From assembly GCF_000220525.1 (NCBI RefSeq), contig NZ_AFPK01000014.1, positions 62,001 to 126,000 on the forward strand: a stretch of DNA of 64,000 nt, written 5' to 3'. Made by a program: the position numbers and the translations under genes. This document shows, one piece after another, positions 1 to 64,000 of the stretch. A model generated the notes under the pieces. The model was not told the DNA's origin, made no database searches, and saw only the letters and a program-made list of their open reading frames with translations. Source of the DNA: Ochrovirga pacifica (GTDB lineage Bacteria; Bacteroidota; Bacteroidia; Flavobacteriales; Flavobacteriaceae). Within the stretch, counting starts at the first letter, position 1, and every line of letters begins with the position of its first letter.

Positions 1-50
1 TCATCTAAGCCTATTTCAAATTCTATTTTAGATTTATGTGCTACTGCCAT
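1..50 (-). CDS. gldC: Gliding motility protein GldC, N-terminal fragment
   Basis: The first 16 codons of a minus-strand gene run off the left edge. The start codon is the ATG whose complement ends at 50, and the peptide begins MAVAHKSKIEFEIGLDE. A short hydrophilic start followed by an 'IGLDE' segment is what I recall for GldC. The identification leans mainly on position: gldC directly follows gldB in Flavobacterium, and here a gldB-like gene ends 57 bases upstream of it. GldC is a small cytoplasmic protein needed for efficient gliding. The rest of the gene is outside the window, so length and completeness cannot be judged. Confidence 0.7.
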   Translation of the reverse strand, partial: MAVAHKSKIEFEIGLD

Positions 51-107
51 CTTAATTTTGTTTTTGTCTTGTGCAAAGATAGGCAATACCAACGGAGTAC
101 ACACTAA

Positions 108-1067
108 CTACTTTCTGGGTTTAAATTTAGATAAGTTTAAAATTTCCTGAGCATCCATTTTTATCATTTCTTGAACAGAAACTGAGTTGTTTTCCATAAA
201 AGCTTTTACAATTTGCCACCCCATGTACACCCCTATTTGCCCTGAAGAATCCATATCGGCAGTAGTATAAAATTTAGAAAACGGAGCTGTATCTATAAAC
301 CGTTCTTTTAAGTCTGAGCTGTTACTATACAACAAATCATTTTTAATAAAATAACTCCAAACAGCTGCTTCATTTTCTATAGCCCACTGCATTTTTTTGG
401 CAGTATAACCCATCTTTATACCATTCGTAACATGTGGCAAATACAAATCCAACAGGTACATTTTTTTACCTTCAAAAACCATCTTCCCTAAAAAAGTACG
501 ATTTCTATCAAACAATAATTGACGATCAATTATTGTTTTTGCTACCTGACTTGTCAAATGCTTGGGAGTAAAACTCTCTGCCAAATACGAGGCAAAACCT
601 TGATAAATTTCGTGTTCTTTGCCTAAGAACATATCCAACGATATCAGCAACAAGTTATTGGCATACAACACACGATCTTGATAAGAAACCCCTGTAAGAT
701 CTGTAACCACTGTAGGCAAAACAAAGTCTTTTTGATAAAATTTTATATGCTGAAACAAGTTTTTCAACTCTTTTTTTTGTGATGCAAAATCTCCATATAC
801 TTTTCTTACTTCTTTGTACAAAAATTGCTGTATAGAGTCTTGCATTCTATTAACAACAACACTATCGGGCATTTGCACAGGAAACATGTATGGATATTCT
901 TTTTTTAATTTTGGTAAATCTTTTGGAGTTGCTGTAAAAAGTGCATTGTGAAATAAATCAAACGAAACATCAATAGCTACTTTGCTGATTTTTTCTTCTT
1001 TTTTTGAGGTAGAATTACAGCCATATAGCAGAAAACTAACCAACAATAGACACATCCATTTTTTCAT
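108..1067 (-). CDS. gldB: Gliding motility lipoprotein GldB
   Basis: This encodes about 319 residues beginning MKKWMCLLLVSFLLYGCNS. That is a lipoprotein signal with a lipobox ending in Cys17, so the mature protein is probably membrane-anchored. I chose the ATG at 1067 rather than the upstream in-frame start at 1154, because 1154 would bury the signal peptide and overlap nadE. GldB is a lipoprotein required for flavobacterial gliding, and it also stabilises type IX secretion components. The mature part is mixed alpha/beta with segments such as YPYMFPVQMPDS and the C-terminal region QIGVYMGWQIVKAFM, typical of the family. It is divergent from nadE (60 bases between the starts) and precedes gldC on the same strand, the arrangement known in Flavobacterium. 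No truncation is visible. Confidence 0.88.
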   Translation of the reverse strand: MKKWMCLLLVSFLLYGCNSTSKKEEKISKVAIDVSFDLFHNALFTATPKDLPKLKKEYPYMFPVQMPDSVVVNRMQDSIQQFLYKEVRKVYGDFASQKKELKNLFQHIKFYQKDFVLPTVVTDLTGVSYQDRVLYANNLLLISLDMFLGKEHEIYQGFASYLAESFTPKHLTSQVAKTIIDRQLLFDRNRTFLGKMVFEGKKMYLLDLYLPHVTNGIKMGYTAKKMQWAIENEAAVWSYFIKNDLLYSNSSDLKERFIDTAPFSKFYTTADMDSSGQIGVYMGWQIVKAFMENNSVSVQEMIKMDAQEILNLSKFKPRK

Positions 1068-1086
1068 ACAGTACCAGATTTTTAAG

Positions 1087-1094
1087 TAAATTTG
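1087..1094 (+). promoter_or_regulatory. Candidate -7 element for nadE
   Basis: TAAATTTG matches the Bacteroidota -7 consensus TAnnTTTG and lies 33 bases before the nadE start. I did not find a convincing -33 TTG, so this is a motif match only. Confidence 0.4.
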
Positions 1095-1127
1095 TGTAAC
1101 TCGCAACAAAAATAAGAAATAAGCAAT

Positions 1128-1916
1128 ATGGAGACTCAAAAGATCGCAGAACATATTAGTACTTGGTTAAAAGATTACGCTAACAAAGCAGGAGTAAAAG
1201 GTTTTGTTGTAGGGGTTTCTGGTGGAATTGACTCTGCCGTAACATCTACTTTATGTGCCAGCACAGGAATGCCAACAGTTTGTGTAGAAATGCCTATACA
1301 TCAACATCCAGATCAGGTAAGCCGTGCTCAAGAACACATTGCTCAGCTAAAAAATCGTTTTAACAATGTATGTGATGAACGTGTAGACTTAACCCAAAGT
1401 TTTGAGACTTTTAAAAATGCCGTTCCTAATTCTGATAACGAAGCAATTTTGAATTTAACCTTAGCCAATACTAGAGCAAGATTGCGAATGACTACCTTAT
1501 ACTATATTGCAGGATTGCACAGCAGTTTGGTAGCAGGAACAGGAAATAAAGTAGAAGATTTTGGAGTTGGCTTTTACACTAAATACGGTGATGGTGGTGT
1601 AGACCTAAGCCCTATTGCAGATTTGGTAAAAAGCGAAGTATATGCCTTGGGAGCATATTTAAAAGTTCCAGCAGCAATCCAAAACGCAGCTCCTACAGAT
1701 GGTTTGTTTGGAGATAGTAGAACTGATGAAGATCAATTAGGTGCCAGTTATGACGAGCTAGAATGGGCCATGAAACAACAAGACCTTGGAGCAACGTCGG
1801 CAGATTTTATAGAGCGAGAAAAAGAAGTGTTTGATATTTATAGCAAACTCAACAAGGTCAATCAACATAAAATGCAACCAATCCCTGTTTGTGAAATTCC
1901 ACCTGAATGGAAATAA
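1128..1916 (+). CDS. nadE: NH3-dependent NAD+ synthetase
   Basis: NAD synthetase catalyses the last step of NAD+ biosynthesis: ATP-dependent amidation of deamido-NAD+ in the cytoplasm. The 262-residue length fits the ammonia-dependent form, and there is no N-terminal nitrilase (glutaminase) domain. The PP-loop SGGIDSAV (residues about 31-38) binds ATP pyrophosphate. Downstream motifs include NTRARLRM, GTGNKVEDFGVGFYTKYGDGGVDLSPI and the acidic stretch DGLFGDSRTDEDQLG, all typical of NadE. It is divergent from gldB, and the nadE-gldB-gldC neighbourhood is known in Flavobacterium. The ATG at 1128 gives a natural amphipathic N-terminus. No oddities were seen. Confidence 0.95.
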   Translation: METQKIAEHISTWLKDYANKAGVKGFVVGVSGGIDSAVTSTLCASTGMPTVCVEMPIHQHPDQVSRAQEHIAQLKNRFNNVCDERVDLTQSFETFKNAVPNSDNEAILNLTLANTRARLRMTTLYYIAGLHSSLVAGTGNKVEDFGVGFYTKYGDGGVDLSPIADLVKSEVYALGAYLKVPAAIQNAAPTDGLFGDSRTDEDQLGASYDELEWAMKQQDLGATSADFIEREKEVFDIYSKLNKVNQHKMQPIPVCEIPPEWK

Positions 1917-2032
1917 CACCATAAACCTTACTCGCGGTTGTTGTTTATAACACGTTTTTTTCTTTAAAAAAACAAACTTTTACCAAAACAGTAGGTCTAA
2001 AGAAATTAGCACTCGTTAAAAACAACAACCCT

Positions 2033-2887
2033 ATGATTCAAAAAATTCACAAAACACTTATCTTTAGTGCATTTGCATTACTAACCAGCATTGGTTTTGC
2101 TCAACAAAACTTTCAGGGAAAAGCCTATTATTTCTCTAACACAAGTATTGATATGAGCAGATTTGACAATCCTGATTTTAGTGAGGAACAAAAAAAACGC
2201 ATTCTTGAACGTATGAAAAACATGTTTCAGAAAACGTTTATCTTATCTTTTAACACCACAGAATCTATCTATAAAAAAGAAGAAAAACTAGAAGCTCCTA
2301 CACAAGCTGGTGGCGGACGTGGAGCACAATTTGGTGCAATGATGAGTGGGGCTATAGATGGAGACCGATACAAAAACATTCAAGAAAAAGAAACTCGTAA
2401 AGAAGCAGAACTTTTTGGAAAAAAATTCTTAATTGTAGATCCTTTAGAAAAACTTGAGTGGAAAATGACAGGTGAAACCAAAAACATTGGTCAATACACC
2501 TGTTTTAAAGCTACTAGCCAAAGAACCATATTAGATGCGGGTACACCAGGCCCTCCATCAAGAGGTAATAAAAAAGAGGAAAAACCTAGCATTAAAGAAA
2601 AAGAAGTTACCGTTACGGCTTGGTACACCATGCAAATTCCTGTAAGTAACGGACCCGATGTTTATTGGGGACTACCGGGCCTAATTCTAGAAGTTAACGC
2701 AGACAAAACCACCATTTTGTGCTCTAAAATCGTATTAAATCCTGAAGAAAAAATAGAAATTAAAAAGCCTACCAAAGGAAAAGAAGTTACAGAAAAAGAA
2801 TATGCAATTATTTCTTTAGAAAAGTTTACCGAAATGAGAGAAAACTTTAGAAGAAGTAGAGGACAAAACTCTGGCAGAAGAAGGTAA
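2033..2887 (+). CDS. GLPGLI family secreted protein
   Basis: This is a 284-residue exported protein with a Sec signal peptide (cleavage likely after the Ala-Gln of ALLTSIGFAQ, residue about 24). The family signature is directly visible as YWGLPGLILEVN near residue 218. The middle is charged and glycine-rich (GGGRGAQFGAMMSG, then Lys/Glu-rich blocks), and the tail RENFRRSRGQNSGRRR is very basic. GLPGLI proteins are Bacteroidota-specific, of unknown function, and usually sit next to TonB-dependent outer-membrane proteins. Here the next gene starts 3 bases after the stop, so the two are almost certainly co-transcribed. I can name the family but not a function. Confidence 0.85.
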   Translation: MIQKIHKTLIFSAFALLTSIGFAQQNFQGKAYYFSNTSIDMSRFDNPDFSEEQKKRILERMKNMFQKTFILSFNTTESIYKKEEKLEAPTQAGGGRGAQFGAMMSGAIDGDRYKNIQEKETRKEAELFGKKFLIVDPLEKLEWKMTGETKNIGQYTCFKATSQRTILDAGTPGPPSRGNKKEEKPSIKEKEVTVTAWYTMQIPVSNGPDVYWGLPGLILEVNADKTTILCSKIVLNPEEKIEIKKPTKGKEVTEKEYAIISLEKFTEMRENFRRSRGQNSGRRR

Positions 2888-2890
2888 TCC

Positions 2891-5590
2891 ATGAAAAAAT
2901 ATCTATACGCAATCTTATGGCTGTTAGGAACAGCCATAGGATTTTCTCAGGTAAAAGTAGAAGGTATCGTTACTGATAGTTTGCAAAACCCTTTGGTATT
3001 AGCAAACGTAGTAGCTATTAATCAAAATACCAAAATGCTAGATTCTTATGGAATGACAAGCGATAAAGGAGCTTACCGTTTAGACCTAAAACCCAACACC
3101 AATTATACCTTACAAATCAGCTATATTGGTATGAAACCTCTTGAAACTTTTCTTGCTATAAAAAACACCGATCTTACTCAAAATTTTATCCTTGCAGCAG
3201 ACAATCAGCTGGATGAGGTAGAATTGGTATACGAAATGCCGGTACAGGTAAAAGGAGATACTCTTATTTACAATGCAGATTCTTTCTCTAACAAAACAGA
3301 CAGAAAGCTAGGAGATGTATTAAACAAACTACCTGGAGTAGAAGTAAACGACGATGGAGAAATTCAGGTAGACGGAATAACCGTAAGAAAAGTGATGGTA
3401 GAAGGAAAAGACTTTTTTGATGGAGACTCTAAATTAGCCACCCAAAACATTCCCTCTAACGCACTAGATAAAATTGAAGTTCTGAAAAATTACGACGAGG
3501 TAAACCAATTGCGAAATGTACGTAACAACGATGAGAGCATTGCTATTAACATTCGCTTAAAAGAAGGAAAAAAGAATTTCTGGTTTGGAGAAGTAACCGC
3601 TGGTGCTGGCTTAGACGAACGTTTTTTAGCACATCCTAAATTATTTTATTACAGCCCTAAATACAGCTTAAATCTTATTACTGATTTAAATAACATAGGA
3701 CAAGTGCCTTTTACCCGCAGAGATTATTTTAAGTTTACTGGAGGTTTTAGAGGAGCAAACAGAGATAGCGGAACCGATTTTAACGTAGAATCTACTGATA
3801 TTGGTTTTTTAACATTGCAAAACAACAGAGCTCAGTCTATTGATGCTAAATTTGCAGCTGGAAACTTTAACTACTCCCCTACCAAAACTTGGGATTTAAG
3901 TGGATTTGCCATATACTCTGGCAACAAGACCATAATTTCACAAGAAAGTTCTAAAATCTATACAGAAGGATTTGATCAACCTGATGAAAACACAGAAAGT
4001 AACACCACACAAAAATCGGATTTAGGATTGTTTAAAATAAGCTCTAAATATATCCCTAATAGTAACAACCATTTAGATATCGACTTATTTGCTAAAGTTT
4101 CTAAACAAACTGAAAACAATGATTTTTATTCTTCTGTGTTGCAAAATATTGATGAAAACCAAAGTCAAAATCCATTTACGTTGAATCAGAATTTAAATTA
4201 TTACTACACCCTTAACCCTAAAAACATTTTTGCAGTAGAGGTACAAAATTTAATTCAAGACGAAGACCCTTTTTACCAAGCTATTTTAGAAAGCAACAAC
4301 AATACTTTTAAATTTGCTGACTTGCTAGGATTAAACAATCAACAAAACTATTACAATCTAAATCAAGAAAAACGTGTAAAAACAACCAAACTAGATGCCA
4401 AAGCCGATTATTGGTATGTCTTAAACGACAAAAGCAACATCAACCTAACCTTGGGGGGAATGACCAGCACACAACGTTTTAACTCTGAAATTTATCAAAT
4501 TTTAGACAATGGAGACAGCAACACTATTGAGCAAGAAATAGACGGTTCTACCACAAAAAATGAGGTAACCTACCACTTAAAAGATGCTTACGCTGGATTT
4601 TTATACACGTTAAAAACAGGAATTTTTACTTTTAGACCTGGATTTAGTGTGCACCTATACGATACACAAAACTTGCAATTAGACAGCAAACACCAAGAAA
4701 CATTTTTCCGTATTTTACCCTCTTTCAACACGTTAATTCAGTTAAAAAAATCAGAAACCATAACCATAAACTACAGCATGAAAAACACCTTTACGGATGT
4801 AAATCAACTGGCAGAAGGTTTTGTGTTTAACAATTACAACTCACTTTTTTCGGGAAATAGAGAATTGGAAAACTCGCTAACACACAACGCTAGCTTAAGG
4901 TTTTTTAGTATGAATATGTTTAATTACACCAACATTTTTGCCACATTAAGCTATAGCAAACGTGTAAATCAAATAAGAAATAAAATAAACCCTATTTCAG
5001 GAAGCACCAACCAAACCGCTAGTCCTTTCAATTCTAATTTTGATGATGAATCTATTAGTTTAAACGGACGTTTGGAAAAAACACTTTGGGATATTAAAGG
5101 AAGTGTAGGGGCAAATGTTTCTTACAGTAAATTCAACCAATTTGTTCAGAATAGAGTAAATGTTAATGAGTCTTTTACACAAACCTACAACACAAAATTC
5201 AATACTAACTTTGATAAAGCTCCTAATTTCGAGGCAGGGTATAGTGTAAAAATCAATCAATACAACCAAGGAACCGGAAATACTACTTTCTATACTCATA
5301 GCCCTTTTGTAAATATGGATGCTTATTTTCTAAATAGCTTTTTATTTACGGCTGATTATACGTACTCTAATTATCAGAATCAAGACAAAACATTAAATAA
5401 ATACAATTTTTTAGATGCTAGCTTGTCTTATCAAAAAGAAGATAGCAAATGGGAATACAAACTATCGGCAACCAACCTACTAAACAACAAATCATTAAAC
5501 ACAGATAACCTAAATAACACCTTTGCTAGCACAAGTGAATATTTTGTACAACCTAGATATGTAATCTTTAGCATAAAATACAACTTGTAA
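2891..5590 (+). CDS. TonB-dependent outer membrane receptor with carboxypeptidase-like domain
   Basis: This 899-residue outer-membrane protein has a signal peptide (MKKYLYAILWLLGTAIGFSQ). A CarboxypepD_reg-like beta-sandwich follows (about residues 22-110, starting VKVEGIVTDSLQNPLVLANV). Next is a plug-like region (about 115-230, including LGDVLNKLPGVEVNDDGEIQVDG) and then a long beta-barrel of alternating aromatic strands ending ...YVIFSIKYNL. It differs from SusC: it lacks the usual SusC signature segments, and no susD gene follows. It forms a two-gene unit with the GLPGLI gene upstream (3-base spacing) and is followed by a terminator hairpin. The substrate cannot be deduced; this subclass is often linked to peptides, metals or stress rather than glycans. 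Confidence 0.85.
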   Translation: MKKYLYAILWLLGTAIGFSQVKVEGIVTDSLQNPLVLANVVAINQNTKMLDSYGMTSDKGAYRLDLKPNTNYTLQISYIGMKPLETFLAIKNTDLTQNFILAADNQLDEVELVYEMPVQVKGDTLIYNADSFSNKTDRKLGDVLNKLPGVEVNDDGEIQVDGITVRKVMVEGKDFFDGDSKLATQNIPSNALDKIEVLKNYDEVNQLRNVRNNDESIAINIRLKEGKKNFWFGEVTAGAGLDERFLAHPKLFYYSPKYSLNLITDLNNIGQVPFTRRDYFKFTGGFRGANRDSGTDFNVESTDIGFLTLQNNRAQSIDAKFAAGNFNYSPTKTWDLSGFAIYSGNKTIISQESSKIYTEGFDQPDENTESNTTQKSDLGLFKISSKYIPNSNNHLDIDLFAKVSKQTENNDFYSSVLQNIDENQSQNPFTLNQNLNYYYTLNPKNIFAVEVQNLIQDEDPFYQAILESNNNTFKFADLLGLNNQQNYYNLNQEKRVKTTKLDAKADYWYVLNDKSNINLTLGGMTSTQRFNSEIYQILDNGDSNTIEQEIDGSTTKNEVTYHLKDAYAGFLYTLKTGIFTFRPGFSVHLYDTQNLQLDSKHQETFFRILPSFNTLIQLKKSETITINYSMKNTFTDVNQLAEGFVFNNYNSLFSGNRELENSLTHNASLRFFSMNMFNYTNIFATLSYSKRVNQIRNKINPISGSTNQTASPFNSNFDDESISLNGRLEKTLWDIKGSVGANVSYSKFNQFVQNRVNVNESFTQTYNTKFNTNFDKAPNFEAGYSVKINQYNQGTGNTTFYTHSPFVNMDAYFLNSFLFTADYTYSNYQNQDKTLNKYNFLDASLSYQKEDSKWEYKLSATNLLNNKSLNTDNLNNTFASTSEYFVQPRYVIFSIKYNL

Positions 5591-5612
5591 AAAAATAAAA
5601 TACAACACTATA

Positions 5613-5650
5613 CCCTTCTTATAGCAATATTAAGAGGGGTTTTGTTTTTT
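5613..5650 (+). terminator. Rho-independent terminator after the TonB receptor gene
   Basis: CCCTTCTTA pairs with TAAGAGGGG (one mismatch) across a short loop, followed by TTTTGTTTTTT. It lies 23 bases after the receptor stop codon. Confidence 0.75.
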
Positions 5651-5831
5651 TAGAAATAAAAAACAAAACTCCTTAATTTTAACTATCTACACTTATCAAA
5701 CTCCACTTTTCGGAAACGATTTCACTCAATAAAACCTAGATTTATAACTAGACAACACCTAAAAAGTAAGGAGTTTTAAGGTTTACAAAATATCTTTATC
5801 GGATAAACATTTTTTTGTAAATCATCAATCA

Positions 5832-8486
5832 ATGAAAAAAAGCTTATCCAATTTATTTCTAAGCAACCTATTTTTTATAGCATGTCAAGTATTGTGTGCT
5901 CAAAACCAAAATTCAGTTGAAGGTCATTGGAGACAAGTAGCTCCAGGAATGGCAGGAAGCAATAGAGCCATTTATGCAGACAGCAAAAACCCCAACAAAC
6001 TTTGGGTGGCTCCCGACATGGGAAACGATTACATTACGCTTGATGCAGGAAAACACTGGGAAACCATCGTACCTAGTGATGGCGTATGGAGTCAGCGAAA
6101 TACGCTTAGTGATGTGTGTGTAGTCAGCGATCCTAAAGACAACCAAATTGTATTAAGTTTAAAAGGAAAATTCATCAACTTAAGTACCGATGGTGGTCAT
6201 CACTTTCATAAAATAGCATCTTATAAAAAAGGAACAGGTCCTAAGTCTAGTTTATACACAGCGTATCCACATCCAACAGAAAAAGACACTTGGTATCTAG
6301 GTTGTGGACTAGACAATAAAGAAGTCCGAACAGGTGTCACCCCTAACCCATTAAAAGAAATTCATCAAAACGAAAGCAAAGTATGGAAAGTAACCCACAT
6401 CAGTTCTAACAAAAGAAATATAGAGCCTGTGGACGGAACAGGAATGGAAGCGGCAACAGCTGTGTTTGATTTGTTTGCACATCCAGATGTAAAAAAGTAT
6501 CCTAATATGTTGTTCGCAGCCACTTCTACAGGTTTTTACCGAAAAGACAATGCTGCTACCAACTGGGTAAAACTAATAAATGGTGCTACAAAAGCAGATT
6601 ACAACTGGGACAAAAACTCGAAAACCTTAACAGTATATGTGCTGCAACAAGCCACTTACGAGCTACAAGATGATAATTTGGTTTCTAAAGGTGGGGTATT
6701 TAAAACCACCAAACCTGCCACAATCACGGCAAACAACGCATGGGAAAACACCTCTGAGAGTTTGTATATTGACTTGACACAAACCAAAGTACAACGACAA
6801 CTTTTTGATTGGATGCTCAAAAAATGGTTTGGCATAACCCACAAAACTAGCACACAATATCCTACTTCATTTTTTCAGAACTATACAGATATTTTGTGCG
6901 ATCCAACTGATGCCAACAAAGTCTACATGTCTATTTGGGGAGGTTCTGAAAACAAACCTGTTCGCGGTCCTTTGTGGGCAACTTCCAACGGAGGAAAACA
7001 ATGGTTTGCAGCCTTTAGAGCGGGAGTTGGTTTTGATAAAGATACTTATTGGAAAAGTAAACAGCCCGAACACACAGGTAGAAATGTGGATTTGCAAATT
7101 CACAAAAAGAAATTTCCAGACCATTGGCGATACGGTCGTAGAGCAGTACGCTCCATGGCCATTACTGCAGACGGAACATTATATGCATCTTCTGTAAAAG
7201 GATATTACACTGCTATTTACAACGTAGAAAAAGACCAATGGACTAGTGCTGATAACACTTACAAAAACGGATACTATTACGGACATGGAAATGCAGACAC
7301 AGGAGCGTTTAATGTTGTCCCTGACAAACACCATCCTGGTGAAATGTTTTTATTGCAATACGAATTGTCTGCTTGGAAATCGTCCAACAATACGCATCCT
7401 GAATATCCTGGGATTGTAGGCGTAAAACCCATTCCAGCACTCATCGACAAAGGGAAAAAATGGGCACCAGGACAACCGTTTAACACCCCTACCACCGTAG
7501 CCAATCATCCCACAGATCCTTCTGTGTTTTACGTGATGTCTTCTCGTACAGGTGAGGTAATGAAAATTAGCGAAAACGGTCAGAAAAAAGAAATTATGGG
7601 CGAGCCTATTGAAGTGCCAGATATTATTGTAGTCCCTAAAATGAAGGTAGTTTATTGGTCTGACTTAACCATTGCCAACGATGGAAAAACCATGTATGCC
7701 GTATCCGAAATTATAGATACAGACAACAGACCCATGGGACAAGTACGCATTTTTAACCCAAAATCTAGAAAAGGGTTGTACAAATCTTTAGACGAAGGAA
7801 AAACATGGACCTGTGTAAACAATAATTTACCCTCTACAGCAGGCGGACGTAAAAACAACTTGGTATATGGCACCAACAGTGCTGCTATTAAATCGTTTGT
7901 TATGGATCCTGCAAAAGAAAACGTATTGTATGCAGCGGTAAGAAAATATAGAGCTCCTCAGGGCAAATCGGGTTGGGTGCAAGGAGGTTTGTTTAGAACG
8001 GAAAATGGTGCACAACAATGGTCAGAAATAAAAATTCCGAATGGCATTCAATCTGTTTGGGATGTTTGGTTACAACACAAAAACGGAAAACCTAGCAAAA
8101 TTTATATTACTGCAGGTGGAGACGGAAGTGTTGCCGATGTAGGTATAGGAGGTGTTTGGGTAGCCGATTACAAAGCCAATGGCAAATACAAAACCTCTAG
8201 TTGGAAACAAATTTTTGATCAACATCCTTTTGTCTCTCATATTGCAACCAGTCCTTTTGACGAGAATTTGATGATGATTGTCACTAGAGAAACATCGAGC
8301 AATCACAAAAAAGATGCAGGAACTTTTTACAGCACCGATGGTGGAAAACACTGGACAAAATTCAACCAAGGTAGAGGAGGTATGATGATTGGTGGTGTTG
8401 CTTTTGATTCGGGAACTCCCAACCGAGTTTGGGTAGCTTGTGAATCTTCTGGAATTTATACCGCTTTACTGCCTTTGTCTAACTAA
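5832..8486 (+). CDS. Large secreted Asp-box beta-propeller protein (sialidase/GH74-like fold)
   Basis: This is an 884-residue exported protein with a signal peptide ending near ACQVLCAQ (residue 24). Six Asp-box-like turns (S/T-x-D/N-x-G-x-x-W/F) are visible near residues 70, 119, 386, 653, 724 and 835, for example LDAGKHW, SNGGKQW, LDEGKTW and STDGGKHW. This spacing suggests one or two multi-bladed propellers, as in VPS10/sortilin, sialidase and GH74 folds. I cannot identify a catalytic pair, so enzymatic activity (glycoside hydrolase or lyase) is only possible. It is monocistronic: terminators flank it at 5613-5650 and 8509-8539. It lies 3.2 kb before the galactan locus and might serve it, but nothing in the sequence proves that. 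Confidence 0.7.
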   Translation: MKKSLSNLFLSNLFFIACQVLCAQNQNSVEGHWRQVAPGMAGSNRAIYADSKNPNKLWVAPDMGNDYITLDAGKHWETIVPSDGVWSQRNTLSDVCVVSDPKDNQIVLSLKGKFINLSTDGGHHFHKIASYKKGTGPKSSLYTAYPHPTEKDTWYLGCGLDNKEVRTGVTPNPLKEIHQNESKVWKVTHISSNKRNIEPVDGTGMEAATAVFDLFAHPDVKKYPNMLFAATSTGFYRKDNAATNWVKLINGATKADYNWDKNSKTLTVYVLQQATYELQDDNLVSKGGVFKTTKPATITANNAWENTSESLYIDLTQTKVQRQLFDWMLKKWFGITHKTSTQYPTSFFQNYTDILCDPTDANKVYMSIWGGSENKPVRGPLWATSNGGKQWFAAFRAGVGFDKDTYWKSKQPEHTGRNVDLQIHKKKFPDHWRYGRRAVRSMAITADGTLYASSVKGYYTAIYNVEKDQWTSADNTYKNGYYYGHGNADTGAFNVVPDKHHPGEMFLLQYELSAWKSSNNTHPEYPGIVGVKPIPALIDKGKKWAPGQPFNTPTTVANHPTDPSVFYVMSSRTGEVMKISENGQKKEIMGEPIEVPDIIVVPKMKVVYWSDLTIANDGKTMYAVSEIIDTDNRPMGQVRIFNPKSRKGLYKSLDEGKTWTCVNNNLPSTAGGRKNNLVYGTNSAAIKSFVMDPAKENVLYAAVRKYRAPQGKSGWVQGGLFRTENGAQQWSEIKIPNGIQSVWDVWLQHKNGKPSKIYITAGGDGSVADVGIGGVWVADYKANGKYKTSSWKQIFDQHPFVSHIATSPFDENLMMIVTRETSSNHKKDAGTFYSTDGGKHWTKFNQGRGGMMIGGVAFDSGTPNRVWVACESSGIYTALLPLSN

Positions 8487-8508
8487 AAATTGTAATTACA
8501 CAAATACC

Positions 8509-8539
8509 AAAGCTCTGTTAATAACTAACAGAGCTTTTT
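8509..8539 (+). terminator. Rho-independent terminator after the Asp-box gene
   Basis: A perfect 12-bp stem, AAAGCTCTGTTA / TAACAGAGCTTT, with a 5-base loop is followed by Ts. It separates the + strand propeller gene from the convergent DUF4130 gene. Confidence 0.88.
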
Positions 8540-8542
8540 CTA

Positions 8543-9310
8543 CTAAGGCTGTTTTTCACTTAAATATTTCCAATAACGTTTAGGCACATGTTGTATGTGT
8601 AGTTTGGTGTTTTTTCTAGACTCAATATTCGTACTTTTAAAATAATCTTTCCACAATTGTTGAAACTCCAGTTCTATAGGTGCAAAAATTTCATCAGAAG
8701 TTTGTGTGGGGTCAAAATTGGAATTGAATTCTAAATGGATAACTTCTACTTTGTGTAAATCATAAAACAATCCATAATTTCTTTTCCAATCGTAAATAAT
8801 CCATTGCTGGTCTGCGTATCTGTTTTTAAAGTGATTGCTAATCAACGAAAGCACATCAAAGTCTGGCGATACAACAGCAAAATACACCCCGTCTTTGGTA
8901 AGTTTAAAGCGCACAAAAGCTTCCATTCTATGTTTTTCCCTTCCTACACTCTTGGCCAATTTGCTAATTTTTAACACAGCAGGATGCCCATAATCCAACC
9001 CTACATTTTCTTTAGAGGCAAGGATATACTGAACGGCTTGTAAAATAATGTTTTCAACTCCCTGAGTTTCACTTAAAAAAGCCGCGTATAACTTATAGGT
9101 TGCTTTATTTTTGGTTTTCTCTTTTAATTTTTTCCAGACCCTGTCCGCTTTGTCCTTGTCACTCATCACATACAAAACCTCTCCAAACAAAACTTGTTGT
9201 TGCTGGTGTTGTTTCTGTATAACAATGTCTTTGAGCTTCAACTCATACACAGTAAAAACAACGGTTAAAAGTCCGTCAAAAGTAGCATCATATGTAACCG
9301 TCTGAATCAT
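8543..9310 (-). CDS. TIGR03915/DUF4130 family putative DNA repair protein
   Basis: This 255-residue cytoplasmic protein contains the DUF4130 core: EAFVRFKLTKDGVYFAVVSPDF, then a segment with NHFKNRYADQQWIIYDWKRNYGLFYD (about residues 130-185). The N-terminal half starts with the family hallmark YDATFDGLLTVVFTVYE. The family is annotated as a putative DNA repair or modification factor because it always travels with a radical SAM/HhH partner and sometimes a uracil-DNA glycosylase domain. Its start codon abuts the stop codon of the radical SAM gene, so the two are translationally linked. The C-terminal tail is short, and there is no fused UDG domain. The reaction is unknown. Confidence 0.85.
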   Translation of the reverse strand: MIQTVTYDATFDGLLTVVFTVYELKLKDIVIQKQHQQQQVLFGEVLYVMSDKDKADRVWKKLKEKTKNKATYKLYAAFLSETQGVENIILQAVQYILASKENVGLDYGHPAVLKISKLAKSVGREKHRMEAFVRFKLTKDGVYFAVVSPDFDVLSLISNHFKNRYADQQWIIYDWKRNYGLFYDLHKVEVIHLEFNSNFDPTQTSDEIFAPIELEFQQLWKDYFKSTNIESRKNTKLHIQHVPKRYWKYLSEKQP

Positions 9311-10576
9311 TTAAGCACCAAATAAAGAAAGCTGATTGTTAAAATTACTACGGTATTTACTTGTAGATTGCTGCTGAATAAGTCCTTTTATTTGATGAGC
9401 AGTTAAATCTTTTCTTTCGAATTTACTAGAAGCACAAGTCATAAAATACTGAGCTCTGTTAAGGGCAATTCCCAACTTTTTTAAATGTTCCCAATTCAGG
9501 TTTCTATGTTTTCTGGCTTGCAAAATTTTAGCAACAGAAGTCATCCCCACCCCAGGAATTCTTGCCAACATTCTTTTATCGGCTTTGTTTACATCCACAG
9601 GAAATTCGTGCAAATTTCTTAATGCCCAGCTAAGTTTAGGATCAATGTCTAAATCTAAAAACTGATGCTGTTCGTTTACAATTTCATCGATATCAAAACC
9701 ATAAAAACGATACAGCCAATCTGTTTGATACAATCTATTTTCTCTCATCACAGGAACGGGAGTGCCAATTTGTGGCAATCGATGATCATGGCTGATGGGA
9801 ATGTATCCAGAATAATACACACGTTTCATTCCGTATTTTTTATACAAAAAATTAGAGGTTTTCATAATCTGTAAATCGTTTTCTCCTGTAGCTCCAACTA
9901 TCATTTGGGTACTTTGACCTGCGGGTGCATATTTGGGAGTGCTTTTGATTATTTTTCGTTCCGATTGGTACTGAATAATTTCGTTTTTAACCTTCTGCAT
10001 CGGTTTTAAAAAATCGGCTTGATTTTTATCGGGAGCTAATAACTTTAGCCCTTGTTTGGTTGGTATTTCAATGTTCACACTCAACCGATCTGCGTACAAA
10101 CCTGCTTCTCTCATCAACTCATCACTTGCTCCTGGTATAGATTTAAGATGAATGTATCCGTTAAAGTTTTCTTCCAATCTCAGCTTTTTTGCCACTGCTA
10201 CCAATCGTTCCATAGTATAATCGGCATTTTTAAAAATTCCCGAGCTCAGAAACAGTCCTTCTATATAGTTTCTTCTGTAAAAATTCAGAGTCAAATCAAC
10301 CACTTCTTGCACTTTAAAAGCTGCTCGTTTGATATCATTACTACTGCGTGTTACACAATAAGCACAATCAAAAATACAGTGATTGGTTAACAATATTTTT
10401 AGCAACGACACACAACGTCCATCTTGGGTATAGGTATGACAAATTCCAGATTTAGAAGCATCTCCCAACCCTTTATTTTTATTCTTTCGGTTGCTACCGC
10501 TAGATGAACAAGAGACATCGTACTTGGCAGCATCGGCCAAAATTTTTAATTTTTCTTGAATACGATCAAAAGACAT
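9311..10576 (-). CDS. Putative DNA modification/repair radical SAM protein (TIGR03916 type)
   Basis: This is a 421-residue cytoplasmic radical SAM enzyme. The cluster-binding motif is C-x3-C-x2-C in LTNHCIFDCAYCVTRSS (residues about 67-83), preceded by the conserved block GICHTYTQDGRCVSLLKIL. The C-terminal third carries a helix-hairpin-helix DNA-binding motif (NKADKRMLARIPGVGMTSVAKIL, about 331-353 by count). Radical SAM plus HhH plus an adjacent DUF4130 partner defines the family. Its role in DNA repair is predicted rather than demonstrated. It is immediately upstream of the partner gene with zero spacing and forms a two-gene operon. The ATG at 10576 gives a standard N-terminus. Confidence 0.88.
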   Translation of the reverse strand: MSFDRIQEKLKILADAAKYDVSCSSSGSNRKNKNKGLGDASKSGICHTYTQDGRCVSLLKILLTNHCIFDCAYCVTRSSNDIKRAAFKVQEVVDLTLNFYRRNYIEGLFLSSGIFKNADYTMERLVAVAKKLRLEENFNGYIHLKSIPGASDELMREAGLYADRLSVNIEIPTKQGLKLLAPDKNQADFLKPMQKVKNEIIQYQSERKIIKSTPKYAPAGQSTQMIVGATGENDLQIMKTSNFLYKKYGMKRVYYSGYIPISHDHRLPQIGTPVPVMRENRLYQTDWLYRFYGFDIDEIVNEQHQFLDLDIDPKLSWALRNLHEFPVDVNKADKRMLARIPGVGMTSVAKILQARKHRNLNWEHLKKLGIALNRAQYFMTCASSKFERKDLTAHQIKGLIQQQSTSKYRSNFNNQLSLFGA

Positions 10577-10670
10577 AGTGATGATTGTTTTAACTGTATA
10601 AAATTAAAACTTATAAGTGCAACCTACTCACACAGGTATTTTTTTCTGATATTTAGAAAGGCTATAAATT

Positions 10671-11537
10671 TTATTGAGATCGCATTGGAATGCGTTGGTA
10701 GGATTTTCTATATTTTGAAGGAGACATCTTCATGTTTTTTTGAAATTGTCGATGAAAAAAAGTCAAATTATTATAACCCACTTTGTAACCAATTTCTGAT
10801 ATTGACAAGTCGGTATCGATAAGCATTTTGCAGGCAATACTAATTTTGTATTCATTCAAAAAAGTAAAAAATGAGGTGTGAAATGTTTTTTTAAAAAATC
10901 GGGAAAAAGTATCACTACTCATGTTCATCACCTCAGAAATATCATCAATCGTAATTTTATTTAAGTAGTTCTCTTTTAAATAATCATACACCACATTGAT
11001 ACGTTCACTTTCTTTATACGATAAACTTTTAGTAAAATTAGCTCCTGCCAACAAATTAAACTGAGTTGTAACAGCCAATTTTTGTAATACTTTCATAAAA
11101 AGGAGTAAGCGTTCAAAAGGTTTCATAGCAACCATTTTTAACAACATAGGTTTTATTTCTAAAGCCAAATTCACATCAAAACGGATGCCTTGTTGCGATC
11201 TGCTTAGCAAGTCTTTTATGTATTTCATTTCTTCCTTGTCTAACCAGTGTTTTAACAAATCTTCTCGCCATTGTATTACAATACATTCCACATCTTCTGT
11301 TTGTTCTCCGATGGTTTTCCAGCAATGAGGCAGATTAGCTCCTACCATTACCAAATCGTCATTATCAAAACTCTCTATACTATTCCCCACATAACGTACT
11401 CCCGTACTTTTTACAATATAAGTCAGCTCATATTCTTCGTGAAAATGCCATGCAGCAGGAAACTCTTTTTCCTGAAACAACACGGTTCTAAAAGAACTCC
11501 CTGAAGAGGGAACTATCTTATGATATTTTGCTTTCAT
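10671..11537 (-). CDS. AraC-family transcriptional regulator
   Basis: This is a 288-residue one-component regulator. Its N-terminal cupin domain includes WHFHEEYELTYIVKSTG and the segment GANLPHCW, as expected for a sugar-binding AraC arm. Its C-terminal AraC DNA-binding domain (about residues 185-280) has two helix-turn-helix units: ITIDDISEVMNMSSDTFSRF and DLSISEIGYKVGYNNLTFF. It is transcribed divergently from the dehydratase gene that opens the sugar catabolic operon, with 176 bases between the starts. This is the classic arrangement for a regulator of the adjacent pathway. The inducer is probably a sugar or sugar acid of that pathway (inference). Confidence 0.9.
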   Translation of the reverse strand: MKAKYHKIVPSSGSSFRTVLFQEKEFPAAWHFHEEYELTYIVKSTGVRYVGNSIESFDNDDLVMVGANLPHCWKTIGEQTEDVECIVIQWREDLLKHWLDKEEMKYIKDLLSRSQQGIRFDVNLALEIKPMLLKMVAMKPFERLLLFMKVLQKLAVTTQFNLLAGANFTKSLSYKESERINVVYDYLKENYLNKITIDDISEVMNMSSDTFSRFFKKTFHTSFFTFLNEYKISIACKMLIDTDLSISEIGYKVGYNNLTFFHRQFQKNMKMSPSKYRKSYQRIPMRSQ

Positions 11538-11584
11538 TGGGTTTGGTTTATCTTTAAAAGTATATCTTTTTGTATATAATACAA

Positions 11585-11667
11585 GTACATATCAATAAAA
11601 AACACAGAATAGTGTACATGAATAGTTATATTGTGTAAAAAGTATCAACAAACAATAGATATTTTTG
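11585..11667 (+). promoter_or_regulatory. Putative AraC operator and promoter of the catabolic operon
   Basis: The divergent intergenic region holds two direct copies of GTACAT (11585-11590 and 11614-11619), 29 bases apart, each followed by an AT-rich stretch. Spaced direct repeats are typical of AraC-family sites. Downstream, TTG at 11631 and TATTTTTG at 11660-11667 resemble a Bacteroidota promoter, but the 26-base spacing is longer than usual. This is a motif-level suggestion only. Confidence 0.35.
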
Positions 11668-11713
11668 TGATTAATACATGTAACTAAAATTAAAACTACT
11701 AAATATACAACTT

Positions 11714-12802
11714 ATGTCCAAAGACATTGCCATTAGGGAAGCCAAAATTTATAAAGCCATTGCTCCGTTAAAAAAACCCATATCGGATGCTACACACACC
11801 ATTACCGAAATTTCTTTCTTAGTCTTAAGAATTCAACTAGAAAACGGAGTAATTGGTGAGTCATACTTACTGTCCTTTCAGTATTCACCCAATGCCATCG
11901 CAGGAGCATTAAAAGATGCCATCCCTTATATTATTGGACACAAAACCAATGAAATGGGAATTGTGTATAACAAATTAGACGATTTGGCAGAGTACTTTGG
12001 AAACCAAGGAATTAACCGTTGGGCACAAGCTGCTGTAAATATTGCTATGTGGGATGCTTGGGGAAAAACGCTGAATCAACCTGTTCATAAAATCTTAGGA
12101 GTACATCAAGAAAAGGTATCTATTTATGGTAGTGGTGGATGGATTTCCTATTCTGTGGACGAGCTAATAGAAGAGGTAACCGATTATGCAAATCGTGGAT
12201 TTAAAGCGGTTAAAATAAAAGTAGGATCGCCAAAAGTAGCTACCGACTTAGAACGTTTGCGCTTGGTGCGTGAAGCCGTAGGAAATAAGGTAGACATTAT
12301 GATGGATGCCAATCAGGGAATGGACTTACCTTCTGCCATGAAACTAGCTAGAGGTGCCAAAGAACTAAATATCAACTGGTTTGAAGAACCTGTAAATCAT
12401 CAAAACTTTCAAGCTTTTGAACTTTTAAAAACACAAGCAGGAATATCTTTAGCTATGGGAGAGCGTGAATACGACACCTTGCCTTTAAGAGAGCTTGTAA
12501 CTAGAAATGCCTTGGACATTTGGCAACCCGATATTTTAAGAATTGGAGGAGTAGAAAAATGGAGAGAAAGTGCTGCTTTGGCTCAAAGTTTCAACTTACC
12601 AGTATTGCCACATTATTACAAAGATTACGATGTGCCTTTATTGTGTACTATTTCTAACGGTGTGGGTGCAGAATCTTTTGATTGGGTAGATCCGTTGATA
12701 GACAATCCTATGGTTATTCAAGACGGTTTTGCCAAACCTCATGATTTACCAGGTTGGGGATTCAATTTTATAGAGGATACATTAACCGAAATTAAATTCT
12801 AA
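11714..12802 (+). CDS. Enolase-superfamily sugar-acid dehydratase (mandelate racemase/MLE type)
   Basis: This 362-residue cytoplasmic enzyme has an N-terminal capping domain and a (beta/alpha)7-beta barrel. Catalytic features are visible: K167-x-K169 in VKIKVG, metal ligands D198 (MMDANQG), E224 (WFEEP) and E250 (MGERE), and a His at 300 (VLPHYY) with D273 before it. These are the MR-subgroup Lys and His/Asp bases. Family members dehydrate aldonates to 2-keto-3-deoxy acids; close functional options are L-fuconate or L-galactonate dehydratase. Another option is 3,6-anhydro-L-galactonate cycloisomerase, which is also an enolase-superfamily enzyme. It is shorter than classical L-fuconate dehydratase (about 430 residues). 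It heads the operon, and its stop codon overlaps the SDR start by one base. The exact substrate is uncertain. Confidence 0.85.
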   Translation: MSKDIAIREAKIYKAIAPLKKPISDATHTITEISFLVLRIQLENGVIGESYLLSFQYSPNAIAGALKDAIPYIIGHKTNEMGIVYNKLDDLAEYFGNQGINRWAQAAVNIAMWDAWGKTLNQPVHKILGVHQEKVSIYGSGGWISYSVDELIEEVTDYANRGFKAVKIKVGSPKVATDLERLRLVREAVGNKVDIMMDANQGMDLPSAMKLARGAKELNINWFEEPVNHQNFQAFELLKTQAGISLAMGEREYDTLPLRELVTRNALDIWQPDILRIGGVEKWRESAALAQSFNLPVLPHYYKDYDVPLLCTISNGVGAESFDWVDPLIDNPMVIQDGFAKPHDLPGWGFNFIEDTLTEIKF

Positions 12803-13563
12803 TGAACTTAAACGTATTTTCCTTAAAAAATCAAAGAGTCTTAGTTACAGGAGGTGGAACTGGAATTGGTTTGGGGATTTCCAAAGCGATGATAGAAGCG
12901 GGTGCTAAAGTCGTTATTACGGGTCGTAGAGAAGAAGTATTGCAAGAAGCAGTTGAGGAACTGGGAGCCAATGCATCTTATAGAGTCAACGATATTACAG
13001 ACAGAGCTAGTATTCCTGTCTTGGTTTCGGATATAGAAACTAACGAAGGACCTATTGATATTTTGGTAAACAATGCTGGAATTCATCACAAAGCGTGGGC
13101 ACAGGATACTACGGATGAAGATTTTGAACGTATTATACAAACCAACCTCATTAGTGTGTTTTCTCTAACTCGTGAATGTGCCAAATATATGCTAAAACGT
13201 AAAAAAGGAAGCATAATTATGATTGGTTCTATGGCAGGTTTGTTTGGAATAGACAGAGTAATTGCCTATAGCGCATCTAAAACAGCCTTAACAGGATTGG
13301 TGAATAGTTTAACAGCAGAATATGCTAAAGACAATGTTAGAGTAAACGCTATTGCTCCAGGGTGGATTACATCGAATATGTTTTTAAATGCAGTGAACAA
13401 AGACCAAGCTCGTAAACAACAAATTACCAATCGTATTGCCATGGATCATTTTGGGACTACCGAAGATATTGGGAATGCAGCCGTGTTCCTAAGTTCACAA
13501 GCTGCCAAATATATTACAGGGGTTATTTTACCTGTAGATGGTGGTGCAACGGTGAATTTTTAG
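12802..13563 (+). CDS. SDR oxidoreductase (gluconate 5-dehydrogenase/KduD-like)
   Basis: This is a 253-residue NAD(P)-dependent short-chain dehydrogenase. It shows the Rossmann motif TGGGTGIGLG near the N-terminus, the NNAG motif (about residue 90), a catalytic Ser in IGSMAG and the YSASK Tyr-x3-Lys pair. The C-terminal segment ITGVILPVDGGATV is also typical. The N-terminal FSL-x-n-TGG pattern resembles IdnO (5-ketogluconate reductase) and KduD (2-keto-3-deoxygluconate 5-dehydrogenase), which act at C5 of sugar acids. Its start ATG overlaps the dehydratase stop (TAATG), so the two are coupled. In context it could reduce a 2,5-diketo-3-deoxy acid or oxidise a 2-keto-3-deoxy acid; this is an inference. 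Confidence 0.85.
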   Translation: MNLNVFSLKNQRVLVTGGGTGIGLGISKAMIEAGAKVVITGRREEVLQEAVEELGANASYRVNDITDRASIPVLVSDIETNEGPIDILVNNAGIHHKAWAQDTTDEDFERIIQTNLISVFSLTRECAKYMLKRKKGSIIMIGSMAGLFGIDRVIAYSASKTALTGLVNSLTAEYAKDNVRVNAIAPGWITSNMFLNAVNKDQARKQQITNRIAMDHFGTTEDIGNAAVFLSSQAAKYITGVILPVDGGATVNF

Positions 13564-13583
13564 AGACACACAGTGTCTTTTTT
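13564..13583 (+). terminator. Small hairpin with T-run inside the catabolic operon
   Basis: AGACAC and GTGTCT form a 6-bp stem with a 3-base loop, followed by six Ts, directly after the SDR stop codon. The 107-base gap before the next gene makes partial termination or attenuation possible. Confidence 0.5.
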
Positions 13584-13670
13584 CAATAACGTAGTTGTGA
13601 AAAAAACAGGACACAAATAACTAAGACAAAGCTTGCAGCCTAAGGCCTACAGCACAAAGCAAACAAAAAA

Positions 13671-14612
13671 ATGATAAAACCAACATACATACAAGGAGAC
13701 TCAAGTAAAAGCCCTTTTTTTAACAATCAAAGCCGATTGGTTTATGGTACTTCTGGACTCGGAGGTGTTTGGGGAGCGGTAAAAGAATCTGAATCTATTG
13801 AAGCACTGCTGTACGCACTAGAAAACGGAATTTCTGTTTTTGATACCGCTCCATCCTACGGAGAAGCTGAAAATTACCTAGGAAAAGCATTAAAGCAATG
13901 GAAAGGTACAAGACCTTTTGTGAGCACCAAAATTGGACGATTGAAAGGAGCAGATGCTTTTGACACAAAGTTGGATTATACTCCAGATGGATTAAAACGC
14001 AGCATAGAGAATAGCTTAGAAACGTTGGGACTTTCTAAAGTTGACTTGTTATTTCTGCACGAGCCACAACTAGTGCCTTTGGACAAGATGGATGAAATTT
14101 TAGACACGCTTAAATCATTCAAAGCTCAAGGAATGGTTGATAGAATTGGCGTAGGAGGAAATCCATCAGAAGAATTTAAACCTTACATTACCAAAGAAAA
14201 TTTTGATGTTGTTTCTGGTTTTTTAAAACTAAATGCTTGCAACCTATCGGTCTTTAATGGTGAAATTCAACAATATCAAAAAGAAAACATTGGATATTAT
14301 GCTGCTTCTGCCCTACACTTTTCTTTACTAGGAAATCGTTTTCAGAAATATGTAGATGAGGGAGTTGACGGTGAGTGGATCACCCAGCAAGATTTACAAA
14401 ATGCCATCAAAGTAAACGAGATTGCCAAAGAGCTAGATACACCCTTGGCTACTCTAGCCCAACGATATTTATTTTCTGTAAAAGAAGCCGACAGAGTAGT
14501 TATGGGAGCTAGAACTCCAGCACAAATAAAGGCTACTATTGCCGATTGGAATTTAGGAAAATTACCAGAAGATATTTTTGATAAAATCACACACATCATC
14601 ACCAAAAAATAA
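13671..14612 (+). CDS. Aldo/keto reductase, probable L-fucose/L-galactose 1-dehydrogenase
   Basis: This is a 313-residue AKR-family enzyme. The catalytic tetrad is readable: Asp and Tyr in VFDTAPSYGEAE, Lys in FVSTKIGR and His in LLFLHEPQ. The opening GTSGLGGVWG and the overall length match D-threo-aldose 1-dehydrogenase (L-fucose dehydrogenase) and related L-galactose dehydrogenases, which oxidise the sugar at C1 to the aldonolactone with NAD(P). It sits between the SDR and the Zn dehydrogenase genes, and 4 bases separate its stop from the next start. It would supply the lactone/aldonate substrate for the dehydratase at 11714-12802; no lactonase gene is visible in the operon. Substrate preference cannot be read from the sequence. 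Confidence 0.82.
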   Translation: MIKPTYIQGDSSKSPFFNNQSRLVYGTSGLGGVWGAVKESESIEALLYALENGISVFDTAPSYGEAENYLGKALKQWKGTRPFVSTKIGRLKGADAFDTKLDYTPDGLKRSIENSLETLGLSKVDLLFLHEPQLVPLDKMDEILDTLKSFKAQGMVDRIGVGGNPSEEFKPYITKENFDVVSGFLKLNACNLSVFNGEIQQYQKENIGYYAASALHFSLLGNRFQKYVDEGVDGEWITQQDLQNAIKVNEIAKELDTPLATLAQRYLFSVKEADRVVMGARTPAQIKATIADWNLGKLPEDIFDKITHIITKK

Positions 14613-14616
14613 GCTT

Positions 14617-15633
14617 ATGAAAGCAGTTCGTTTAAAACAACCTGGGGAATGGGAAACGCTGGAAATAGTACAACCCACCACTAATTTAGCAAGTGGACAG
14701 GCCTTGTTAAAGGTGAAAAAAATAGGAGTTTGTGGAACAGATTTACATGCCTACAAAGGGCAACAACCTTTTTTTGAATATCCAAGAATATTAGGTCATG
14801 AATTGGCGGTAGAAATTGTAGCCATTGCCGACGATGTGACCAACGTACAGGTAGGAGACCGATGCTCGGTAGAGCCTTACTACAATGAAGTTATTGGACA
14901 AGCGGTGCGAAGAGGGAAAACCAATTGTGGAGAACACTTAAAAGTACTGGGGGTACATGTAGATGGAGGAATGCAAGAGTATTTTGTATATCCTGCGGAG
15001 TTTTTACATGCAACCAATTCTTTGTCAGACGATCAGTTGGCTATGATAGAACCTTTAGCAATTGGTTGCCATGCAGTAGATAGAGCTGACATTAAGGAAG
15101 ATGATATTGTACTTGTAATTGGTGCAGGTCCTATTGGTTTAGGAACCATTCAGTTTGCACAGCTAAAAGGAGCAAAAGTTATTGCTATGGATATAGACGA
15201 TGCCAAACTGGAAAAGTGTAAAAAAATCACAAAGGTAAAAGACACAATAAACGCTTTAGGCAATGTAGAAGAGGATTTAAAAACACTATTAAACGGAGAC
15301 TTGCCTACGGTCATCTTAGATGCTACGGGAAGTCCAAAATCTATGATGAATACTTTTAACTATGCAGCAGCAGGTGGCACAATTGTGTTTATTGGATTGT
15401 TTATGGGTGATGTTGTTTTTCACGATCCTTCTTTTCACAAAAAAGAATTGACTCTAAAAGCAAGTAGAGCGGCTATGGGAAGTGATTTTGGGCGTATTAT
15501 TCGCTTGATTGAAGCCGGCAAAATAGATGCAAGTTCTTTTATTACGCACAGAATTCCGTTTGATGCAGTTCCTGATGAATTTGAAAAACTATATCAAGAA
15601 CCCAATCTTATCAAAGCCATTATAGAACTATAA
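14617..15633 (+). CDS. Zinc-type alcohol dehydrogenase, YjjN/LgoD-like (L-galactonate oxidoreductase family)
   Basis: This is a 338-residue medium-chain dehydrogenase. The catalytic zinc site is present: GVCGTDLHAYKG supplies Cys, GHELAVEI supplies His-Glu. The NAD motif is GAGPIGLG. Recalled similarity to E. coli YjjN (L-galactonate 5-dehydrogenase) is strong along its length: NQPFF-like QQPFFEYPRILGHE, GKTNC...GVHxDGG and FVGLF-like IGLFMGD blocks. The four-Cys structural zinc loop is degenerate: only the Cys of GKTNC remains, replaced by YYNEVIGQAVRR. I chose the ATG at 14617 (MKAVRLKQPGEW) because the upstream in-frame start would overlap the previous gene. It likely oxidises C5 of an L-galactonate-type acid or its 2-keto-3-deoxy derivative (inference). 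Confidence 0.85.
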   Translation: MKAVRLKQPGEWETLEIVQPTTNLASGQALLKVKKIGVCGTDLHAYKGQQPFFEYPRILGHELAVEIVAIADDVTNVQVGDRCSVEPYYNEVIGQAVRRGKTNCGEHLKVLGVHVDGGMQEYFVYPAEFLHATNSLSDDQLAMIEPLAIGCHAVDRADIKEDDIVLVIGAGPIGLGTIQFAQLKGAKVIAMDIDDAKLEKCKKITKVKDTINALGNVEEDLKTLLNGDLPTVILDATGSPKSMMNTFNYAAAGGTIVFIGLFMGDVVFHDPSFHKKELTLKASRAAMGSDFGRIIRLIEAGKIDASSFITHRIPFDAVPDEFEKLYQEPNLIKAIIEL

Positions 15634-15643
15634 ACTATACCTT

Positions 15644-16903
15644 ATGACCTCATCAAAACAAAATAACAAACAGTTTTTAGCTCCATTAATTATCGTTATG
15701 GCCTTGATGTTTTTCTGGAATTTAGCCCGAAACATTAATGACGTATTAATTCCCCACTTAAAAAGAGCTTGTCAACTAACCGATTTCCAATCCTCATTGG
15801 TACAATCAGCTTTTTTTGGAGCTTATTTTATCATGGCTCTACCAGCAGGTTGGTATATCCAAAAAAAAGGATACCGTCAAGGAATGGTCGCAGGTTTATT
15901 AATTGCTGCCACAGGAGCATTTTTATTTTATCCTGCAGCAGAAACTAGAATTTATCCATTTTTCTTAGTGGCCTTATTTGTAATGGCAGCAGGTTTTGCA
16001 GTTCTAGAAGTAACCGCCTCACCGTACATCACCAAACTAGGAAAACCCGAAGGGGCTTCTAGCCGATTGAGTATGGCAGCAGCTATTGGTTCTGTAGGAG
16101 CTACCGTGGCTCCTGTATTGGCATCACTCCTATTTTTACACGAAGTAGATGTGCCCCAATCGACTATTGATACGTATACACCTAATCAATTAGAAACTTT
16201 TTTGTCTGAAGAAGCCGCTTTGGTAAAACCTCCGTATTTGATATTGACAGGAATTTTAGTTGCCATTGCTTTGGTGGTTATTTTCATCAAACTACCAAAA
16301 ATTGAAGACGAACAAGGAGGAGCTAAAAAACCTTTGTTAGACATTTTAAAATTTAAACATACATTGTATGGTGTAGGAGCTGAATTCTTTTATGTAGGTG
16401 CCGAAGTGGGAATTGTAAGTTTCATCATCCGTTATGCTAAATGGTTTCAAATTCCAGAATTAACAGAGCAAAAAGCAGCACAGTTTATTACTGCTTTTAT
16501 GGGACTGGTTTTACTAGGTAGATTGTTGGGAGTCTATATTTTAAAAAAATTCCAACCTCAAAATGTATTGGCTTTTTGTAGCATTAGTGCTTTTGCAATG
16601 GTTACACTTGCCATAGTTTCTAACGGCTATTTTTCTTTGACTTGTTTGGCAGTAGTAGGTTTGTTTACCTCTATCGTGTATCCTATTATTTTTAGTTTAA
16701 GCATGAAAGACTTAAAAGAATACACCAAAACAGGATCATCAGTATTCCTATTAGGAATTGTAGGTGGTGCCATTGTTCCTCCACTAATGGGATATATATC
16801 TGATACGGCTGGAATTAAATTTTCATTTGTAATTCCATTAATATGTTATGTGTACTTATTATTCTTTGCAATTAAAGGCCACAAAGTTAAAATTAAAGCA
16901 TAA
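15644..16903 (+). CDS. FucP-type sugar:H+ symporter (MFS)
   Basis: This 419-residue inner-membrane transporter has about 12 hydrophobic helices. Family landmarks are visible: NDVLIPHLK in TM1-2 (equivalent to the proton-coupling Asp region of E. coli FucP), and FAVLEVTASPYITKLG with the conserved Glu in TM4. E. coli FucP accepts L-fucose, L-galactose and D-arabinose, so the substrate here is likely a sugar of that stereochemistry. The gene is 10 bases after the Zn dehydrogenase and 4 bases before the mutarotase, clearly within the operon. It would import the monosaccharide released in the periplasm by the exported glycosidases. I leave the symbol blank because the substrate may not be fucose. 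Confidence 0.87.
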   Translation: MTSSKQNNKQFLAPLIIVMALMFFWNLARNINDVLIPHLKRACQLTDFQSSLVQSAFFGAYFIMALPAGWYIQKKGYRQGMVAGLLIAATGAFLFYPAAETRIYPFFLVALFVMAAGFAVLEVTASPYITKLGKPEGASSRLSMAAAIGSVGATVAPVLASLLFLHEVDVPQSTIDTYTPNQLETFLSEEAALVKPPYLILTGILVAIALVVIFIKLPKIEDEQGGAKKPLLDILKFKHTLYGVGAEFFYVGAEVGIVSFIIRYAKWFQIPELTEQKAAQFITAFMGLVLLGRLLGVYILKKFQPQNVLAFCSISAFAMVTLAIVSNGYFSLTCLAVVGLFTSIVYPIIFSLSMKDLKEYTKTGSSVFLLGIVGGAIVPPLMGYISDTAGIKFSFVIPLICYVYLLFFAIKGHKVKIKA

Positions 16904-16907
16904 ATAG

Positions 16908-17570
16908 ATGGATGCAATACAATTTCGTCGCTTTACTTATTTGGTTTCTGATGTTGATATTTCTAGTTTAACAATATCTAAGGAAACAAAAGAACGTTTA
17001 GAAATAGCGGGGATTTACCAATTTGAAATCTACCAGAAAGAGAATAACTATTTTATATTGGTTGATACCAAAATAGCTTACGATAGTTATGTGGTTCACA
17101 AAATATGTTCGGAGCTAGGCATTAAGTTGCCTTCTTTTTCTTTTGAGGAGGAGCCTTTGGAACGTATTTATGAATTTGAGCAACAATCTGTTTATAAAGC
17201 TAAAGATGGACAGTTAAAAACAACTGTGGCTCCTTACAAAAGATTTGTTTGGACGTTGTTACTCCAAGAAGATCCTGAATTAATGGCTGAGTATAAGAGA
17301 GTTCATAGTATGGGGCAAGCTTGGCCAGAAGTCACTGCCAATATGAAAACAGTAGGAGTAAAGGATATGGAGATTTACCTATCAGGAACCCAAGCTATTT
17401 TAATTATGGATACTGTTCCCAACTTTGATTTAGAAAAAATAGGTCCCAAATGGCAACAGCTACCAAGAGAAACAGAATGGCAAGAATACGTGGCTAAATT
17501 TCAGAGAACAAATCCAGAAAGCTCCATTCAAGAGAAGTGGCAAGATATGACCTTAATTACATCAAAATAA
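16908..17570 (+). CDS. RhaM-like sugar mutarotase with an extra N-terminal domain
   Basis: The C-terminal half (about residues 109-205) matches the L-rhamnose/L-fucose mutarotase family (DUF718). It reads KRFVWTLLLQEDPELMAEY followed by RVHSMGQAWPEV, which retains the catalytic His and the WPE motif. The family interconverts sugar anomers and is normally about 104 residues. Here 220 residues include about 108 extra N-terminal residues (FRRFTYLVSDVD...), which may be a diverged second ferredoxin-like domain. It sits between the permease and the GH29 gene (4 and 21-base gaps). It probably speeds anomer conversion of the imported sugar before C1 oxidation. There is no signal peptide, so it is cytoplasmic. 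Confidence 0.8.
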   Translation: MDAIQFRRFTYLVSDVDISSLTISKETKERLEIAGIYQFEIYQKENNYFILVDTKIAYDSYVVHKICSELGIKLPSFSFEEEPLERIYEFEQQSVYKAKDGQLKTTVAPYKRFVWTLLLQEDPELMAEYKRVHSMGQAWPEVTANMKTVGVKDMEIYLSGTQAILIMDTVPNFDLEKIGPKWQQLPRETEWQEYVAKFQRTNPESSIQEKWQDMTLITSK

Positions 17571-17591
17571 ACAAATAAAGAATTTACTAAG

Positions 17592-19109
17592 ATGAAAAAA
17601 ATAATAGGAGCATTGGCATTGGTGGCTTTAGCTGCGTGTCAACCTAACAAAAAAGAAGCCTCTAAAGAATCAGAAAAACAGACATTTACTTACGAAGAAA
17701 ACTGGGAAAGTTTACAAAACTACCAAATTCCACAATGGATGAAAGATGCCAAATTTGGAATCTTCATTCACTGGGGTCCCAATTCAGTTGCAGAAAAATA
17801 TACCGATTGGTATCCACGCTGGATGTATTCTGACAATGGAGTTGCAAACCCGCAAACAGGAAAAGCTGTGAACGGAAAACCACATCCTGCAGTAGCTTAT
17901 CACAAAGAAAAATTTGGAGATCAAAAAGACTTTGGTTACAAAGATTTGATACCAATGTGGACCATGGAGAACTTCAATCCAAAAGAATGGGTAAATTTGT
18001 TTAAACAAGCAGGAGCACAATATGTAGTACCTGTAGCAGAGCATCACGATGGATTTGCATTGTACAACTCATCCATTACACCTTGGAATGCAGTAGCCAT
18101 GGGACCTAAACGAGATGTATTAAAAGAGTTAACTGATGAAATAAAAAAACAAGGCCTGATTTGTGGAGTAAGCTCTCATTTGGCCTTTAACTACAACTTT
18201 TACAACCAGCAACCGTATTTTGACAATTCCAATCCTAAGTATGCTGATTTGTATGCACCTCCTCACCAAATGGGAGATTCTGTAAGTGCGGAGTGGTTGG
18301 CAAAAACATGGTGGCCAAGAACCAAAGAAATTATAGACCAATACCAACCTGATATTTTATGGTTTGATTTTTATTTGGACAGACCTGAATTTGTTCCGTA
18401 TCATAAAAAACTAGCTGCTTACTACTACAACTCAGGGCTACAAAGAAATACAGACGTAGTTTTACAAACCAAAAACTACAAATTTGAGTCGTACAAAAAA
18501 GGTACGCACATGTTAGACTTAGAAAGGTCTAAAATGAATGCCATCAAAAAAGAATACTGGCAAACAGACACTTCAATAGGAAAAAACTCGTGGTACTATG
18601 CAACCAACTGGATTCCAAAATCTGCAGAAGATTTAGTCGCAGATTTGGTAGATATTGTAAGCAAGAACGGTTGTTTGCTATTGAATATTGGACCTAGAAA
18701 AGATGGAATTATCCCAGACGATCAGAAAAAAACACTTTTGGATATAGGACGCTGGTTAACAACCAACGGTGAAGCAATTTACGGAGCTACTTATTACGAT
18801 GTGTATGGTGAAGGACCTACCCAAACTGCAACAGGTCATTTGTCTGAGAGTAAAAACAAAGGATTTACACCTGCAGATATCCGCTTTACAAAAAGCAAAG
18901 AAGGAACTTTGTATGCAACCGTATTAAAAACACCTCAAGAAGATATTCATATCAAGTATTTAACAGATGCTAAAATTCAAATTAAATCTATTGAATTGTT
19001 AGGATACAATGGAAGCATTTCTTTTGAGCAATCAGCAAACGGAACTACCATTAAATTACCAAAAGGAGTGGATTTAGATTATGCATGGGTATTTAAGATT
19101 TTAAAATAA
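17592..19109 (+). CDS. GH29 alpha-L-fucosidase/alpha-L-galactosidase lipoprotein
   Basis: This is a 505-residue exported lipoprotein (lipobox ...ALAAC, Cys16). GH29 landmarks are present: KFGIFIHWGPNSVAEKY, the AEHHDGFALY motif, MGPKRD, the nucleophile region DILWFDFYLD with Asp259, and WQTDTSIGKNSWYY. GH29 retaining enzymes cleave alpha-L-fucosides, and some members act on alpha-L-galactosides in porphyran degradation. The neighbouring GH16, GH2 and sulfatase genes suggest an agar-type galactan, so alpha-L-galactosidase activity is a realistic alternative. A C-terminal beta-sandwich follows the barrel (about residues 400-505). It opens the exported-enzyme half of the operon. Confidence 0.88.
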   Translation: MKKIIGALALVALAACQPNKKEASKESEKQTFTYEENWESLQNYQIPQWMKDAKFGIFIHWGPNSVAEKYTDWYPRWMYSDNGVANPQTGKAVNGKPHPAVAYHKEKFGDQKDFGYKDLIPMWTMENFNPKEWVNLFKQAGAQYVVPVAEHHDGFALYNSSITPWNAVAMGPKRDVLKELTDEIKKQGLICGVSSHLAFNYNFYNQQPYFDNSNPKYADLYAPPHQMGDSVSAEWLAKTWWPRTKEIIDQYQPDILWFDFYLDRPEFVPYHKKLAAYYYNSGLQRNTDVVLQTKNYKFESYKKGTHMLDLERSKMNAIKKEYWQTDTSIGKNSWYYATNWIPKSAEDLVADLVDIVSKNGCLLLNIGPRKDGIIPDDQKKTLLDIGRWLTTNGEAIYGATYYDVYGEGPTQTATGHLSESKNKGFTPADIRFTKSKEGTLYATVLKTPQEDIHIKYLTDAKIQIKSIELLGYNGSISFEQSANGTTIKLPKGVDLDYAWVFKILK

Positions 19110-19118
19110 AAATAAACG

Positions 19119-20939
19119 GTGTTAAATAGTAAGAGTTTATTATCAAAGATGTTGTTAGGGCTACTATTGTTGGTCTTAACAACATCTTTTTGTTTTAAGG
19201 CGATGGCTCAGAAAAAGTCAGAAAGGCCTAATGTAATTGTTATAGTGTCTGATGACCAAGGCTATGGAGATTTAAGTTGTCATGGAAATCCATATATCAA
19301 AACTCCAAACATGGATCAGCTGCATGCAGAATCTGTTCGTTTTACAGATTTCCATGTAGATCCCACATGTGCTCCAACCCGTTCCGCTTTAATGACAGGT
19401 AAATATTCACATCATGTAGGAGTGTGGCATACGGTATGTGGAGGAAATCACCTAAGAAGCACAGAGAAAACAATGGCGGATGTTTTTAAAGCATCAGGTT
19501 ATAGAACAGCTCTTTTTGGGAAATGGCATTTAGGAGCTAATTATCCCTACAGACCTATGGATAGAGGTTTTGATGAATGGTTAGGTAACGGTGATGGTGG
19601 TACAGGAACTACTGACGATTGGTTTGATAATGATCGTATAAATGATTATTACTGGCACAACGGAAAGCGAGAAAAACATGAAGGTTTTGCACCCGATGTA
19701 TTTTTTAATAAGGCGATAGATTTTGTAAAAGAAGATCACAAAGATCCTTTTTTTATATATGTAGCTACTTATTTGCCACACAATCCTCATTCTGTTCCAG
19801 ATCCTAAACTGGCTGAAATTTACGATGAAAAAGTATTCAAACACACAGCCTATTTCTTTGCCGGAATCAATAGAGTAGATGAGAATATAGGGAAATTAAG
19901 AAAAGCGCTAGAAGCATCTGGAAAATCAGACAATACCATTTTAATTTTTATGTCTGACAACGGAGGAACTGCAGGGGTTAAGCTTTACAATGCAGGAATG
20001 AGAGGTAAAAAAGGACAGCCTTACGAAGGAGGGCATAGAGTTCCGTTTTTTATTCATTGGCCTAACGGGAATTTAGCGCATGGAAAAGATATAGCAAGCT
20101 TAACGGCTCATATAGATGTACTACCTTCTCTAGTAGATCTATGTAATTTAAAGACGACCCAAGAAACACAATTTGATGGGAGAACTTTTAAAAATCAATT
20201 GTTCAATCCAACAGCCAAGTTAGCTCATCGTACCTTATTTGTAGAATCTCAAAGAACTTTTGAAGCGCAAGCGTGGAAAAATACTTCGGGGATGTATGAA
20301 CAATGGAGATTGGTGAATAATAAAGAGTTGTATGATCTTTCTAAAGACCCTAGTCAACAAAAAAATGTGATCGATGCGCATCCAGAAATAGCTGCTAAAA
20401 TTCGTAAGGAGTTTACAGATTACTGGAATAAGGTTACACCTAACGATCGTGAACTACCTAGATCCGTAGTAGGAAATTCTAAAGACCAAGAGACTTTTTT
20501 AACATCTTCTGATTGGTATTTACCTAAAGTGCCTTGGAATCATGCACAGATTGCAGAAGGAAAACCTTTGTCTGGTGCCTGGGATGTTACTGTTGAAAAA
20601 GCGGGAACTTACAGAATTGAATGTAGAAGGTGGCCTAGAGAAGCCAATGCAACCATTTCGGGAGTACCCAACTTTAATAAAAAAGTAGATGCTTGGTCTA
20701 GAGATGGAAAGGTAGATAGGTTGTTGTATGGACGTAAAATGAAAGCATTACCTGTGAAAACAGTGAGTCTTACTGTTGGAAAACAACAAAAATCAGCAAG
20801 TGTTACTACAGAAGACACGCACATTTCTTTTGATGTAGAATTACCTAGGGGAGATACTAAAATTAAAGGAGAGATGTTAGATGCTAATGGAAATTTGATA
20901 GCCGGTGTTTACTATGTATATCTCTCTAAATTAAAGTAG
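19119..20939 (+). CDS. Formylglycine-dependent arylsulfatase (S1) with C-terminal beta domain
   Basis: This 606-residue exported sulfatase has the metal/FGly environment NVIVIVSDDQGYGD and the maturation motif CAPTR (Cys84 counted from the GTG start). Other conserved parts are GKWHLG and MSDNGG. The catalytic module ends near residue 470; the remaining 130 residues (from VPWNHAQIAEG) form a beta-rich appendage. The start is GTG at 19119; an ATG at 19149 would also leave a good signal peptide (LLGLLLLVLTTSFCFKAMAQ), so the start is uncertain. An FGly-generating enzyme must act before or during export; none is encoded here. It follows GH29 by 9 bases. It probably removes an exposed sulfate from galactan oligosaccharides; position specificity is unknown. 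Confidence 0.87.
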   Translation: MLNSKSLLSKMLLGLLLLVLTTSFCFKAMAQKKSERPNVIVIVSDDQGYGDLSCHGNPYIKTPNMDQLHAESVRFTDFHVDPTCAPTRSALMTGKYSHHVGVWHTVCGGNHLRSTEKTMADVFKASGYRTALFGKWHLGANYPYRPMDRGFDEWLGNGDGGTGTTDDWFDNDRINDYYWHNGKREKHEGFAPDVFFNKAIDFVKEDHKDPFFIYVATYLPHNPHSVPDPKLAEIYDEKVFKHTAYFFAGINRVDENIGKLRKALEASGKSDNTILIFMSDNGGTAGVKLYNAGMRGKKGQPYEGGHRVPFFIHWPNGNLAHGKDIASLTAHIDVLPSLVDLCNLKTTQETQFDGRTFKNQLFNPTAKLAHRTLFVESQRTFEAQAWKNTSGMYEQWRLVNNKELYDLSKDPSQQKNVIDAHPEIAAKIRKEFTDYWNKVTPNDRELPRSVVGNSKDQETFLTSSDWYLPKVPWNHAQIAEGKPLSGAWDVTVEKAGTYRIECRRWPREANATISGVPNFNKKVDAWSRDGKVDRLLYGRKMKALPVKTVSLTVGKQQKSASVTTEDTHISFDVELPRGDTKIKGEMLDANGNLIAGVYYVYLSKLK

Positions 20940-20951
20940 TAATATTTATAA

Positions 20952-22070
20952 ATGAATAAAATAGTATACATATCATCTCTTTTAACTTTATTGATTTCTT
21001 GTGGTCAAAAAGCAAAACAAGACGAAAACGTAAAATTAGCCACTACAGATAATTTTAAAGTGGAACTAGGAAGAGTTTCTAAACAATCTGTCTTTAAAGA
21101 CCGAGATGATATAACCGTATGGGGAGCTTCAACCGTAAAAGGTGAAGATGGTTTGTATCATATGTTTTATTCTCGTTGGAAAAAAGAGTTAGGTTGGGCT
21201 TGGGTAACTCATTCAGAGATTGCTCATGCTGTATCCACATCTCCTTTTGGTCCTTTTAAATTTAAAGACGTTACTTTTTCTGCTCGTGGTGCTGAATATT
21301 GGGATGGACTGTGTACGCATAATCCAACGGTTCATAAATTTGATGGGAAGTACTATTTGTATTATATGGGAAATACTGGTGATGGAGTGAATCCTTGTGT
21401 GCCTGGTAAGATTAAATACAATTGGACACATCGTAACAATCAACGAATTGGTGTAGCTGTTGCTGATGATCCTAATGGACCTTGGCAACGTTTTGATAGC
21501 CCATTGATAGATGCCAGTGGAAATGAAAATGCTTTAGATGCTTTATTGGCCAACAATCCGTCCATAGCAAAAGGACCTGATGGTAAGTATGTGATGGTTT
21601 ATAAAGCTGTTGGTAAAAAGATAAAACGAATTTCAGGAGGGCCTGTAGTACATTGTGTAGCTACGGCTGATAGTCCAATGGGACCTTTTGTAAAACATAA
21701 CGAACCTATTTTTAAAGCTCAAGGGACAGATTTCCCCGCTGAGGATCCTTACATCTGGTATCAAGAAGGAAAGTTCAGAGCCATTGTAAAAGATATGCAT
21801 GGTGCATTTACAGATGCTGGACAAGCCTTGGTTTTATTTGAATCTATTGATGGTTTTGATTGGAAGTTGTCTAAAAACCCACTGGTTTCCAAACTACAAA
21901 TCCAATGGGAAGACGGTAGTATTCTAAAATTAAAGCATTTGGAAAGACCCCAAATTTATTTAGAAAATGGAAAACCACTGGCCTTATTCTGTGCTGCAGA
22001 TACTACGGATGTAAAAGGAGTTTTGCATTCATGGAATGTGCAAATACCAATTAAAGCAGGAAAAAACTAA
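20952..22070 (+). CDS. GH43/GH117-like five-bladed propeller hydrolase, lipoprotein
   Basis: This 372-residue exported lipoprotein has lipobox ...LLISC (Cys17). The blades show repeated GxYYLYY-type strands: GLYHMFYSRW, FDGKYYLYYMG, GPDGKYVMVYK and QEGKFRAIVKDM. Acidic residues lie at the positions expected for an inverting or retaining propeller glycosidase: Asp52/Asp53 in RDDITVWG and Glu264 in AEDPYIW, reminiscent of the GH43 Asp/Glu arrangement. The lack of close match to any named subfamily I can recall makes the exact family and substrate uncertain. It is tightly packed between the sulfatase (12 bases) and GH2 (23 bases) genes, so it very likely cleaves one linkage of the same polysaccharide. 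Confidence 0.65.
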   Translation: MNKIVYISSLLTLLISCGQKAKQDENVKLATTDNFKVELGRVSKQSVFKDRDDITVWGASTVKGEDGLYHMFYSRWKKELGWAWVTHSEIAHAVSTSPFGPFKFKDVTFSARGAEYWDGLCTHNPTVHKFDGKYYLYYMGNTGDGVNPCVPGKIKYNWTHRNNQRIGVAVADDPNGPWQRFDSPLIDASGNENALDALLANNPSIAKGPDGKYVMVYKAVGKKIKRISGGPVVHCVATADSPMGPFVKHNEPIFKAQGTDFPAEDPYIWYQEGKFRAIVKDMHGAFTDAGQALVLFESIDGFDWKLSKNPLVSKLQIQWEDGSILKLKHLERPQIYLENGKPLALFCAADTTDVKGVLHSWNVQIPIKAGKN

Positions 22071-22093
22071 TCCAAATTTAAAGAAACAAACAC

Positions 22094-24625
22094 ATGAAAA
22101 TCAATTTCTATACTTTACTCGCATCCGTTCTCTTGCTATTTTCTTGTGCAAAGCAAGAGGTAAAAGCACCTAGAACTGTAGAAGATTTTAACGCTAATTG
22201 GAAATTCAGTAAAGAAGTCCAAATGGAAGCTACAAATCCTACTTTTGATGATCGTAGTTGGCAGGTAGTACAATTACCTCATGATTGGACTATTTTGTCA
22301 GGCTATCAAAAAGAAGGGACTGCTGCAAGTACTGGGTTTACTACAGGAGGCATTGGCTGGTACAGAAAGAGTTTTACAATTCCTAAAACTGATAAAGAAA
22401 AAAACATTTGGATTGAGTTTGACGGTATATATAACAATACAACCGTATGGATTAATGGTCACAAATTAGGTTTTAGACCCAACGGATATGTTAGTTTTTC
22501 TTATAATTTATCCGATTATTTGCGTTTTGGAGAAAAAAATGTGATTGCGGTTAAAGTAGATCATACCAATTATGTAGACTCTAGATGGTACACAGGTTCT
22601 GGAATTTATAGAGATGTACGCTTGGTAAAAACTTCTAAAACCCATATTCCTCAATGGGGAGTAAAAATTACAACACCCTACGTAACCAATAATGAAGCAA
22701 TTGTACAAATAGCAACCAAAGTAGCAGGTTCTTCTAAAACCATTACAATGGATATTAACATTATAAATAGTGAAAACCAAGTTGTTGCCAAGTTAAAAGA
22801 TTTGCTTTTTGATACCAAGTCTCAGTTTGTACAAAAAATAAAGATTTCAAACCCAAAACTATGGGGAATTGCAAACCCTAATTTATACGCTGCTGAAATT
22901 CTGGTTAAGGAAAATGGTGTGCTTGTAGATAAGGTAACAGAGAGTTTTGGTATTAGAAGTATTGAATTTACTGCTGACAAAGGATTTCTGCTCAACGGAA
23001 AATCGGTAAAAATCAAAGGGGTAAATTTACATCATGATGCTGGAGCAGTAGGAGCGGCTGCTACCAAGGCAACTTGGGAATATCGAATTAAAAAACTAAA
23101 ATCTATTGGAGTCAATGCCATTCGTATGGCTCACAATCCACATTCACCATTACTAATGGAAGTATGTGATGAGCAAGGGATGTTGGTGATGAACGAGTTT
23201 TTTGATGAGTGGCACCATGCAAAAGATAAAAACAAAACCTGTTTGGGTTGCGATGTTGCCAAAGAAGGAGACAAAGGTTATAGCAAGGTGTTTTTAGACT
23301 GGGCAGAAAGAGATTTAAAAAGTTTGATTCGTCGAGATTACAATCATCCGTCCGTTATTATGTGGAGTATTGGGAACGAAATTGAGTGGACGTTTCCTTA
23401 TTATTCAAAAGCTTACGACGAGATAAATCCCAATGCGATTCCCTATATAAGTGTTCCCGAGTTTGATGCAGAAAAAATCAAACCTGTATTCGACAAAATA
23501 AGTGGAGGAATTGACTCCTTAGCGCTGGTTGCAAAGCAATTGTCTAAATGGGTAAAAGAAGAAGACACAACTCGTCCCGTAACTTGTGGTAGTGTACGCC
23601 CCTCTATTTCTATGGCAACAGGTTATGGAGATGCTGTAGATGTAATGGGCTTCAATTACAGACCTCATAACTACGACATTGCTCACAAAACCTATCCAAA
23701 CAAACCGATTATTGGTTCAGAAAACTGGGTAGCCTATTCGGAATGGAAAGCGGTGGCAGACAGAGAGTTTGTTGCTGGAATTTTTATGTGGACAGGTTTT
23801 GCCTACATAGGAGAAGCAGGACCTTGGCCAAGAAAGGGTCTCAATATTTCTTTGTTTGATTTTGCAGGATTTAAAAATCCTCGTGGACATTTTTTTGAAT
23901 GTTTATGGAAACCAACCCCTAAAGTATATATGGTAACCACTCCTGCTAGCGAATCGGAGTTTTCTTACACAAATAAAGAGGGATGGAAATTTAACATGCA
24001 ATACACAGCTCCTCCTGTGTGGAACAAACTACGTTTGTGGGAATGGTACAAAGTCAATGAATATTGGGATTATAAAACTCAAGAACCTATTGTGGTTCAG
24101 GCTTACACCAATTGTGAAGAGGCAGAGTTGTTTTTGAATGGAAAGAGTTTAGGCAAACAACAATTGTCTTCCGTGGTTGATACCGATCATATATTAAAAT
24201 GGTTGGTACCTTATACAAAAGGGGAGTTAAAAGTAGTGGGGTACAACAACGGAAAAATAGTCGATGAATATATGTTGGCCACTACTGGAAAAGTATCAAA
24301 AATAAAGTTGAGCGTTGACAAAACCACCTTGTTAGCAAACGCCTATGATGTGGCTCATGTATCCATACAATTGTATGATGCAGATGGAAATGCAATCAGA
24401 AATAAGGAGCAAGAAGTACGTTTTGAAGTTGAAGGAAATGCTGAATTAGTTGCTGTGGATAATGGTTGGGAAATGAACGTTGCACCTCATAACACCAATA
24501 AAGTAATTACGCATAAAGGAAGAGCACTGGCCATCGTAAAATCGACAAAAGAAAAAGGTAGGGTTACTATTTGTGCAAAAGTAGGGGCTATTACTAGCGC
24601 ACCAATCATCCTGAACATCAACTAA
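22094..24625 (+). CDS. GH2 beta-galactosidase-like lipoprotein
   Basis: This is an 843-residue exported lipoprotein (lipobox ...LLFSC). Domain order is sugar-binding jelly roll (about 25-190), Ig-like sandwich, TIM barrel (about 300-620), then DUF4982-type and C-terminal Ig-like domains (from about residue 660, TTGKVSKIKLSVDKTTLL). The acid/base is Glu429 in WSIGNEIEW and the nucleophile Glu543 in IIGSENW, so both catalytic residues are in place. GH2 exo-enzymes remove beta-linked galactose, mannose or glucuronate; galactose is most likely beside GH16 and GH29. It is an intact member of the exported-enzyme set. Confidence 0.88.
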   Translation: MKINFYTLLASVLLLFSCAKQEVKAPRTVEDFNANWKFSKEVQMEATNPTFDDRSWQVVQLPHDWTILSGYQKEGTAASTGFTTGGIGWYRKSFTIPKTDKEKNIWIEFDGIYNNTTVWINGHKLGFRPNGYVSFSYNLSDYLRFGEKNVIAVKVDHTNYVDSRWYTGSGIYRDVRLVKTSKTHIPQWGVKITTPYVTNNEAIVQIATKVAGSSKTITMDINIINSENQVVAKLKDLLFDTKSQFVQKIKISNPKLWGIANPNLYAAEILVKENGVLVDKVTESFGIRSIEFTADKGFLLNGKSVKIKGVNLHHDAGAVGAAATKATWEYRIKKLKSIGVNAIRMAHNPHSPLLMEVCDEQGMLVMNEFFDEWHHAKDKNKTCLGCDVAKEGDKGYSKVFLDWAERDLKSLIRRDYNHPSVIMWSIGNEIEWTFPYYSKAYDEINPNAIPYISVPEFDAEKIKPVFDKISGGIDSLALVAKQLSKWVKEEDTTRPVTCGSVRPSISMATGYGDAVDVMGFNYRPHNYDIAHKTYPNKPIIGSENWVAYSEWKAVADREFVAGIFMWTGFAYIGEAGPWPRKGLNISLFDFAGFKNPRGHFFECLWKPTPKVYMVTTPASESEFSYTNKEGWKFNMQYTAPPVWNKLRLWEWYKVNEYWDYKTQEPIVVQAYTNCEEAELFLNGKSLGKQQLSSVVDTDHILKWLVPYTKGELKVVGYNNGKIVDEYMLATTGKVSKIKLSVDKTTLLANAYDVAHVSIQLYDADGNAIRNKEQEVRFEVEGNAELVAVDNGWEMNVAPHNTNKVITHKGRALAIVKSTKEKGRVTICAKVGAITSAPIILNIN

Positions 24626-24752
24626 AAACATCAAAAAAAGAGACTCTAAACTAGATTTTAACCTAACAAAACAATTGTCCTATACGATAAGCCTTGAGTG
24701 TTCCAATTTTACACGCATCTAAAATAAATTCGAATCAATAAAAAACACTGTC

Positions 24753-25598
24753 ATGATTAAAAACATTCTTTACGTCATCTTATTTTGCTGGATGACAAAC
24801 CTACAAGCACAACCCCCAAAAATAGAGGGAAAACAATGGAAAAAAGTAAAAGCTTTAAGCGATGAGTTTAATGGCAAAAAGATAAACACTAAAAAATGGA
24901 ATATTGAACCCGCTGAACATTATGAATTAAAATGGATGGGACGTGCTCCTGCCTTATTTCAAAAAGAAAGTTTTTCTATAGGCGATGGTTATTTGCGTAT
25001 TGAAGTAGGAGAATTAGACAACCCTGTAACCTTAGGAAAATCAACCTATAAATATCATGGAGGAATTTTACGTTCGTACAAAAAAACCAACATTGGGCAT
25101 TATTACGAGTGTAGAATGAAAATGAACAAAACCGAAATGGGAGGTGGTTTTTGGCTATGTCACCAAGGGACATGTGAACAAAAACACGAGATTGACATCA
25201 CCGAATCTGTAGGAGTTTTAACAAAAAACACCCACAAATGGGCTCATGACTGGGATCGCATCATGCACTCAAACGCCATTCACAGAGGAACAGCTTGTAA
25301 CAAATCGGTAAGAGACCAAAAAGCTAAATATTTAGATGTAAATAACTCTGATAAATTTTATACCTATGGATTTTACAGAAAAAGTGCGACAGAATTGTTG
25401 TTCTATTTAGACGGTGAATATGTGTACACACTAACCCCACCTGTACCTTTTGATCAAGATTTAATTTTGCAATTTTCTATAGAAGCCTATGATTGGAATC
25501 CGATTCCAGAAAAGGGCAGCAAAGTAGCTACAGGAACCAAAGACGAAAGAACCACCTTAGTGGATTGGATTAGAGTTTACGAATTGAAAAATAAATAA
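24753..25598 (+). CDS. GH16 endo-galactanase, beta-porphyranase/beta-agarase type
   Basis: This is a compact 281-residue secreted enzyme: signal peptide to about residue 19 (...TNLQAQ), then one GH16 jelly-roll. The active-site motif is EIDITE: E146 nucleophile, D148 and E151 acid/base. This ExDxxE beta-bulge form is shared by agarases, porphyranases and carrageenases. The stretch WMGRAPALFQKESFSIGDG and the tail ERTTLVDWIRVYEL are typical of marine galactanases. There is no CBM and no T9SS tag, so it may act in the periplasm or at the surface. It starts 127 bases after GH2 and ends 2 bases before the next sulfatase. Porphyranase is my preferred reading; agarase cannot be excluded. Confidence 0.8.
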   Translation: MIKNILYVILFCWMTNLQAQPPKIEGKQWKKVKALSDEFNGKKINTKKWNIEPAEHYELKWMGRAPALFQKESFSIGDGYLRIEVGELDNPVTLGKSTYKYHGGILRSYKKTNIGHYYECRMKMNKTEMGGGFWLCHQGTCEQKHEIDITESVGVLTKNTHKWAHDWDRIMHSNAIHRGTACNKSVRDQKAKYLDVNNSDKFYTYGFYRKSATELLFYLDGEYVYTLTPPVPFDQDLILQFSIEAYDWNPIPEKGSKVATGTKDERTTLVDWIRVYELKNK

Positions 25599-25600
25599 AA

Positions 25601-27169
25601 ATGAAAAAAATAGCATTCCTATGCTTGGCAATATTAGCTCTTAGCCAAGTACAAGCAAAGAAAAAACCCAACATTATTTTCATCATGTCTGACGACCATG
25701 CAGCACATGCCATTGGGGCTTATGGAGGTCGTTTGTCTAGCTTGAATCCCACTCCAAACTTGGACAAACTAGCAGCAAATGGTATCCGTTTTACCAATGC
25801 GTTTTGCAATAATTCTATTTGTACTCCAAGTAGAGCCTCTATTATTAGTGGCCAATACCCACAGACAAATGGTGTGTTAGACCTAGATCACAAATTAGAT
25901 ACCGACAAACAGTACTTGCCTATAGAGATGAAAAAACTAGGATATAGCACGGCTATGGTAGGAAAATGGCATCTAAAAAATGAACCCGTAAATTTTGATT
26001 ATTACAAAGTATTGCCTGGACAAGGAAAATATTTCAATCCTTCTTTTTTAGAAAAAGGAAAGGGTACTTGGCCTAAAAACAAAGTAAAAACAAAAGGGCA
26101 TTCAAGTGATGTTATCACAGACATTACAATAGATTATTTAAAAAATAGAGATAAAAAAAAGCCATTCTTTTTGATGCATCATTACAAAGCACCACACGAT
26201 TTCTTTGAATATGCTCCTAGATATGAAGATTATTTGGCAGATACCGAAATTCCAGAACCTACTAGCTTGTACTATCAACCCAACTGGGGATCCGAGGGAG
26301 TAAGAGGAATCAATGATTCACTAAAAACTTACATCGGAACCTCCATATCTGATCGTCATATGTACCGCAACTACAACTGGATGCTTAATGGTGGTAAGTA
26401 CAAAGGACAAGAATCTGCACACCAAGGATACCAAACCTATATGAAACGTTATTTGCGTTGTGTAAAAGGTGTGGATGACAATTTAGGTCGTTTGTTTGAC
26501 TATTTAAAAAAAGAAGGATTGTGGGAAAATACAGTCATCATCTATACTGGAGACCAAGGAATGATGTTAGGAGAACACGATTTGCAAGACAAGCGTTGGA
26601 TGTATGAAGAGTCTATGCGCATGCCGTACATTGTTCATTATCCAAAAATGATCAAACCTCAACAGGTTTCTGATTTGCTTATCAACAATACAGACTATGC
26701 TCCTACCATGATTGAATTGGCTGGAGGAAAAACTCCAGACTACATGCAAGGAAAAAGTTTCATCAACACCTTAAAAGGGAAAGAAGAAAAAAACTGGAGA
26801 GAAACTACGTATTACCGTTATTGGATGCACATTATTCACCACTATGTACCTGCTCATTTTGGAGTACGCTCTAAAGACTACAAGTTGATTTTTTACTATG
26901 GAAAACATTATATGGATCCATCAGAGTTTAAAAATCACTACTGGGGAAAACAATACTATGGTATTGATAGAGAAACACCTCACACTTGGGAGTTTTACGA
27001 TTTAAAAAACGATCCACAAGAATTGCACAACCAATACAACAATCCAAAATACAAAGAGGTGATTGCCAAATTAAAGCAACAACTTAAACAACAACGCATT
27101 GACTTGAACGAAACAGACAAAAATTATCCTGAAATTCAAGCTATTGTTAACAAGTATTGGGAGAATTAA
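25601..27169 (+). CDS. Formylglycine-dependent sulfatase (S1, S1_11-like)
   Basis: This 522-residue exported sulfatase has a signal peptide ending LSQVQA. The metal site is NIIFIMSDDHAAHA, the FGly motif CTPSR with Cys74, then GKWHLK, and YTGDQGMMLGEHDLQDKRWMYEES, a form seen in GlcNAc-6-sulfatase-like S1_11 enzymes. An S1_11 enzyme removes 6-sulfate from L-galactose in gut porphyran degradation, so that substrate is attractive here, but I assign the subfamily only by recollection. It closes the operon: a strong terminator lies 18 bases after the stop. It is coupled to the GH16 gene, with only 2 bases between. Confidence 0.87.
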   Translation: MKKIAFLCLAILALSQVQAKKKPNIIFIMSDDHAAHAIGAYGGRLSSLNPTPNLDKLAANGIRFTNAFCNNSICTPSRASIISGQYPQTNGVLDLDHKLDTDKQYLPIEMKKLGYSTAMVGKWHLKNEPVNFDYYKVLPGQGKYFNPSFLEKGKGTWPKNKVKTKGHSSDVITDITIDYLKNRDKKKPFFLMHHYKAPHDFFEYAPRYEDYLADTEIPEPTSLYYQPNWGSEGVRGINDSLKTYIGTSISDRHMYRNYNWMLNGGKYKGQESAHQGYQTYMKRYLRCVKGVDDNLGRLFDYLKKEGLWENTVIIYTGDQGMMLGEHDLQDKRWMYEESMRMPYIVHYPKMIKPQQVSDLLINNTDYAPTMIELAGGKTPDYMQGKSFINTLKGKEEKNWRETTYYRYWMHIIHHYVPAHFGVRSKDYKLIFYYGKHYMDPSEFKNHYWGKQYYGIDRETPHTWEFYDLKNDPQELHNQYNNPKYKEVIAKLKQQLKQQRIDLNETDKNYPEIQAIVNKYWEN

Positions 27170-27186
27170 TCTCTTCTAAAAGCATC

Positions 27187-27220
27187 AAAAAGCTCCAGAG
27201 ATATTTCTCTGGAACTTTTT
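27187..27220 (+). terminator. Rho-independent terminator closing the galactan operon
   Basis: TCCAGAGA pairs with TCTCTGGA, extended by AAAAG/CTTTT with one internal mismatch, and a T-run follows. It directly follows the sulfatase gene. Confidence 0.88.
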
Positions 27221-27656
27221 GCTTGATATAAATGTTTTATAACGTTCTCTTTCTGATTGATTTTATCTATGTCGTAAAGGAGGGGTGTGTTTTGACGTAT
27301 GTATCTGATATTATACCTCATACAATCAATTATTAGTGAGTTTTTTTAAGTAAGAACTTGTGCAAGTTATGATATTAAATCATCAATTTTTAATAATTAA
27401 TTGTTTGCAACATATGTGGTTTTTGTCCTAATAACTTAACATTCCATTTCAATTATGGAATTATACATTTATGATATAAAAAGAACAACTTCAAATAGAA
27501 TTGTTTCCTAATTTTAAATACCTATTTTTTAAAAACTTAAACAATTAGTGTGGTTTTTATTAAAAACTCAATACTAGTCAAGAGTGTTTGCATAAATATA
27601 TTACTGATTGCTGTAGTTTTTAAAATTTCACTAACTACTAACTAATAAATTTAATC
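27221..27656. other. Gene-free AT-rich region upstream of the beta-helix gene
   Basis: I see no ORF of substance, RNA gene or mobile-element remnant in these 436 bases. Two copies of TGTGGTTTTT (about 27415 and 27549) may be regulatory sites for the next gene, but a chance match in AT-rich DNA is possible. Confidence 0.5.
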
Positions 27657-30540
27657 ATGATTTTTTTAAAAAAAATGGCACTTTTTGTTATGCTCCTCTT
27701 TTTAGGGCTAACGAGTGTGAATGCACAAACTAATTATCAAAAAACAGGATACTTTACACGTTTGTATGCAAGAGAGCATGTATCAGATATGCCTCGTGAA
27801 TATTTTATTTTATACGAAGCGGATGGTACCACCACCACTTTGTCTTTTTTCTCTCATAGAAGTTCGGGACAATACAGTATATGGCAATTCGACCCTAAGG
27901 ACTTTTTAGGAAAAACAGTTACCATAGATGTAGAAGCAACGTTAGATAATCAAAATAATGAGTATCACTATTTTGAATCGGGTTCATTAGTTATAGTTCC
28001 AAAACTGTGGGTAAGAACTATCAATAGTTTTGTGGAAGCATCATCTAATGTATCACCACCATCTCAGTATCAACACCCAATTACAGATACGATTCAGATG
28101 CCTCATGATATTTTATTAGCAAAAGATACCTATGCTAACAAAAATCCAACACAGGTAGTTCAGTTAAGTAGTTATGTAACTGGAAATGGTACTGCTGCTT
28201 CCCCTTACGTATCTACAGATGGAACAGCTGGTTTAAGTGCAGCTATTGCAGCTTTACCAAATGGAGGTACTATTGAGGTGCCATCTGGACAGTACATGGT
28301 TACCGCTAGGAATTTAGCAATTCCTCGTTTTGTATCTATTAAAGGTACAGGAACTACACAACCTAACTTTATTCTTACACAAGATAGAATGTGGTTTTTA
28401 AAAGGAAGCAACACCATAGACAATATTAGTGTAGACTTTACTCAAAATACTAGACGTTACACACACGAAGTAATTATTGTGGATAATAGCGCAAGAGATG
28501 TAACTTTTAAAAACAACACCTTTGTTGGTAACTACACTGTAGCTCAAGGAACCTATGAAGAATCAGGAAATGTGGTAATGATTAGAATGTATAGTCATTT
28601 AGAGAATATTGTTTTTGAAAAGAATACTTTTTTATATCCTTTAAGAGCGATTGCAACTAAGGGGACAAAAAAATCAAGATGGACTAATTTTCAGAGAAAA
28701 TAAATTCGAAGGACAATGTAACATGTGTATTACCTTAGATCAAGTATCAGATACGCATAACATTGTGATTGAAGACAATGAGTTTACCGAATTCAGCCAT
28801 TTTGGAGTAGCAATTGCCAGAATTAATGATGTTAAAATTCGTAATAACACGTTCTACAGTAGAAACTTACAATCATACAACACCTACAATCAAGCAATCC
28901 ACCTTGAAGAACATACTCAAAATGTATTGATAGAAAACAATGATATTGATGTGATACTACGTAACTCAGGTACTGGTGATCCTACGAGTACAGTGAGAAG
29001 TTATGGTATGATTATTTCTGATAGTCGTTACATCGACATAAGAAATAACAAGATAAAGCACAATCATATTTACTTTCATTCCATTGGAACCCCAGACACA
29101 GCTGGATACTCAAGTTTCACTAATAATATCTTAGAAGATGGTGAAATTTGGATTAAGGATAGTAATGAAGATATTATCATCCAAAATAACTCCATCACGA
29201 ACCCATCTGAGTATGCCATTGTTTTAGAAAGTGTAAAGCCTATGTTGTATCCTTTTGGAGGACATCAAATCATCAATAATAACTTTGCGGATATGGATGG
29301 AAAACATCCTTTTAAAGTGAGAGGAGAGGTAAAGAATGTAACGATTAAAGACAATACTTTTGCAGGATGTAATCAGTTAGCTAATGATTTACAATTATAT
29401 ACAGGATCTCAAAATTTAACTATTCAAGATAATGACTTTTTAGGGCTGACTTCTGCAAATGCTTATAGTGTGACAGGAAGCTTACCATCAGGTATTTCTT
29501 TAACTCCGTTTACCAATAACAACACCTATAATTCTGATTGTTCTATTGATAATTTATTCGAAATTAACTTTGTGAACGTACCTACTGAGGTAGGTACTGG
29601 TAATGATGTTGTTTTTGAGGTAAACTATACTGCATTTAAAAGAAGTGATATCGTAGGATTGGTAAATTCCCCTAGCGGAACTTGGTTGAATAATGATACT
29701 AAAACAGTCGATCCTGGAACAGGTACCATCACCTTAAGAATTACTCAACCTACAAATTGGCCTCTTGCTAACAATTACAAACTGGGATTGGCAATTAGAG
29801 AAGTAGGAGGTGGTTACAGTACAAACTACAAAGATATATCTACATTTTTTAACATCACAAATGCCAATCCAATTGTCTCTATACAAAACCAAGGAGGTTT
29901 TAGGTATATCAATAGTTCTAATTCAGAAAAATTAGTAAGTAGTGCATTGAATGTTGGAAACGATGAAAAATTTGAAATGGTAGATAACAACGATGGAACA
30001 TATTCATTTAAATGTAGTAATGGACTTTACATGAGCTCTGAAAATGGAAATAAAGAAGCTACTTGTAACCGAACTTCCATTGGAGCTTGGGAAAAATTCA
30101 TGCTAACCGATTATGGTAATGATATTTATACTATAAAAGGAAATGCTCCAAATGATTTGTTTCTTAAAAATGACATGACCTTTACAGGTAATGGTTCAGG
30201 AGATTGGCAACGATTTAAAATTACATCTGAAAGTGCAAGAACTTCTAAGGCGTTAACAACAGATATTCAGATTGAAGAATTCATCAAAAACGAGGAAACA
30301 GGGTTTAATGTGTATCCTAATCCATATACAGTAGGTGACCTAAAGATTACTCTAGACAATTCAGTTCATGTTGGAACGATTCAGATTGTGGATACTGCAG
30401 GTAGAATTGTTTATCAATCACAACTAAACACCCCTACTTTGGTTTTAAACCTAAACAGTTTAGCAATTGGCAAAGGTTTATACATTGTAAGGTTGGTAAA
30501 CCCTAAAAAAACATTTTCAAAAAAATTACTGTATCTATAA
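27657..30540 (+). pseudogene. Frameshifted secreted beta-helix protein with fascin-like and T9SS sorting domains
   Basis: Two overlapping frames encode one protein of about 960 residues. The first frame (27657-28703) has a signal peptide (...GLTSVNAQ), an unknown N-terminal domain and the start of a right-handed parallel beta-helix. After an A7 run at 28667-28673 the frame is lost. Removing one A restores ATKGTKNQDGLIFRENKFE and continuous beta-helix repeats (NNxF/NNxI ladders) to about residue 620. Then come an Ig-like domain, a fascin-like beta-trefoil (about 740-850) and a C-terminal T9SS type A sorting signal (VYPNPYTVGDLKI...). The second frame has only a TTG start with no signal peptide, so it is not a separate gene. 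Possible explanations are a real mutation, a homopolymer sequencing error, or slippage. Beta-helix folds include polysaccharide lyases and GH families; no catalytic site is recognised. Confidence 0.75.
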
Positions 30541-30550
30541 TACAAAAAAG

Positions 30551-30587
30551 AAAATCCTATCTAATACTAGTAATAGATAGGATTTTT
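30551..30587 (+). terminator. Rho-independent terminator after the beta-helix gene
   Basis: AAAATCCTATCTA pairs perfectly with TAGATAGGATTTT and is followed by T. It lies 10 bases after the stop codon. Confidence 0.88.
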
Positions 30588-30633
30588 AACTTTATTTTTT
30601 AGTAACGTTAGAGTCGTTTTTTTATCAGCTTTA

Positions 30634-31827
30634 TTAGTTAATCACTTCCAACGCTACCAACTCACAACTTACATCTAACCTATTGAGCCCTTCTACTTTA
30701 AACAACGCATTAAAATAAACTTTGTTAGAAGGTAGTTGTTGGTAAAACTCTTCCAACCAAGTTATATGGGTAAACCTGTCTACAGTGGCCATTACACCAA
30801 TATCATGATCAGAAACAAAAAATAAAGCCTTGTGTCCATCACTGATAGGAACGTAAGAAACCATGGCATATTCAACTAATTTATTTTCTCCATGTTGAGA
30901 TCGATATACCGTTTTCTTACCCTCTACTACTGAGATAAAAGCATTGGTTTTCGCTGTAAACTGTTGACTATTTTTTAAAAACAACTCTTTAGACAGACTC
31001 ATGGTTTTTTGCTGCCCAACATACAACATATTCCCTCTCTTAATCACATCATAAGTAAATTCACTTTCCATTTTGGGAATCATATTTGCGTTGTGCTCTG
31101 TCAAGAAGGTTGCCAATTTTAGTAAAGAAAACGGCACAGACTTGGTGAAAAAAGTATAATCAGAAAGCTGTAAAGTATCTTTAGGATGTTTTTGTTGATA
31201 AGCAATAAACTCATTAACACTGTTTACACCATCTCTCATATAAAGCGTTCCTACAGGTTTGTTAGATTTGTGCATAACCACATGATCCGCCAATACAACG
31301 GTATTGATTGCTTTAGAATTCATAAAAGCATTCCAACAATACAATTCTTTTTTTACAAAGTACGACCAGTTATAGTATACCAATACTAACAATAGAGTAA
31401 GACTAAGCCCCCAAACCCAAATTGTATTTTTCTGGGGAGGATAAATCGACGATACAGGCAATGCATCATCTGAATGAGTTCCTTTGTTTTGCTGTTCATT
31501 GGCAGGTACAAATTGCATATCATAACTTCCCTTTTCCAGCACAAATAACAAAAGGTCATCACTTCCCTCTTCTTCATAATAAGTCGATAATTTTTTGCGA
31601 AGGTTGTACATATATACACGTACTTTTCCATCATCTTTTACCGGATTATAACCTTCGTTAAAAAGAGCCATCCCAATGGTTTGCTCTTTTAAAGGTTGCT
31701 GAAGTAATGATTGTTCTGTTAAAAATTGAAGCAATTGGGTATAACGTTTCGACTTAGAAAAATGACGAGAGGTTGCTATTTTTTCTAAGTAATGATGAAC
31801 TTGTTCTTTGGAAATACTGTTTTTCAT
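30634..31827 (-). CDS. Membrane-anchored winged-helix transcriptional regulator
   Basis: This 397-residue protein has an N-terminal OmpR-like winged helix (about residues 10-108; LLQFLTEQSL, LKEQTIGMALFNEGYNP, VRVYMYNLRKKLSTYYEEEG). One transmembrane helix (about 135-157, WVWGLSLTLLLVLVYYNW) is followed by a 240-residue extracytoplasmic domain with no family I recognise. The topology resembles CadC/ToxR one-component regulators that sense outside and bind DNA inside. I chose the ATG at 31827 (MKNSISKEQ); upstream codons add an unlikely hydrophobic leader. It is divergent from the GH2 gene at 32109, with a dyad sequence in between, so it probably controls that cluster. It may replace the usual hybrid two-component or SusR regulators. 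Confidence 0.75.
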   Translation of the reverse strand: MKNSISKEQVHHYLEKIATSRHFSKSKRYTQLLQFLTEQSLLQQPLKEQTIGMALFNEGYNPVKDDGKVRVYMYNLRKKLSTYYEEEGSDDLLLFVLEKGSYDMQFVPANEQQNKGTHSDDALPVSSIYPPQKNTIWVWGLSLTLLLVLVYYNWSYFVKKELYCWNAFMNSKAINTVVLADHVVMHKSNKPVGTLYMRDGVNSVNEFIAYQQKHPKDTLQLSDYTFFTKSVPFSLLKLATFLTEHNANMIPKMESEFTYDVIKRGNMLYVGQQKTMSLSKELFLKNSQQFTAKTNAFISVVEGKKTVYRSQHGENKLVEYAMVSYVPISDGHKALFFVSDHDIGVMATVDRFTHITWLEEFYQQLPSNKVYFNALFKVEGLNRLDVSCELVALEVIN

Positions 31828-31972
31828 CGACAGGTAAAGATAAGGTTTATTAACCATTTGATTTGCTAAAATCACCAATTGTAAATTTTGTAAACGCAAC
31901 TTAACTTCAACTGTACAAAGCCCTGAAATAAAAAAGCACAAACCATTGAAAAACAATATATTAAAACAAATA

Positions 31973-32007
31973 TTAACCGTTACTAGTTTCGGTTAATTTT
32001 ATATTTG
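31973..32007 (+). promoter_or_regulatory. Inverted repeat plus -7 element upstream of the GH2 cluster
   Basis: TTAACCG (31973-31979) and CGGTTAA (31990-31996) are exact inverted 7-mers with a 10-base spacer. Immediately downstream, TATATTTG (32000-32007) matches the Bacteroidota -7 consensus. The dyad sits where a -33 contact or operator would be, 102 bases before the GH2 start. It is a candidate binding site for the adjacent winged-helix regulator. Confidence 0.5.
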
Positions 32008-32108
32008 CCTATTATTTACCAAGAATTCCCTATAACTTTCCTATTTGAAGTAATCACACTACATTCTAACAAAAAGTACTTTTCACAAGCAAAAAACCGA
32101 TCAAACTG

Positions 32109-34961
32109 ATGATTTTTTTTAAAAAAAACTGTTTTTTATTATTGTTTTTAACATGCCATCTACTTAATGCACAACTACAAGAGTACACAAACGCTCCACG
32201 ATCCAAAGAAAACATCAACCTAAACTGGCAATGGAAAAAAGCCAATAAAGAAACCCCAAAAGATTTAAACCTCAGTGCTTCTGATTGGAAAAAAGTAGCT
32301 ATTCCACATAATCCAGACCCTGTATCGGCTACCATGAAAGAAATTGTAGACACATGGCCTCAATCGAATGTAATGAGAGACATTAGTTGGTATCAAAAAG
32401 AAATACATATTTCTCACCTAAAAGACGAATTGGTATTTATTGAGTTTGAAGGCGTTCATTCTGTGACTCAAGTTTGGGTCAACGGAAAGTTCGTAGGAGA
32501 AAATAATTTAGGCGGATATACTCCCTTCCATTTCAACATCACTCCTTATATCAAATCAGGAGAAAACAATCAAATTCTCGTAAAAGCAGACAACCGTTTT
32601 AACAAACTTGTTGCTCCAGACCCTCATCGAACAGATTATATCAAATGGGGAGGAATTTATCGTGATGTATATATTGTAAAAACAAACAAGCTTCATGTAA
32701 ACTTCAACTGGGAAGACAAAGAAACTGGGGTTCGAATCACAACCCCAACAGTAAAAAGACGTTATGGAATTACAGCCATCAACACTACAGTCGCTAATGA
32801 TTATGATACTACTAAACACACAAAAGTCATCACTAAAATTGTAAACGCAGACGGATTGGTACTAAAAACCTTAACAGATGAACATACAATAATACCTAAA
32901 AACTCTTATACTTTTAAACAATCTGCTGTTTTAGAAGACAATGACTACTTTACTTGGTCTCCAGATCAACCTTATTTATATAGAGCTGTTTCTTATATCT
33001 ATTCTGACAATCAATTGTTAGACCGCGTAGAAAACAACTTTGGTTTTAAAAAATTAGAACTGGTAGATGGTCAGGGGCTTTTACTAAATGGCAAACCGTT
33101 CTTTATGATTGGAGCCAACCGACACCAAAGCTTTACACATATTGGAGATGCCGTTCCTAACTCTTTGCATTATGAAGAAGCATTACGATTAAAAGAAGCA
33201 GGATTTAATACCATTAGACTTTCTCATTATCCACAAGACAATGCTTTTATTGATGCTTGTGATGAATTAGGAATCTTGATTTACGAAGAACCAGCCACTT
33301 GGATAAAATGGGAACAAGGAGAATGGATGAATCGTTTGGATGTATCAGCTCGTGTGATGATTCGTAACCATAGAAACCACCCTTCTATAGCCATTTGGGG
33401 AGCGGGAATTAACCACAGAGGAAGTGTACCTAGATTAGCTAAAACCTGTAAGGAAGAGGATCCTACCCGCTTGACCGCAAGTGCATCGAGTCCGTGGAAT
33501 GGAATGCGACATGCAGGACCTACAGATATTTATGCTACTATGGATTATAGAAGATCGCACTGGGCAGAAGAAGGATTTACCTTATTGATGGAACATGGTT
33601 GTAATGAGAGTGGATCTGCCAATCAATTTCATATCTCTAGATATAAAAAGCATAAAAACAACATCGGAACTCTAGCTTGGGTAGCAGCAGATTATTATCA
33701 ATTAAAGAAAAAATCAGATGACCCAATCAAACACTCTACTTACGCTATTTTGGATATGTACCGAAACAAACGTCCTGTTTACCATTGGTATAAATCAGAA
33801 TTAGGACACAAAGACATGGTTCATATTGGGGACGAACGTGTTTCTAAAGATGGAATTGTTCATGTGTATAGCAATGCTGATAGGGTGGATTTATATGCTA
33901 ACGAGAAATTGATTAGCTCCCAAAGACCTGACAATGTTCATGAAAAATCAAACAACGAGCACCCTTCTTTTACTTTCTATTACAACTGGAAAGACGAAAA
34001 TTTAAAAGCAATGGCTTATAGAAACGGAAAATTAATCGCTACTCACGAACGCAAATCTCCCGGAAAACCGTACGCTCTAAAACTTTTGCTAGATTACCCA
34101 ACACAAAAGTTACAAGCTGGAGGATCGGACATCAAAACGATTAGAGCTTACATTGTTGATAAGAACGGAACCACAATAAGAGCAGCAAAAAACAAAGTTC
34201 ATTTTGAAGTTTCTGGACAAGGTGAATTGGTCGATGCTGAGCAGGATTATATCGACCAAATGCAAGCTGAAAACGGAATTGCCTCTGTATATGTTAGAGG
34301 TACTGACATCGCTGGGAAAATCAAAATCAAAGCAACAGCTAAAAAGTTAAAAACATCAACATTAACTCTGGAAACGGAAAACTTCAATAGTGATGAAATT
34401 CAAGTAGCTGCAAAACCTATTTATGATTTTCCTATCTATCGTGTAGACATTGGCCACCAAAAACAATTGCCTCAATTCGACTGGACAGCATGGAATATCG
34501 GAGACCAGAAAGACCTAAGCTTCAAAAACAAATCTGGAATAGAATTCTCTATTTCATCTGAAGCAACCATTGAATGGTCTAAGGGAGAGCCTTCTATATT
34601 GGGAGATTTAGCCTTTATGGGAGCCGATGGGGCTTTTGTAAAAGACAAAGCTATTACATTAGGGATCAAAGGACTCAAAAAAGGAACCTATAAAATTATC
34701 ACGTATCATAATGCTACTGCTCACAAAAAGCAATATCCATACAACATTAACAATACACCTAATGAAAGTAGACCTTGGCAAACACCTGCACGTCATATGG
34801 TAGGCTATAACAAACACAATGATATGGGGGAACGAGAACCTATTCATTACATCCAATTTTTTGAAGTAACAGACGAAAAAGAAATCAAATTAGATTTTAT
34901 TGTAGATAAACCCAATAGTTTTACATGGTTAAATGGTTTTGAATTAAGAAGAGTTAAATAA
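32109..34961 (+). CDS. GH2-family protein lacking the acid/base glutamate
   Basis: This is a 950-residue exported protein (signal ...CHLLNAQ) with GH2 domain order: N-terminal jelly roll, Ig-like domain, TIM barrel (about 310-600), an Ig-like domain and a C-terminal beta domain (about 760-950) that could bind carbohydrate. At the position of the canonical GNE motif it reads IWGAGINHRG: Asn435 is kept but the acid/base Glu is His436. The nucleophile-like Glu495 (LLMEHG) remains. It may be a catalytically altered glycosidase, an enzyme using another proton donor, or a binding protein. It heads a three-gene unit (11 bases to the next gene) divergent from the winged-helix regulator. Substrate unknown; beta-galactan is likely from context. 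Confidence 0.8.
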   Translation: MIFFKKNCFLLLFLTCHLLNAQLQEYTNAPRSKENINLNWQWKKANKETPKDLNLSASDWKKVAIPHNPDPVSATMKEIVDTWPQSNVMRDISWYQKEIHISHLKDELVFIEFEGVHSVTQVWVNGKFVGENNLGGYTPFHFNITPYIKSGENNQILVKADNRFNKLVAPDPHRTDYIKWGGIYRDVYIVKTNKLHVNFNWEDKETGVRITTPTVKRRYGITAINTTVANDYDTTKHTKVITKIVNADGLVLKTLTDEHTIIPKNSYTFKQSAVLEDNDYFTWSPDQPYLYRAVSYIYSDNQLLDRVENNFGFKKLELVDGQGLLLNGKPFFMIGANRHQSFTHIGDAVPNSLHYEEALRLKEAGFNTIRLSHYPQDNAFIDACDELGILIYEEPATWIKWEQGEWMNRLDVSARVMIRNHRNHPSIAIWGAGINHRGSVPRLAKTCKEEDPTRLTASASSPWNGMRHAGPTDIYATMDYRRSHWAEEGFTLLMEHGCNESGSANQFHISRYKKHKNNIGTLAWVAADYYQLKKKSDDPIKHSTYAILDMYRNKRPVYHWYKSELGHKDMVHIGDERVSKDGIVHVYSNADRVDLYANEKLISSQRPDNVHEKSNNEHPSFTFYYNWKDENLKAMAYRNGKLIATHERKSPGKPYALKLLLDYPTQKLQAGGSDIKTIRAYIVDKNGTTIRAAKNKVHFEVSGQGELVDAEQDYIDQMQAENGIASVYVRGTDIAGKIKIKATAKKLKTSTLTLETENFNSDEIQVAAKPIYDFPIYRVDIGHQKQLPQFDWTAWNIGDQKDLSFKNKSGIEFSISSEATIEWSKGEPSILGDLAFMGADGAFVKDKAITLGIKGLKKGTYKIITYHNATAHKKQYPYNINNTPNESRPWQTPARHMVGYNKHNDMGEREPIHYIQFFEVTDEKEIKLDFIVDKPNSFTWLNGFELRRVK

Positions 34962-34972
34962 AAACAGCAAAC

Positions 34973-36664
34973 ATGAAAAAAACATTCCTCCTTTGCCTAT
35001 TCATAATTAGTCAATTGAACCTCTTAAAAGCCCAAGTAAAAAACGCTTCTAAAAGATACTCAATACTTACCAACATGGTACACCACAACCCTGGCAAACC
35101 TAGATTCAATACCAAATATACCGAACCTACTTACATAAAATCTTTGGGCTATAATGGACAAGCTCCTAAGTATGAAATTCAGTGCGCTGTTACTTATGAT
35201 GATTATGAACTGAATTTGGTTCCTCTACGCAGTAACGAAAGAATGTGGATTGGTCGCAAAGCAGCAGATATCAGAATTCAACTTAACAATGCCCTTGCAG
35301 CAGGCATGCCAACCTATCCTTTTATGGATGTGTTTGTGGTTCCTAAATCGGTTATGGAAAAATACGGTGATGAAATGAAAATTGATGGCAAACTATCTAT
35401 TCAAAAAAAGAGAACACAAGAAATTATAATCGCTCAAATTGATGAGATTTTTAAGAAGTTTCCTGAATTAGGAGGTTTAACTATACGCTTTGGAGAGACC
35501 TATTTGCACGACACTCCTTTTCACGTAGGAAATAGACCTGTATATTCTCCTGAAGATCATGCAAAAATCATCAATATATTAAGAGAAGAGGTTTGTGTTA
35601 AAAGGAACAAAAAAATCTTTTACCGAACTTGGGATTGGGGAAAAATCAAAAGAAAATTCCATTTAATCCCCGAAGTTTATTTAAAAATCACCAATGCGGT
35701 AGCACCTCATCCAAACTTGTATTTTTCAACCAAGCATGTAAATGGAGATTTCTTACGAGGATTGCCTTTTAATAAAACGCTAGGAATTGGGAAACATCAA
35801 CAAATTGTAGAAGTTTCCATCAATCAAGCGGGAATGTACGGTAGAAATGCACACCCATACTACATAGGAAAAGGAGTGATTGAAGGTTGGCCAGAAATGG
35901 AACAAAAAAAAGGAATTCGTGATTTGTACAACAGTAAACAGGTTAAAGGTTTTTACACCTGGACTTGGGGAGACGGTTGGTTTGGCCCTTATTTTGGAAA
36001 TGAATTTTGGATGGATTTGAACGCCCATGTCATCCAACAATTTGCGCAACACCCTTTAAAACCAGAAGAAGACATCTTTAATGAATACGCTAAAAATATC
36101 TTACAAATGTCCCCAAAAAACATTCGTAAATTAAGAGAACTGTGTATGTTATCTGTAGATGCTGTTTTTAAAGGACAAGCTACTAGTTTGCAACACACTT
36201 CTCCTTGGTGGATTCGAGATCATTTCTTTACTGCATTAGACATGTCTATTTTTGTAAAAAAAGGAATTGATAAAGAAGTATTAGCAGAGAAAAAAGAAAA
36301 CTTAAAACGTTGGTACCAAATGGAAAAATTGGCCAACAGCATTCAACTTCCCAACAAAAAAGACGAAGATTTCATCAGAGTGTCTACTACTTACGGACGA
36401 ATTAAATACGAACTCATCGAATTGATTTATCGTACTCAAATTATGTTCGCAAGAATAGAGTTAAAAGAGCAAGCTTTGGACACCAAAGAAGCACAACATA
36501 TCGTGACTCGCTACCATCAAAAATGGGAAGAGTGGTTTCAGTTAAAAAGAGAAAATGCCAACTGTCCAACCTTATATGTGGACTACGAATCAATTCACTG
36601 TCAAGGGAACGATCCGTTTATCAAATCTATTGAAAAACTAGAAAATTTATTAACCACAAAATAA
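34973..36664 (+). CDS. Unrecognised secreted TIM-barrel-like protein, candidate glycoside hydrolase
   Basis: This 563-residue protein has a signal peptide (...LNLLKAQ). I cannot assign it to a named family. The middle region has TIM-barrel character with acidic residues at strand ends: GGLTIRFGETYLHDTP (Glu175, Asp180), KIFYRTWDWG, QIVEVSINQAGMYGRNAHP (Glu280) and GFYTWTWGDGWFGPYFGNEFW. This layout recalls alpha-glucuronidase-like families (GH67/GH115). An alpha-helical C-terminal region (about 390-563) follows. It is embedded between two GH2 genes (11 and 50-base gaps), so it probably acts on the same oligosaccharides, likely an alpha linkage or uronic acid side group. Function remains a hypothesis. 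Confidence 0.6.
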   Translation: MKKTFLLCLFIISQLNLLKAQVKNASKRYSILTNMVHHNPGKPRFNTKYTEPTYIKSLGYNGQAPKYEIQCAVTYDDYELNLVPLRSNERMWIGRKAADIRIQLNNALAAGMPTYPFMDVFVVPKSVMEKYGDEMKIDGKLSIQKKRTQEIIIAQIDEIFKKFPELGGLTIRFGETYLHDTPFHVGNRPVYSPEDHAKIINILREEVCVKRNKKIFYRTWDWGKIKRKFHLIPEVYLKITNAVAPHPNLYFSTKHVNGDFLRGLPFNKTLGIGKHQQIVEVSINQAGMYGRNAHPYYIGKGVIEGWPEMEQKKGIRDLYNSKQVKGFYTWTWGDGWFGPYFGNEFWMDLNAHVIQQFAQHPLKPEEDIFNEYAKNILQMSPKNIRKLRELCMLSVDAVFKGQATSLQHTSPWWIRDHFFTALDMSIFVKKGIDKEVLAEKKENLKRWYQMEKLANSIQLPNKKDEDFIRVSTTYGRIKYELIELIYRTQIMFARIELKEQALDTKEAQHIVTRYHQKWEEWFQLKRENANCPTLYVDYESIHCQGNDPFIKSIEKLENLLTTK

Positions 36665-36699
36665 GTATCTAAAACTTCCTATCAGCTACATTTGCTTAA

Positions 36700-39912
<3,213 letters not shown>

Positions 39913-39990
39913 TATAGAAGAAGCAAAACATGAAATTTTGTTTTAAAAACCTGTTACTGCAAGGTAATGTAGTTAAAGCTTTACATGATT

Positions 39991-40028
39991 AGGTCCTCGA
40001 TTATGTTTGAGGACCTTTCCTTTTTTTA
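39991..40028 (+). terminator. Rho-independent terminator after the GH2 cluster
   Basis: AGGTCCTC pairs with GAGGACCT over a 10-base loop, followed by TTCCTTTTTTT. It marks the end of the polysaccharide locus. Confidence 0.85.
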
Positions 40029-40085
40029 TATGCAGAAAGCGGGTTTTTAATATTTAGTGGATAATGTTTCAACAATCATTCCAAA

Positions 40086-40697
40086 TTAACCACTAACTTT
40101 TTCTTCAAATTCAGGACAATCTAATCTTATTTCAGTTCTCTTTAATTCTTTTTGAAGAAGATTGCAGTAGTCTGTTCCATTATTATTTTGATAAAATACA
40201 CACCCAAAACAAGTTCGTTGTACAGTCAAAATTCCATTTCGGTTTAATTTGTAAATCAGTTCACTAATAGAACCAAGCAGACTTTCTAAATCATTTTCAT
40301 TAAACTTGTCTATCTGTTTTTTTAATGGTTGTGAAAAATCATTTGTGTCTGATACTAATTTTTTTCCCAATTCCGTTAACCGTAATGAGTAGCTACGACT
40401 ATCCGAAGATGAAAAATCTTTTGAAACCATTTCTTTTTTATTCAACACTCTAACCGCATCGCTAACCGTTGGTTTGGTTACATTAAACTCTTTGGCCAAA
40501 TGGCTTACATTACATAATTCTTGCTTATGAAAAGCAATAAAAATTAATATTTGAATTTGGATAGGACTTAAACCAACTAATTTTGCTTTTTCCCATAACA
40601 ATACCTTGAACACTTCTGATATTCGTTCTAATCCTGCCACAATTTTACTAGAAATATCTTTTTCTTGATGTACTGGGTTAAATGTACTTTTCTCCAT
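40086..40697 (-). CDS. MarR-family regulator with C-terminal four-cysteine motif
   Basis: This 203-residue protein has a MarR winged helix: LSPIQIQILIFIAFHK, then LAKEFNVTKPTVSDAVRVLNKK (recognition helix) and DSRSYSLRLTELGKK (wing), residues about 40-120. The C-terminal extension carries four cysteines spaced C-x2-C-x11-C-x15-C (TCFGC...DYCN...LDCPEF). Canonical MarR proteins lack this. Such a motif could hold zinc or an Fe-S cluster, or respond to thiol oxidation. It is the last gene of a minus-strand group with a thioredoxin-like protein, a hypothetical protein and DUF2024. A long palindrome lies 8 bases before its start and a repeated dyad just upstream, which suggests autoregulation. Confidence 0.83.
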   Translation of the reverse strand: MEKSTFNPVHQEKDISSKIVAGLERISEVFKVLLWEKAKLVGLSPIQIQILIFIAFHKQELCNVSHLAKEFNVTKPTVSDAVRVLNKKEMVSKDFSSSDSRSYSLRLTELGKKLVSDTNDFSQPLKKQIDKFNENDLESLLGSISELIYKLNRNGILTVQRTCFGCVFYQNNNGTDYCNLLQKELKRTEIRLDCPEFEEKVSG

Positions 40698-40704
40698 AAT
40701 AAAA

Positions 40705-40728
40705 GCCTATCAAATATATTTGATAGGC
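40705..40728. promoter_or_regulatory. Perfect 24-base palindrome upstream of the MarR gene
   Basis: The half-site GCCTATCAAATA is followed directly by its exact reverse complement. It is 8 bases from the MarR start codon. The TATCAAATA core resembles MarR-family operators, so autorepression is likely. A partial half-site, TATTTGATA, recurs near 41793. Confidence 0.65.
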
Positions 40729-40730
40729 AA

Positions 40731-40747
40731 AGTTAGCAATCCTAATT
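40731..40747. promoter_or_regulatory. Dyad repeat, copy A
   Basis: AGTTAG-CAATC-CTAATT fits the consensus AGTWAG-N5-CTAAYT shared with the copies at 41776 and 42076. It lies between DUF2024 and the MarR gene. Confidence 0.55.
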
Positions 40748-40750
40748 AAA

Positions 40751-41014
40751 TTAATTACAGTTTTCCATTTCTAGTATAAAATATCCTTTTTCCTTAATCG
40801 ATAAAGCTATATCATCCGTTACTTTTTCAATATGACAAAGACGGCATTCATTTGATGATAATTGAAATGTCTTAAAATTTTTAGTCTTTAGATAATCTTT
40901 ACCAAAATTGAAAATGGTTTGTTCATTAGTTAGATTATCAGGAACAAGAATATCAAAATGCATCGTATTGCCATCTTCTCTTTTTACATAGGTGTCCCAA
41001 ACTGCTACTTTCAT
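40751..41014 (-). CDS. DUF2024 family protein
   Basis: This 87-residue cytoplasmic protein matches DUF2024: MKVAVWDTYVKREDGNTMHF, FDILVPD, a central FGKDYL segment and the cysteine pair ECRLCH near residue 55. The family has no assigned function and is common in Bacteroidota. Here it lies 8 bases downstream of the hypothetical gene at 41023-41745 and 53 bases upstream of the MarR gene. With a CPVC thioredoxin-like protein and a Cys-rich regulator nearby, a thiol or metal role is plausible but unproven. Length is normal for the family. Confidence 0.8.
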   Translation of the reverse strand: MKVAVWDTYVKREDGNTMHFDILVPDNLTNEQTIFNFGKDYLKTKNFKTFQLSSNECRLCHIEKVTDDIALSIKEKGYFILEMENCN

Positions 41015-41022
41015 ACAAACAA

Positions 41023-41745
41023 TTAATTTTTTACTTTATATGGCATAGACAAATCATCACTTGCTACACTAAAAACTTCATATACTCCTAACATAGGTAA
41101 ATTCTTATTCTTTGTATTTACTTTCATAAATGCTGTAACACCATCATAAGTAAAATCTGTTTGGTTGTTTATGCGATAATCTGGAACAATTATTTTAATT
41201 GTATTATTTTTAGTTATTACAGAAAAACCTGGTGAATCCATATACATAGGCATTCCTGGGTTTGTTGGTGGTAATTTAACCGAATTATCTTCTTTATCAA
41301 ACTGCTTTACAGCCAAGCCACCAGCCACACGTTTATCTTTACAGAGTACTACCCAATGTGGATGCCATACATATCCATCATTATCAAAAATAGAGTCGCT
41401 ATTCTCATCCCATAATGGTGTATCATCAAAATCTGGATGCGATGTAATAGCTAGTGCTACAATTCCTTCTGTATAACTAAAACCTACATCGTTGGGTTTT
41501 AAACTTGTAGGAAAAACATAGCCAAGAACAGGGGCACCATCTAATTGACCAACTTTAGTAGGTATGGTTTTGCCTGCTACTCCATCTACATTTATTTCCC
41601 AAATAGTGATTTCTAAATCGGATTGATGTTGAACGCTTACGTTGTTAATTTTAAAACTGTCATTTTTATATTCACCTTCCTGAGTACTAGAACTTGTAGT
41701 ACAAAAAAGCATGGTTATTGATAGAAATAATAATATTGATTTCAT
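41023..41745 (-). CDS. Hypothetical exported protein in the redox-like cluster
   Basis: This is a 240-residue protein with an N-terminal hydrophobic signal (MKSILLFLSITMLFCTTSSS). The Cys at 15 could be lipidated, but the residue before it is Phe, so the lipobox is poor. The body is beta-rich and acidic, with VDGVAGKTIPTKVGQLDGAPVLGYVFP-like strands and a histidine-containing segment GYVWHPHWVVLCKDKR. I do not recognise a family. It is preceded by dyad copy B at 41776 and is 8 bases from DUF2024, so it is co-transcribed with it. Export distinguishes it from its three cytoplasmic neighbours. Confidence 0.7.
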   Translation of the reverse strand: MKSILLFLSITMLFCTTSSSTQEGEYKNDSFKINNVSVQHQSDLEITIWEINVDGVAGKTIPTKVGQLDGAPVLGYVFPTSLKPNDVGFSYTEGIVALAITSHPDFDDTPLWDENSDSIFDNDGYVWHPHWVVLCKDKRVAGGLAVKQFDKEDNSVKLPPTNPGMPMYMDSPGFSVITKNNTIKIIVPDYRINNQTDFTYDGVTAFMKVNTKNKNLPMLGVYEVFSVASDDLSMPYKVKN

Positions 41746-41760
41746 TGTAATTGATTTAAA

Positions 41761-41792
41761 AGTTAGGATTCACAAAGTAAGGAATCCTAACT
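41761..41792. promoter_or_regulatory. Dyad repeat, copy B, within a larger inverted repeat
   Basis: AGTTAGGATTC (41761-41771) is inverted at 41782-41792 as GAATCCTAACT, spaced by 10 bases. The right part, AGTAAG-GAATC-CTAACT (41776-41792), matches the consensus of copies A and C. It lies 16 bases before the hypothetical gene start. Confidence 0.6.
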
Positions 41793-41806
41793 ATTTGATA
41801 TAAAAT

Positions 41807-42040
41807 TTAACCCTTTACATCTGCCATTGATGCTCCAAAGTTGATGTGCAATGTATTTCCGTTTGGTGTTACCAATGCAGGTACAGAATTAACACCTGCA
41901 TTTTCTGCTTCTGAAATTCTGCTTCGGTCTTCACCTATGTTTACGACTTCAACATTTTCAGTTCCAATTAAATTAATGATGTCTTGCTCTGCACTTACAC
42001 AAACTGGACAACCTGCGTGATAAAAAATTGATTTACTCAT
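41807..42040 (-). CDS. Small thioredoxin-like protein with CPVC motif
   Basis: This 77-residue cytoplasmic protein has a thioredoxin/glutaredoxin-like core. The redox motif HAGCPVCVSAEQ has Cys11 and Cys14 at the N-terminus of the first helix, and the cis-Pro region is NSVPALVTPNG. The protein is short, comparable with NrdH-like or arsenic-type mini-thioredoxins. It is the first gene of the cluster, with dyad copy C 36 bases upstream of its start. It likely reduces a partner protein or carries metal/thiol chemistry sensed by the Cys-rich MarR protein; the partner is unknown. Confidence 0.8.
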   Translation of the reverse strand: MSKSIFYHAGCPVCVSAEQDIINLIGTENVEVVNIGEDRSRISEAENAGVNSVPALVTPNGNTLHINFGASMADVKG

Positions 42041-42075
42041 TCTTATAAAATTTTAAGTTATTGCAATACAAATAT

Positions 42076-42092
42076 AGTAAGGATTACTAACT
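42076..42092. promoter_or_regulatory. Dyad repeat, copy C
   Basis: AGTAAG-GATTA-CTAACT sits upstream of the thioredoxin-like gene and shares 17-base architecture with copies A and B. It is the best candidate for the main operator of the cluster. Confidence 0.6.
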
Positions 42093-42273
42093 AAAAAAAT
42101 AATTTACATTCATTTTTTTCTTTAGATAAAAAAATTTGTAATCCTTTTTAAAAAACTTTGTTTGTATTTGTTTACTCTGTAGAGTGCTAATTTTATTTCA
42201 TAATGAACTTTTTACAGTACCAGATATAAAATTTTTTTTAAAGGTTTAGCTATAATATTGGTATATAACAAAA

Positions 42274-42308
42274 AAATCCCAATTCTATACTTCGAAGAAT
42301 TGGGATTT
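42274..42308 (-). terminator. Terminator of the tmRNA gene
   Basis: AAATCCCAATTCT pairs with AGAATTGGGATTT, and the minus-strand transcript then runs into seven Us. It begins 12 bases beyond the tmRNA 3' end. Confidence 0.85.
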
Positions 42309-42320
42309 GTATTGTATTTG

Positions 42321-42717
42321 TGGAGGTGCCGGGAATCGAACCCGGGTCCAAACAAGCAACCTCGTAGCTTTCTACATGCTTAGTTTTTAAAATATTGTCG
42401 GCTATAGGCTAACTAAAAACGATCTACCTACAACGTATCTTCTTAAACTTCGGAAAAGCACCAAAGCTTTACTTTTCCTATCTAGACTTTTACGACACCT
42501 CTAGATTGTTCGCGGTCTATCAGCGCTAACATGAGATGCATAGCTTGCTCACCTTGTGAGCCTAGGCCTTATCGTACTGTTAATTCGGATAATTAGGCAG
42601 CCATGGCGAAAGATTCTTCACCGTTTATTGTGTTGGAACCTCGATTAACGAGAATGAGTTCCATCTCTCGGCATGCTTACTAGTCAATTGATCTCGCTGT
42701 CAAAACCAGTCACCCCC
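42321..42717 (-). ncRNA. ssrA: tmRNA (SsrA)
   Basis: On the minus strand the 5' end GGGGGTGACTGGTTTTGACA and the 3' tRNA-like end GGGTTCGATTCCCGGCACCTCC are diagnostic. The 5' GGGGGTG pairs with 3' CACCTCC to form the acceptor stem (one G-U), and a T-arm with GGTTCGATTCC is present. The tag reading frame (42622 down to 42593) encodes GEESFAMAA followed by TAA, ending Ala-Ala as protease recognition needs. The 3' CCA is not encoded, since CAAA follows the discriminator A. tmRNA rescues stalled ribosomes with SmpB. It lies between the redox-like cluster and DUF3820 and is transcribed alone. Confidence 0.95.
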
Positions 42718-42737
42718 AAAAATTTCAAAGAAGTTTG

Positions 42738-42745
42738 CAAATGTA
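42738..42745 (-). promoter_or_regulatory. Candidate -7 element for tmRNA
   Basis: Read on the minus strand, TACATTTG matches the Bacteroidota -7 consensus and lies 20 bases before the mature tmRNA 5' end. A TTG occurs further upstream but its spacing is not ideal. Confidence 0.45.
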
Positions 42746-42784
42746 TATATTTATCCTCACAAATTAGATACCAAGATACAAATT

Positions 42785-43006
42785 ATGAACAATTTGTCAG
42801 ACAAAGAATATTTGGTAAAATTGGCCAATGCCAAAATGCCGTTTGGAAAGTATAAAGGCTACCATCTTATTAACCTACCCGAACATTACATTGTTTGGTA
42901 CAAAACAAAGGGATTCCCACAAGGCAGTTTAGGAAAAATGATGGCAGAAGTGTATGAACTAAAACTAAATGGCTTAGAAGATTTAATTCGAAAGTTAAAA
43001 AAGTAA
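42785..43006 (+). CDS. DUF3820 family protein
   Basis: This 73-residue cytoplasmic protein has the family signature MPFGKYKGYHLINLPEHYIV near the middle, followed by GFPQGSLGKMMAEVYELK and NGLEDLIRKLKK. The function is unknown, though the small fold is sometimes linked to exonuclease-like proteins. The ATG at 42785 gives the expected N-terminus. It diverges from tmRNA, with 67 bases between its start and the tmRNA 5' end. A strong hairpin starts at its stop codon. Confidence 0.85.
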   Translation: MNNLSDKEYLVKLANAKMPFGKYKGYHLINLPEHYIVWYKTKGFPQGSLGKMMAEVYELKLNGLEDLIRKLKK

Positions 43007-43051
43007 ATCAACCATAAGAAATGATGATGATTGATTTCTCATGGTTGATTT
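43005..43051. terminator. Long hairpin after DUF3820, possibly bidirectional
   Basis: AAATCAACCAT (43005-43015) pairs with ATGGTTGATTT (43041-43051), and AGAAAT/ATTTCT extends the stem inside. It overlaps the DUF3820 stop codon. The U-run is weak, so termination is likely but not certain. Confidence 0.65.
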
Positions 43052-43071
43052 CTGTTATGCTAATTGATTTT

Positions 43072-43173
43072 TTAATACCTTAAATAAGAGATTGCTATGA
43101 ATAAGGCTGTAAACCATGTGGCACTTAACAGTAACAAAATAAAAAACGTTTTAATTGAGCTTAAATTTCCCAT
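43072..43173 (-). CDS. Possible small membrane protein, 33 residues
   Basis: An ATG-started ORF encodes MGNLSSIKTFFILLLSATWF and ends TALFIAISYLRY-stop. It is a single hydrophobic helix flanked by a polar N-terminus and a Tyr/Arg C-terminus, typical of small membrane proteins. It sits alone, 20 bases from the DUF3820 hairpin. No known family is recognised, so it may be a real small protein or a chance ORF. Confidence 0.4.
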   Translation of the reverse strand: MGNLSSIKTFFILLLLSATWFTALFIAISYLRY

Positions 43174-43501
43174 AATTTGAATTTTTAATGAAGTGATTCC
43201 GTTCTTTGCTAATCGTTGTTTTTTATGCTAAAGAAAACAAACGACTATTGAAACAAGGTGTGCTATTTTAGGCAGCACTACTTGAATCAACTTTTACTTT
43301 TTCAAATAAGTGGGGTATAGGTACTTTGGGGGTCTTTGTTGACAAAATAATTTATTTCTTAAAATCAACTAGATATTATATTAGGGTGATAATTATATCT
43401 CTTACTAATATAGCAATAAAAACAACAAATTCCTAAATAAAAACATATTAAATTAGTAATTTATATCTAAAAAAAAGTTTTTTATATAAAATTCACAAAA
43501 A
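43174..43501. other. AT-rich intergenic stretch, nothing recognised
   Basis: I find no convincing ORF, RNA gene or repeat here. It probably includes the promoter of the small ORF at 43072-43173, but no clear -7/-33 pair is visible. Confidence 0.5.
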
Positions 43502-43524
43502 AAAGGAAGCTATGTGCTTCCTTT
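43502..43524 (-). terminator. Terminator after kdsA
   Basis: AAAGGAAGC and GCTTCCTTT form a 9-bp stem with a 5-base loop. On the minus strand eight Us follow. It lies 27 bases beyond the kdsA stop. Confidence 0.87.
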
Positions 43525-43550
43525 CTGATTTTACTTTTTCTAAAAATTAA

Positions 43551-44369
43551 TTACAGCGTATTAATAACGTTTCTGATTGCTGTTAAATCTGATAGTAATT
43601 TCTCTAGATATTGTAAGTCTAGCATATTAGCCCCATCAGATTTTGCATTGGCTGGATCGAAATGAGTTTCTACAAACAAACCGTCTACACCCGCAGCAAT
43701 TCCTGCTTTGGCAATGGTTCCTATCATATCGGGTCTTCCTCCAGTAACTCCGCTAGTTTGATTTGGTTGTTGTAACGAATGCGTAACATCTAATACGGTA
43801 GGAGCATATTGTTTCATCTCAGGAATTCCCCTAAAATCTACAATCATATCTTGATAACCAAACATAGTTCCTCTGTCGGTAATCCAAGCTTTATCAGACC
43901 CCGTGTCTTTTACCTTTTGAACAGCATGTTGCATTGCACCTGGACTCATAAATTGTCCTTTTTTTAAGTTGACTACTTTTCCAGTTTCTGCTGCAGCCAC
44001 CACCAAATCTGTTTGTCGTACTAAAAAAGCAGGTATTTGTAATACATCTACATATTCTGCGGCTTTCGCTGCATCGGCAACTTCGTGAATATCTGTAACT
44101 GTAGGTACATCAAATGTTTCAGAAACTTTGCGTAATATTTTTAGTGCTTTTTCATCACCTATTCCTGTAAAGCTATCTATACGAGAACGATTGGCTTTTT
44201 TAAAACTGCCTTTAAACACATAAGGTATTTCGTATTTATCGGTAATGCTTACTACTTTTTCGGCAATTCTTAACGCCATTTCTTCACCTTCTATAGCACA
44301 AGGTCCTGCTAATAAAAAAAAGTTATCTGACGTAGCGTGTTTTATTTTTGGGATTACGTTTAGGTTCAT
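43551..44369 (-). CDS. kdsA: 3-deoxy-8-phosphooctulonate synthase
   Basis: KdsA condenses phosphoenolpyruvate and arabinose-5-phosphate to Kdo-8-phosphate for lipopolysaccharide. The 272-residue length is normal. Visible motifs are LLAGPCAIEGEEMALRIAE, GSFKKANRSR, QIPAFLVRQTDL, KKGQFMSPGAM and DVTHSLQQPN. The Cys of AGPCAIE marks the metal-dependent class (as in Aquifex), where the E. coli type has Asn. It is monocistronic on the minus strand between two terminators. The ATG at 44369 gives a standard start. Confidence 0.95.
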   Translation of the reverse strand: MNLNVIPKIKHATSDNFFLLAGPCAIEGEEMALRIAEKVVSITDKYEIPYVFKGSFKKANRSRIDSFTGIGDEKALKILRKVSETFDVPTVTDIHEVADAAKAAEYVDVLQIPAFLVRQTDLVVAAAETGKVVNLKKGQFMSPGAMQHAVQKVKDTGSDKAWITDRGTMFGYQDMIVDFRGIPEMKQYAPTVLDVTHSLQQPNQTSGVTGGRPDMIGTIAKAGIAAGVDGLFVETHFDPANAKSDGANMLDLQYLEKLLSDLTAIRNVINTL

Positions 44370-44443
44370 CTTTTATCGAATTTCTGATTGTCAAAGATAA
44401 TTATTCTAGCATGGTCATCACAATAATTTTAGTTTGCTATAAA

Positions 44444-44482
44444 AATGAAAAACCTTTGCAATATGCAAAGGTTTTTCATTTG
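44444..44482. terminator. Long bidirectional hairpin between kdsA and the outer-membrane gene
   Basis: AAATGAAAAACCTTTGCA pairs with TGCAAAGGTTTTTCATTT over a 3-base loop. It follows the minus-strand gene at 44499-44972, with A/T-rich flanks on both sides. Confidence 0.85.
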
Positions 44483-44498
44483 ATGAGTATTGATTTTC

Positions 44499-44972
44499 TT
44501 AGAATTTGTATCTAATTCCAAGTGCAATTTCTAGAGACAAATCACTATCTCCATTAATAATTCCTATTTCAGGCCTTGTGTCTAAAGACAATTGTAGCGG
44601 AATGTTGAAGTGATATTCAATACCTACATTTCCTGCTGCATTTACAAAAGTTTCGCTTTCACCTGCAACTTCCCAAGTTCCAAGTCCTCCACCTGCACCA
44701 GCAAACCAGTTAAAACCTGGAGCTAATTCACTTAAGTCCCAAACCCATTGGTGGATGGCCGAAAGTTTGTAAGCTTCTACATTGTCACTACTTCTAAGTC
44801 CTAAATCAAATTCCATTCTAGTAGCTCCTGTTAAAGCTCTTTGATAAGAAATTTCATAGCCCAAGCCATCGTTGTCCCCTAGCCTTAAACCCAAAGCATG
44901 TTTAGACAATTCTTGTGCTTGTGTTGTTAAACCAATGAATATGAATCCAACTACAAAAAATAATTTTTTCAT
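44499..44972 (-). CDS. Small outer-membrane beta-barrel protein
   Basis: This 157-residue protein has a signal peptide (...GLTTQAQ, residue about 20). The mature part alternates hydrophobic strands with glycine turns (LGLRLGDNDGLGYEISYQ, FAGAGGGLG) and ends ALGIRYKF, with the C-terminal Phe typical of outer-membrane assembly. About eight strands would fit an OmpA/OmpW-like barrel. Function is unknown. It stands alone, 73 bases downstream of the A2M gene on the same strand. Confidence 0.75.
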   Translation of the reverse strand: MKKLFFVVGFIFIGLTTQAQELSKHALGLRLGDNDGLGYEISYQRALTGATRMEFDLGLRSSDNVEAYKLSAIHQWVWDLSELAPGFNWFAGAGGGLGTWEVAGESETFVNAAGNVGIEYHFNIPLQLSLDTRPEIGIINGDSDLSLEIALGIRYKF

Positions 44973-45045
44973 GAATATTTGTTTTTATGGTTAACCCGCA
45001 ATTTACGAAATACCCTACGTACTTCAAATTTAAGCGAATTGATCT

Positions 45046-48000
45046 TTATCTAACTTTTATTCGAATTCCTTTGCTATGACTACTAAATTCTGGTGCATAC
45101 ATATTTTCTATGGTCGTAATTCCGTTACTAAAATTTCCTTGATGAGTAACTCTTAAATCGTATTCAAACACATATACTCCTTTTGGTATTCTATCAAAAA
45201 AGAAATGTGTTGCTGCATCTTTGGTGCTTTGGTAATAACCTAACCCGTCTTGCCATCTGTACTTAGAAATCACACTTACAGGTTCTAGTCCTGCCGCTCT
45301 TAAATCTTTCATATGAATGAATTCCATTTCTCTATCTGTTCTTAACTCAATTCGTACCGTTAATAAATCTCCCACCTGTAGTAGATTTTCAGTGGTAACG
45401 GGTAACAATTGCTTTCCTGCATCTGTATGCTTTTTAAGAAAAATTTGTTTTTTAATATTTAGCGGTGTTTTAGAAGTTTCAATTTTATCCAAATCTTCAA
45501 AATACTGCCAATACATGGCTCCCCAAGCCACTCCTTTCTCTTTTTTACTTAAAGTAACGGTGGCCAATTTTGATGAAATTTCATCTGCCTTCCAGCGTGT
45601 TTTATAATACCCCGTACCTGCTTCTACCTTTACTTGCTTCATCTTTTCTTTTGAAATTGGATTGCCTCCTATAGTTACAGCTACAGCTTCATCTACAGCC
45701 AACCAATCGGAACCTTGCAATAAAAGTGCATATACTGCTTCCGAAGTAGCTTTGGTGGTTTTCCATTGTCGGGTTTGTTTGTTTTTTAACAACCATTGCT
45801 TTAATTCATCTACCAACAACGCATCATTCCCAATTTCGGTAAAAACTTCAATCATTAAACTATGAGTTACAATAGGGTCTCTATACCAAAACCAACCCGA
45901 CTTATTTTCAATCCAGTATCTTCCTAATTCCTCGTTCATCACACTGGTTTCTTTTAAAGAGCGTACAATTTGTTTGGCCAATTCTTTATTTCCATTTCTT
46001 TGATGAATTAATGCTACTAGCCCTTTGTTGTATAAAGATAACTGTGACCAAAAAGTAGCTGATTGTTCTGTATAATAAGCTACTGCCTCTTTTACTTGTT
46101 TGGCATTTTTTTGGTCCTTGGAAAAACTCAACACATATAAATATTGCAACTCAAAACTGCCTAAATGAAACTGACTTAAAAACGCTTGCTCTTTTCTTAT
46201 TCCTTCTTGTGTATCTTTTTCTTCTTCTTTAATTTGCTGAGCTCTTTTTAGCAGCTTTTCATAAGCATAAGCGATTTCGTATGCTAAATATTCTTCTGCT
46301 TTTTTAATAATTTTCTTCAATCTTCTATCTTCTAGCACTACCCTTAATTGCTTAAGATGATGATATCCTTGAACTATATGTTGCGTAATGTATCTATTGG
46401 CAATATCACCTCCTTTAAACCAAGGAAAACCACCATTACTTAGCTGCATATCTTCTAATTTCTCTATTGTATTTTCTGATTGTTGTTTCATCTTAGACAA
46501 ATCAAAAAGCAAAGCAATACGTTTTTTTTGTTCACTTTCAGATATAGCATCTCGTAACCAAGGAGTTTCCGAAATCAAAATGGATTTTAATTCAGGATTT
46601 TTCTCCAAATTGCTCTGTAAAGATTCGGACTGTTTCCACTGTTCAAACACTTCTTTTACTTTAGGGTGAGTAACCATTACATGGTTTGCTAGCTCATAGG
46701 CATACAATCTTGCAAAAGTTTGTTCTGCACATTCGTGCGGAAACTCCATCAAATAAGGCAATGCTTGCACAGCATACCATGCTGGGTTGGAGGTCATTTC
46801 TAACGTAAGTTGATGATGTTTTAACGTTTGAGATTTATTTTCTTCTAAGCCCTTGAAATGAAACGTTTTGGTCTGCCCACTATTAACCCACAGAGGCAAC
46901 GTTTCTGTAACCAACATTCGGTTAGAAAGTACGGGAACAATATGTTGTTCTCCATCAGAAAAATCTTTGCTTGCAGCTACAATTTTGTACTGTACTGCCG
47001 ATACATTTTCGGGTAACATCAATTGCCAAGAAACTGAAGTATTTCCTTTTTTAGCTACTTTAAAAGGCTTGGTTTCTTGATAGTTTAGAAGCAAAGCATC
47101 AATATTTTTACCAGTAATAGGGTCTGTTAATTTTAGCTGTGCTTGTCCTTGTAACACATCATTACTTAAATTAGAAATCTTTGTGCTGATTGTAATTTTA
47201 TCTCCTTCTCTAAAAAATCTTGGCAAGTTAGGCATCACCATCAATTGCTTTTGACTAATGGTTTCTAAACTTTTGTACCCTGTATGTAATTTTTTATTAT
47301 GTGCTAATAATTGTAATTTCCAACGAGTCAAATCTTCTGGAAGGGTAAACTCAAAACTCACCTCTCCTTTGACATTGGTTTTTAATTGGGGATAGAAAAA
47401 AGCAGTTTCGTTAAAATTGGTTCTGGCTTTTACTGCTGCTAATTGTGCTGCTAATTTTTTAGCTCCTGCTTTGGTGGTTATTACAATAACTCCGTTGGCA
47501 CCTCTTGCTCCATATATAGCTGTTGCATCAGCATCTTTTAGCACATCTATAGCTTCTATCTCTGCTACGGATAGCTTTGGGTCTTTCTCATACACTTTTC
47601 CATCAACAATATACAAAGGGTTGTTTTCTTTATTTAGTAAAGACGAATACCCTCGAATATTTATATTAGACTCTTGCCCCGGTTCTCCTGACCTCGCAAC
47701 AATATTTACACCAGCAACCTGTCCTTGTAAAGCTTGTCCTACATCTGCTACATCTGATTCTGCTAACATCGAGGCTTTTACTGAATTAACAGCCCCAGTA
47801 ACTTCTTTCTTTTTTTGAGCACCATACCCCACAATAACTACCTCTTCCAAAGAGCTGTCACTTGCTCTTAATCGAACAATATAATGGTTGTATTTTTTAT
47901 CCACTTGCAACGTATAATTATTATATCCTAAATAAGATAGTTGCAACTTGTCTTTTCTTTTGGCTTTTAGCAAAGCAATGCCATCAAAATTAGTAACAAT

Positions 48001-51000
48001 TACTTCTTTTTTGTTTGCAATGTTTACGCCTATCAACGGATCGTTAGTTTCAGAGTCTAATACAGTAACTTTTACCTGTCCTTTTGGCACAGAACTGTCT
48101 TTTAATTTTCTATGAGATGGTTTTATATAAGATATGCTTTGTAAATACTGTTTTTCAACCCATTTATTATTGACAAAACTAAAGCCATACGTTTTAAAAT
48201 TTCCCTGTAAAAAACGATTGTAATGATAAAAAGAATGATAATTACGTTTGCCCACTACCAATGTTTTTTGATGAAAACTTTGATTTGCATGTACCGCATA
48301 ATGCGTTCTGTACGTAGTTTGTTGAATGGGATAAAAGCTCCATTGGTGTTTTCTTAATGGATCTAAAGAAGCATCGTACATTGAAGCCAACAACTCTGCA
48401 GTTGCCTTTTCTTTATTAGCTCCACTTATTTTAAAAGACCATTTCTGATGCGACCCTGGGGTTAACAAATCACGAAATGTCTGCGTTTCTATATGCAAAT
48501 CAATCGGTTTATGAGATACCGATACATAATTTACTCCACTGTCGTAAGTATTCATATATACCCAGTGCCACTTGATAGCAAAACCTCCCCGATCTTGTTC
48601 AGTAACGGGAACTTGAATGGTTTTGATTTCGTTATTTAACACAATTTTGTGTCTGGCTACTGTTTGATGATTTTTTTCAATACTTAAAAATACCGTCATG
48701 TTTTCAGCAGCAGAACCAATTTTAATCAATGCTTTATCATTGGGTTGGTATTCATTTGCATCTAACGAAATCTCAAACAACTGATTGTCTGCTACCTTTG
48801 ATGCATGATGGTCTGTTACCACAATAACCTTTTCATCTTTAACTTCTTTTTTCAATGCTTCATCTTTTGCTGTCATTACCAAAAGATAATTCCCTATTTG
48901 CCAATTTTTCAACGCAGCAATCAAAAGTGTTTTTTCTTTTGCTGTGTTAAAACTCTTTTCATAAACCAGCGCTCCTTTTTTCCACTTAAAAGGGCTATTT
49001 AAATCTTGAAACGTTTCGTTAGGAAACCATGTTTGATAGTCATCTTCATCAATACTAGGCAAATCTGGTAGCGGCCAAGGTCTTTTTTTCTGTGGATGCG
49101 TAGGTGCTTGCAACTTGTAAATTTTTACTTGGCCTTTGGCAGGCATAAAAGCACCGTTTAAATTTTCTGTGCTTAAATGAATTGGAACATCTTTGGCTGA
49201 TACCGACAACTTTTCTAGAGTAGTAGCCGAAAGTTGTAAACTATGATACCCCACTGCTACTTTAGTACTAGCACTCCTTGTTTCTCCATTAATATCGGTA
49301 ACATCGGCTGTAACAGAATAGTAAAAAGTAGGTAAGTTTTTTTTAGAAACATTTGCATCGGGTTGTGCTTTAAAAACAATCTTAAAACTGCCATCAGCTT
49401 GCGTAACTATGCTACCTTGAGCAATTTCTTGACTGTTGTTATTTCTTGGCACCCACCAACACCAGCGAGGGTAGCGTGTTTGTCTCACCACTCTGTACAC
49501 TACTTTGGCATCGGAAACTTGACTCCCAGCAAAAGCCATAGCATTACCCACAATTGTTACACTATCGTTTATTTTAAATCCTTTTTGTACGGTTTTAAAA
49601 TCTACTTCGAACTTAGGTCTTTTGTATTCTTCAACCGAAATGTTATTACCTACATCATATTCATTTGCCCCTATAAAAACTTTAAATCTGAAACGTCCCG
49701 TTAGTCCGTCAATAGGCAATTGAAAAGTACCTGCTGCAGTTCCAAAATCATTCAACTCTAGTTCTTTTTCTTCTACGGGCTGATTGTTTACATCATACAA
49801 AATCACTTTTGCTTTTTGATCTGATAGCACTCGTGTTTCCTCGTCTTTTTTTTCTAGCAAATAGGTTTTAAAATATACTTTTTGTCCAGGCCTGTAAATA
49901 CTTCTATCAGTAAACACAAAAGCGCGTGTATGCCATGTACTAGCTTTGTTGGTATACTTTTTTCTATTTTTGCTAATGCTATTCTCATCAAATACCACCG
50001 TGTCTTTTTCCGTCATTAAGGTAGCTGTTATGTAACTATAATACCTTTTTGAATCGTTTACCTTAAATTCTCCCAAAGAATCGGTTTTAAATTTTTTGTG
50101 ATAACTAACATCATTTCTGTAACGTTTTTCTTTATCAAAACGCACCTTCACATTGGCAACAGGAGCACCATTTTGTCTGTCTAAAACCTGAAAAATATTG
50201 TCTTCTCTTTTTAACAACGTTAAATTGCTTACCCAAAAAGTTGTAGCGTAATAATTTTTATCATGTGATGATTTGGCAATCAATCGATAAGCTCCTTGCG
50301 GCAAAGCTGGCAACACGATTTCTGTTTGATGGGATTTGTAATCTTTTTGAGTGGGCAAAACTACCTCCCACTCTTTTTGCTTAGGCAAACTTTCTATATA
50401 TTTTATTTGTTCCTCTTTACTTCGTTTGTTATAAAAATCACCTTTGCCTGTTGTATCATAGCGAACTATAGAAAACTGAGCTTTTGAAGTATTTCTGTAG
50501 GTTAATAATAATTTCGATTTTTGATGAATGGGCAGATACTCTTCCATTCGGACTTTTACACTTTTTTGAAGAATGACCTTTTTTAGTTCTTCTGCAGCAT
50601 CAACCACATGACTTTTAGATACTTTTTTTAAAATCAACTGACACAAATCCAACGCTTTTTCATAATCATAAGGTTGATTGGTTTTTTGGGGATATCTTTT
50701 AGTAAGTTCAAAATAAGTTTTTGCCAATTCAAAATACACCAAAGATGAGGCTTCGTTAAGAGGATATTCTTGTATCATCTGCTCCAATACTTGTAATTTT
50801 ACCTCAACAGGATTTTCAAAAACAGCATGGTCTTCTATGTACTTAAAAGCACTTATCCAAACCTTAAAAAAAGGTAATTTATTTTGTTTTTGTTGATGAA
50901 ATTGTAACAACCGTTGATAAGTCTGTAAAGCTAAAAATGTATGTGAAGTAGCATCCGTTGTTTTGAGCGTTATATTGTGAAATTGAGATAAATACTTATC

Positions 51001-51663
51001 ATCATCAATTAAAAAAGGTTCTTTGGGCTGTGTTAAATCTCCCTGAGTGTCTTTATAAAAATTTATTGCCTGATAGCTTAAAAAATCGTAAAGTGTTGGT
51101 AGGTATTTTAATGCTTCATTTTTTACATCAATAAGAGTAGCAAAGTCTGCTGTTTTTGCTTGCTGTAATTCAGTTGCTTCCTGCAAAGAACGTTGATAAT
51201 GGCTGCGAATAGTAGCAAACAACTGTTTGGCATCCCAAGTTCTAAAATCATCCATTTCATTTTTAGAGACGACCTCGGTACGATTCATAATTTTCCAGCG
51301 ATTGCTATTGTAATATTCCAAATACATTTTGGCCAACATGCTATTCAAAATAGCTTTATAAACAGGTTTTTTGTTGCTGTGTATACGGGCTTTAAAAGCA
51401 TCAATTACTTTTTGTTGTGCCTCTTCTTCTAGCTTGATGGCAAACTTACTTTGATACACCAAACAACGAATTTGCTCTTGCTCATTATTACTTTTTAGTG
51501 CCTTTTGATAGATTTTCTGCACTTTTTCTAATGCCGATTTTGGTAGTAAATCCAGTTCATCTTTGTAAACTTTTTCCCATTGTTTTTTATAGGGTGATGG
51601 AGATGTTTGTGCTGTTATGGTCAGAGAAACCAATGCAAACAAGACCAAGAGTATTTTTTTCAT
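45046..51663 (-). CDS. Giant alpha-2-macroglobulin family protein with inserted carboxypeptidase-like and TonB-plug domains
   Basis: This is a 2205-residue exported protein (signal ...SLTITAQ). The N-terminal 450 residues are helical/TPR-like, then come MG domains (SIYRPGQKVYFKTYLLEKK, residue about 590, is the MG2 hallmark). At about 1191-1254 lies a CarboxypepD_reg-like domain (VTVLDSETNDPLIGVNI). At about 1271-1399 is a SusC-type plug (EEVVIVGYGAQKKKEVTGAV, ...LYIVDGK, DATAIYGARGANGVIVIT) without any barrel. The A2M part then resumes, with a thioester-like CAEQTF (about 1643) and a terpenoid-cyclase-like helical domain. A2M proteins act as protease traps or peptidoglycan/penicillin-binding partners. 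The plug may tether it to TonB/ExbBD or another outer-membrane partner. It is a single long gene with no frameshift. Confidence 0.85.
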   Translation of the reverse strand: MKKILLVLFALVSLTITAQTSPSPYKKQWEKVYKDELDLLPKSALEKVQKIYQKALKSNNEQEQIRCLVYQSKFAIKLEEEAQQKVIDAFKARIHSNKKPVYKAILNSMLAKMYLEYYNSNRWKIMNRTEVVSKNEMDDFRTWDAKQLFATIRSHYQRSLQEATELQQAKTADFATLIDVKNEALKYLPTLYDFLSYQAINFYKDTQGDLTQPKEPFLIDDDKYLSQFHNITLKTTDATSHTFLALQTYQRLLQFHQQKQNKLPFFKVWISAFKYIEDHAVFENPVEVKLQVLEQMIQEYPLNEASSLVYFELAKTYFELTKRYPQKTNQPYDYEKALDLCQLILKKVSKSHVVDAAEELKKVILQKSVKVRMEEYLPIHQKSKLLLTYRNTSKAQFSIVRYDTTGKGDFYNKRSKEEQIKYIESLPKQKEWEVVLPTQKDYKSHQTEIVLPALPQGAYRLIAKSSHDKNYYATTFWVSNLTLLKREDNIFQVLDRQNGAPVANVKVRFDKEKRYRNDVSYHKKFKTDSLGEFKVNDSKRYYSYITATLMTEKDTVVFDENSISKNRKKYTNKASTWHTRAFVFTDRSIYRPGQKVYFKTYLLEKKDEETRVLSDQKAKVILYDVNNQPVEEKELELNDFGTAAGTFQLPIDGLTGRFRFKVFIGANEYDVGNNISVEEYKRPKFEVDFKTVQKGFKINDSVTIVGNAMAFAGSQVSDAKVVYRVVRQTRYPRWCWWVPRNNNSQEIAQGSIVTQADGSFKIVFKAQPDANVSKKNLPTFYYSVTADVTDINGETRSASTKVAVGYHSLQLSATTLEKLSVSAKDVPIHLSTENLNGAFMPAKGQVKIYKLQAPTHPQKKRPWPLPDLPSIDEDDYQTWFPNETFQDLNSPFKWKKGALVYEKSFNTAKEKTLLIAALKNWQIGNYLLVMTAKDEALKKEVKDEKVIVVTDHHASKVADNQLFEISLDANEYQPNDKALIKIGSAAENMTVFLSIEKNHQTVARHKIVLNNEIKTIQVPVTEQDRGGFAIKWHWVYMNTYDSGVNYVSVSHKPIDLHIETQTFRDLLTPGSHQKWSFKISGANKEKATAELLASMYDASLDPLRKHQWSFYPIQQTTYRTHYAVHANQSFHQKTLVVGKRNYHSFYHYNRFLQGNFKTYGFSFVNNKWVEKQYLQSISYIKPSHRKLKDSSVPKGQVKVTVLDSETNDPLIGVNIANKKEVIVTNFDGIALLKAKRKDKLQLSYLGYNNYTLQVDKKYNHYIVRLRASDSSLEEVVIVGYGAQKKKEVTGAVNSVKASMLAESDVADVGQALQGQVAGVNIVARSGEPGQESNINIRGYSSLLNKENNPLYIVDGKVYEKDPKLSVAEIEAIDVLKDADATAIYGARGANGVIVITTKAGAKKLAAQLAAVKARTNFNETAFFYPQLKTNVKGEVSFEFTLPEDLTRWKLQLLAHNKKLHTGYKSLETISQKQLMVMPNLPRFFREGDKITISTKISNLSNDVLQGQAQLKLTDPITGKNIDALLLNYQETKPFKVAKKGNTSVSWQLMLPENVSAVQYKIVAASKDFSDGEQHIVPVLSNRMLVTETLPLWVNSGQTKTFHFKGLEENKSQTLKHHQLTLEMTSNPAWYAVQALPYLMEFPHECAEQTFARLYAYELANHVMVTHPKVKEVFEQWKQSESLQSNLEKNPELKSILISETPWLRDAISESEQKKRIALLFDLSKMKQQSENTIEKLEDMQLSNGGFPWFKGGDIANRYITQHIVQGYHHLKQLRVVLEDRRLKKIIKKAEEYLAYEIAYAYEKLLKRAQQIKEEEKDTQEGIRKEQAFLSQFHLGSFELQYLYVLSFSKDQKNAKQVKEAVAYYTEQSATFWSQLSLYNKGLVALIHQRNGNKELAKQIVRSLKETSVMNEELGRYWIENKSGWFWYRDPIVTHSLMIEVFTEIGNDALLVDELKQWLLKNKQTRQWKTTKATSEAVYALLLQGSDWLAVDEAVAVTIGGNPISKEKMKQVKVEAGTGYYKTRWKADEISSKLATVTLSKKEKGVAWGAMYWQYFEDLDKIETSKTPLNIKKQIFLKKHTDAGKQLLPVTTENLLQVGDLLTVRIELRTDREMEFIHMKDLRAAGLEPVSVISKYRWQDGLGYYQSTKDAATHFFFDRIPKGVYVFEYDLRVTHQGNFSNGITTIENMYAPEFSSHSKGIRIKVR

Positions 51664-51761
51664 AAACGTGTTATTTTTTTGAGTATTAAAATAGTGAATT
51701 TTGTAGATTGTGAGTTGAATCGTATGTTAAATAACTATTTTTACATTCCAAACCACCAAAC

Positions 51762-53114
51762 ATGAACGTACATTTTATAGCCATTGGCGGTAGTGCAATG
51801 CACAATTTAGCCATTGCTTTGCATAAAAAAGGATACTCAATTACAGGAAGTGACGATACAATTTTTGAACCCTCAAAGTCTCGTTTAGACAAACACGGAC
51901 TGCTTCCCTTAACTTTTGGATGGTATCCAGAAAAAATAACTAGCAATTTGGATGCCATCATCTTAGGAATGCATGCCAAACCCGACAATCCAGAGCTGTT
52001 AAAAGCACAAGAGCTGGGACTTAAAATATATTCTTACCCCGAATTTTTATACGAGCAATCCAAGCAAAAGACAAGAGTTGTTATTGGAGGTTCGCACGGA
52101 AAAACCACCATTACTTCTATGATATTACACGTGCTTAATTACCACGATGTATCTGTTGACTATATGGTAGGGGCTCAACTAGAAGGCTTTGACACTATGG
52201 TACATTTAACCGAAGAAAACGAGTTTATGGTGTTAGAAGGGGACGAATATTTATCAAGCCCTATAGATCGCAGACCTAAATTCCATTTGTATCAACCCAA
52301 TATCGCTTTGATTAGTGGAATTGCATGGGATCATATCAATGTATTTCCTACTTTTGAAAACTATGCAGAGCAGTTCTCTATTTTTACAGACAGCCTAACT
52401 CCTGGTGGAATTATGGTATACAATTCTGAAGATGAAATTGTTAAAAAAGTCGTAGAGAATTCTGAAAATCCTATTAAAAAATATCCTTACCAAACACCTA
52501 CATATACCATCAAAAACGGTTTAACGTTACTTGACACTCCTGAAGGAGATTTGCCCTTGGAGGTTTTTGGCAAGCACAATTTACAAAATTTGGCAGGTGC
52601 CAAGTGGATTTGTCAACACATGGGAATTGGCGAAGAAGAATTTTACGAAGCAATTGAGAGCTTTAAAGGAGCTAGTAAACGATTGGAGAAAATTGCAGAA
52701 AATACCCAAACTGTTATTTTTAAAGATTTTGCCCATTCTCCTAGCAAAGTAGCTGCAACTACCCAAGCGGTAAAAAATCAATACACAGACCGTGAAGTAT
52801 TGGCCTGTTTGGAACTACATACCTACAGTAGCCTAAATGCTGAATTTTTAAACGAATACGCAGGAGCCTTAGACAAAGCAGACAAAGCGGTTGTTTTTTA
52901 TTCGCCCAAAGCATTGGCTATTAAAAAATTAGACGAAATTTCTGAAAAACAAATAAAAAAGGCTTTTAAAAGAAACGATTTGATTGTTTACACCCAACCC
53001 GAAGCGTTTCAAGAATTTTTATTCTCACAAAACCTGAGCAATTCTGCTGTCTTGTTGATGAGTTCAGGAAACTACGGAGGACTCAATTTTGAGGAAGTAA
53101 AAAGATTGTTATAA
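51762..53114 (+). CDS. mpl: Mpl-like UDP-N-acetylmuramate:tripeptide ligase
   Basis: This is a 450-residue cytoplasmic Mur-ligase family enzyme. The N-terminal FIAIGGSAMHNLAIALHKKGY (Rossmann-like, MurC/Mpl type), the ATP P-loop GGSHGKTTITSMI (about 107-119) and the DHINVFPTFENYAEQF block are visible. The C-terminal domain follows. In Mpl, recycled murein tripeptide is joined to UDP-MurNAc; MurC would add L-Ala. The GGSAMHN form and single-gene context favour Mpl over MurC, since MurC usually lies in the dcw cluster, but the two are close. It diverges from the A2M gene (98 bases). Confidence 0.82.
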   Translation: MNVHFIAIGGSAMHNLAIALHKKGYSITGSDDTIFEPSKSRLDKHGLLPLTFGWYPEKITSNLDAIILGMHAKPDNPELLKAQELGLKIYSYPEFLYEQSKQKTRVVIGGSHGKTTITSMILHVLNYHDVSVDYMVGAQLEGFDTMVHLTEENEFMVLEGDEYLSSPIDRRPKFHLYQPNIALISGIAWDHINVFPTFENYAEQFSIFTDSLTPGGIMVYNSEDEIVKKVVENSENPIKKYPYQTPTYTIKNGLTLLDTPEGDLPLEVFGKHNLQNLAGAKWICQHMGIGEEEFYEAIESFKGASKRLEKIAENTQTVIFKDFAHSPSKVAATTQAVKNQYTDREVLACLELHTYSSLNAEFLNEYAGALDKADKAVVFYSPKALAIKKLDEISEKQIKKAFKRNDLIVYTQPEAFQEFLFSQNLSNSAVLLMSSGNYGGLNFEEVKRLL

Positions 53115-53117
53115 ACC

Positions 53118-53148
53118 AAAGGCTTCTTTTTTGCAAAGAAGCCTTTTA
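53118..53148. terminator. Bidirectional terminator between mpl and the sulfatase gene
   Basis: AAAGGCTTCTTT pairs with AAAGAAGCCTTT. The two genes converge here, with stops 36 bases apart. Confidence 0.87.
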
Positions 53149-53150
53149 TT

Positions 53151-54566
53151 TTAGTGTTTTATACTTTTATCAAAGTAAAACTTATTTTTAGTTTCATCAT
53201 AATCAGGATTTGGAGTGGGTAACTGAGCACCAACATCCTGTTTCCATTGATTTAAATCTTGAAGTAACTCTTTTACTTTTTTGGTGTTCTGAATGGCCAC
53301 ATTCTTAGTTTCCCCAAGATCTTCTTTAAGATTGTATAGCTGTAGCATATCTTCTTCATATATCTGAATCAATTTCCAGTCTCCCTTTCTAATGGCACTG
53401 TATGGTTTTGCTCCCCCTTTATGGTAATGTGGATAGTGCCAGTAAATTGCCTCTCTGTCTAATTTTTTATGCTCTAAAAGAGCAGGACTTAAATCTATTC
53501 CATCAACTCCTTTAGGCATCTTATACTTATTATTTACAAGACTTAACAAAGTAGGCATAATGTCTGCAGAAATAGCCAATTCATTTGAAACAGCACCTGC
53601 TTTTATTTTTAGAGGCCATTTAAACACCAATGGAACCCTAACTCCCCCTTCGTACAGATCTCCTTTTCCAGACCTTAAAGGAGCATTTGATGTAGGCTTT
53701 AAGTGCCCACCGTTATCGCTATGAAAAACAACAATCGTATTATTTTCTAAACCTGTTTCTTTTAAGGCTTGTACTACTGCTCCTAAGGCATCATCCATAT
53801 GCTCTATCATTGCAGCATAGGTAGCATTGTTGTGAGTCATTCCCTTATTTATTTTTGACTTGTATTTTTGTACAACTTCTTTTTTTGCTTGTAAGGGCAT
53901 GTGTACATTGTACAACCATAAGTTCATAAAAAAAGGCTTTGTCTTATTTTTTTTGATAAACGAAACTGCTTCGTTGGCCAATCTATCGGTTAAATATTCA
54001 CCTTTATTTCCATTAGACATTCTAGGATTGTGGTATGGAGAAAAATAACCTTGCCCTCCATCAGCCTTTGGTGATCCTGCACTATAGCCTCCTATATTAA
54101 TATCAAAACCCTGATGTTCTGGCCAATACTTTGGATCTTCTCCTAAGTGCCATTTTCCTAGATGTATGGTTTTATAGTGATTTTTTTTAAACATTTCGGC
54201 AATGGTAACCTCTTCTATATCTAATTTCTGATTCCACTTAGGAATTTTCATTTTTGCAAAAGGTTTTTGGTGTCCTTCTATCCAATCTGTTAATCTAAGA
54301 CTTGCAGGATATTTTCCTGTTACAATACTTGCTCTTGTAGGAGAGCACACGGTACTTGAAGCATAGCCGTTGGTAAACATCATTCCATCAGAAACTAGTT
54401 TGTCTAAATGGGGAGTTTTGTACAAATCACTTCCCAAACAACTAGCATCGGTCCACCCCATGTCATCAACCAAAAATAAGATCACGTTTGTTTTTTTCTC
54501 TTGAGATTGAAGAGCATAAAACGTAAACATACTAAACCAGAACAGAAATAATCTTATTTTTTTCAT
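53151..54566 (-). CDS. Formylglycine-dependent arylsulfatase (S1), third in the window
   Basis: This 471-residue exported sulfatase has signal peptide ...MFTFYALQSQ. Motifs: NVILFLVDDMGWTD (metal site), CSPTR with Cys74 (FGly), GKWHLGED, VFHSDNGGH and GVRVPLVFKWP. I used the ATG at 54566; the upstream TTG start adds only MLS. It is distant from the other two sulfatases and not in the galactan operon; its upstream neighbour is a small outer-membrane protein, 42 bases away on the same strand. The substrate is unknown; broad arylsulfatases of this length can act on many sulfated sugars. Confidence 0.88.
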   Translation of the reverse strand: MKKIRLFLFWFSMFTFYALQSQEKKTNVILFLVDDMGWTDASCLGSDLYKTPHLDKLVSDGMMFTNGYASSTVCSPTRASIVTGKYPASLRLTDWIEGHQKPFAKMKIPKWNQKLDIEEVTIAEMFKKNHYKTIHLGKWHLGEDPKYWPEHQGFDINIGGYSAGSPKADGGQGYFSPYHNPRMSNGNKGEYLTDRLANEAVSFIKKNKTKPFFMNLWLYNVHMPLQAKKEVVQKYKSKINKGMTHNNATYAAMIEHMDDALGAVVQALKETGLENNTIVVFHSDNGGHLKPTSNAPLRSGKGDLYEGGVRVPLVFKWPLKIKAGAVSNELAISADIMPTLLSLVNNKYKMPKGVDGIDLSPALLEHKKLDREAIYWHYPHYHKGGAKPYSAIRKGDWKLIQIYEEDMLQLYNLKEDLGETKNVAIQNTKKVKELLQDLNQWKQDVGAQLPTPNPDYDETKNKFYFDKSIKH

Positions 54567-54607
54567 ACTTAACAAATAAAAACAACACTAAACTAATGAT
54601 TTAAACC

Positions 54608-55138
54608 TTAAAAACTTTTTCCAATACCAATTCCAATAGAAATATTGGAAATTCCATCGGTAGCATGATCGTAAAAAATACTTGGAGCCACATCCCAATG
54701 ATGTCCTAAGGCCAAATCGTATTCAAGCCCTATTCTTACCAAATCTTTTATCTCTCCGTCCTCAAAAATAACTCCAGGCCCTAACACAAACTCTAAATGC
54801 TCTATTGGGTTCCACAACGCATCTAAAGTAATTACCACAGGGTAACGCCTGTCTACAAATCCCCCATGCAGTTCCTGAGAGTCTTTGCTAGAAATCAATT
54901 CCACATCCGTAAAAACTCCAATTCCCCATTTGTCCTGAAACCAGTACTCATAATCCAATCCAAAAGAAGGAATAGACAACACATCTTTGTTTCCTAGCTC
55001 AAACCCTAAGTTTAGATAAGAATGACCTAATACTACACTTACACGGTGTTTTTTGTCTCTAATTTCTTCGGTTTCTTGTGCAAACGTATGACCCTTTGCA
55101 AATAGTAATAGTACAATTAAAATGATTTTATTTTTCAT
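54608..55138 (-). CDS. Small outer-membrane beta-barrel protein
   Basis: This 176-residue protein has signal peptide ...LLLFAKGHTFAQ. It shows alternating strands (RVSVVLGHSYLNLGFELG, FGLDYEYWFQDKWGIGVFTD, HLEFVLGPGVIFEDG) and ends GIGIGKSF, a C-terminal aromatic typical for outer-membrane insertion. It resembles small porin-like or OmpW-like proteins of Bacteroidota. Together with the downstream sulfatase it may form a two-gene unit. Function is unknown. Confidence 0.72.
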   Translation of the reverse strand: MKNKIILIVLLLFAKGHTFAQETEEIRDKKHRVSVVLGHSYLNLGFELGNKDVLSIPSFGLDYEYWFQDKWGIGVFTDVELISSKDSQELHGGFVDRRYPVVITLDALWNPIEHLEFVLGPGVIFEDGEIKDLVRIGLEYDLALGHHWDVAPSIFYDHATDGISNISIGIGIGKSF

Positions 55139-55228
55139 ATTTGTTTTGTTTGTACTACAAAAATATTAAGACTTTTTTGTCCTTTTATTTTTGATTTTTA
55201 TGTTTTACGAAAACGTGTGAATGTAAAA

Positions 55229-55263
55229 GAGCCTCAACTTTTCATTACGAAAAGCCAAGGCTC
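55229..55263 (-). terminator. Terminator after the efflux operon
   Basis: GAGCCT...CTTTTC pairs with GAAAAG...AGGCTC, with a small internal loop. On the minus strand Us follow. It lies 35 bases beyond the TolC-like gene stop. Confidence 0.65.
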
Positions 55264-55297
55264 CAAACAACAAAACCAACAATGAAATTTTATAGGA

Positions 55298-56734
55298 TTA
55301 GTTCCATCCTCCTCCTAACTCTTTATAAATATTTACAAACGCATTTAATTGACTTTTTTTTGTTTCAATCAGCTCAAATTTGGCTTCTAATGCCTCTCGT
55401 TGTGTTAGCAATACTTCCATATAATCTGCTCTGGCAGACTTGAACAGTTTATTAGATATAGCCACAGAACTTGTTAAGGTTTCTACTTCATGTTTCTTTA
55501 AATCAAAACTTTTTTTCATGTTGTCTATTTTAGACAACTTGTTTACTACCTGAACGTAAGCATTTAACACTGTTTGTTCGTAGTTGTAAACAGCCTGAAT
55601 TTGTTTTCGATTGGCATTTTTGTAATCTGCTTTAATTGCTCTTTTGTTGATTAAGGGAGCAACCAAATCGCCCGCAATGGAATACAACAAAGATTCTGGA
55701 CTATTTAAAAGGTACTTTGCTTTAAAAGCCTGATAGCCTACATTGGCACTTAACCCTAGCGATGGATAAAATCTAGCCTTAGCTACTTTTACATTAAGTT
55801 TAGAAGCTGCTAGTACAAACTCTGCTTGTTTAACATCGGGTCTATTGGCCAATAGCTGGGCTGGTATCCCTGCCTGAATTACATTGGGCTCTGTACCCAT
55901 TAAAACCGAAGGATCTCTTTTTATTTTACTAGGAAACCCTCCTATTAAAAAATAGATTCTATTTTCAGTTTCTTTTATTTGCTGCTCTATTTGGTATTGT
56001 TCACTTTGAGTTTTTAACAACTGAGCTTGAAACCTTTGAACAGCCAATTGAGTAACTCTTGCAGCTTGTTTTTGAAATTTTACAATTTCTAAAGCATTGC
56101 TTTGAATTTTAATATTCTCTTTTAAAATTTCCAATTGGTTATCCAATGCCAACAACTCGTAGTAAGAATTGGCTATTTCAGCAATTAAATTGGTAACCAT
56201 AAAGTTCTTACCCTCTACAGTAGCTAAGTAATTACTTATAGCTGCTTTTTTTGCATTGTGTAATTTGTTCCAAATATCCAACTCCCAAGAAGCATGTAAT
56301 CCCATCATAAAATCAGGTAAAAACTCAGGATTTTCTTTTGTTCCTTTAAAAGGTGTAGTAGCATCATTAGCTCCTTGACTGGTGTAACGCCCTACTTTTT
56401 CGGCACCTGCCCCTGCTTTAACACCTACAAAAGGTAAATATTCTCCTTTTCTGGCATCAATTTCATTTTTGGCCATTTCAATCTCTTGCATCACCATATT
56501 TAACTCCTGATTGTTTTCCAAAGCTTCATCAATCAAATTAATCAAGTTTTCATCCTTAAAATAGTCTCTCCAATTGATTTTTGCCACATTGGCCGTATCT
56601 GTAGCAGTATTAAAATTATCTGGTATCTTTACATCTAGTTCTCTTTGAACAATTTCAGGTGTTTTACAAGCCCACATACTTAACAACAGAGCTGCTAGCA
56701 TGTATTGATATAATTTGTTTCTTTTAGTTTTCAT
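55298..56734 (-). CDS. TolC/NodT-family outer membrane efflux lipoprotein
   Basis: This 478-residue lipoprotein (lipobox ...LLSMWAC) forms the outer-membrane channel of an RND tripartite pump. Two repeated TolC halves are seen, with long coiled helices (NELNMVMQEIEMAKNEIDARKGEYLP and LLANRPDVKQAEFVLAAS) and the NodT hallmark PxLLANRPDVxQAE. The last gene of the operon, it overlaps the RND gene by 11 bases. It ends GGGWN. Together with the membrane fusion protein and RND pump it exports unknown hydrophobic compounds. Confidence 0.92.
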   Translation of the reverse strand: MKTKRNKLYQYMLAALLLSMWACKTPEIVQRELDVKIPDNFNTATDTANVAKINWRDYFKDENLINLIDEALENNQELNMVMQEIEMAKNEIDARKGEYLPFVGVKAGAGAEKVGRYTSQGANDATTPFKGTKENPEFLPDFMMGLHASWELDIWNKLHNAKKAAISNYLATVEGKNFMVTNLIAEIANSYYELLALDNQLEILKENIKIQSNALEIVKFQKQAARVTQLAVQRFQAQLLKTQSEQYQIEQQIKETENRIYFLIGGFPSKIKRDPSVLMGTEPNVIQAGIPAQLLANRPDVKQAEFVLAASKLNVKVAKARFYPSLGLSANVGYQAFKAKYLLNSPESLLYSIAGDLVAPLINKRAIKADYKNANRKQIQAVYNYEQTVLNAYVQVVNKLSKIDNMKKSFDLKKHEVETLTSSVAISNKLFKSARADYMEVLLTQREALEAKFELIETKKSQLNAFVNIYKELGGGWN

Positions 56735-59700
56735 CTGTATCGTCTTTTATAGAAAATGTATCGACAGAATGCACAAAATCTTCCGATAGTGAATTATCAT
56801 CTTCGTCTTTAATTAATTTTCTGCCTTTGGCCAATGATCCAAAAATGTAATAAAGTCCAGGAACTATAAGTACCCCAAATACAGTTCCGAATAACATCCC
56901 TCCTAAGGCAGAGGCTCCAATAGTTTTATTTCCTATAGCTCCTGCCCCCGATGCTAGAATTAACGGAATTAACCCTGCTATAAAAGCAAAAGAAGTCATT
57001 AAAATAGGTCTAAATCTTACTTTGGCTCCTTGGATAGCTGCTTCTAAAATAGTTGCACCTTCATGATTTTTTAACACAGCAAATTCAACAATTAACACCG
57101 CATTTTTACCCAATAAACCAACCAGCATAATCAGACCAATTTGGGCATAAATATCGTTTTCTAAGCCCATCATTTTTAGCAATACGAACGACCCTAAAAT
57201 ACCAACAGGCAGAGATAGAATTACTGCTAAAGGAATGATGAAACTCTCGTATTGGGCCGCTAAAACGAAATACACAAAAACCAGTACAATTAAAAAAATA
57301 TAAAGTGATTCGTTTCCTCTATTAGATTCGTCATAAGAAAGTCCTTCCCATGCAATATCATAATCTTTAGGCAAGCTTTCTGCAGCAACCTCTTTTATTG
57401 CCTGAATAGCATCTGCTGTACTATAACCCTTTGCGGGCAAACCTCGAATAGCTGCAGAATTGTACATATTGTATCGTGTTACCTCATTAGGCCCTTGTGT
57501 TTTTTTTAGTTTCATAAAAGCCGAATAGGGCACCATTTCTTCATGATTATTTTTTACATAAAGATTTAAAATATCAGAGGGCAGCCTTCTGTATTTTGGA
57601 TCTGACTGTACATAGACTTTAAAAAATCGACCGAATTTCACAAAACCTTGTTCGTAAGTACTTCCAATTAAAATATTTAAGTTTTCCATTGCTTTACCTA
57701 TAGAAACTCCTTTTTGCATGGCCAAATCGTTGTTAATTTCTAATTCGTACTGCGGATAATTGGCAGCAAAAAAAGTAAACAAACCTGTTAGCTCTTTTCT
57801 TTTTTTAAGGTTGTCTATAAACTCTTTGTTGATTTTATCAAACTCTTGATAGTCTGTAGTAGTTGTTTTGTCTAACAAACGCATAGAGAATCCTCCTGAA
57901 GAACCGAATCCTGGAATTGCTGGCGGTTCAAAAAATTCGATAATAGCCCCTAAACCTCTAGATTTTTCTTCAAGCTCTTCCATGATATCTTCTACAGTGC
58001 CTTCTCTATCCGACCACGCTTTTAGGTTGATCAAACAAGTACCCGCATTAGACCCTCTACCTTCAGTCATTATTTCATATCCTGCTAAAGAAGACACCGA
58101 TTCTACTCCTTTTACTTCTTCACATATTCTTTGAAGTTTTCTTGAAACTTCATTCGTTCTTTCTAGTGTAGCTCCTGGTGGTGTTTGGATAATTGCATAA
58201 ATAGTTCCTTGATCCTCGCTAGGAATAAATCCAGATGGCAATGTTTTATTCGCCAAAAAAATACTGATACAAAAAGCGATTAAAACTCCAAAGGTGAGCC
58301 ACCTTCTACTTACAATAGATTTTAGTGCAGCCACATATTTTCCTGTCGTCTTATCAAACACATGGTTAAATTTATCCAATCCTCGGGTTAAAAAGTTGGT
58401 CTTTTTCTCTTTACCATGGTTGTTTTTAAGCAACATTGCACAAAGAACAGGGGTTAGTGTAAGAGCAATTAGTGCAGAAATTACGATAGAACTTGCCATA
58501 GTAATAGAAAACTGACGATAAAAGGTACCCACAGGTCCAGACATAAAAGAAATAGGCAAAAACACCGATACCATAACAGCTGTAATAGCAATGATTGCTC
58601 CACTAATTTCCCCCAACACCATTTTTACGGCTTTGTACGGGCTTATGTGAGGATGCTCTTCGAACTTGGCATGTACAGCCTCTACCACCACAATAGCATC
58701 ATCTACTACAATACCAATAGCCAATACTAAGGCAAATAATGTGACTAGGTTAATGGACAATCCAAATGCATTGATGATAAAAAACGCTCCAACCAAAGAA
58801 ACAGGTACTGCCAAAATAGGGATTAAGGTAGATCGCCAATCTCCTAAAAAGATAAATACAACTAAGGCTACTAAAATAAAAGCATCTCGTAATGTATCTA
58901 TAACTTGTTCTATAGATGCATCTAAAAACTTAGAGACATCATAACTAATTTTATAATCTAAACCTGGAGGAAAAGTTGCTTTCATTTCTTCTAACTTTTC
59001 TTTTACATCTTCAATAACATCACTTGCGTTACTACCATAATTTTGCTTCAGAACTATGGCTGCAGATGGATGTCCGTCTAAGTTTGAATAAATATCAAAA
59101 AACTCACTTCCTAGTTCTATGTTGGCTATATCTTTTAAGTGAATGCTTTCACCATCGGCATTGGCTCTTAGTATTACATTCTCATATTGTTTGGGTTCAT
59201 TGTATCTACCCTTATATGTAAGCACATATTCTAAAGACTGTGCCTCAATTCCCGAACTTCTACCAATTCTACCCGGACGACCTACGATACTTTGTTCTTG
59301 CAATGCTTCCATTACCTCATCAATAGAAATATTGTACGCTCTCATTCTATCTGGTTTTAACCAAACACGCATGGCATATCTTCTACTTCCTAAAATTTGA
59401 GATCTTGCAACCCCTTTTATCCTGTTGATTTCAGGTATCATTTTTACGTTGGCATAGTTGTACAAAAACTTTTCGTCCATGCTTTTATTTTTTGCATAGA
59501 GGTTTACGTACATCAACATACTAGGTTGTATTGGTGTTATTACAACTCCCTCTCTTTGCACCAGTTCGGGCAGTAAAGGCATTACTTGATCGACTCTTGT
59601 TTTTACCCTTATCACCGCTTGGTTAGGGTCTGTTCCTGGTTCAAAAATTACTCTTAAAGTAGCCTCTCCTGCACTTGTTGCATCGGTGGCCATATACCTC

Positions 59701-59924
59701 ATTCCCTGAACTCCATTGATGGAGTTTTCTAAAGTAACCAAAGTCGATTTAACTAAAACATCTGCACTTGCTCCTGGATACGCAATAAAAATATTGACGG
59801 TAGTAGGTGCAATTTTAGGAAACTGTGAAATGGGTAATTGCTTAATGGATAAGGTTCCTATAAAAACGATAATGATCGAAATTACAATAGCAAATACCGG
59901 TCTATGTATAAATCTATTAAACAT
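56724..59924 (-). CDS. RND efflux pump permease (HAE1 family)
   Basis: This 1066-residue inner-membrane permease has twelve TM helices and two large periplasmic loops. Proton-relay aspartates are in GIVVDDAIVVVEAVHAKFEE (TM4); other motifs are FIHRPVFAIVISIIIVFIGT, GASADVLVKSTLVTLENS and GLLGKNAVLIVEFA in TM10-11. It is the AcrB-like pump of the system. The gene overlaps TolC by 11 bases, and the membrane fusion gene is 26 bases upstream, giving a standard operon of three. No frameshift or unusual residue was seen. The substrate cannot be read from sequence. Confidence 0.94.
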   Translation of the reverse strand: MFNRFIHRPVFAIVISIIIVFIGTLSIKQLPISQFPKIAPTTVNIFIAYPGASADVLVKSTLVTLENSINGVQGMRYMATDATSAGEATLRVIFEPGTDPNQAVIRVKTRVDQVMPLLPELVQREGVVITPIQPSMLMYVNLYAKNKSMDEKFLYNYANVKMIPEINRIKGVARSQILGSRRYAMRVWLKPDRMRAYNISIDEVMEALQEQSIVGRPGRIGRSSGIEAQSLEYVLTYKGRYNEPKQYENVILRANADGESIHLKDIANIELGSEFFDIYSNLDGHPSAAIVLKQNYGSNASDVIEDVKEKLEEMKATFPPGLDYKISYDVSKFLDASIEQVIDTLRDAFILVALVVFIFLGDWRSTLIPILAVPVSLVGAFFIINAFGLSINLVTLFALVLAIGIVVDDAIVVVEAVHAKFEEHPHISPYKAVKMVLGEISGAIIAITAVMVSVFLPISFMSGPVGTFYRQFSITMASSIVISALIALTLTPVLCAMLLKNNHGKEKKTNFLTRGLDKFNHVFDKTTGKYVAALKSIVSRRWLTFGVLIAFCISIFLANKTLPSGFIPSEDQGTIYAIIQTPPGATLERTNEVSRKLQRICEEVKGVESVSSLAGYEIMTEGRGSNAGTCLINLKAWSDREGTVEDIMEELEEKSRGLGAIIEFFEPPAIPGFGSSGGFSMRLLDKTTTTDYQEFDKINKEFIDNLKKRKELTGLFTFFAANYPQYELEINNDLAMQKGVSIGKAMENLNILIGSTYEQGFVKFGRFFKVYVQSDPKYRRLPSDILNLYVKNNHEEMVPYSAFMKLKKTQGPNEVTRYNMYNSAAIRGLPAKGYSTADAIQAIKEVAAESLPKDYDIAWEGLSYDESNRGNESLYIFLIVLVFVYFVLAAQYESFIIPLAVILSLPVGILGSFVLLKMMGLENDIYAQIGLIMLVGLLGKNAVLIVEFAVLKNHEGATILEAAIQGAKVRFRPILMTSFAFIAGLIPLILASGAGAIGNKTIGASALGGMLFGTVFGVLIVPGLYYIFGSLAKGRKLIKDEDDNSLSEDFVHSVDTFSIKDDTDEN

Positions 59925-59950
59925 GTTGTTATTTTTTTAAAGACGATATA

Positions 59951-61033
59951 TTACTCTGCATACAATTGCAATCGAGATAACACAACATCTGGTTTTTGGT
60001 ATTGGGTATAGATTTTATCATTTTCTCTTACTAACCTTAACCCTTCTATTAAAATGTGATCTTGCTCTGACAAGCCTTCTTTAACGACATACAAGTGCGG
60101 AATTTCTTCTCCAATAATAATTTCTTTGGAATGCACTACCTGATCTTTGTCTACAATGTATACGTATTTTTTGTCCAGTACCTCGAACGTAGCTTTTTGC
60201 GGAATTAACACTACATCTGTTAGCGGAATTTTAGAAAGAATACTTCCTGTTTCTCCGTGTCTTAGCAATCCCATTGGGTTGGGAAAAGTTGCTCTAAAAG
60301 GAATATTTCCCGTTTCGTTGTTAAAATCGGCCTCTATGGTTTCTACCACCCCTTGTTCTGAAAATAACTTATTGTTAGGCATTTGTAACTGAACATTGCT
60401 TACAACTTTAGGATTGGTATTCATTTTAAAATCTAAGTACTCTGCTTCTGGAACGTTATAGTATACCCACATACGGGTATTATCCGATAAGTTGGTTAGC
60501 AGCTCTCCTTCATCTACCAAACTCCCTAATCGAACATGGAACCTGTCTATAATTCCATCAAAAGGAGCCTTAATCAAGGTAAAGTCTAAATGTACTTTTG
60601 CTAAGGAAAGTTCGGCTTTTGCTTTTTCTAACTTTGCCTTGGCCATAGCCAGCTCGTTTGGAGCTACCACATTTTGATCTGCTAATTGTTTGGTATTTTT
60701 ATATTCTATTTCTGCAAAATTGGTTTCAGCCTTAGCTTTTTCTAGCTCTGCCTGATACAGTTTTGGCATAATTTGAAACAAAGGTTGTCCTTTTTTAACC
60801 AACTGGCCTTCGTCTACATATATTTTTTCTAGGTAACCTCGCTCTTGTGCTCTTAGCTCTATATGTTGTATAGCGTGTATTTGACAAACGTATTCTTTTA
60901 TTAAAGTTGTATCCATTTTTACAGGACTGGTTACTAAAAATTCTGTTTCTTTTTCTATGATTTTTTCATGTTCATTTTTGCAACTTGTAAAACACAACAA
61001 GACACAAAAACCTACAAACGCAAGTTTGTTCAT
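59951..61033 (-). CDS. RND membrane fusion protein, lipoprotein
   Basis: This 360-residue periplasmic adaptor has lipobox ...CFTSC. Layout: biotinyl-lipoyl half (LEKIYVDEGQLVKKGQPLFQI), alpha-helical hairpin (about 95-145), second lipoyl half (ADFTLIKAPFDG-like FTLIKAPFDGIIDRFHVRLG) and a beta-barrel/proximal domain to the end. It bridges the RND pump and TolC. It is the first gene of the pump operon proper. The small upstream hypothetical gene at 61189-61581 could be co-transcribed. Confidence 0.92.
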   Translation of the reverse strand: MNKLAFVGFCVLLCFTSCKNEHEKIIEKETEFLVTSPVKMDTTLIKEYVCQIHAIQHIELRAQERGYLEKIYVDEGQLVKKGQPLFQIMPKLYQAELEKAKAETNFAEIEYKNTKQLADQNVVAPNELAMAKAKLEKAKAELSLAKVHLDFTLIKAPFDGIIDRFHVRLGSLVDEGELLTNLSDNTRMWVYYNVPEAEYLDFKMNTNPKVVSNVQLQMPNNKLFSEQGVVETIEADFNNETGNIPFRATFPNPMGLLRHGETGSILSKIPLTDVVLIPQKATFEVLDKKYVYIVDKDQVVHSKEIIIGEEIPHLYVVKEGLSEQDHILIEGLRLVRENDKIYTQYQKPDVVLSRLQLYAE

Positions 61034-61188
61034 ATCAATAATGATTTAAATAGTATTAAATTTTGTTGTTTATAACAACGTGTAGCTACGTTGCTGGTGT
61101 AAAAGTCTAATCAAGTAGATTATAGACATAAAAACCCTAGTGACAAGCATTTAACAATGCATCACTACCAAGATTAAAAGAAAAAGAA

Positions 61189-61581
61189 TCAAATTCTAAA
61201 TACCTGAAATAAGATGTATTTTTCAGGGTAAGTGTATGTAAACGGGGTGGTTTCTTTAGCTCTGTCTATAGCTACTTGTAATGTTTTGTAACCTAGACTG
61301 TAGTTTACTATATTATTTGCTGTAGTATTGCTGAGCTTTTCTTTATTATGAAGACTTTCAGATTCTTCGTCTTCTTCAGACTCCATTACTTCCGTTTCTG
61401 CAATCGAAGTCTGATTTTTGTGCTTTGATGTGTTAATGAAAGCCCACTTACTGCAGCTTATTTCTTTGTGAAAAGTACTGTGATTTTTTAGAAAAACATT
61501 GCTAACCTCCTTAGAACTTAAAGAGACAAGTCCTAAAAAAACGATTAAAATAAAAGCAATATTTTTTTCTATCCTTTTCAT
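61189..61581 (-). CDS. Hypothetical protein upstream of the efflux operon
   Basis: This is about 130 residues with start chosen at 61581 (MKRIEKNIAFILIVFLGLVSLSS), which gives a single N-terminal hydrophobic helix, signal-like or membrane-anchoring. Two upstream in-frame ATGs would add more hydrophobic sequence and are less likely. The middle is very acidic (EVMESEEDEESESLHNKEKL). No family is recognised. It precedes the adaptor gene by 155 bases on the same strand, so a link to the pump is possible. Confidence 0.55.
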   Translation of the reverse strand: MKRIEKNIAFILIVFLGLVSLSSKEVSNVFLKNHSTFHKEISCSKWAFINTSKHKNQTSIAETEVMESEEDEESESLHNKEKLSNTTANNIVNYSLGYKTLQVAIDRAKETTPFTYTYPEKYILFQVFRI

Positions 61582-61777
61582 CCGATGTACAAATTTAAAG
61601 AAAGTCTTTAAGAGTACAAGCAATAAAAAAGTATTTTTCATCAATCTTTTGAATAGATCCCCCATCAAAATAAAATAAATGATACTTACTCTATATCAAA
61701 CCTTAAGCAATGCTAAAAGCTTAATTTATTCTCTCAGATTTACTTTATTAAAATTAGACTTTATTCAGTCGAAATAT

Positions 61778-61785
61778 TATATTTG
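61778..61785 (+). promoter_or_regulatory. -7 element for secDF
   Basis: TATATTTG matches the Bacteroidota -7 consensus, 42 bases upstream of the secDF ATG. A clear -33 TTG is not seen. Confidence 0.5.
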
Positions 61786-61827
61786 CGGACTTACATAAAA
61801 TAAAGTATAGAAAATACACATAAGAAA

Positions 61828-64000
61828 ATGCAAAACAAGGGACTTATCAGATTATTTGCGATCCTTTTTGGAGTCGTAAGTTTGTACTCATTGTCTTTTA
61901 CTTTCTTTGCAGGAAGAGTAGAAAATGATGCCAAAGCTTATGCACGTGCAAATGCAAAAGAAAACAATGGAAGAGAGATTGCTCGATTAGAGAAAGCTTA
62001 TTTAGACTCTGTAGCCAACATTGAAGGTGTTTTAGGTTTTGGAAAATATACCTACAACGACATCAAAGACAAAGAAATTAACCTAGGTTTGGATTTAAAA
62101 GGAGGAATTAATGCAACCTTACAAGTATCTGTAAAAGATATTTTAATTGGGTTGTCTAATGATTCTAAAAATCCAATTTTTACTCAGGCATTAAATGCAG
62201 CTTCCGAAGCTCAAAAAAACTCATCAGACAATTATTTTGATTTATTCTATAAAGAGTTTGAAAAAATTGCTGGAAAAACAAAATTGAGTGATCCTTCTAT
62301 TTTTGGAACCAAAAACCTACAAGAAAAAATTGGGTTTGACACTCCTAACAGCCAAGTAAAAGAAGTATTGGCTAGCGAAATTGATGCCTCTATCTCTACT
62401 GCTTTTCAAGTATTACGTTCACGTATTGATAAGTTTGGGGTAACACAACCTAACATTCAACGTATAGGAACTTCTGGTAGAATTTTAATTGAGTTGCCAG
62501 GTGCCAAAGACGTAGAACGTGTAAAAAAATTATTACAATCTACTGCAGAATTGCAATTTTGGGAAGTATACACAGGACAAGAATTGGTTCAATTTTTAGT
62601 AGCTGCAAACCAACAAGTAGCAGAAACTATTGAGGTTGACGAACCAACTGTAACTGAAAACAAAACCAAAGAAGGAGATCAAGAAATTGATGATTTACTA
62701 GGTGATGTAGAAGAAAACGACAGCATTAAAAGTGCCAAAACAGTTAGCTTGTTTACTTACTTACAACCTACAGGGCAACCTTCTTCTGTAATTGGTTATG
62801 CACAGGTAAAAGATACTGCTAAGGTAAACGAGTACTTAAACAACCCTAAAGTAAAATCGTTATTAACAGGAGATTTTAAATACACTAAGTTTTTATGGGA
62901 TGCCAAAGCAAATAACGATTTCTTATCGTTATACGCCATCAAATCTAACAGAAGAAACCAAGCTCCTATAGAAGGAGATGTAATTGCTGATGCAAGTCAA
63001 CAGTTCGATCAATTAGGAGCAAATCCTGAGGTTAGCATGACCATGAACGGAAACGGAACCAAGTTGTGGGCAAAAATGACAGCACAGAATGTTGGAAAAT
63101 TTGTTGCCGTTGTATTAGACAATTACGTGTATACTGCTCCTAGAGTAAACGATGCTATTACAGGAGGAAGAACTTCTATTTCTGGTAACTTTACAGTAGA
63201 AGAAGCAACCGATTTAGCCAATGTATTAAAAGCTGGTAAATTACCAGCTGCAGCTCATATCATCCAATCGGAAGTAGTTGGACCATCATTAGGACAAGAA
63301 GCCATCAATGCTTCTATGATTTCTTTTGCCATTGCAATCTTATTAGTTTTAGCATGGATGATTTTGTACTACGGTAAAGCAGGATGGTATGCCAACATTG
63401 CCTTATTGGTAAACATCTTGTTCATTTTTGGAGTATTGACATCCTTTGGTGCCGTATTAACGTTACCTGGAATTGCCGGAATTATCTTAACCATAGGTAT
63501 GTCTGTAGATGCAAACGTAATTATTTTTGAGCGTATTAAAGAAAATTTAAAAAGTGGGCAAGGAATTAAGGCAGCTATCGATAACGGGTTTAGTGTAAAA
63601 GGAGCTTTATCTGCAATTATTGATGCCAACATTACTACATTATTAACAGGAGGAATTTTATATGTTTTTGGAACAGGACCTATACAAGGTTTTGCATTTA
63701 CCTTAATCGTAGGTATTTTAACCTCTTTATTTACAGCAATCTTTATTACACAAATTTTGTTGGATGGAGCTACATCAAAAGGAAAAACATTGGCATTTGC
63801 AACTCCTACCACTAAAAACTGGTTTGCTAATATTGATGTAGATTTCTTAAAAAAACGAAAAATTGCTTACATCGTTTCAGGAACTATTATTGTTATTGGT
63901 TTGATTTCTTTATTTACTAACGGATTGAACTATGGAGTAGATTTTGTAGGAGGTAGAACTTATACAGTTCGTTTTGAAAAAGCAATGAATCCATCGGATG
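61828..64000 (+). CDS. secDF: Protein translocase SecDF, 5' part
   Basis: The gene begins MQNKGLIRLFAILFGVVSLY and stays open to the window end (724 codons seen). The SecD part has the hallmark NLGLDLKGGINATL (D1 motif), the periplasmic porter region (FQVLRSRIDKFGVTQPNIQR) and TM segments from about residue 490. The GMSVDANVIIFERIKENL segment (D5-like motif) is present. SecF begins near the end with NYGVDFVGGRTYTVRF. The fused SecD-SecF form is normal in Bacteroidota. SecDF uses the proton gradient to pull preproteins across the inner membrane. The acidic insert around residues 270-310 (EVDEPTV...DDLLGDVEEND) is typical for the group. Confidence 0.95.
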   Translation, partial: MQNKGLIRLFAILFGVVSLYSLSFTFFAGRVENDAKAYARANAKENNGREIARLEKAYLDSVANIEGVLGFGKYTYNDIKDKEINLGLDLKGGINATLQVSVKDILIGLSNDSKNPIFTQALNAASEAQKNSSDNYFDLFYKEFEKIAGKTKLSDPSIFGTKNLQEKIGFDTPNSQVKEVLASEIDASISTAFQVLRSRIDKFGVTQPNIQRIGTSGRILIELPGAKDVERVKKLLQSTAELQFWEVYTGQELVQFLVAANQQVAETIEVDEPTVTENKTKEGDQEIDDLLGDVEENDSIKSAKTVSLFTYLQPTGQPSSVIGYAQVKDTAKVNEYLNNPKVKSLLTGDFKYTKFLWDAKANNDFLSLYAIKSNRRNQAPIEGDVIADASQQFDQLGANPEVSMTMNGNGTKLWAKMTAQNVGKFVAVVLDNYVYTAPRVNDAITGGRTSISGNFTVEEATDLANVLKAGKLPAAAHIIQSEVVGPSLGQEAINASMISFAIAILLVLAWMILYYGKAGWYANIALLVNILFIFGVLTSFGAVLTLPGIAGIILTIGMSVDANVIIFERIKENLKSGQGIKAAIDNGFSVKGALSAIIDANITTLLTGGILYVFGTGPIQGFAFTLIVGILTSLFTAIFITQILLDGATSKGKTLAFATPTTKNWFANIDVDFLKKRKIAYIVSGTIIVIGLISLFTNGLNYGVDFVGGRTYTVRFEKAMNPSD

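Follow-up and report, generated by a model that had tools for sequence, protein, structure and literature searches.

An operon next to porphyran-degradation genes in Ochrovirga pacifica may encode a variant L-galactose pathway

Gene content and conservation of the locus

The window analysed here is a 64,000-nucleotide stretch of the Ochrovirga pacifica genome (contig NZ_AFPK01000014.1, positions 62,001 to 126,000). On its plus strand lie four enzyme genes and a permease gene: ENO, a predicted mandelate-racemase-type dehydratase of the enolase superfamily (11714..12802; 362 aa, MR_MLE N- and C-terminal domains); an SDR (12802..13563; 253 aa, adh_short); an AKR (13671..14612; 313 aa, Aldo_ket_red); a Zn-dependent ADH of the Zn-ADH family (about 14617..15633); and a FucP-type MFS permease (15644..16903; 419 aa). 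The mechanical ORF of the ADH begins at a TTG at 14578, and the ATG at 14617 is the likely start. Part of the comparisons used an ADH sequence shortened by one codon at this end, in some of them with M set as its first residue, and we see no effect of this on any result. A gene for an AraC-type regulator with HTH_18/HTH_AraC domains is divergent to them on the minus strand (10671..11537). The initial annotation had described these genes as one operon with the expected catalytic residues, and ORFs, domains, and residues confirmed this. Motifs that we take to be catalytic are present in all four enzymes: KxK, the metal ligands D/E/E, a His-Asp dyad, and a late Glu in ENO; S-Y-K together with a GRR cofactor motif in the SDR; D-Y-K-H in the AKR; and the catalytic-Zn ligands in the ADH. 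The permease passes the FucP model TIGR00885 (313.7 bits, cut-off 280.4) and does not pass a second FucP model, NF007524 (313.8 bits, cut-off 427). The operon contains no lactonase, kinase, or aldolase, and a scan for promoters and terminators gave no excess over shuffled sequences.

The gene run extends beyond 16903 on the same strand. It continues with a 220-aa protein bearing a C-terminal rhaM (sugar mutarotase) domain (16908..17570; PF05336 at 112-215), a GH29 (17592..19109), a sulfatase (19119..20939; PF00884), a GH43/GH117-like protein (20952..22070; PF04616, with weak matches to anhydro-alpha-L-galactosidases), a GH2 beta-galactosidase (22094..24625), a GH16 beta-porphyranase (24753..25598), and a further sulfatase (25601..27169; PF00884). 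Among solved structures, the GH29 is nearest to the BpGH29 structures 7snk and 7ljj (383 and 372 bits; the next fucosidase scores 245) and is a probable exo-alpha-L-galactosidase. The GH2 is nearest to 5t9a, which we take to be BpGH2C of B. plebeius (708 bits; next 475), and the GH16 to porphyranase B 3juu (177 bits versus 51 for agarase C). Three downstream ORFs had no Pfam match even at E 10, and one of them is the porphyranase, as comparison with solved structures revealed. The SusD family was unmatched among the window ORFs scanned, which are part of all ORFs.

The order ENO-SDR-AKR-ADH was found again in eight other genomes at 69-94% identity, and an AraC homologue is divergent, opposite ENO, in all eight of these other window-type loci; the conserved order is thus not a product of chance. 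Of one set of ten retrieved loci, the analysis covered all but L039 and L040. A porphyranase like that of the window was seen in none of the flanking DNA examined of the other eight operons.

The AKR and its relatives point to L-galactose

The top four solved relatives of the AKR are all L-galactose dehydrogenases (7lh6, 7smi, 9w6y, and 8scc). Six genomes of the same family carry AKRs that are 55-58% identical to it, each located between FucP and a lactonase; these clusters include an LgoD-like ADH and UxaB in 6/6 cases, with UxaA in view in five (not in L046), and none of the six genomes has ENO. In Flammeovirga pacifica, the AKR homologue adjoins a lactonase, an ADH, UxaA, and UxaB. Kinship and context, with sister AKRs in L-galactose-route clusters, thus support the earlier suggestion that the AKR oxidizes C1, and from homology and position we propose that it is an L-galactose 1-dehydrogenase. 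Porphyran is a polysaccharide of red algae with L-galactose among its main sugars. L-galactose, also suggested initially, is well supported as the predicted substrate by the relatives of the AKR, the resemblance of the GH29 to exo-alpha-L-galactosidase, and the porphyranase downstream. The publications consulted contain no description of the fate of L-galactose inside porphyran-eating marine bacteria.

Kinship of the ADH

The label "YjjN-like" given to the ADH holds, its identity to LgoD (YjjN) of E. coli, an enzyme that acts at C5 of L-galactonate, being 40.5%. Compared with other ADHs of its own genome, it is 43-44% identical to that of a Uxa-type cluster versus 28% to that of the anhydrogalactose cluster. 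In the tree, it is sister to two Flammeovirgaceae ADHs with support of 99/99, the long branches being flagged, and one of these two (L036) comes from the UxaA/UxaB cluster of Flammeovirga pacifica. A relative within such a cluster favours oxidation of L-galactonate itself at C5. In topology tests, for which Ec_ahr was omitted from the tree, a topology that joined the window ADHs to the anhydrogalactose ADH and to no other was rejected (p-AU 0.03); with the Flammeovirgaceae ADHs included in this clade, it was not (p-AU 0.38). The union of window and Flammeovirgaceae ADHs with LgoD and the Uxa-type ADHs of contig C67 was absent from the best tree and likewise not rejected (p-AU 0.30). The structural-zinc cysteines are missing from window, Flammeovirgaceae, and anhydrogalactose ADHs alike; we considered the missing zinc lobe as a mark joining window and Uxa-cluster ADHs and dropped it because the anhydrogalactose ADH shares it. 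The ADH carries an Asp and the SDR an Arg, presumably NAD-type and NADPH-type cofactor signs, respectively. We propose that the ADH is an L-galactonate 5-dehydrogenase of the NAD type.

The SDR and the enolase-superfamily protein

The SDR, initially called KduD-like, is so only loosely: its score with the KduD model is 213 bits, where 339 would be needed to pass, and the tree places it outside a group of KduD, IdnO, and the anhydrogalactose SDR (97/95, starred; long branches). We propose that it is an NADPH-type reductase of a C5 ketone, converting D-tagaturonate to D-altronate.

For ENO, no relative above 166 bits was found among solved structures, and its tree offered no functional neighbour. 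Its best curated model is L-talarate/galactarate dehydratase, whose substrate resembles L-galactonate, at a score (211 bits) far below the cut-off of 500. A plasmid search for relatives returned 314 records, all below 60% identity, the 40 listed being about 30-33% identical, and two plasmid surroundings of such distant relatives gave no helpful context. The 12-genome ENO set was evaluated with the surroundings of G844 left out and G1037 (35% identity) not counted as ENO. ENO occurs apart from AKR and ADH in G320 and in ten genomes of another family; in G320, it belongs with UxaB and UxaA to a series of genes on a single strand, opposite an ALDH and an FAH-type gene. AKR and ADH stand beside ENO and SDR in six of the seven ENO genomes of the family sample. 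We propose that ENO is a dehydratase for D-altronate (or L-galactonate). A position among anhydrogalactonate cycloisomerases had been named as evidence against the L-galactose reading; ENO matches the cycloisomerase 5xd7 at 160 bits, whereas a different O. pacifica gene, which reaches 630 bits, almost certainly encodes that enzyme and belongs to an anhydrogalactose cluster on contig C73.

Other clusters in the genomes that carry the operon

Each of the nine genomes with the operon has, in addition, retained a Uxa-type cluster that encodes UxaA, UxaB, and a lactonase. In O. pacifica, UxaB and UxaA are absent from the window operon and both lie on contig C67, as does the lactonase (an amidohydrolase). 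The initial annotation had advised looking for KDG kinase and aldolase elsewhere in the genome, and the C67 cluster proved to contain a PfkB gene resembling KDG kinase, along with a KDPG aldolase. The SDR of this cluster, scanned in its own-genome copy, scores above the cut-off of the L-fucose dehydrogenase model, which makes L-fucose a possible substrate of the C67 cluster. The 2-keto-3-deoxy-galactonokinase family (PF05035) is present in two of the nine operon genomes, O. pacifica included, and in 4 of the 21 genomes searched. FAA-hydrolase has a single match in the O. pacifica genome, a short 205-aa ORF on another contig, and FucI (PF02952) has none.

A proposed pathway and its alternatives

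Reading the reactions, their order, the cofactors, and the sugar from the observed genes, gene order, residues, and kinships, we tentatively favour, at somewhat below an even chance, a porphyran-linked L-galactose operon in which oxidation and reduction at C5 precede dehydration and the SDR and ENO replace UxaB and UxaA. L-galactose released by the GH29 would be imported via the permease and oxidized at C1 by the AKR to a lactone, which would open spontaneously or through the lactonase from the other contig. With NAD, the Zn-ADH would oxidize L-galactonate at C5 to D-tagaturonate; with NADPH, the SDR would reduce this to D-altronate; and ENO would dehydrate D-altronate to KDG, which the C67-encoded kinase and aldolase would finish. 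The SDR and ENO would stand in for UxaB and UxaA because the proposed tagaturonate reduction and altronate dehydration fall to them. An NAD-type ADH with an NADPH-type SDR is the pattern expected of an oxidation followed by a reduction, and for Luteolibacter, the published account gives NAD as the cofactor of the L-galactonate dehydrogenase and NADPH as that of the tagaturonate reductase (PMC12632266). In the route given there, C5 inversion precedes dehydration. The partners of the AKR-ADH pair are UxaA/UxaB in Flammeovirga and SDR/ENO in the window, as in a module swap. Several observations count against the favoured reading. UxaA, UxaB, and a lactonase persist in another cluster of all nine operon genomes, so the SDR and ENO need not take the place of UxaB and UxaA; the operon lacks lactonase, kinase, and aldolase; the ADH tests leave room for a clade with the anhydrogalactose ADH, which shares the missing zinc cysteines, and the union with LgoD is absent from the best tree; ENO occurs elsewhere apart from AKR and ADH and has no functional neighbour in its tree; and the flanks examined of the other eight operons showed no porphyranase like that of the window.

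The initial annotation had proposed another order, in which ENO dehydrates L-galactonate to 2-keto-3-deoxy-L-galactonate before the ADH oxidizes C5 and the SDR reduces the product to KDG. Its sugar, the C1 oxidation, and the C5 inversion by ADH and SDR to D-KDG are supported by kinship and genomic context; dehydration ahead of C5 oxidation is less likely than the alternative, and we regard this order as unlikely, if still a serious contender. The annotation named C5 of L-galactonate as the site where YjjN acts and left out of consideration that dehydration may follow C5 inversion. The same enzyme classes act in this way on anhydrogalactonate (PMC5943477), and the genome has such a cluster. The best curated model of ENO (211 bits versus 500), the missing structural-zinc cysteines, and the joint clade that was not rejected also agree with it. 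Against it stand the lower identity of the ADH to the anhydrogalactose-cluster enzyme than to the Uxa-cluster one, the Uxa-cluster ADH in its sister pair, and the separation of the SDR from the KduD/IdnO/anhydrogalactose group.

Rather improbable, in our judgement, is a division into two half-pathways, with D-tagaturonate made by AKR and ADH and finished by the other cluster's UxaB and UxaA, and the SDR (as aldose 1-dehydrogenase) and ENO (as aldonate dehydratase) serving, for example, D-galactose or L-arabinose. In its favour, UxaA is present in all nine operon genomes, and ENO and SDR occur without AKR and ADH in other genomes; the ALDH and FAH genes facing ENO in G320 could be a pentose oxidation set. 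The SDR-AKR gap measures 107 bases in the window, 208 in L031, and about 92 in L043, but fewer than 25 in the other six of nine operons, and AKR and ADH adjoin ENO and SDR in most ENO genomes of the family sample. The De Ley-Doudoroff D-galactose route was rejected for SDR and ENO, its kinase (PF05035) being missing in seven of the nine operon genomes, and the lone FAA-hydrolase match is short.

An L-fucose operon, in which ENO would dehydrate L-fuconate and the SDR oxidize C4 before a hydrolysis, is poorly supported and highly improbable: FucP, the rhaM domain, and the GH29 are compatible with it and FucI is unmatched in the genome, but the GH29 is nearer to exo-alpha-L-galactosidase than to fucosidases, the operon has no FAH-type hydrolase, the ADH is left unexplained, and it is the other cluster's SDR that passes the L-fucose dehydrogenase model. 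An anhydro-L-galactose pathway with the AKR replacing the aldehyde dehydrogenase, to which the equal enzyme classes and the red-algal setting would lend themselves, was rejected as very remote, since that pathway is already encoded on C73 and ENO falls so far below the cycloisomerase there.

If the favoured L-galactose route is correct, porphyran-eating marine bacteria have a dedicated L-galactose route, a function is assigned to an enolase-superfamily group without a close solved relative, and two enzymes of a textbook branch (UxaB and UxaA) are replaced by unrelated ones. On the most far-reaching view, ENO would found a function new to the enolase superfamily, as a dehydratase of D-altronate or L-galactonate, in a porphyran-dedicated L-galactose pathway freed from UxaB/UxaA, beside a second cluster for L-fucose or L-galactose, a proposal whose chances we put not quite at one in two.

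Comparison with known systems

Like PUL-PorB of B. plebeius, which comprises GH16, S1_11 sulfatase, GH29, SusD, SusC, and GH2 (PMC12316285), the window has GH29, GH2, a GH16 porphyranase, and sulfatases close together; unlike it, the window adds a sugar-oxidizing operon, and SusD was unmatched among the ORFs scanned. The anhydro-L-galactose pathway, composed of a dehydrogenase, a cycloisomerase, a C5 dehydrogenase, and a C5 reductase (PMC5943477), likewise has an enolase-superfamily enzyme, a Zn-ADH, and an SDR in one cluster and KDG as end product. It uses an aldehyde dehydrogenase where the window has an AKR; for the three enzyme classes in common, identity to the window proteins is 28-37%, and the pathway is encoded separately in this genome.

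The window resembles the routes of Phocaeicola (Bacteroides) vulgatus (BVU_0219, BVU_0222) and Luteolibacter LG18 (lgu), likened here by description, in which an L-galactose dehydrogenase of the plant kind (LguA, BVU_0219, clustering with GALDH_ARATH) is followed by L-galactonate, D-tagaturonate, D-altronate, and KDG, LguD being distant from LgoD and BVU_0222 (PMC12632266). It also resembles the E. coli L-galactonate route (LgoD, UxaB, UxaA), to whose LgoD the window ADH is 40.5% identical. Unlike all of these, the window operon has no UxaB, UxaA, or lactonase and carries instead an SDR and an enolase-superfamily gene, so that, judged by its sequences, it is probably a variant of the known L-galactose route with two standard enzymes swapped for unrelated ones.

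Operon structure and distribution

The window comprises bases 62001-126000 of contig C64 in a genome of 3.38 Mb and 77 contigs. The operon described in the initial annotation was recovered. Genes for an enolase-superfamily enzyme (ENO), an SDR, an AKR, a Zn-ADH, a FucP-type permease, and a rhaM-domain protein lie at 11714-17570 on the plus strand, with an AraC-type gene in front of them on the minus strand; GH29, sulfatase, GH43-like, GH2, GH16, and sulfatase genes follow downstream. The rhaM-domain protein (16908-17570) has an extra N-terminal half that is faintly similar to its own C-terminal half (34 residues, E 0.007).

The best named match to the AKR is from Wenyingzhuangia heitensis (87% identity in a contig scan that possibly excluded close relatives of the own genome), and the host is probably a marine member of the Flavobacteriaceae in or close to this genus. 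The AKR is present in 15 of 397 family genomes, including its own (E 1e-40). Six of these share the order ENO-SDR-AKR-ADH (own, G236, G212, G333, G247, and G177), and three further loci, from W. heitensis (L031), Lutibacter citreus (L032), and Flavivirga rizhaonensis (L033), bring the window-type operons to nine. FucP is replaced by another transporter, sodium-solute type by eye, in L033 and in locus L045. A window-like GH29 is visible in six of the eight other operons (L045 stops at a contig start), and a window-like porphyranase in none of the eight within the visible surroundings. The rhaM protein of L033 has, by eye, a lipoprotein-like start.

In six other genomes (G134, G002, G237, G061, G245, and G084), an AKR of 55-58% identity clusters with an LgoD-like ADH, UxaB (tagaturonate reductase), lactonase, and FucP, and UxaA (altronate dehydratase) is visible in five of these clusters. 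An AKR of 40-44% identity adjoins a different enolase in G320, G224, and G202. Loci with this pairing are L037, L052, L053, and L054; the enolase is missing the dyad His in the one example shown (L053), and a sodium-solute-type transporter (by eye) is nearby in the three loci read (L037, L052, and L053).

Polysaccharide genes and the expected sugar

Against two BpGH29 structures, 7snk and 7ljj (7ljj being labelled exo-alpha-L-galactosidase), the window GH29 scores 383 and 372 bits, versus 245 bits against the next fucosidase. The GH2 scores 708 bits against 5t9a (second-best 475), and the GH16 177 bits against porphyranase B versus 51 against agarase C. This GH29/GH2/GH16/sulfatase set resembles the porphyran locus of B. 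plebeius, where, according to PMC12316285, a sulfatase and a GH29 exo-alpha-L-galactosidase act in turn on porphyran oligosaccharides. L-galactose is therefore the expected sugar and probably the one that the operon serves.

Other genes in the window include two overlapping ORFs at 27657-30540 (348 and 629 aa), the second encoding a beta-helix protein with a secretion tail; they had no relatives among the ORFs compared, and may be one split gene or two genes. Pfam gives nothing for a 563-aa protein in the polysaccharide region (34973-36664), even with the threshold relaxed to E 10. At 8543-10576 on the minus strand, a gene pair encodes a 255-aa protein and a 421-aa one that is radical-SAM-like by eye.

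Kinship of the Zn-ADH and order of reactions

The window-type ADHs form a group with two Flammeovirgaceae ADHs (99/99 support). One of these (L036) shares its locus with lactonase, AKR, FucP, aldolase, UxaA, UxaB, and kinase genes; the other (L034) adjoins an AKR, with no Uxa gene visible. A clade of the window ADHs and the anhydrogalactose ADH alone was rejected (p-AU 0.03), whereas one that also included the Flammeovirgaceae ADHs was not (p-AU 0.38). Nor was a clade that joins LgoD, the L-galactonate dehydrogenase of E. coli, to the window, Flammeovirgaceae, and C67-type ADHs (p-AU 0.30), although the best tree lacks this clade. The window ADH is 43-44% identical to the ADH on contig C67 of the same genome, 40.5% to LgoD, and 28% to the anhydrogalactose ADH. 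The grouping, topology tests, and identities therefore make L-galactonate its more likely substrate, the tree being no proof; the enzyme would yield D-tagaturonate, as do LgoD and LguD (PMC12632266). Structural-zinc cysteines are missing in the window-type (14617-15633), Flammeovirgaceae, and anhydrogalactose-cluster ADHs and kept by LgoD and the C67-type ADHs.

In the order that we tentatively favour, the AKR would oxidise L-galactose at C1, the ADH would convert L-galactonate to D-tagaturonate, the SDR, which has an NADPH-type motif, would reduce tagaturonate to D-altronate, and the ENO would dehydrate D-altronate to KDG. D-altronate is the C5 epimer of L-galactonate, and KDG is the end product of either order. 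The order in the initial annotation, with dehydration of L-galactonate by the ENO preceding C5 oxidation by the ADH and reduction by the SDR, is the less likely of the two.

Coexistence with the Uxa cluster

All 11 genomes queried (the nine operon genomes, G320, and G651) have a UxaA match. Around it, UxaB and lactonase are visible in all nine operon genomes, an LgoD-like ADH in eight (L120 stops at a contig end), a C67-type SDR in eight (missing in L116 of G333), an aldolase in five, and a kinase in four. Where the 55-58% AKR occurs, in six genomes, it occupies the place of this SDR between FucP and lactonase. The two enzymes seem to swap places (the kinship of the genomes is uncorrected), a pattern in favour of both oxidising an L-galactose-like sugar at C1. 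It further implies that the operon supplements the Uxa cluster rather than replacing it.

In the own genome, a second L-sugar cluster on C67 (1-12407, L013) encodes FucP, an L-fucose-dehydrogenase-type SDR (354.6 bits versus a model cut-off of 300), an amidohydrolase, a tagaturonate reductase and a KDPG aldolase (both above model cut-off), a member of the galactarate/altronate-dehydratase family, a PfkB kinase (below the cut-off of KDG kinase models), an LgoD-like Zn-ADH, a GH29, and, by eye, a GH2. Its lactonase falls below the fuconolactonase cut-off, and its GH29 is nearest to L-galactosidase structures, at 443 bits versus 288 for the next fucosidase. One candidate explanation is a division of labour in which the window operon would serve porphyran and C67 either L-fucose or the use of L-galactose in general. 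Contig C73 carries an aldehyde dehydrogenase, an enolase (630 bits against anhydrogalactonate cycloisomerase), an SDR, and a Zn-ADH, and is, judged by sequence, the anhydro-L-galactose pathway. An enolase, an aldehyde dehydrogenase, a 2-keto-3-deoxy-galactonokinase, and an aldolase on C11 are probably the anhydro-D-galactose pathway.

The enolase-superfamily enzyme beyond L-galactose

The ENO occurs in seven of 397 family genomes (E 1e-60), namely the six with the ordered operon and G320, and in two of the 395 genomes drawn from the phylum, its own and G651. Across its range, it shows no fixed link to L-galactose. Among 294 genomes in the family of G651, 12 have a match (E 1e-60), and no window-type AKR or ADH was matched in any of the 11 surroundings examined. 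The ENO is accompanied by a window-type SDR in G878 and by another SDR in G651, G784, and G918; no SDR was matched in view in G932, G790, G865, G843, G1015, or G970 (where the contig ends), and G1037 has a distant enolase. The G865 cluster includes alpha-L-rhamnosidase and GH127 genes.

In G320 (L064, 1-14420; L073, 17697-19987), whose proteins sit, weakly, among the window-type ones in trees, a run of genes on one strand starts with ENO and SDR, continues with weakly GH43-like genes, LacZ, glucuronate isomerase, and an MFS transporter, and ends in UxaB and UxaA. Opposite lie a 391-aa FAH-type gene and an ALDH that is nearest to semialdehyde dehydrogenases but falls short of every cut-off. This context, like the ENOs that stand apart from window-type AKR and ADH, leaves room for the SDR as an aldose dehydrogenase and the ENO as an aldonate dehydratase; against it in the case of the operon, 2-keto-3-deoxy-galactonokinase is missing in seven of the nine operon genomes, and the own genome has a single FAA-hydrolase match.

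Relation to known pathways

An L-galactose pathway is known from P. vulgatus (Hobbs 2014, as cited in PMC12632266). Among the matches listed, from a literature whose subscription part was mostly outside reach, titles and abstract openings on L-galactose, porphyran, or D-altronate dehydration contain no description of the operon's gene set. Set beside the established L-galactonate route through UxaB and UxaA, the proposed route would be a known pathway in a new variant.
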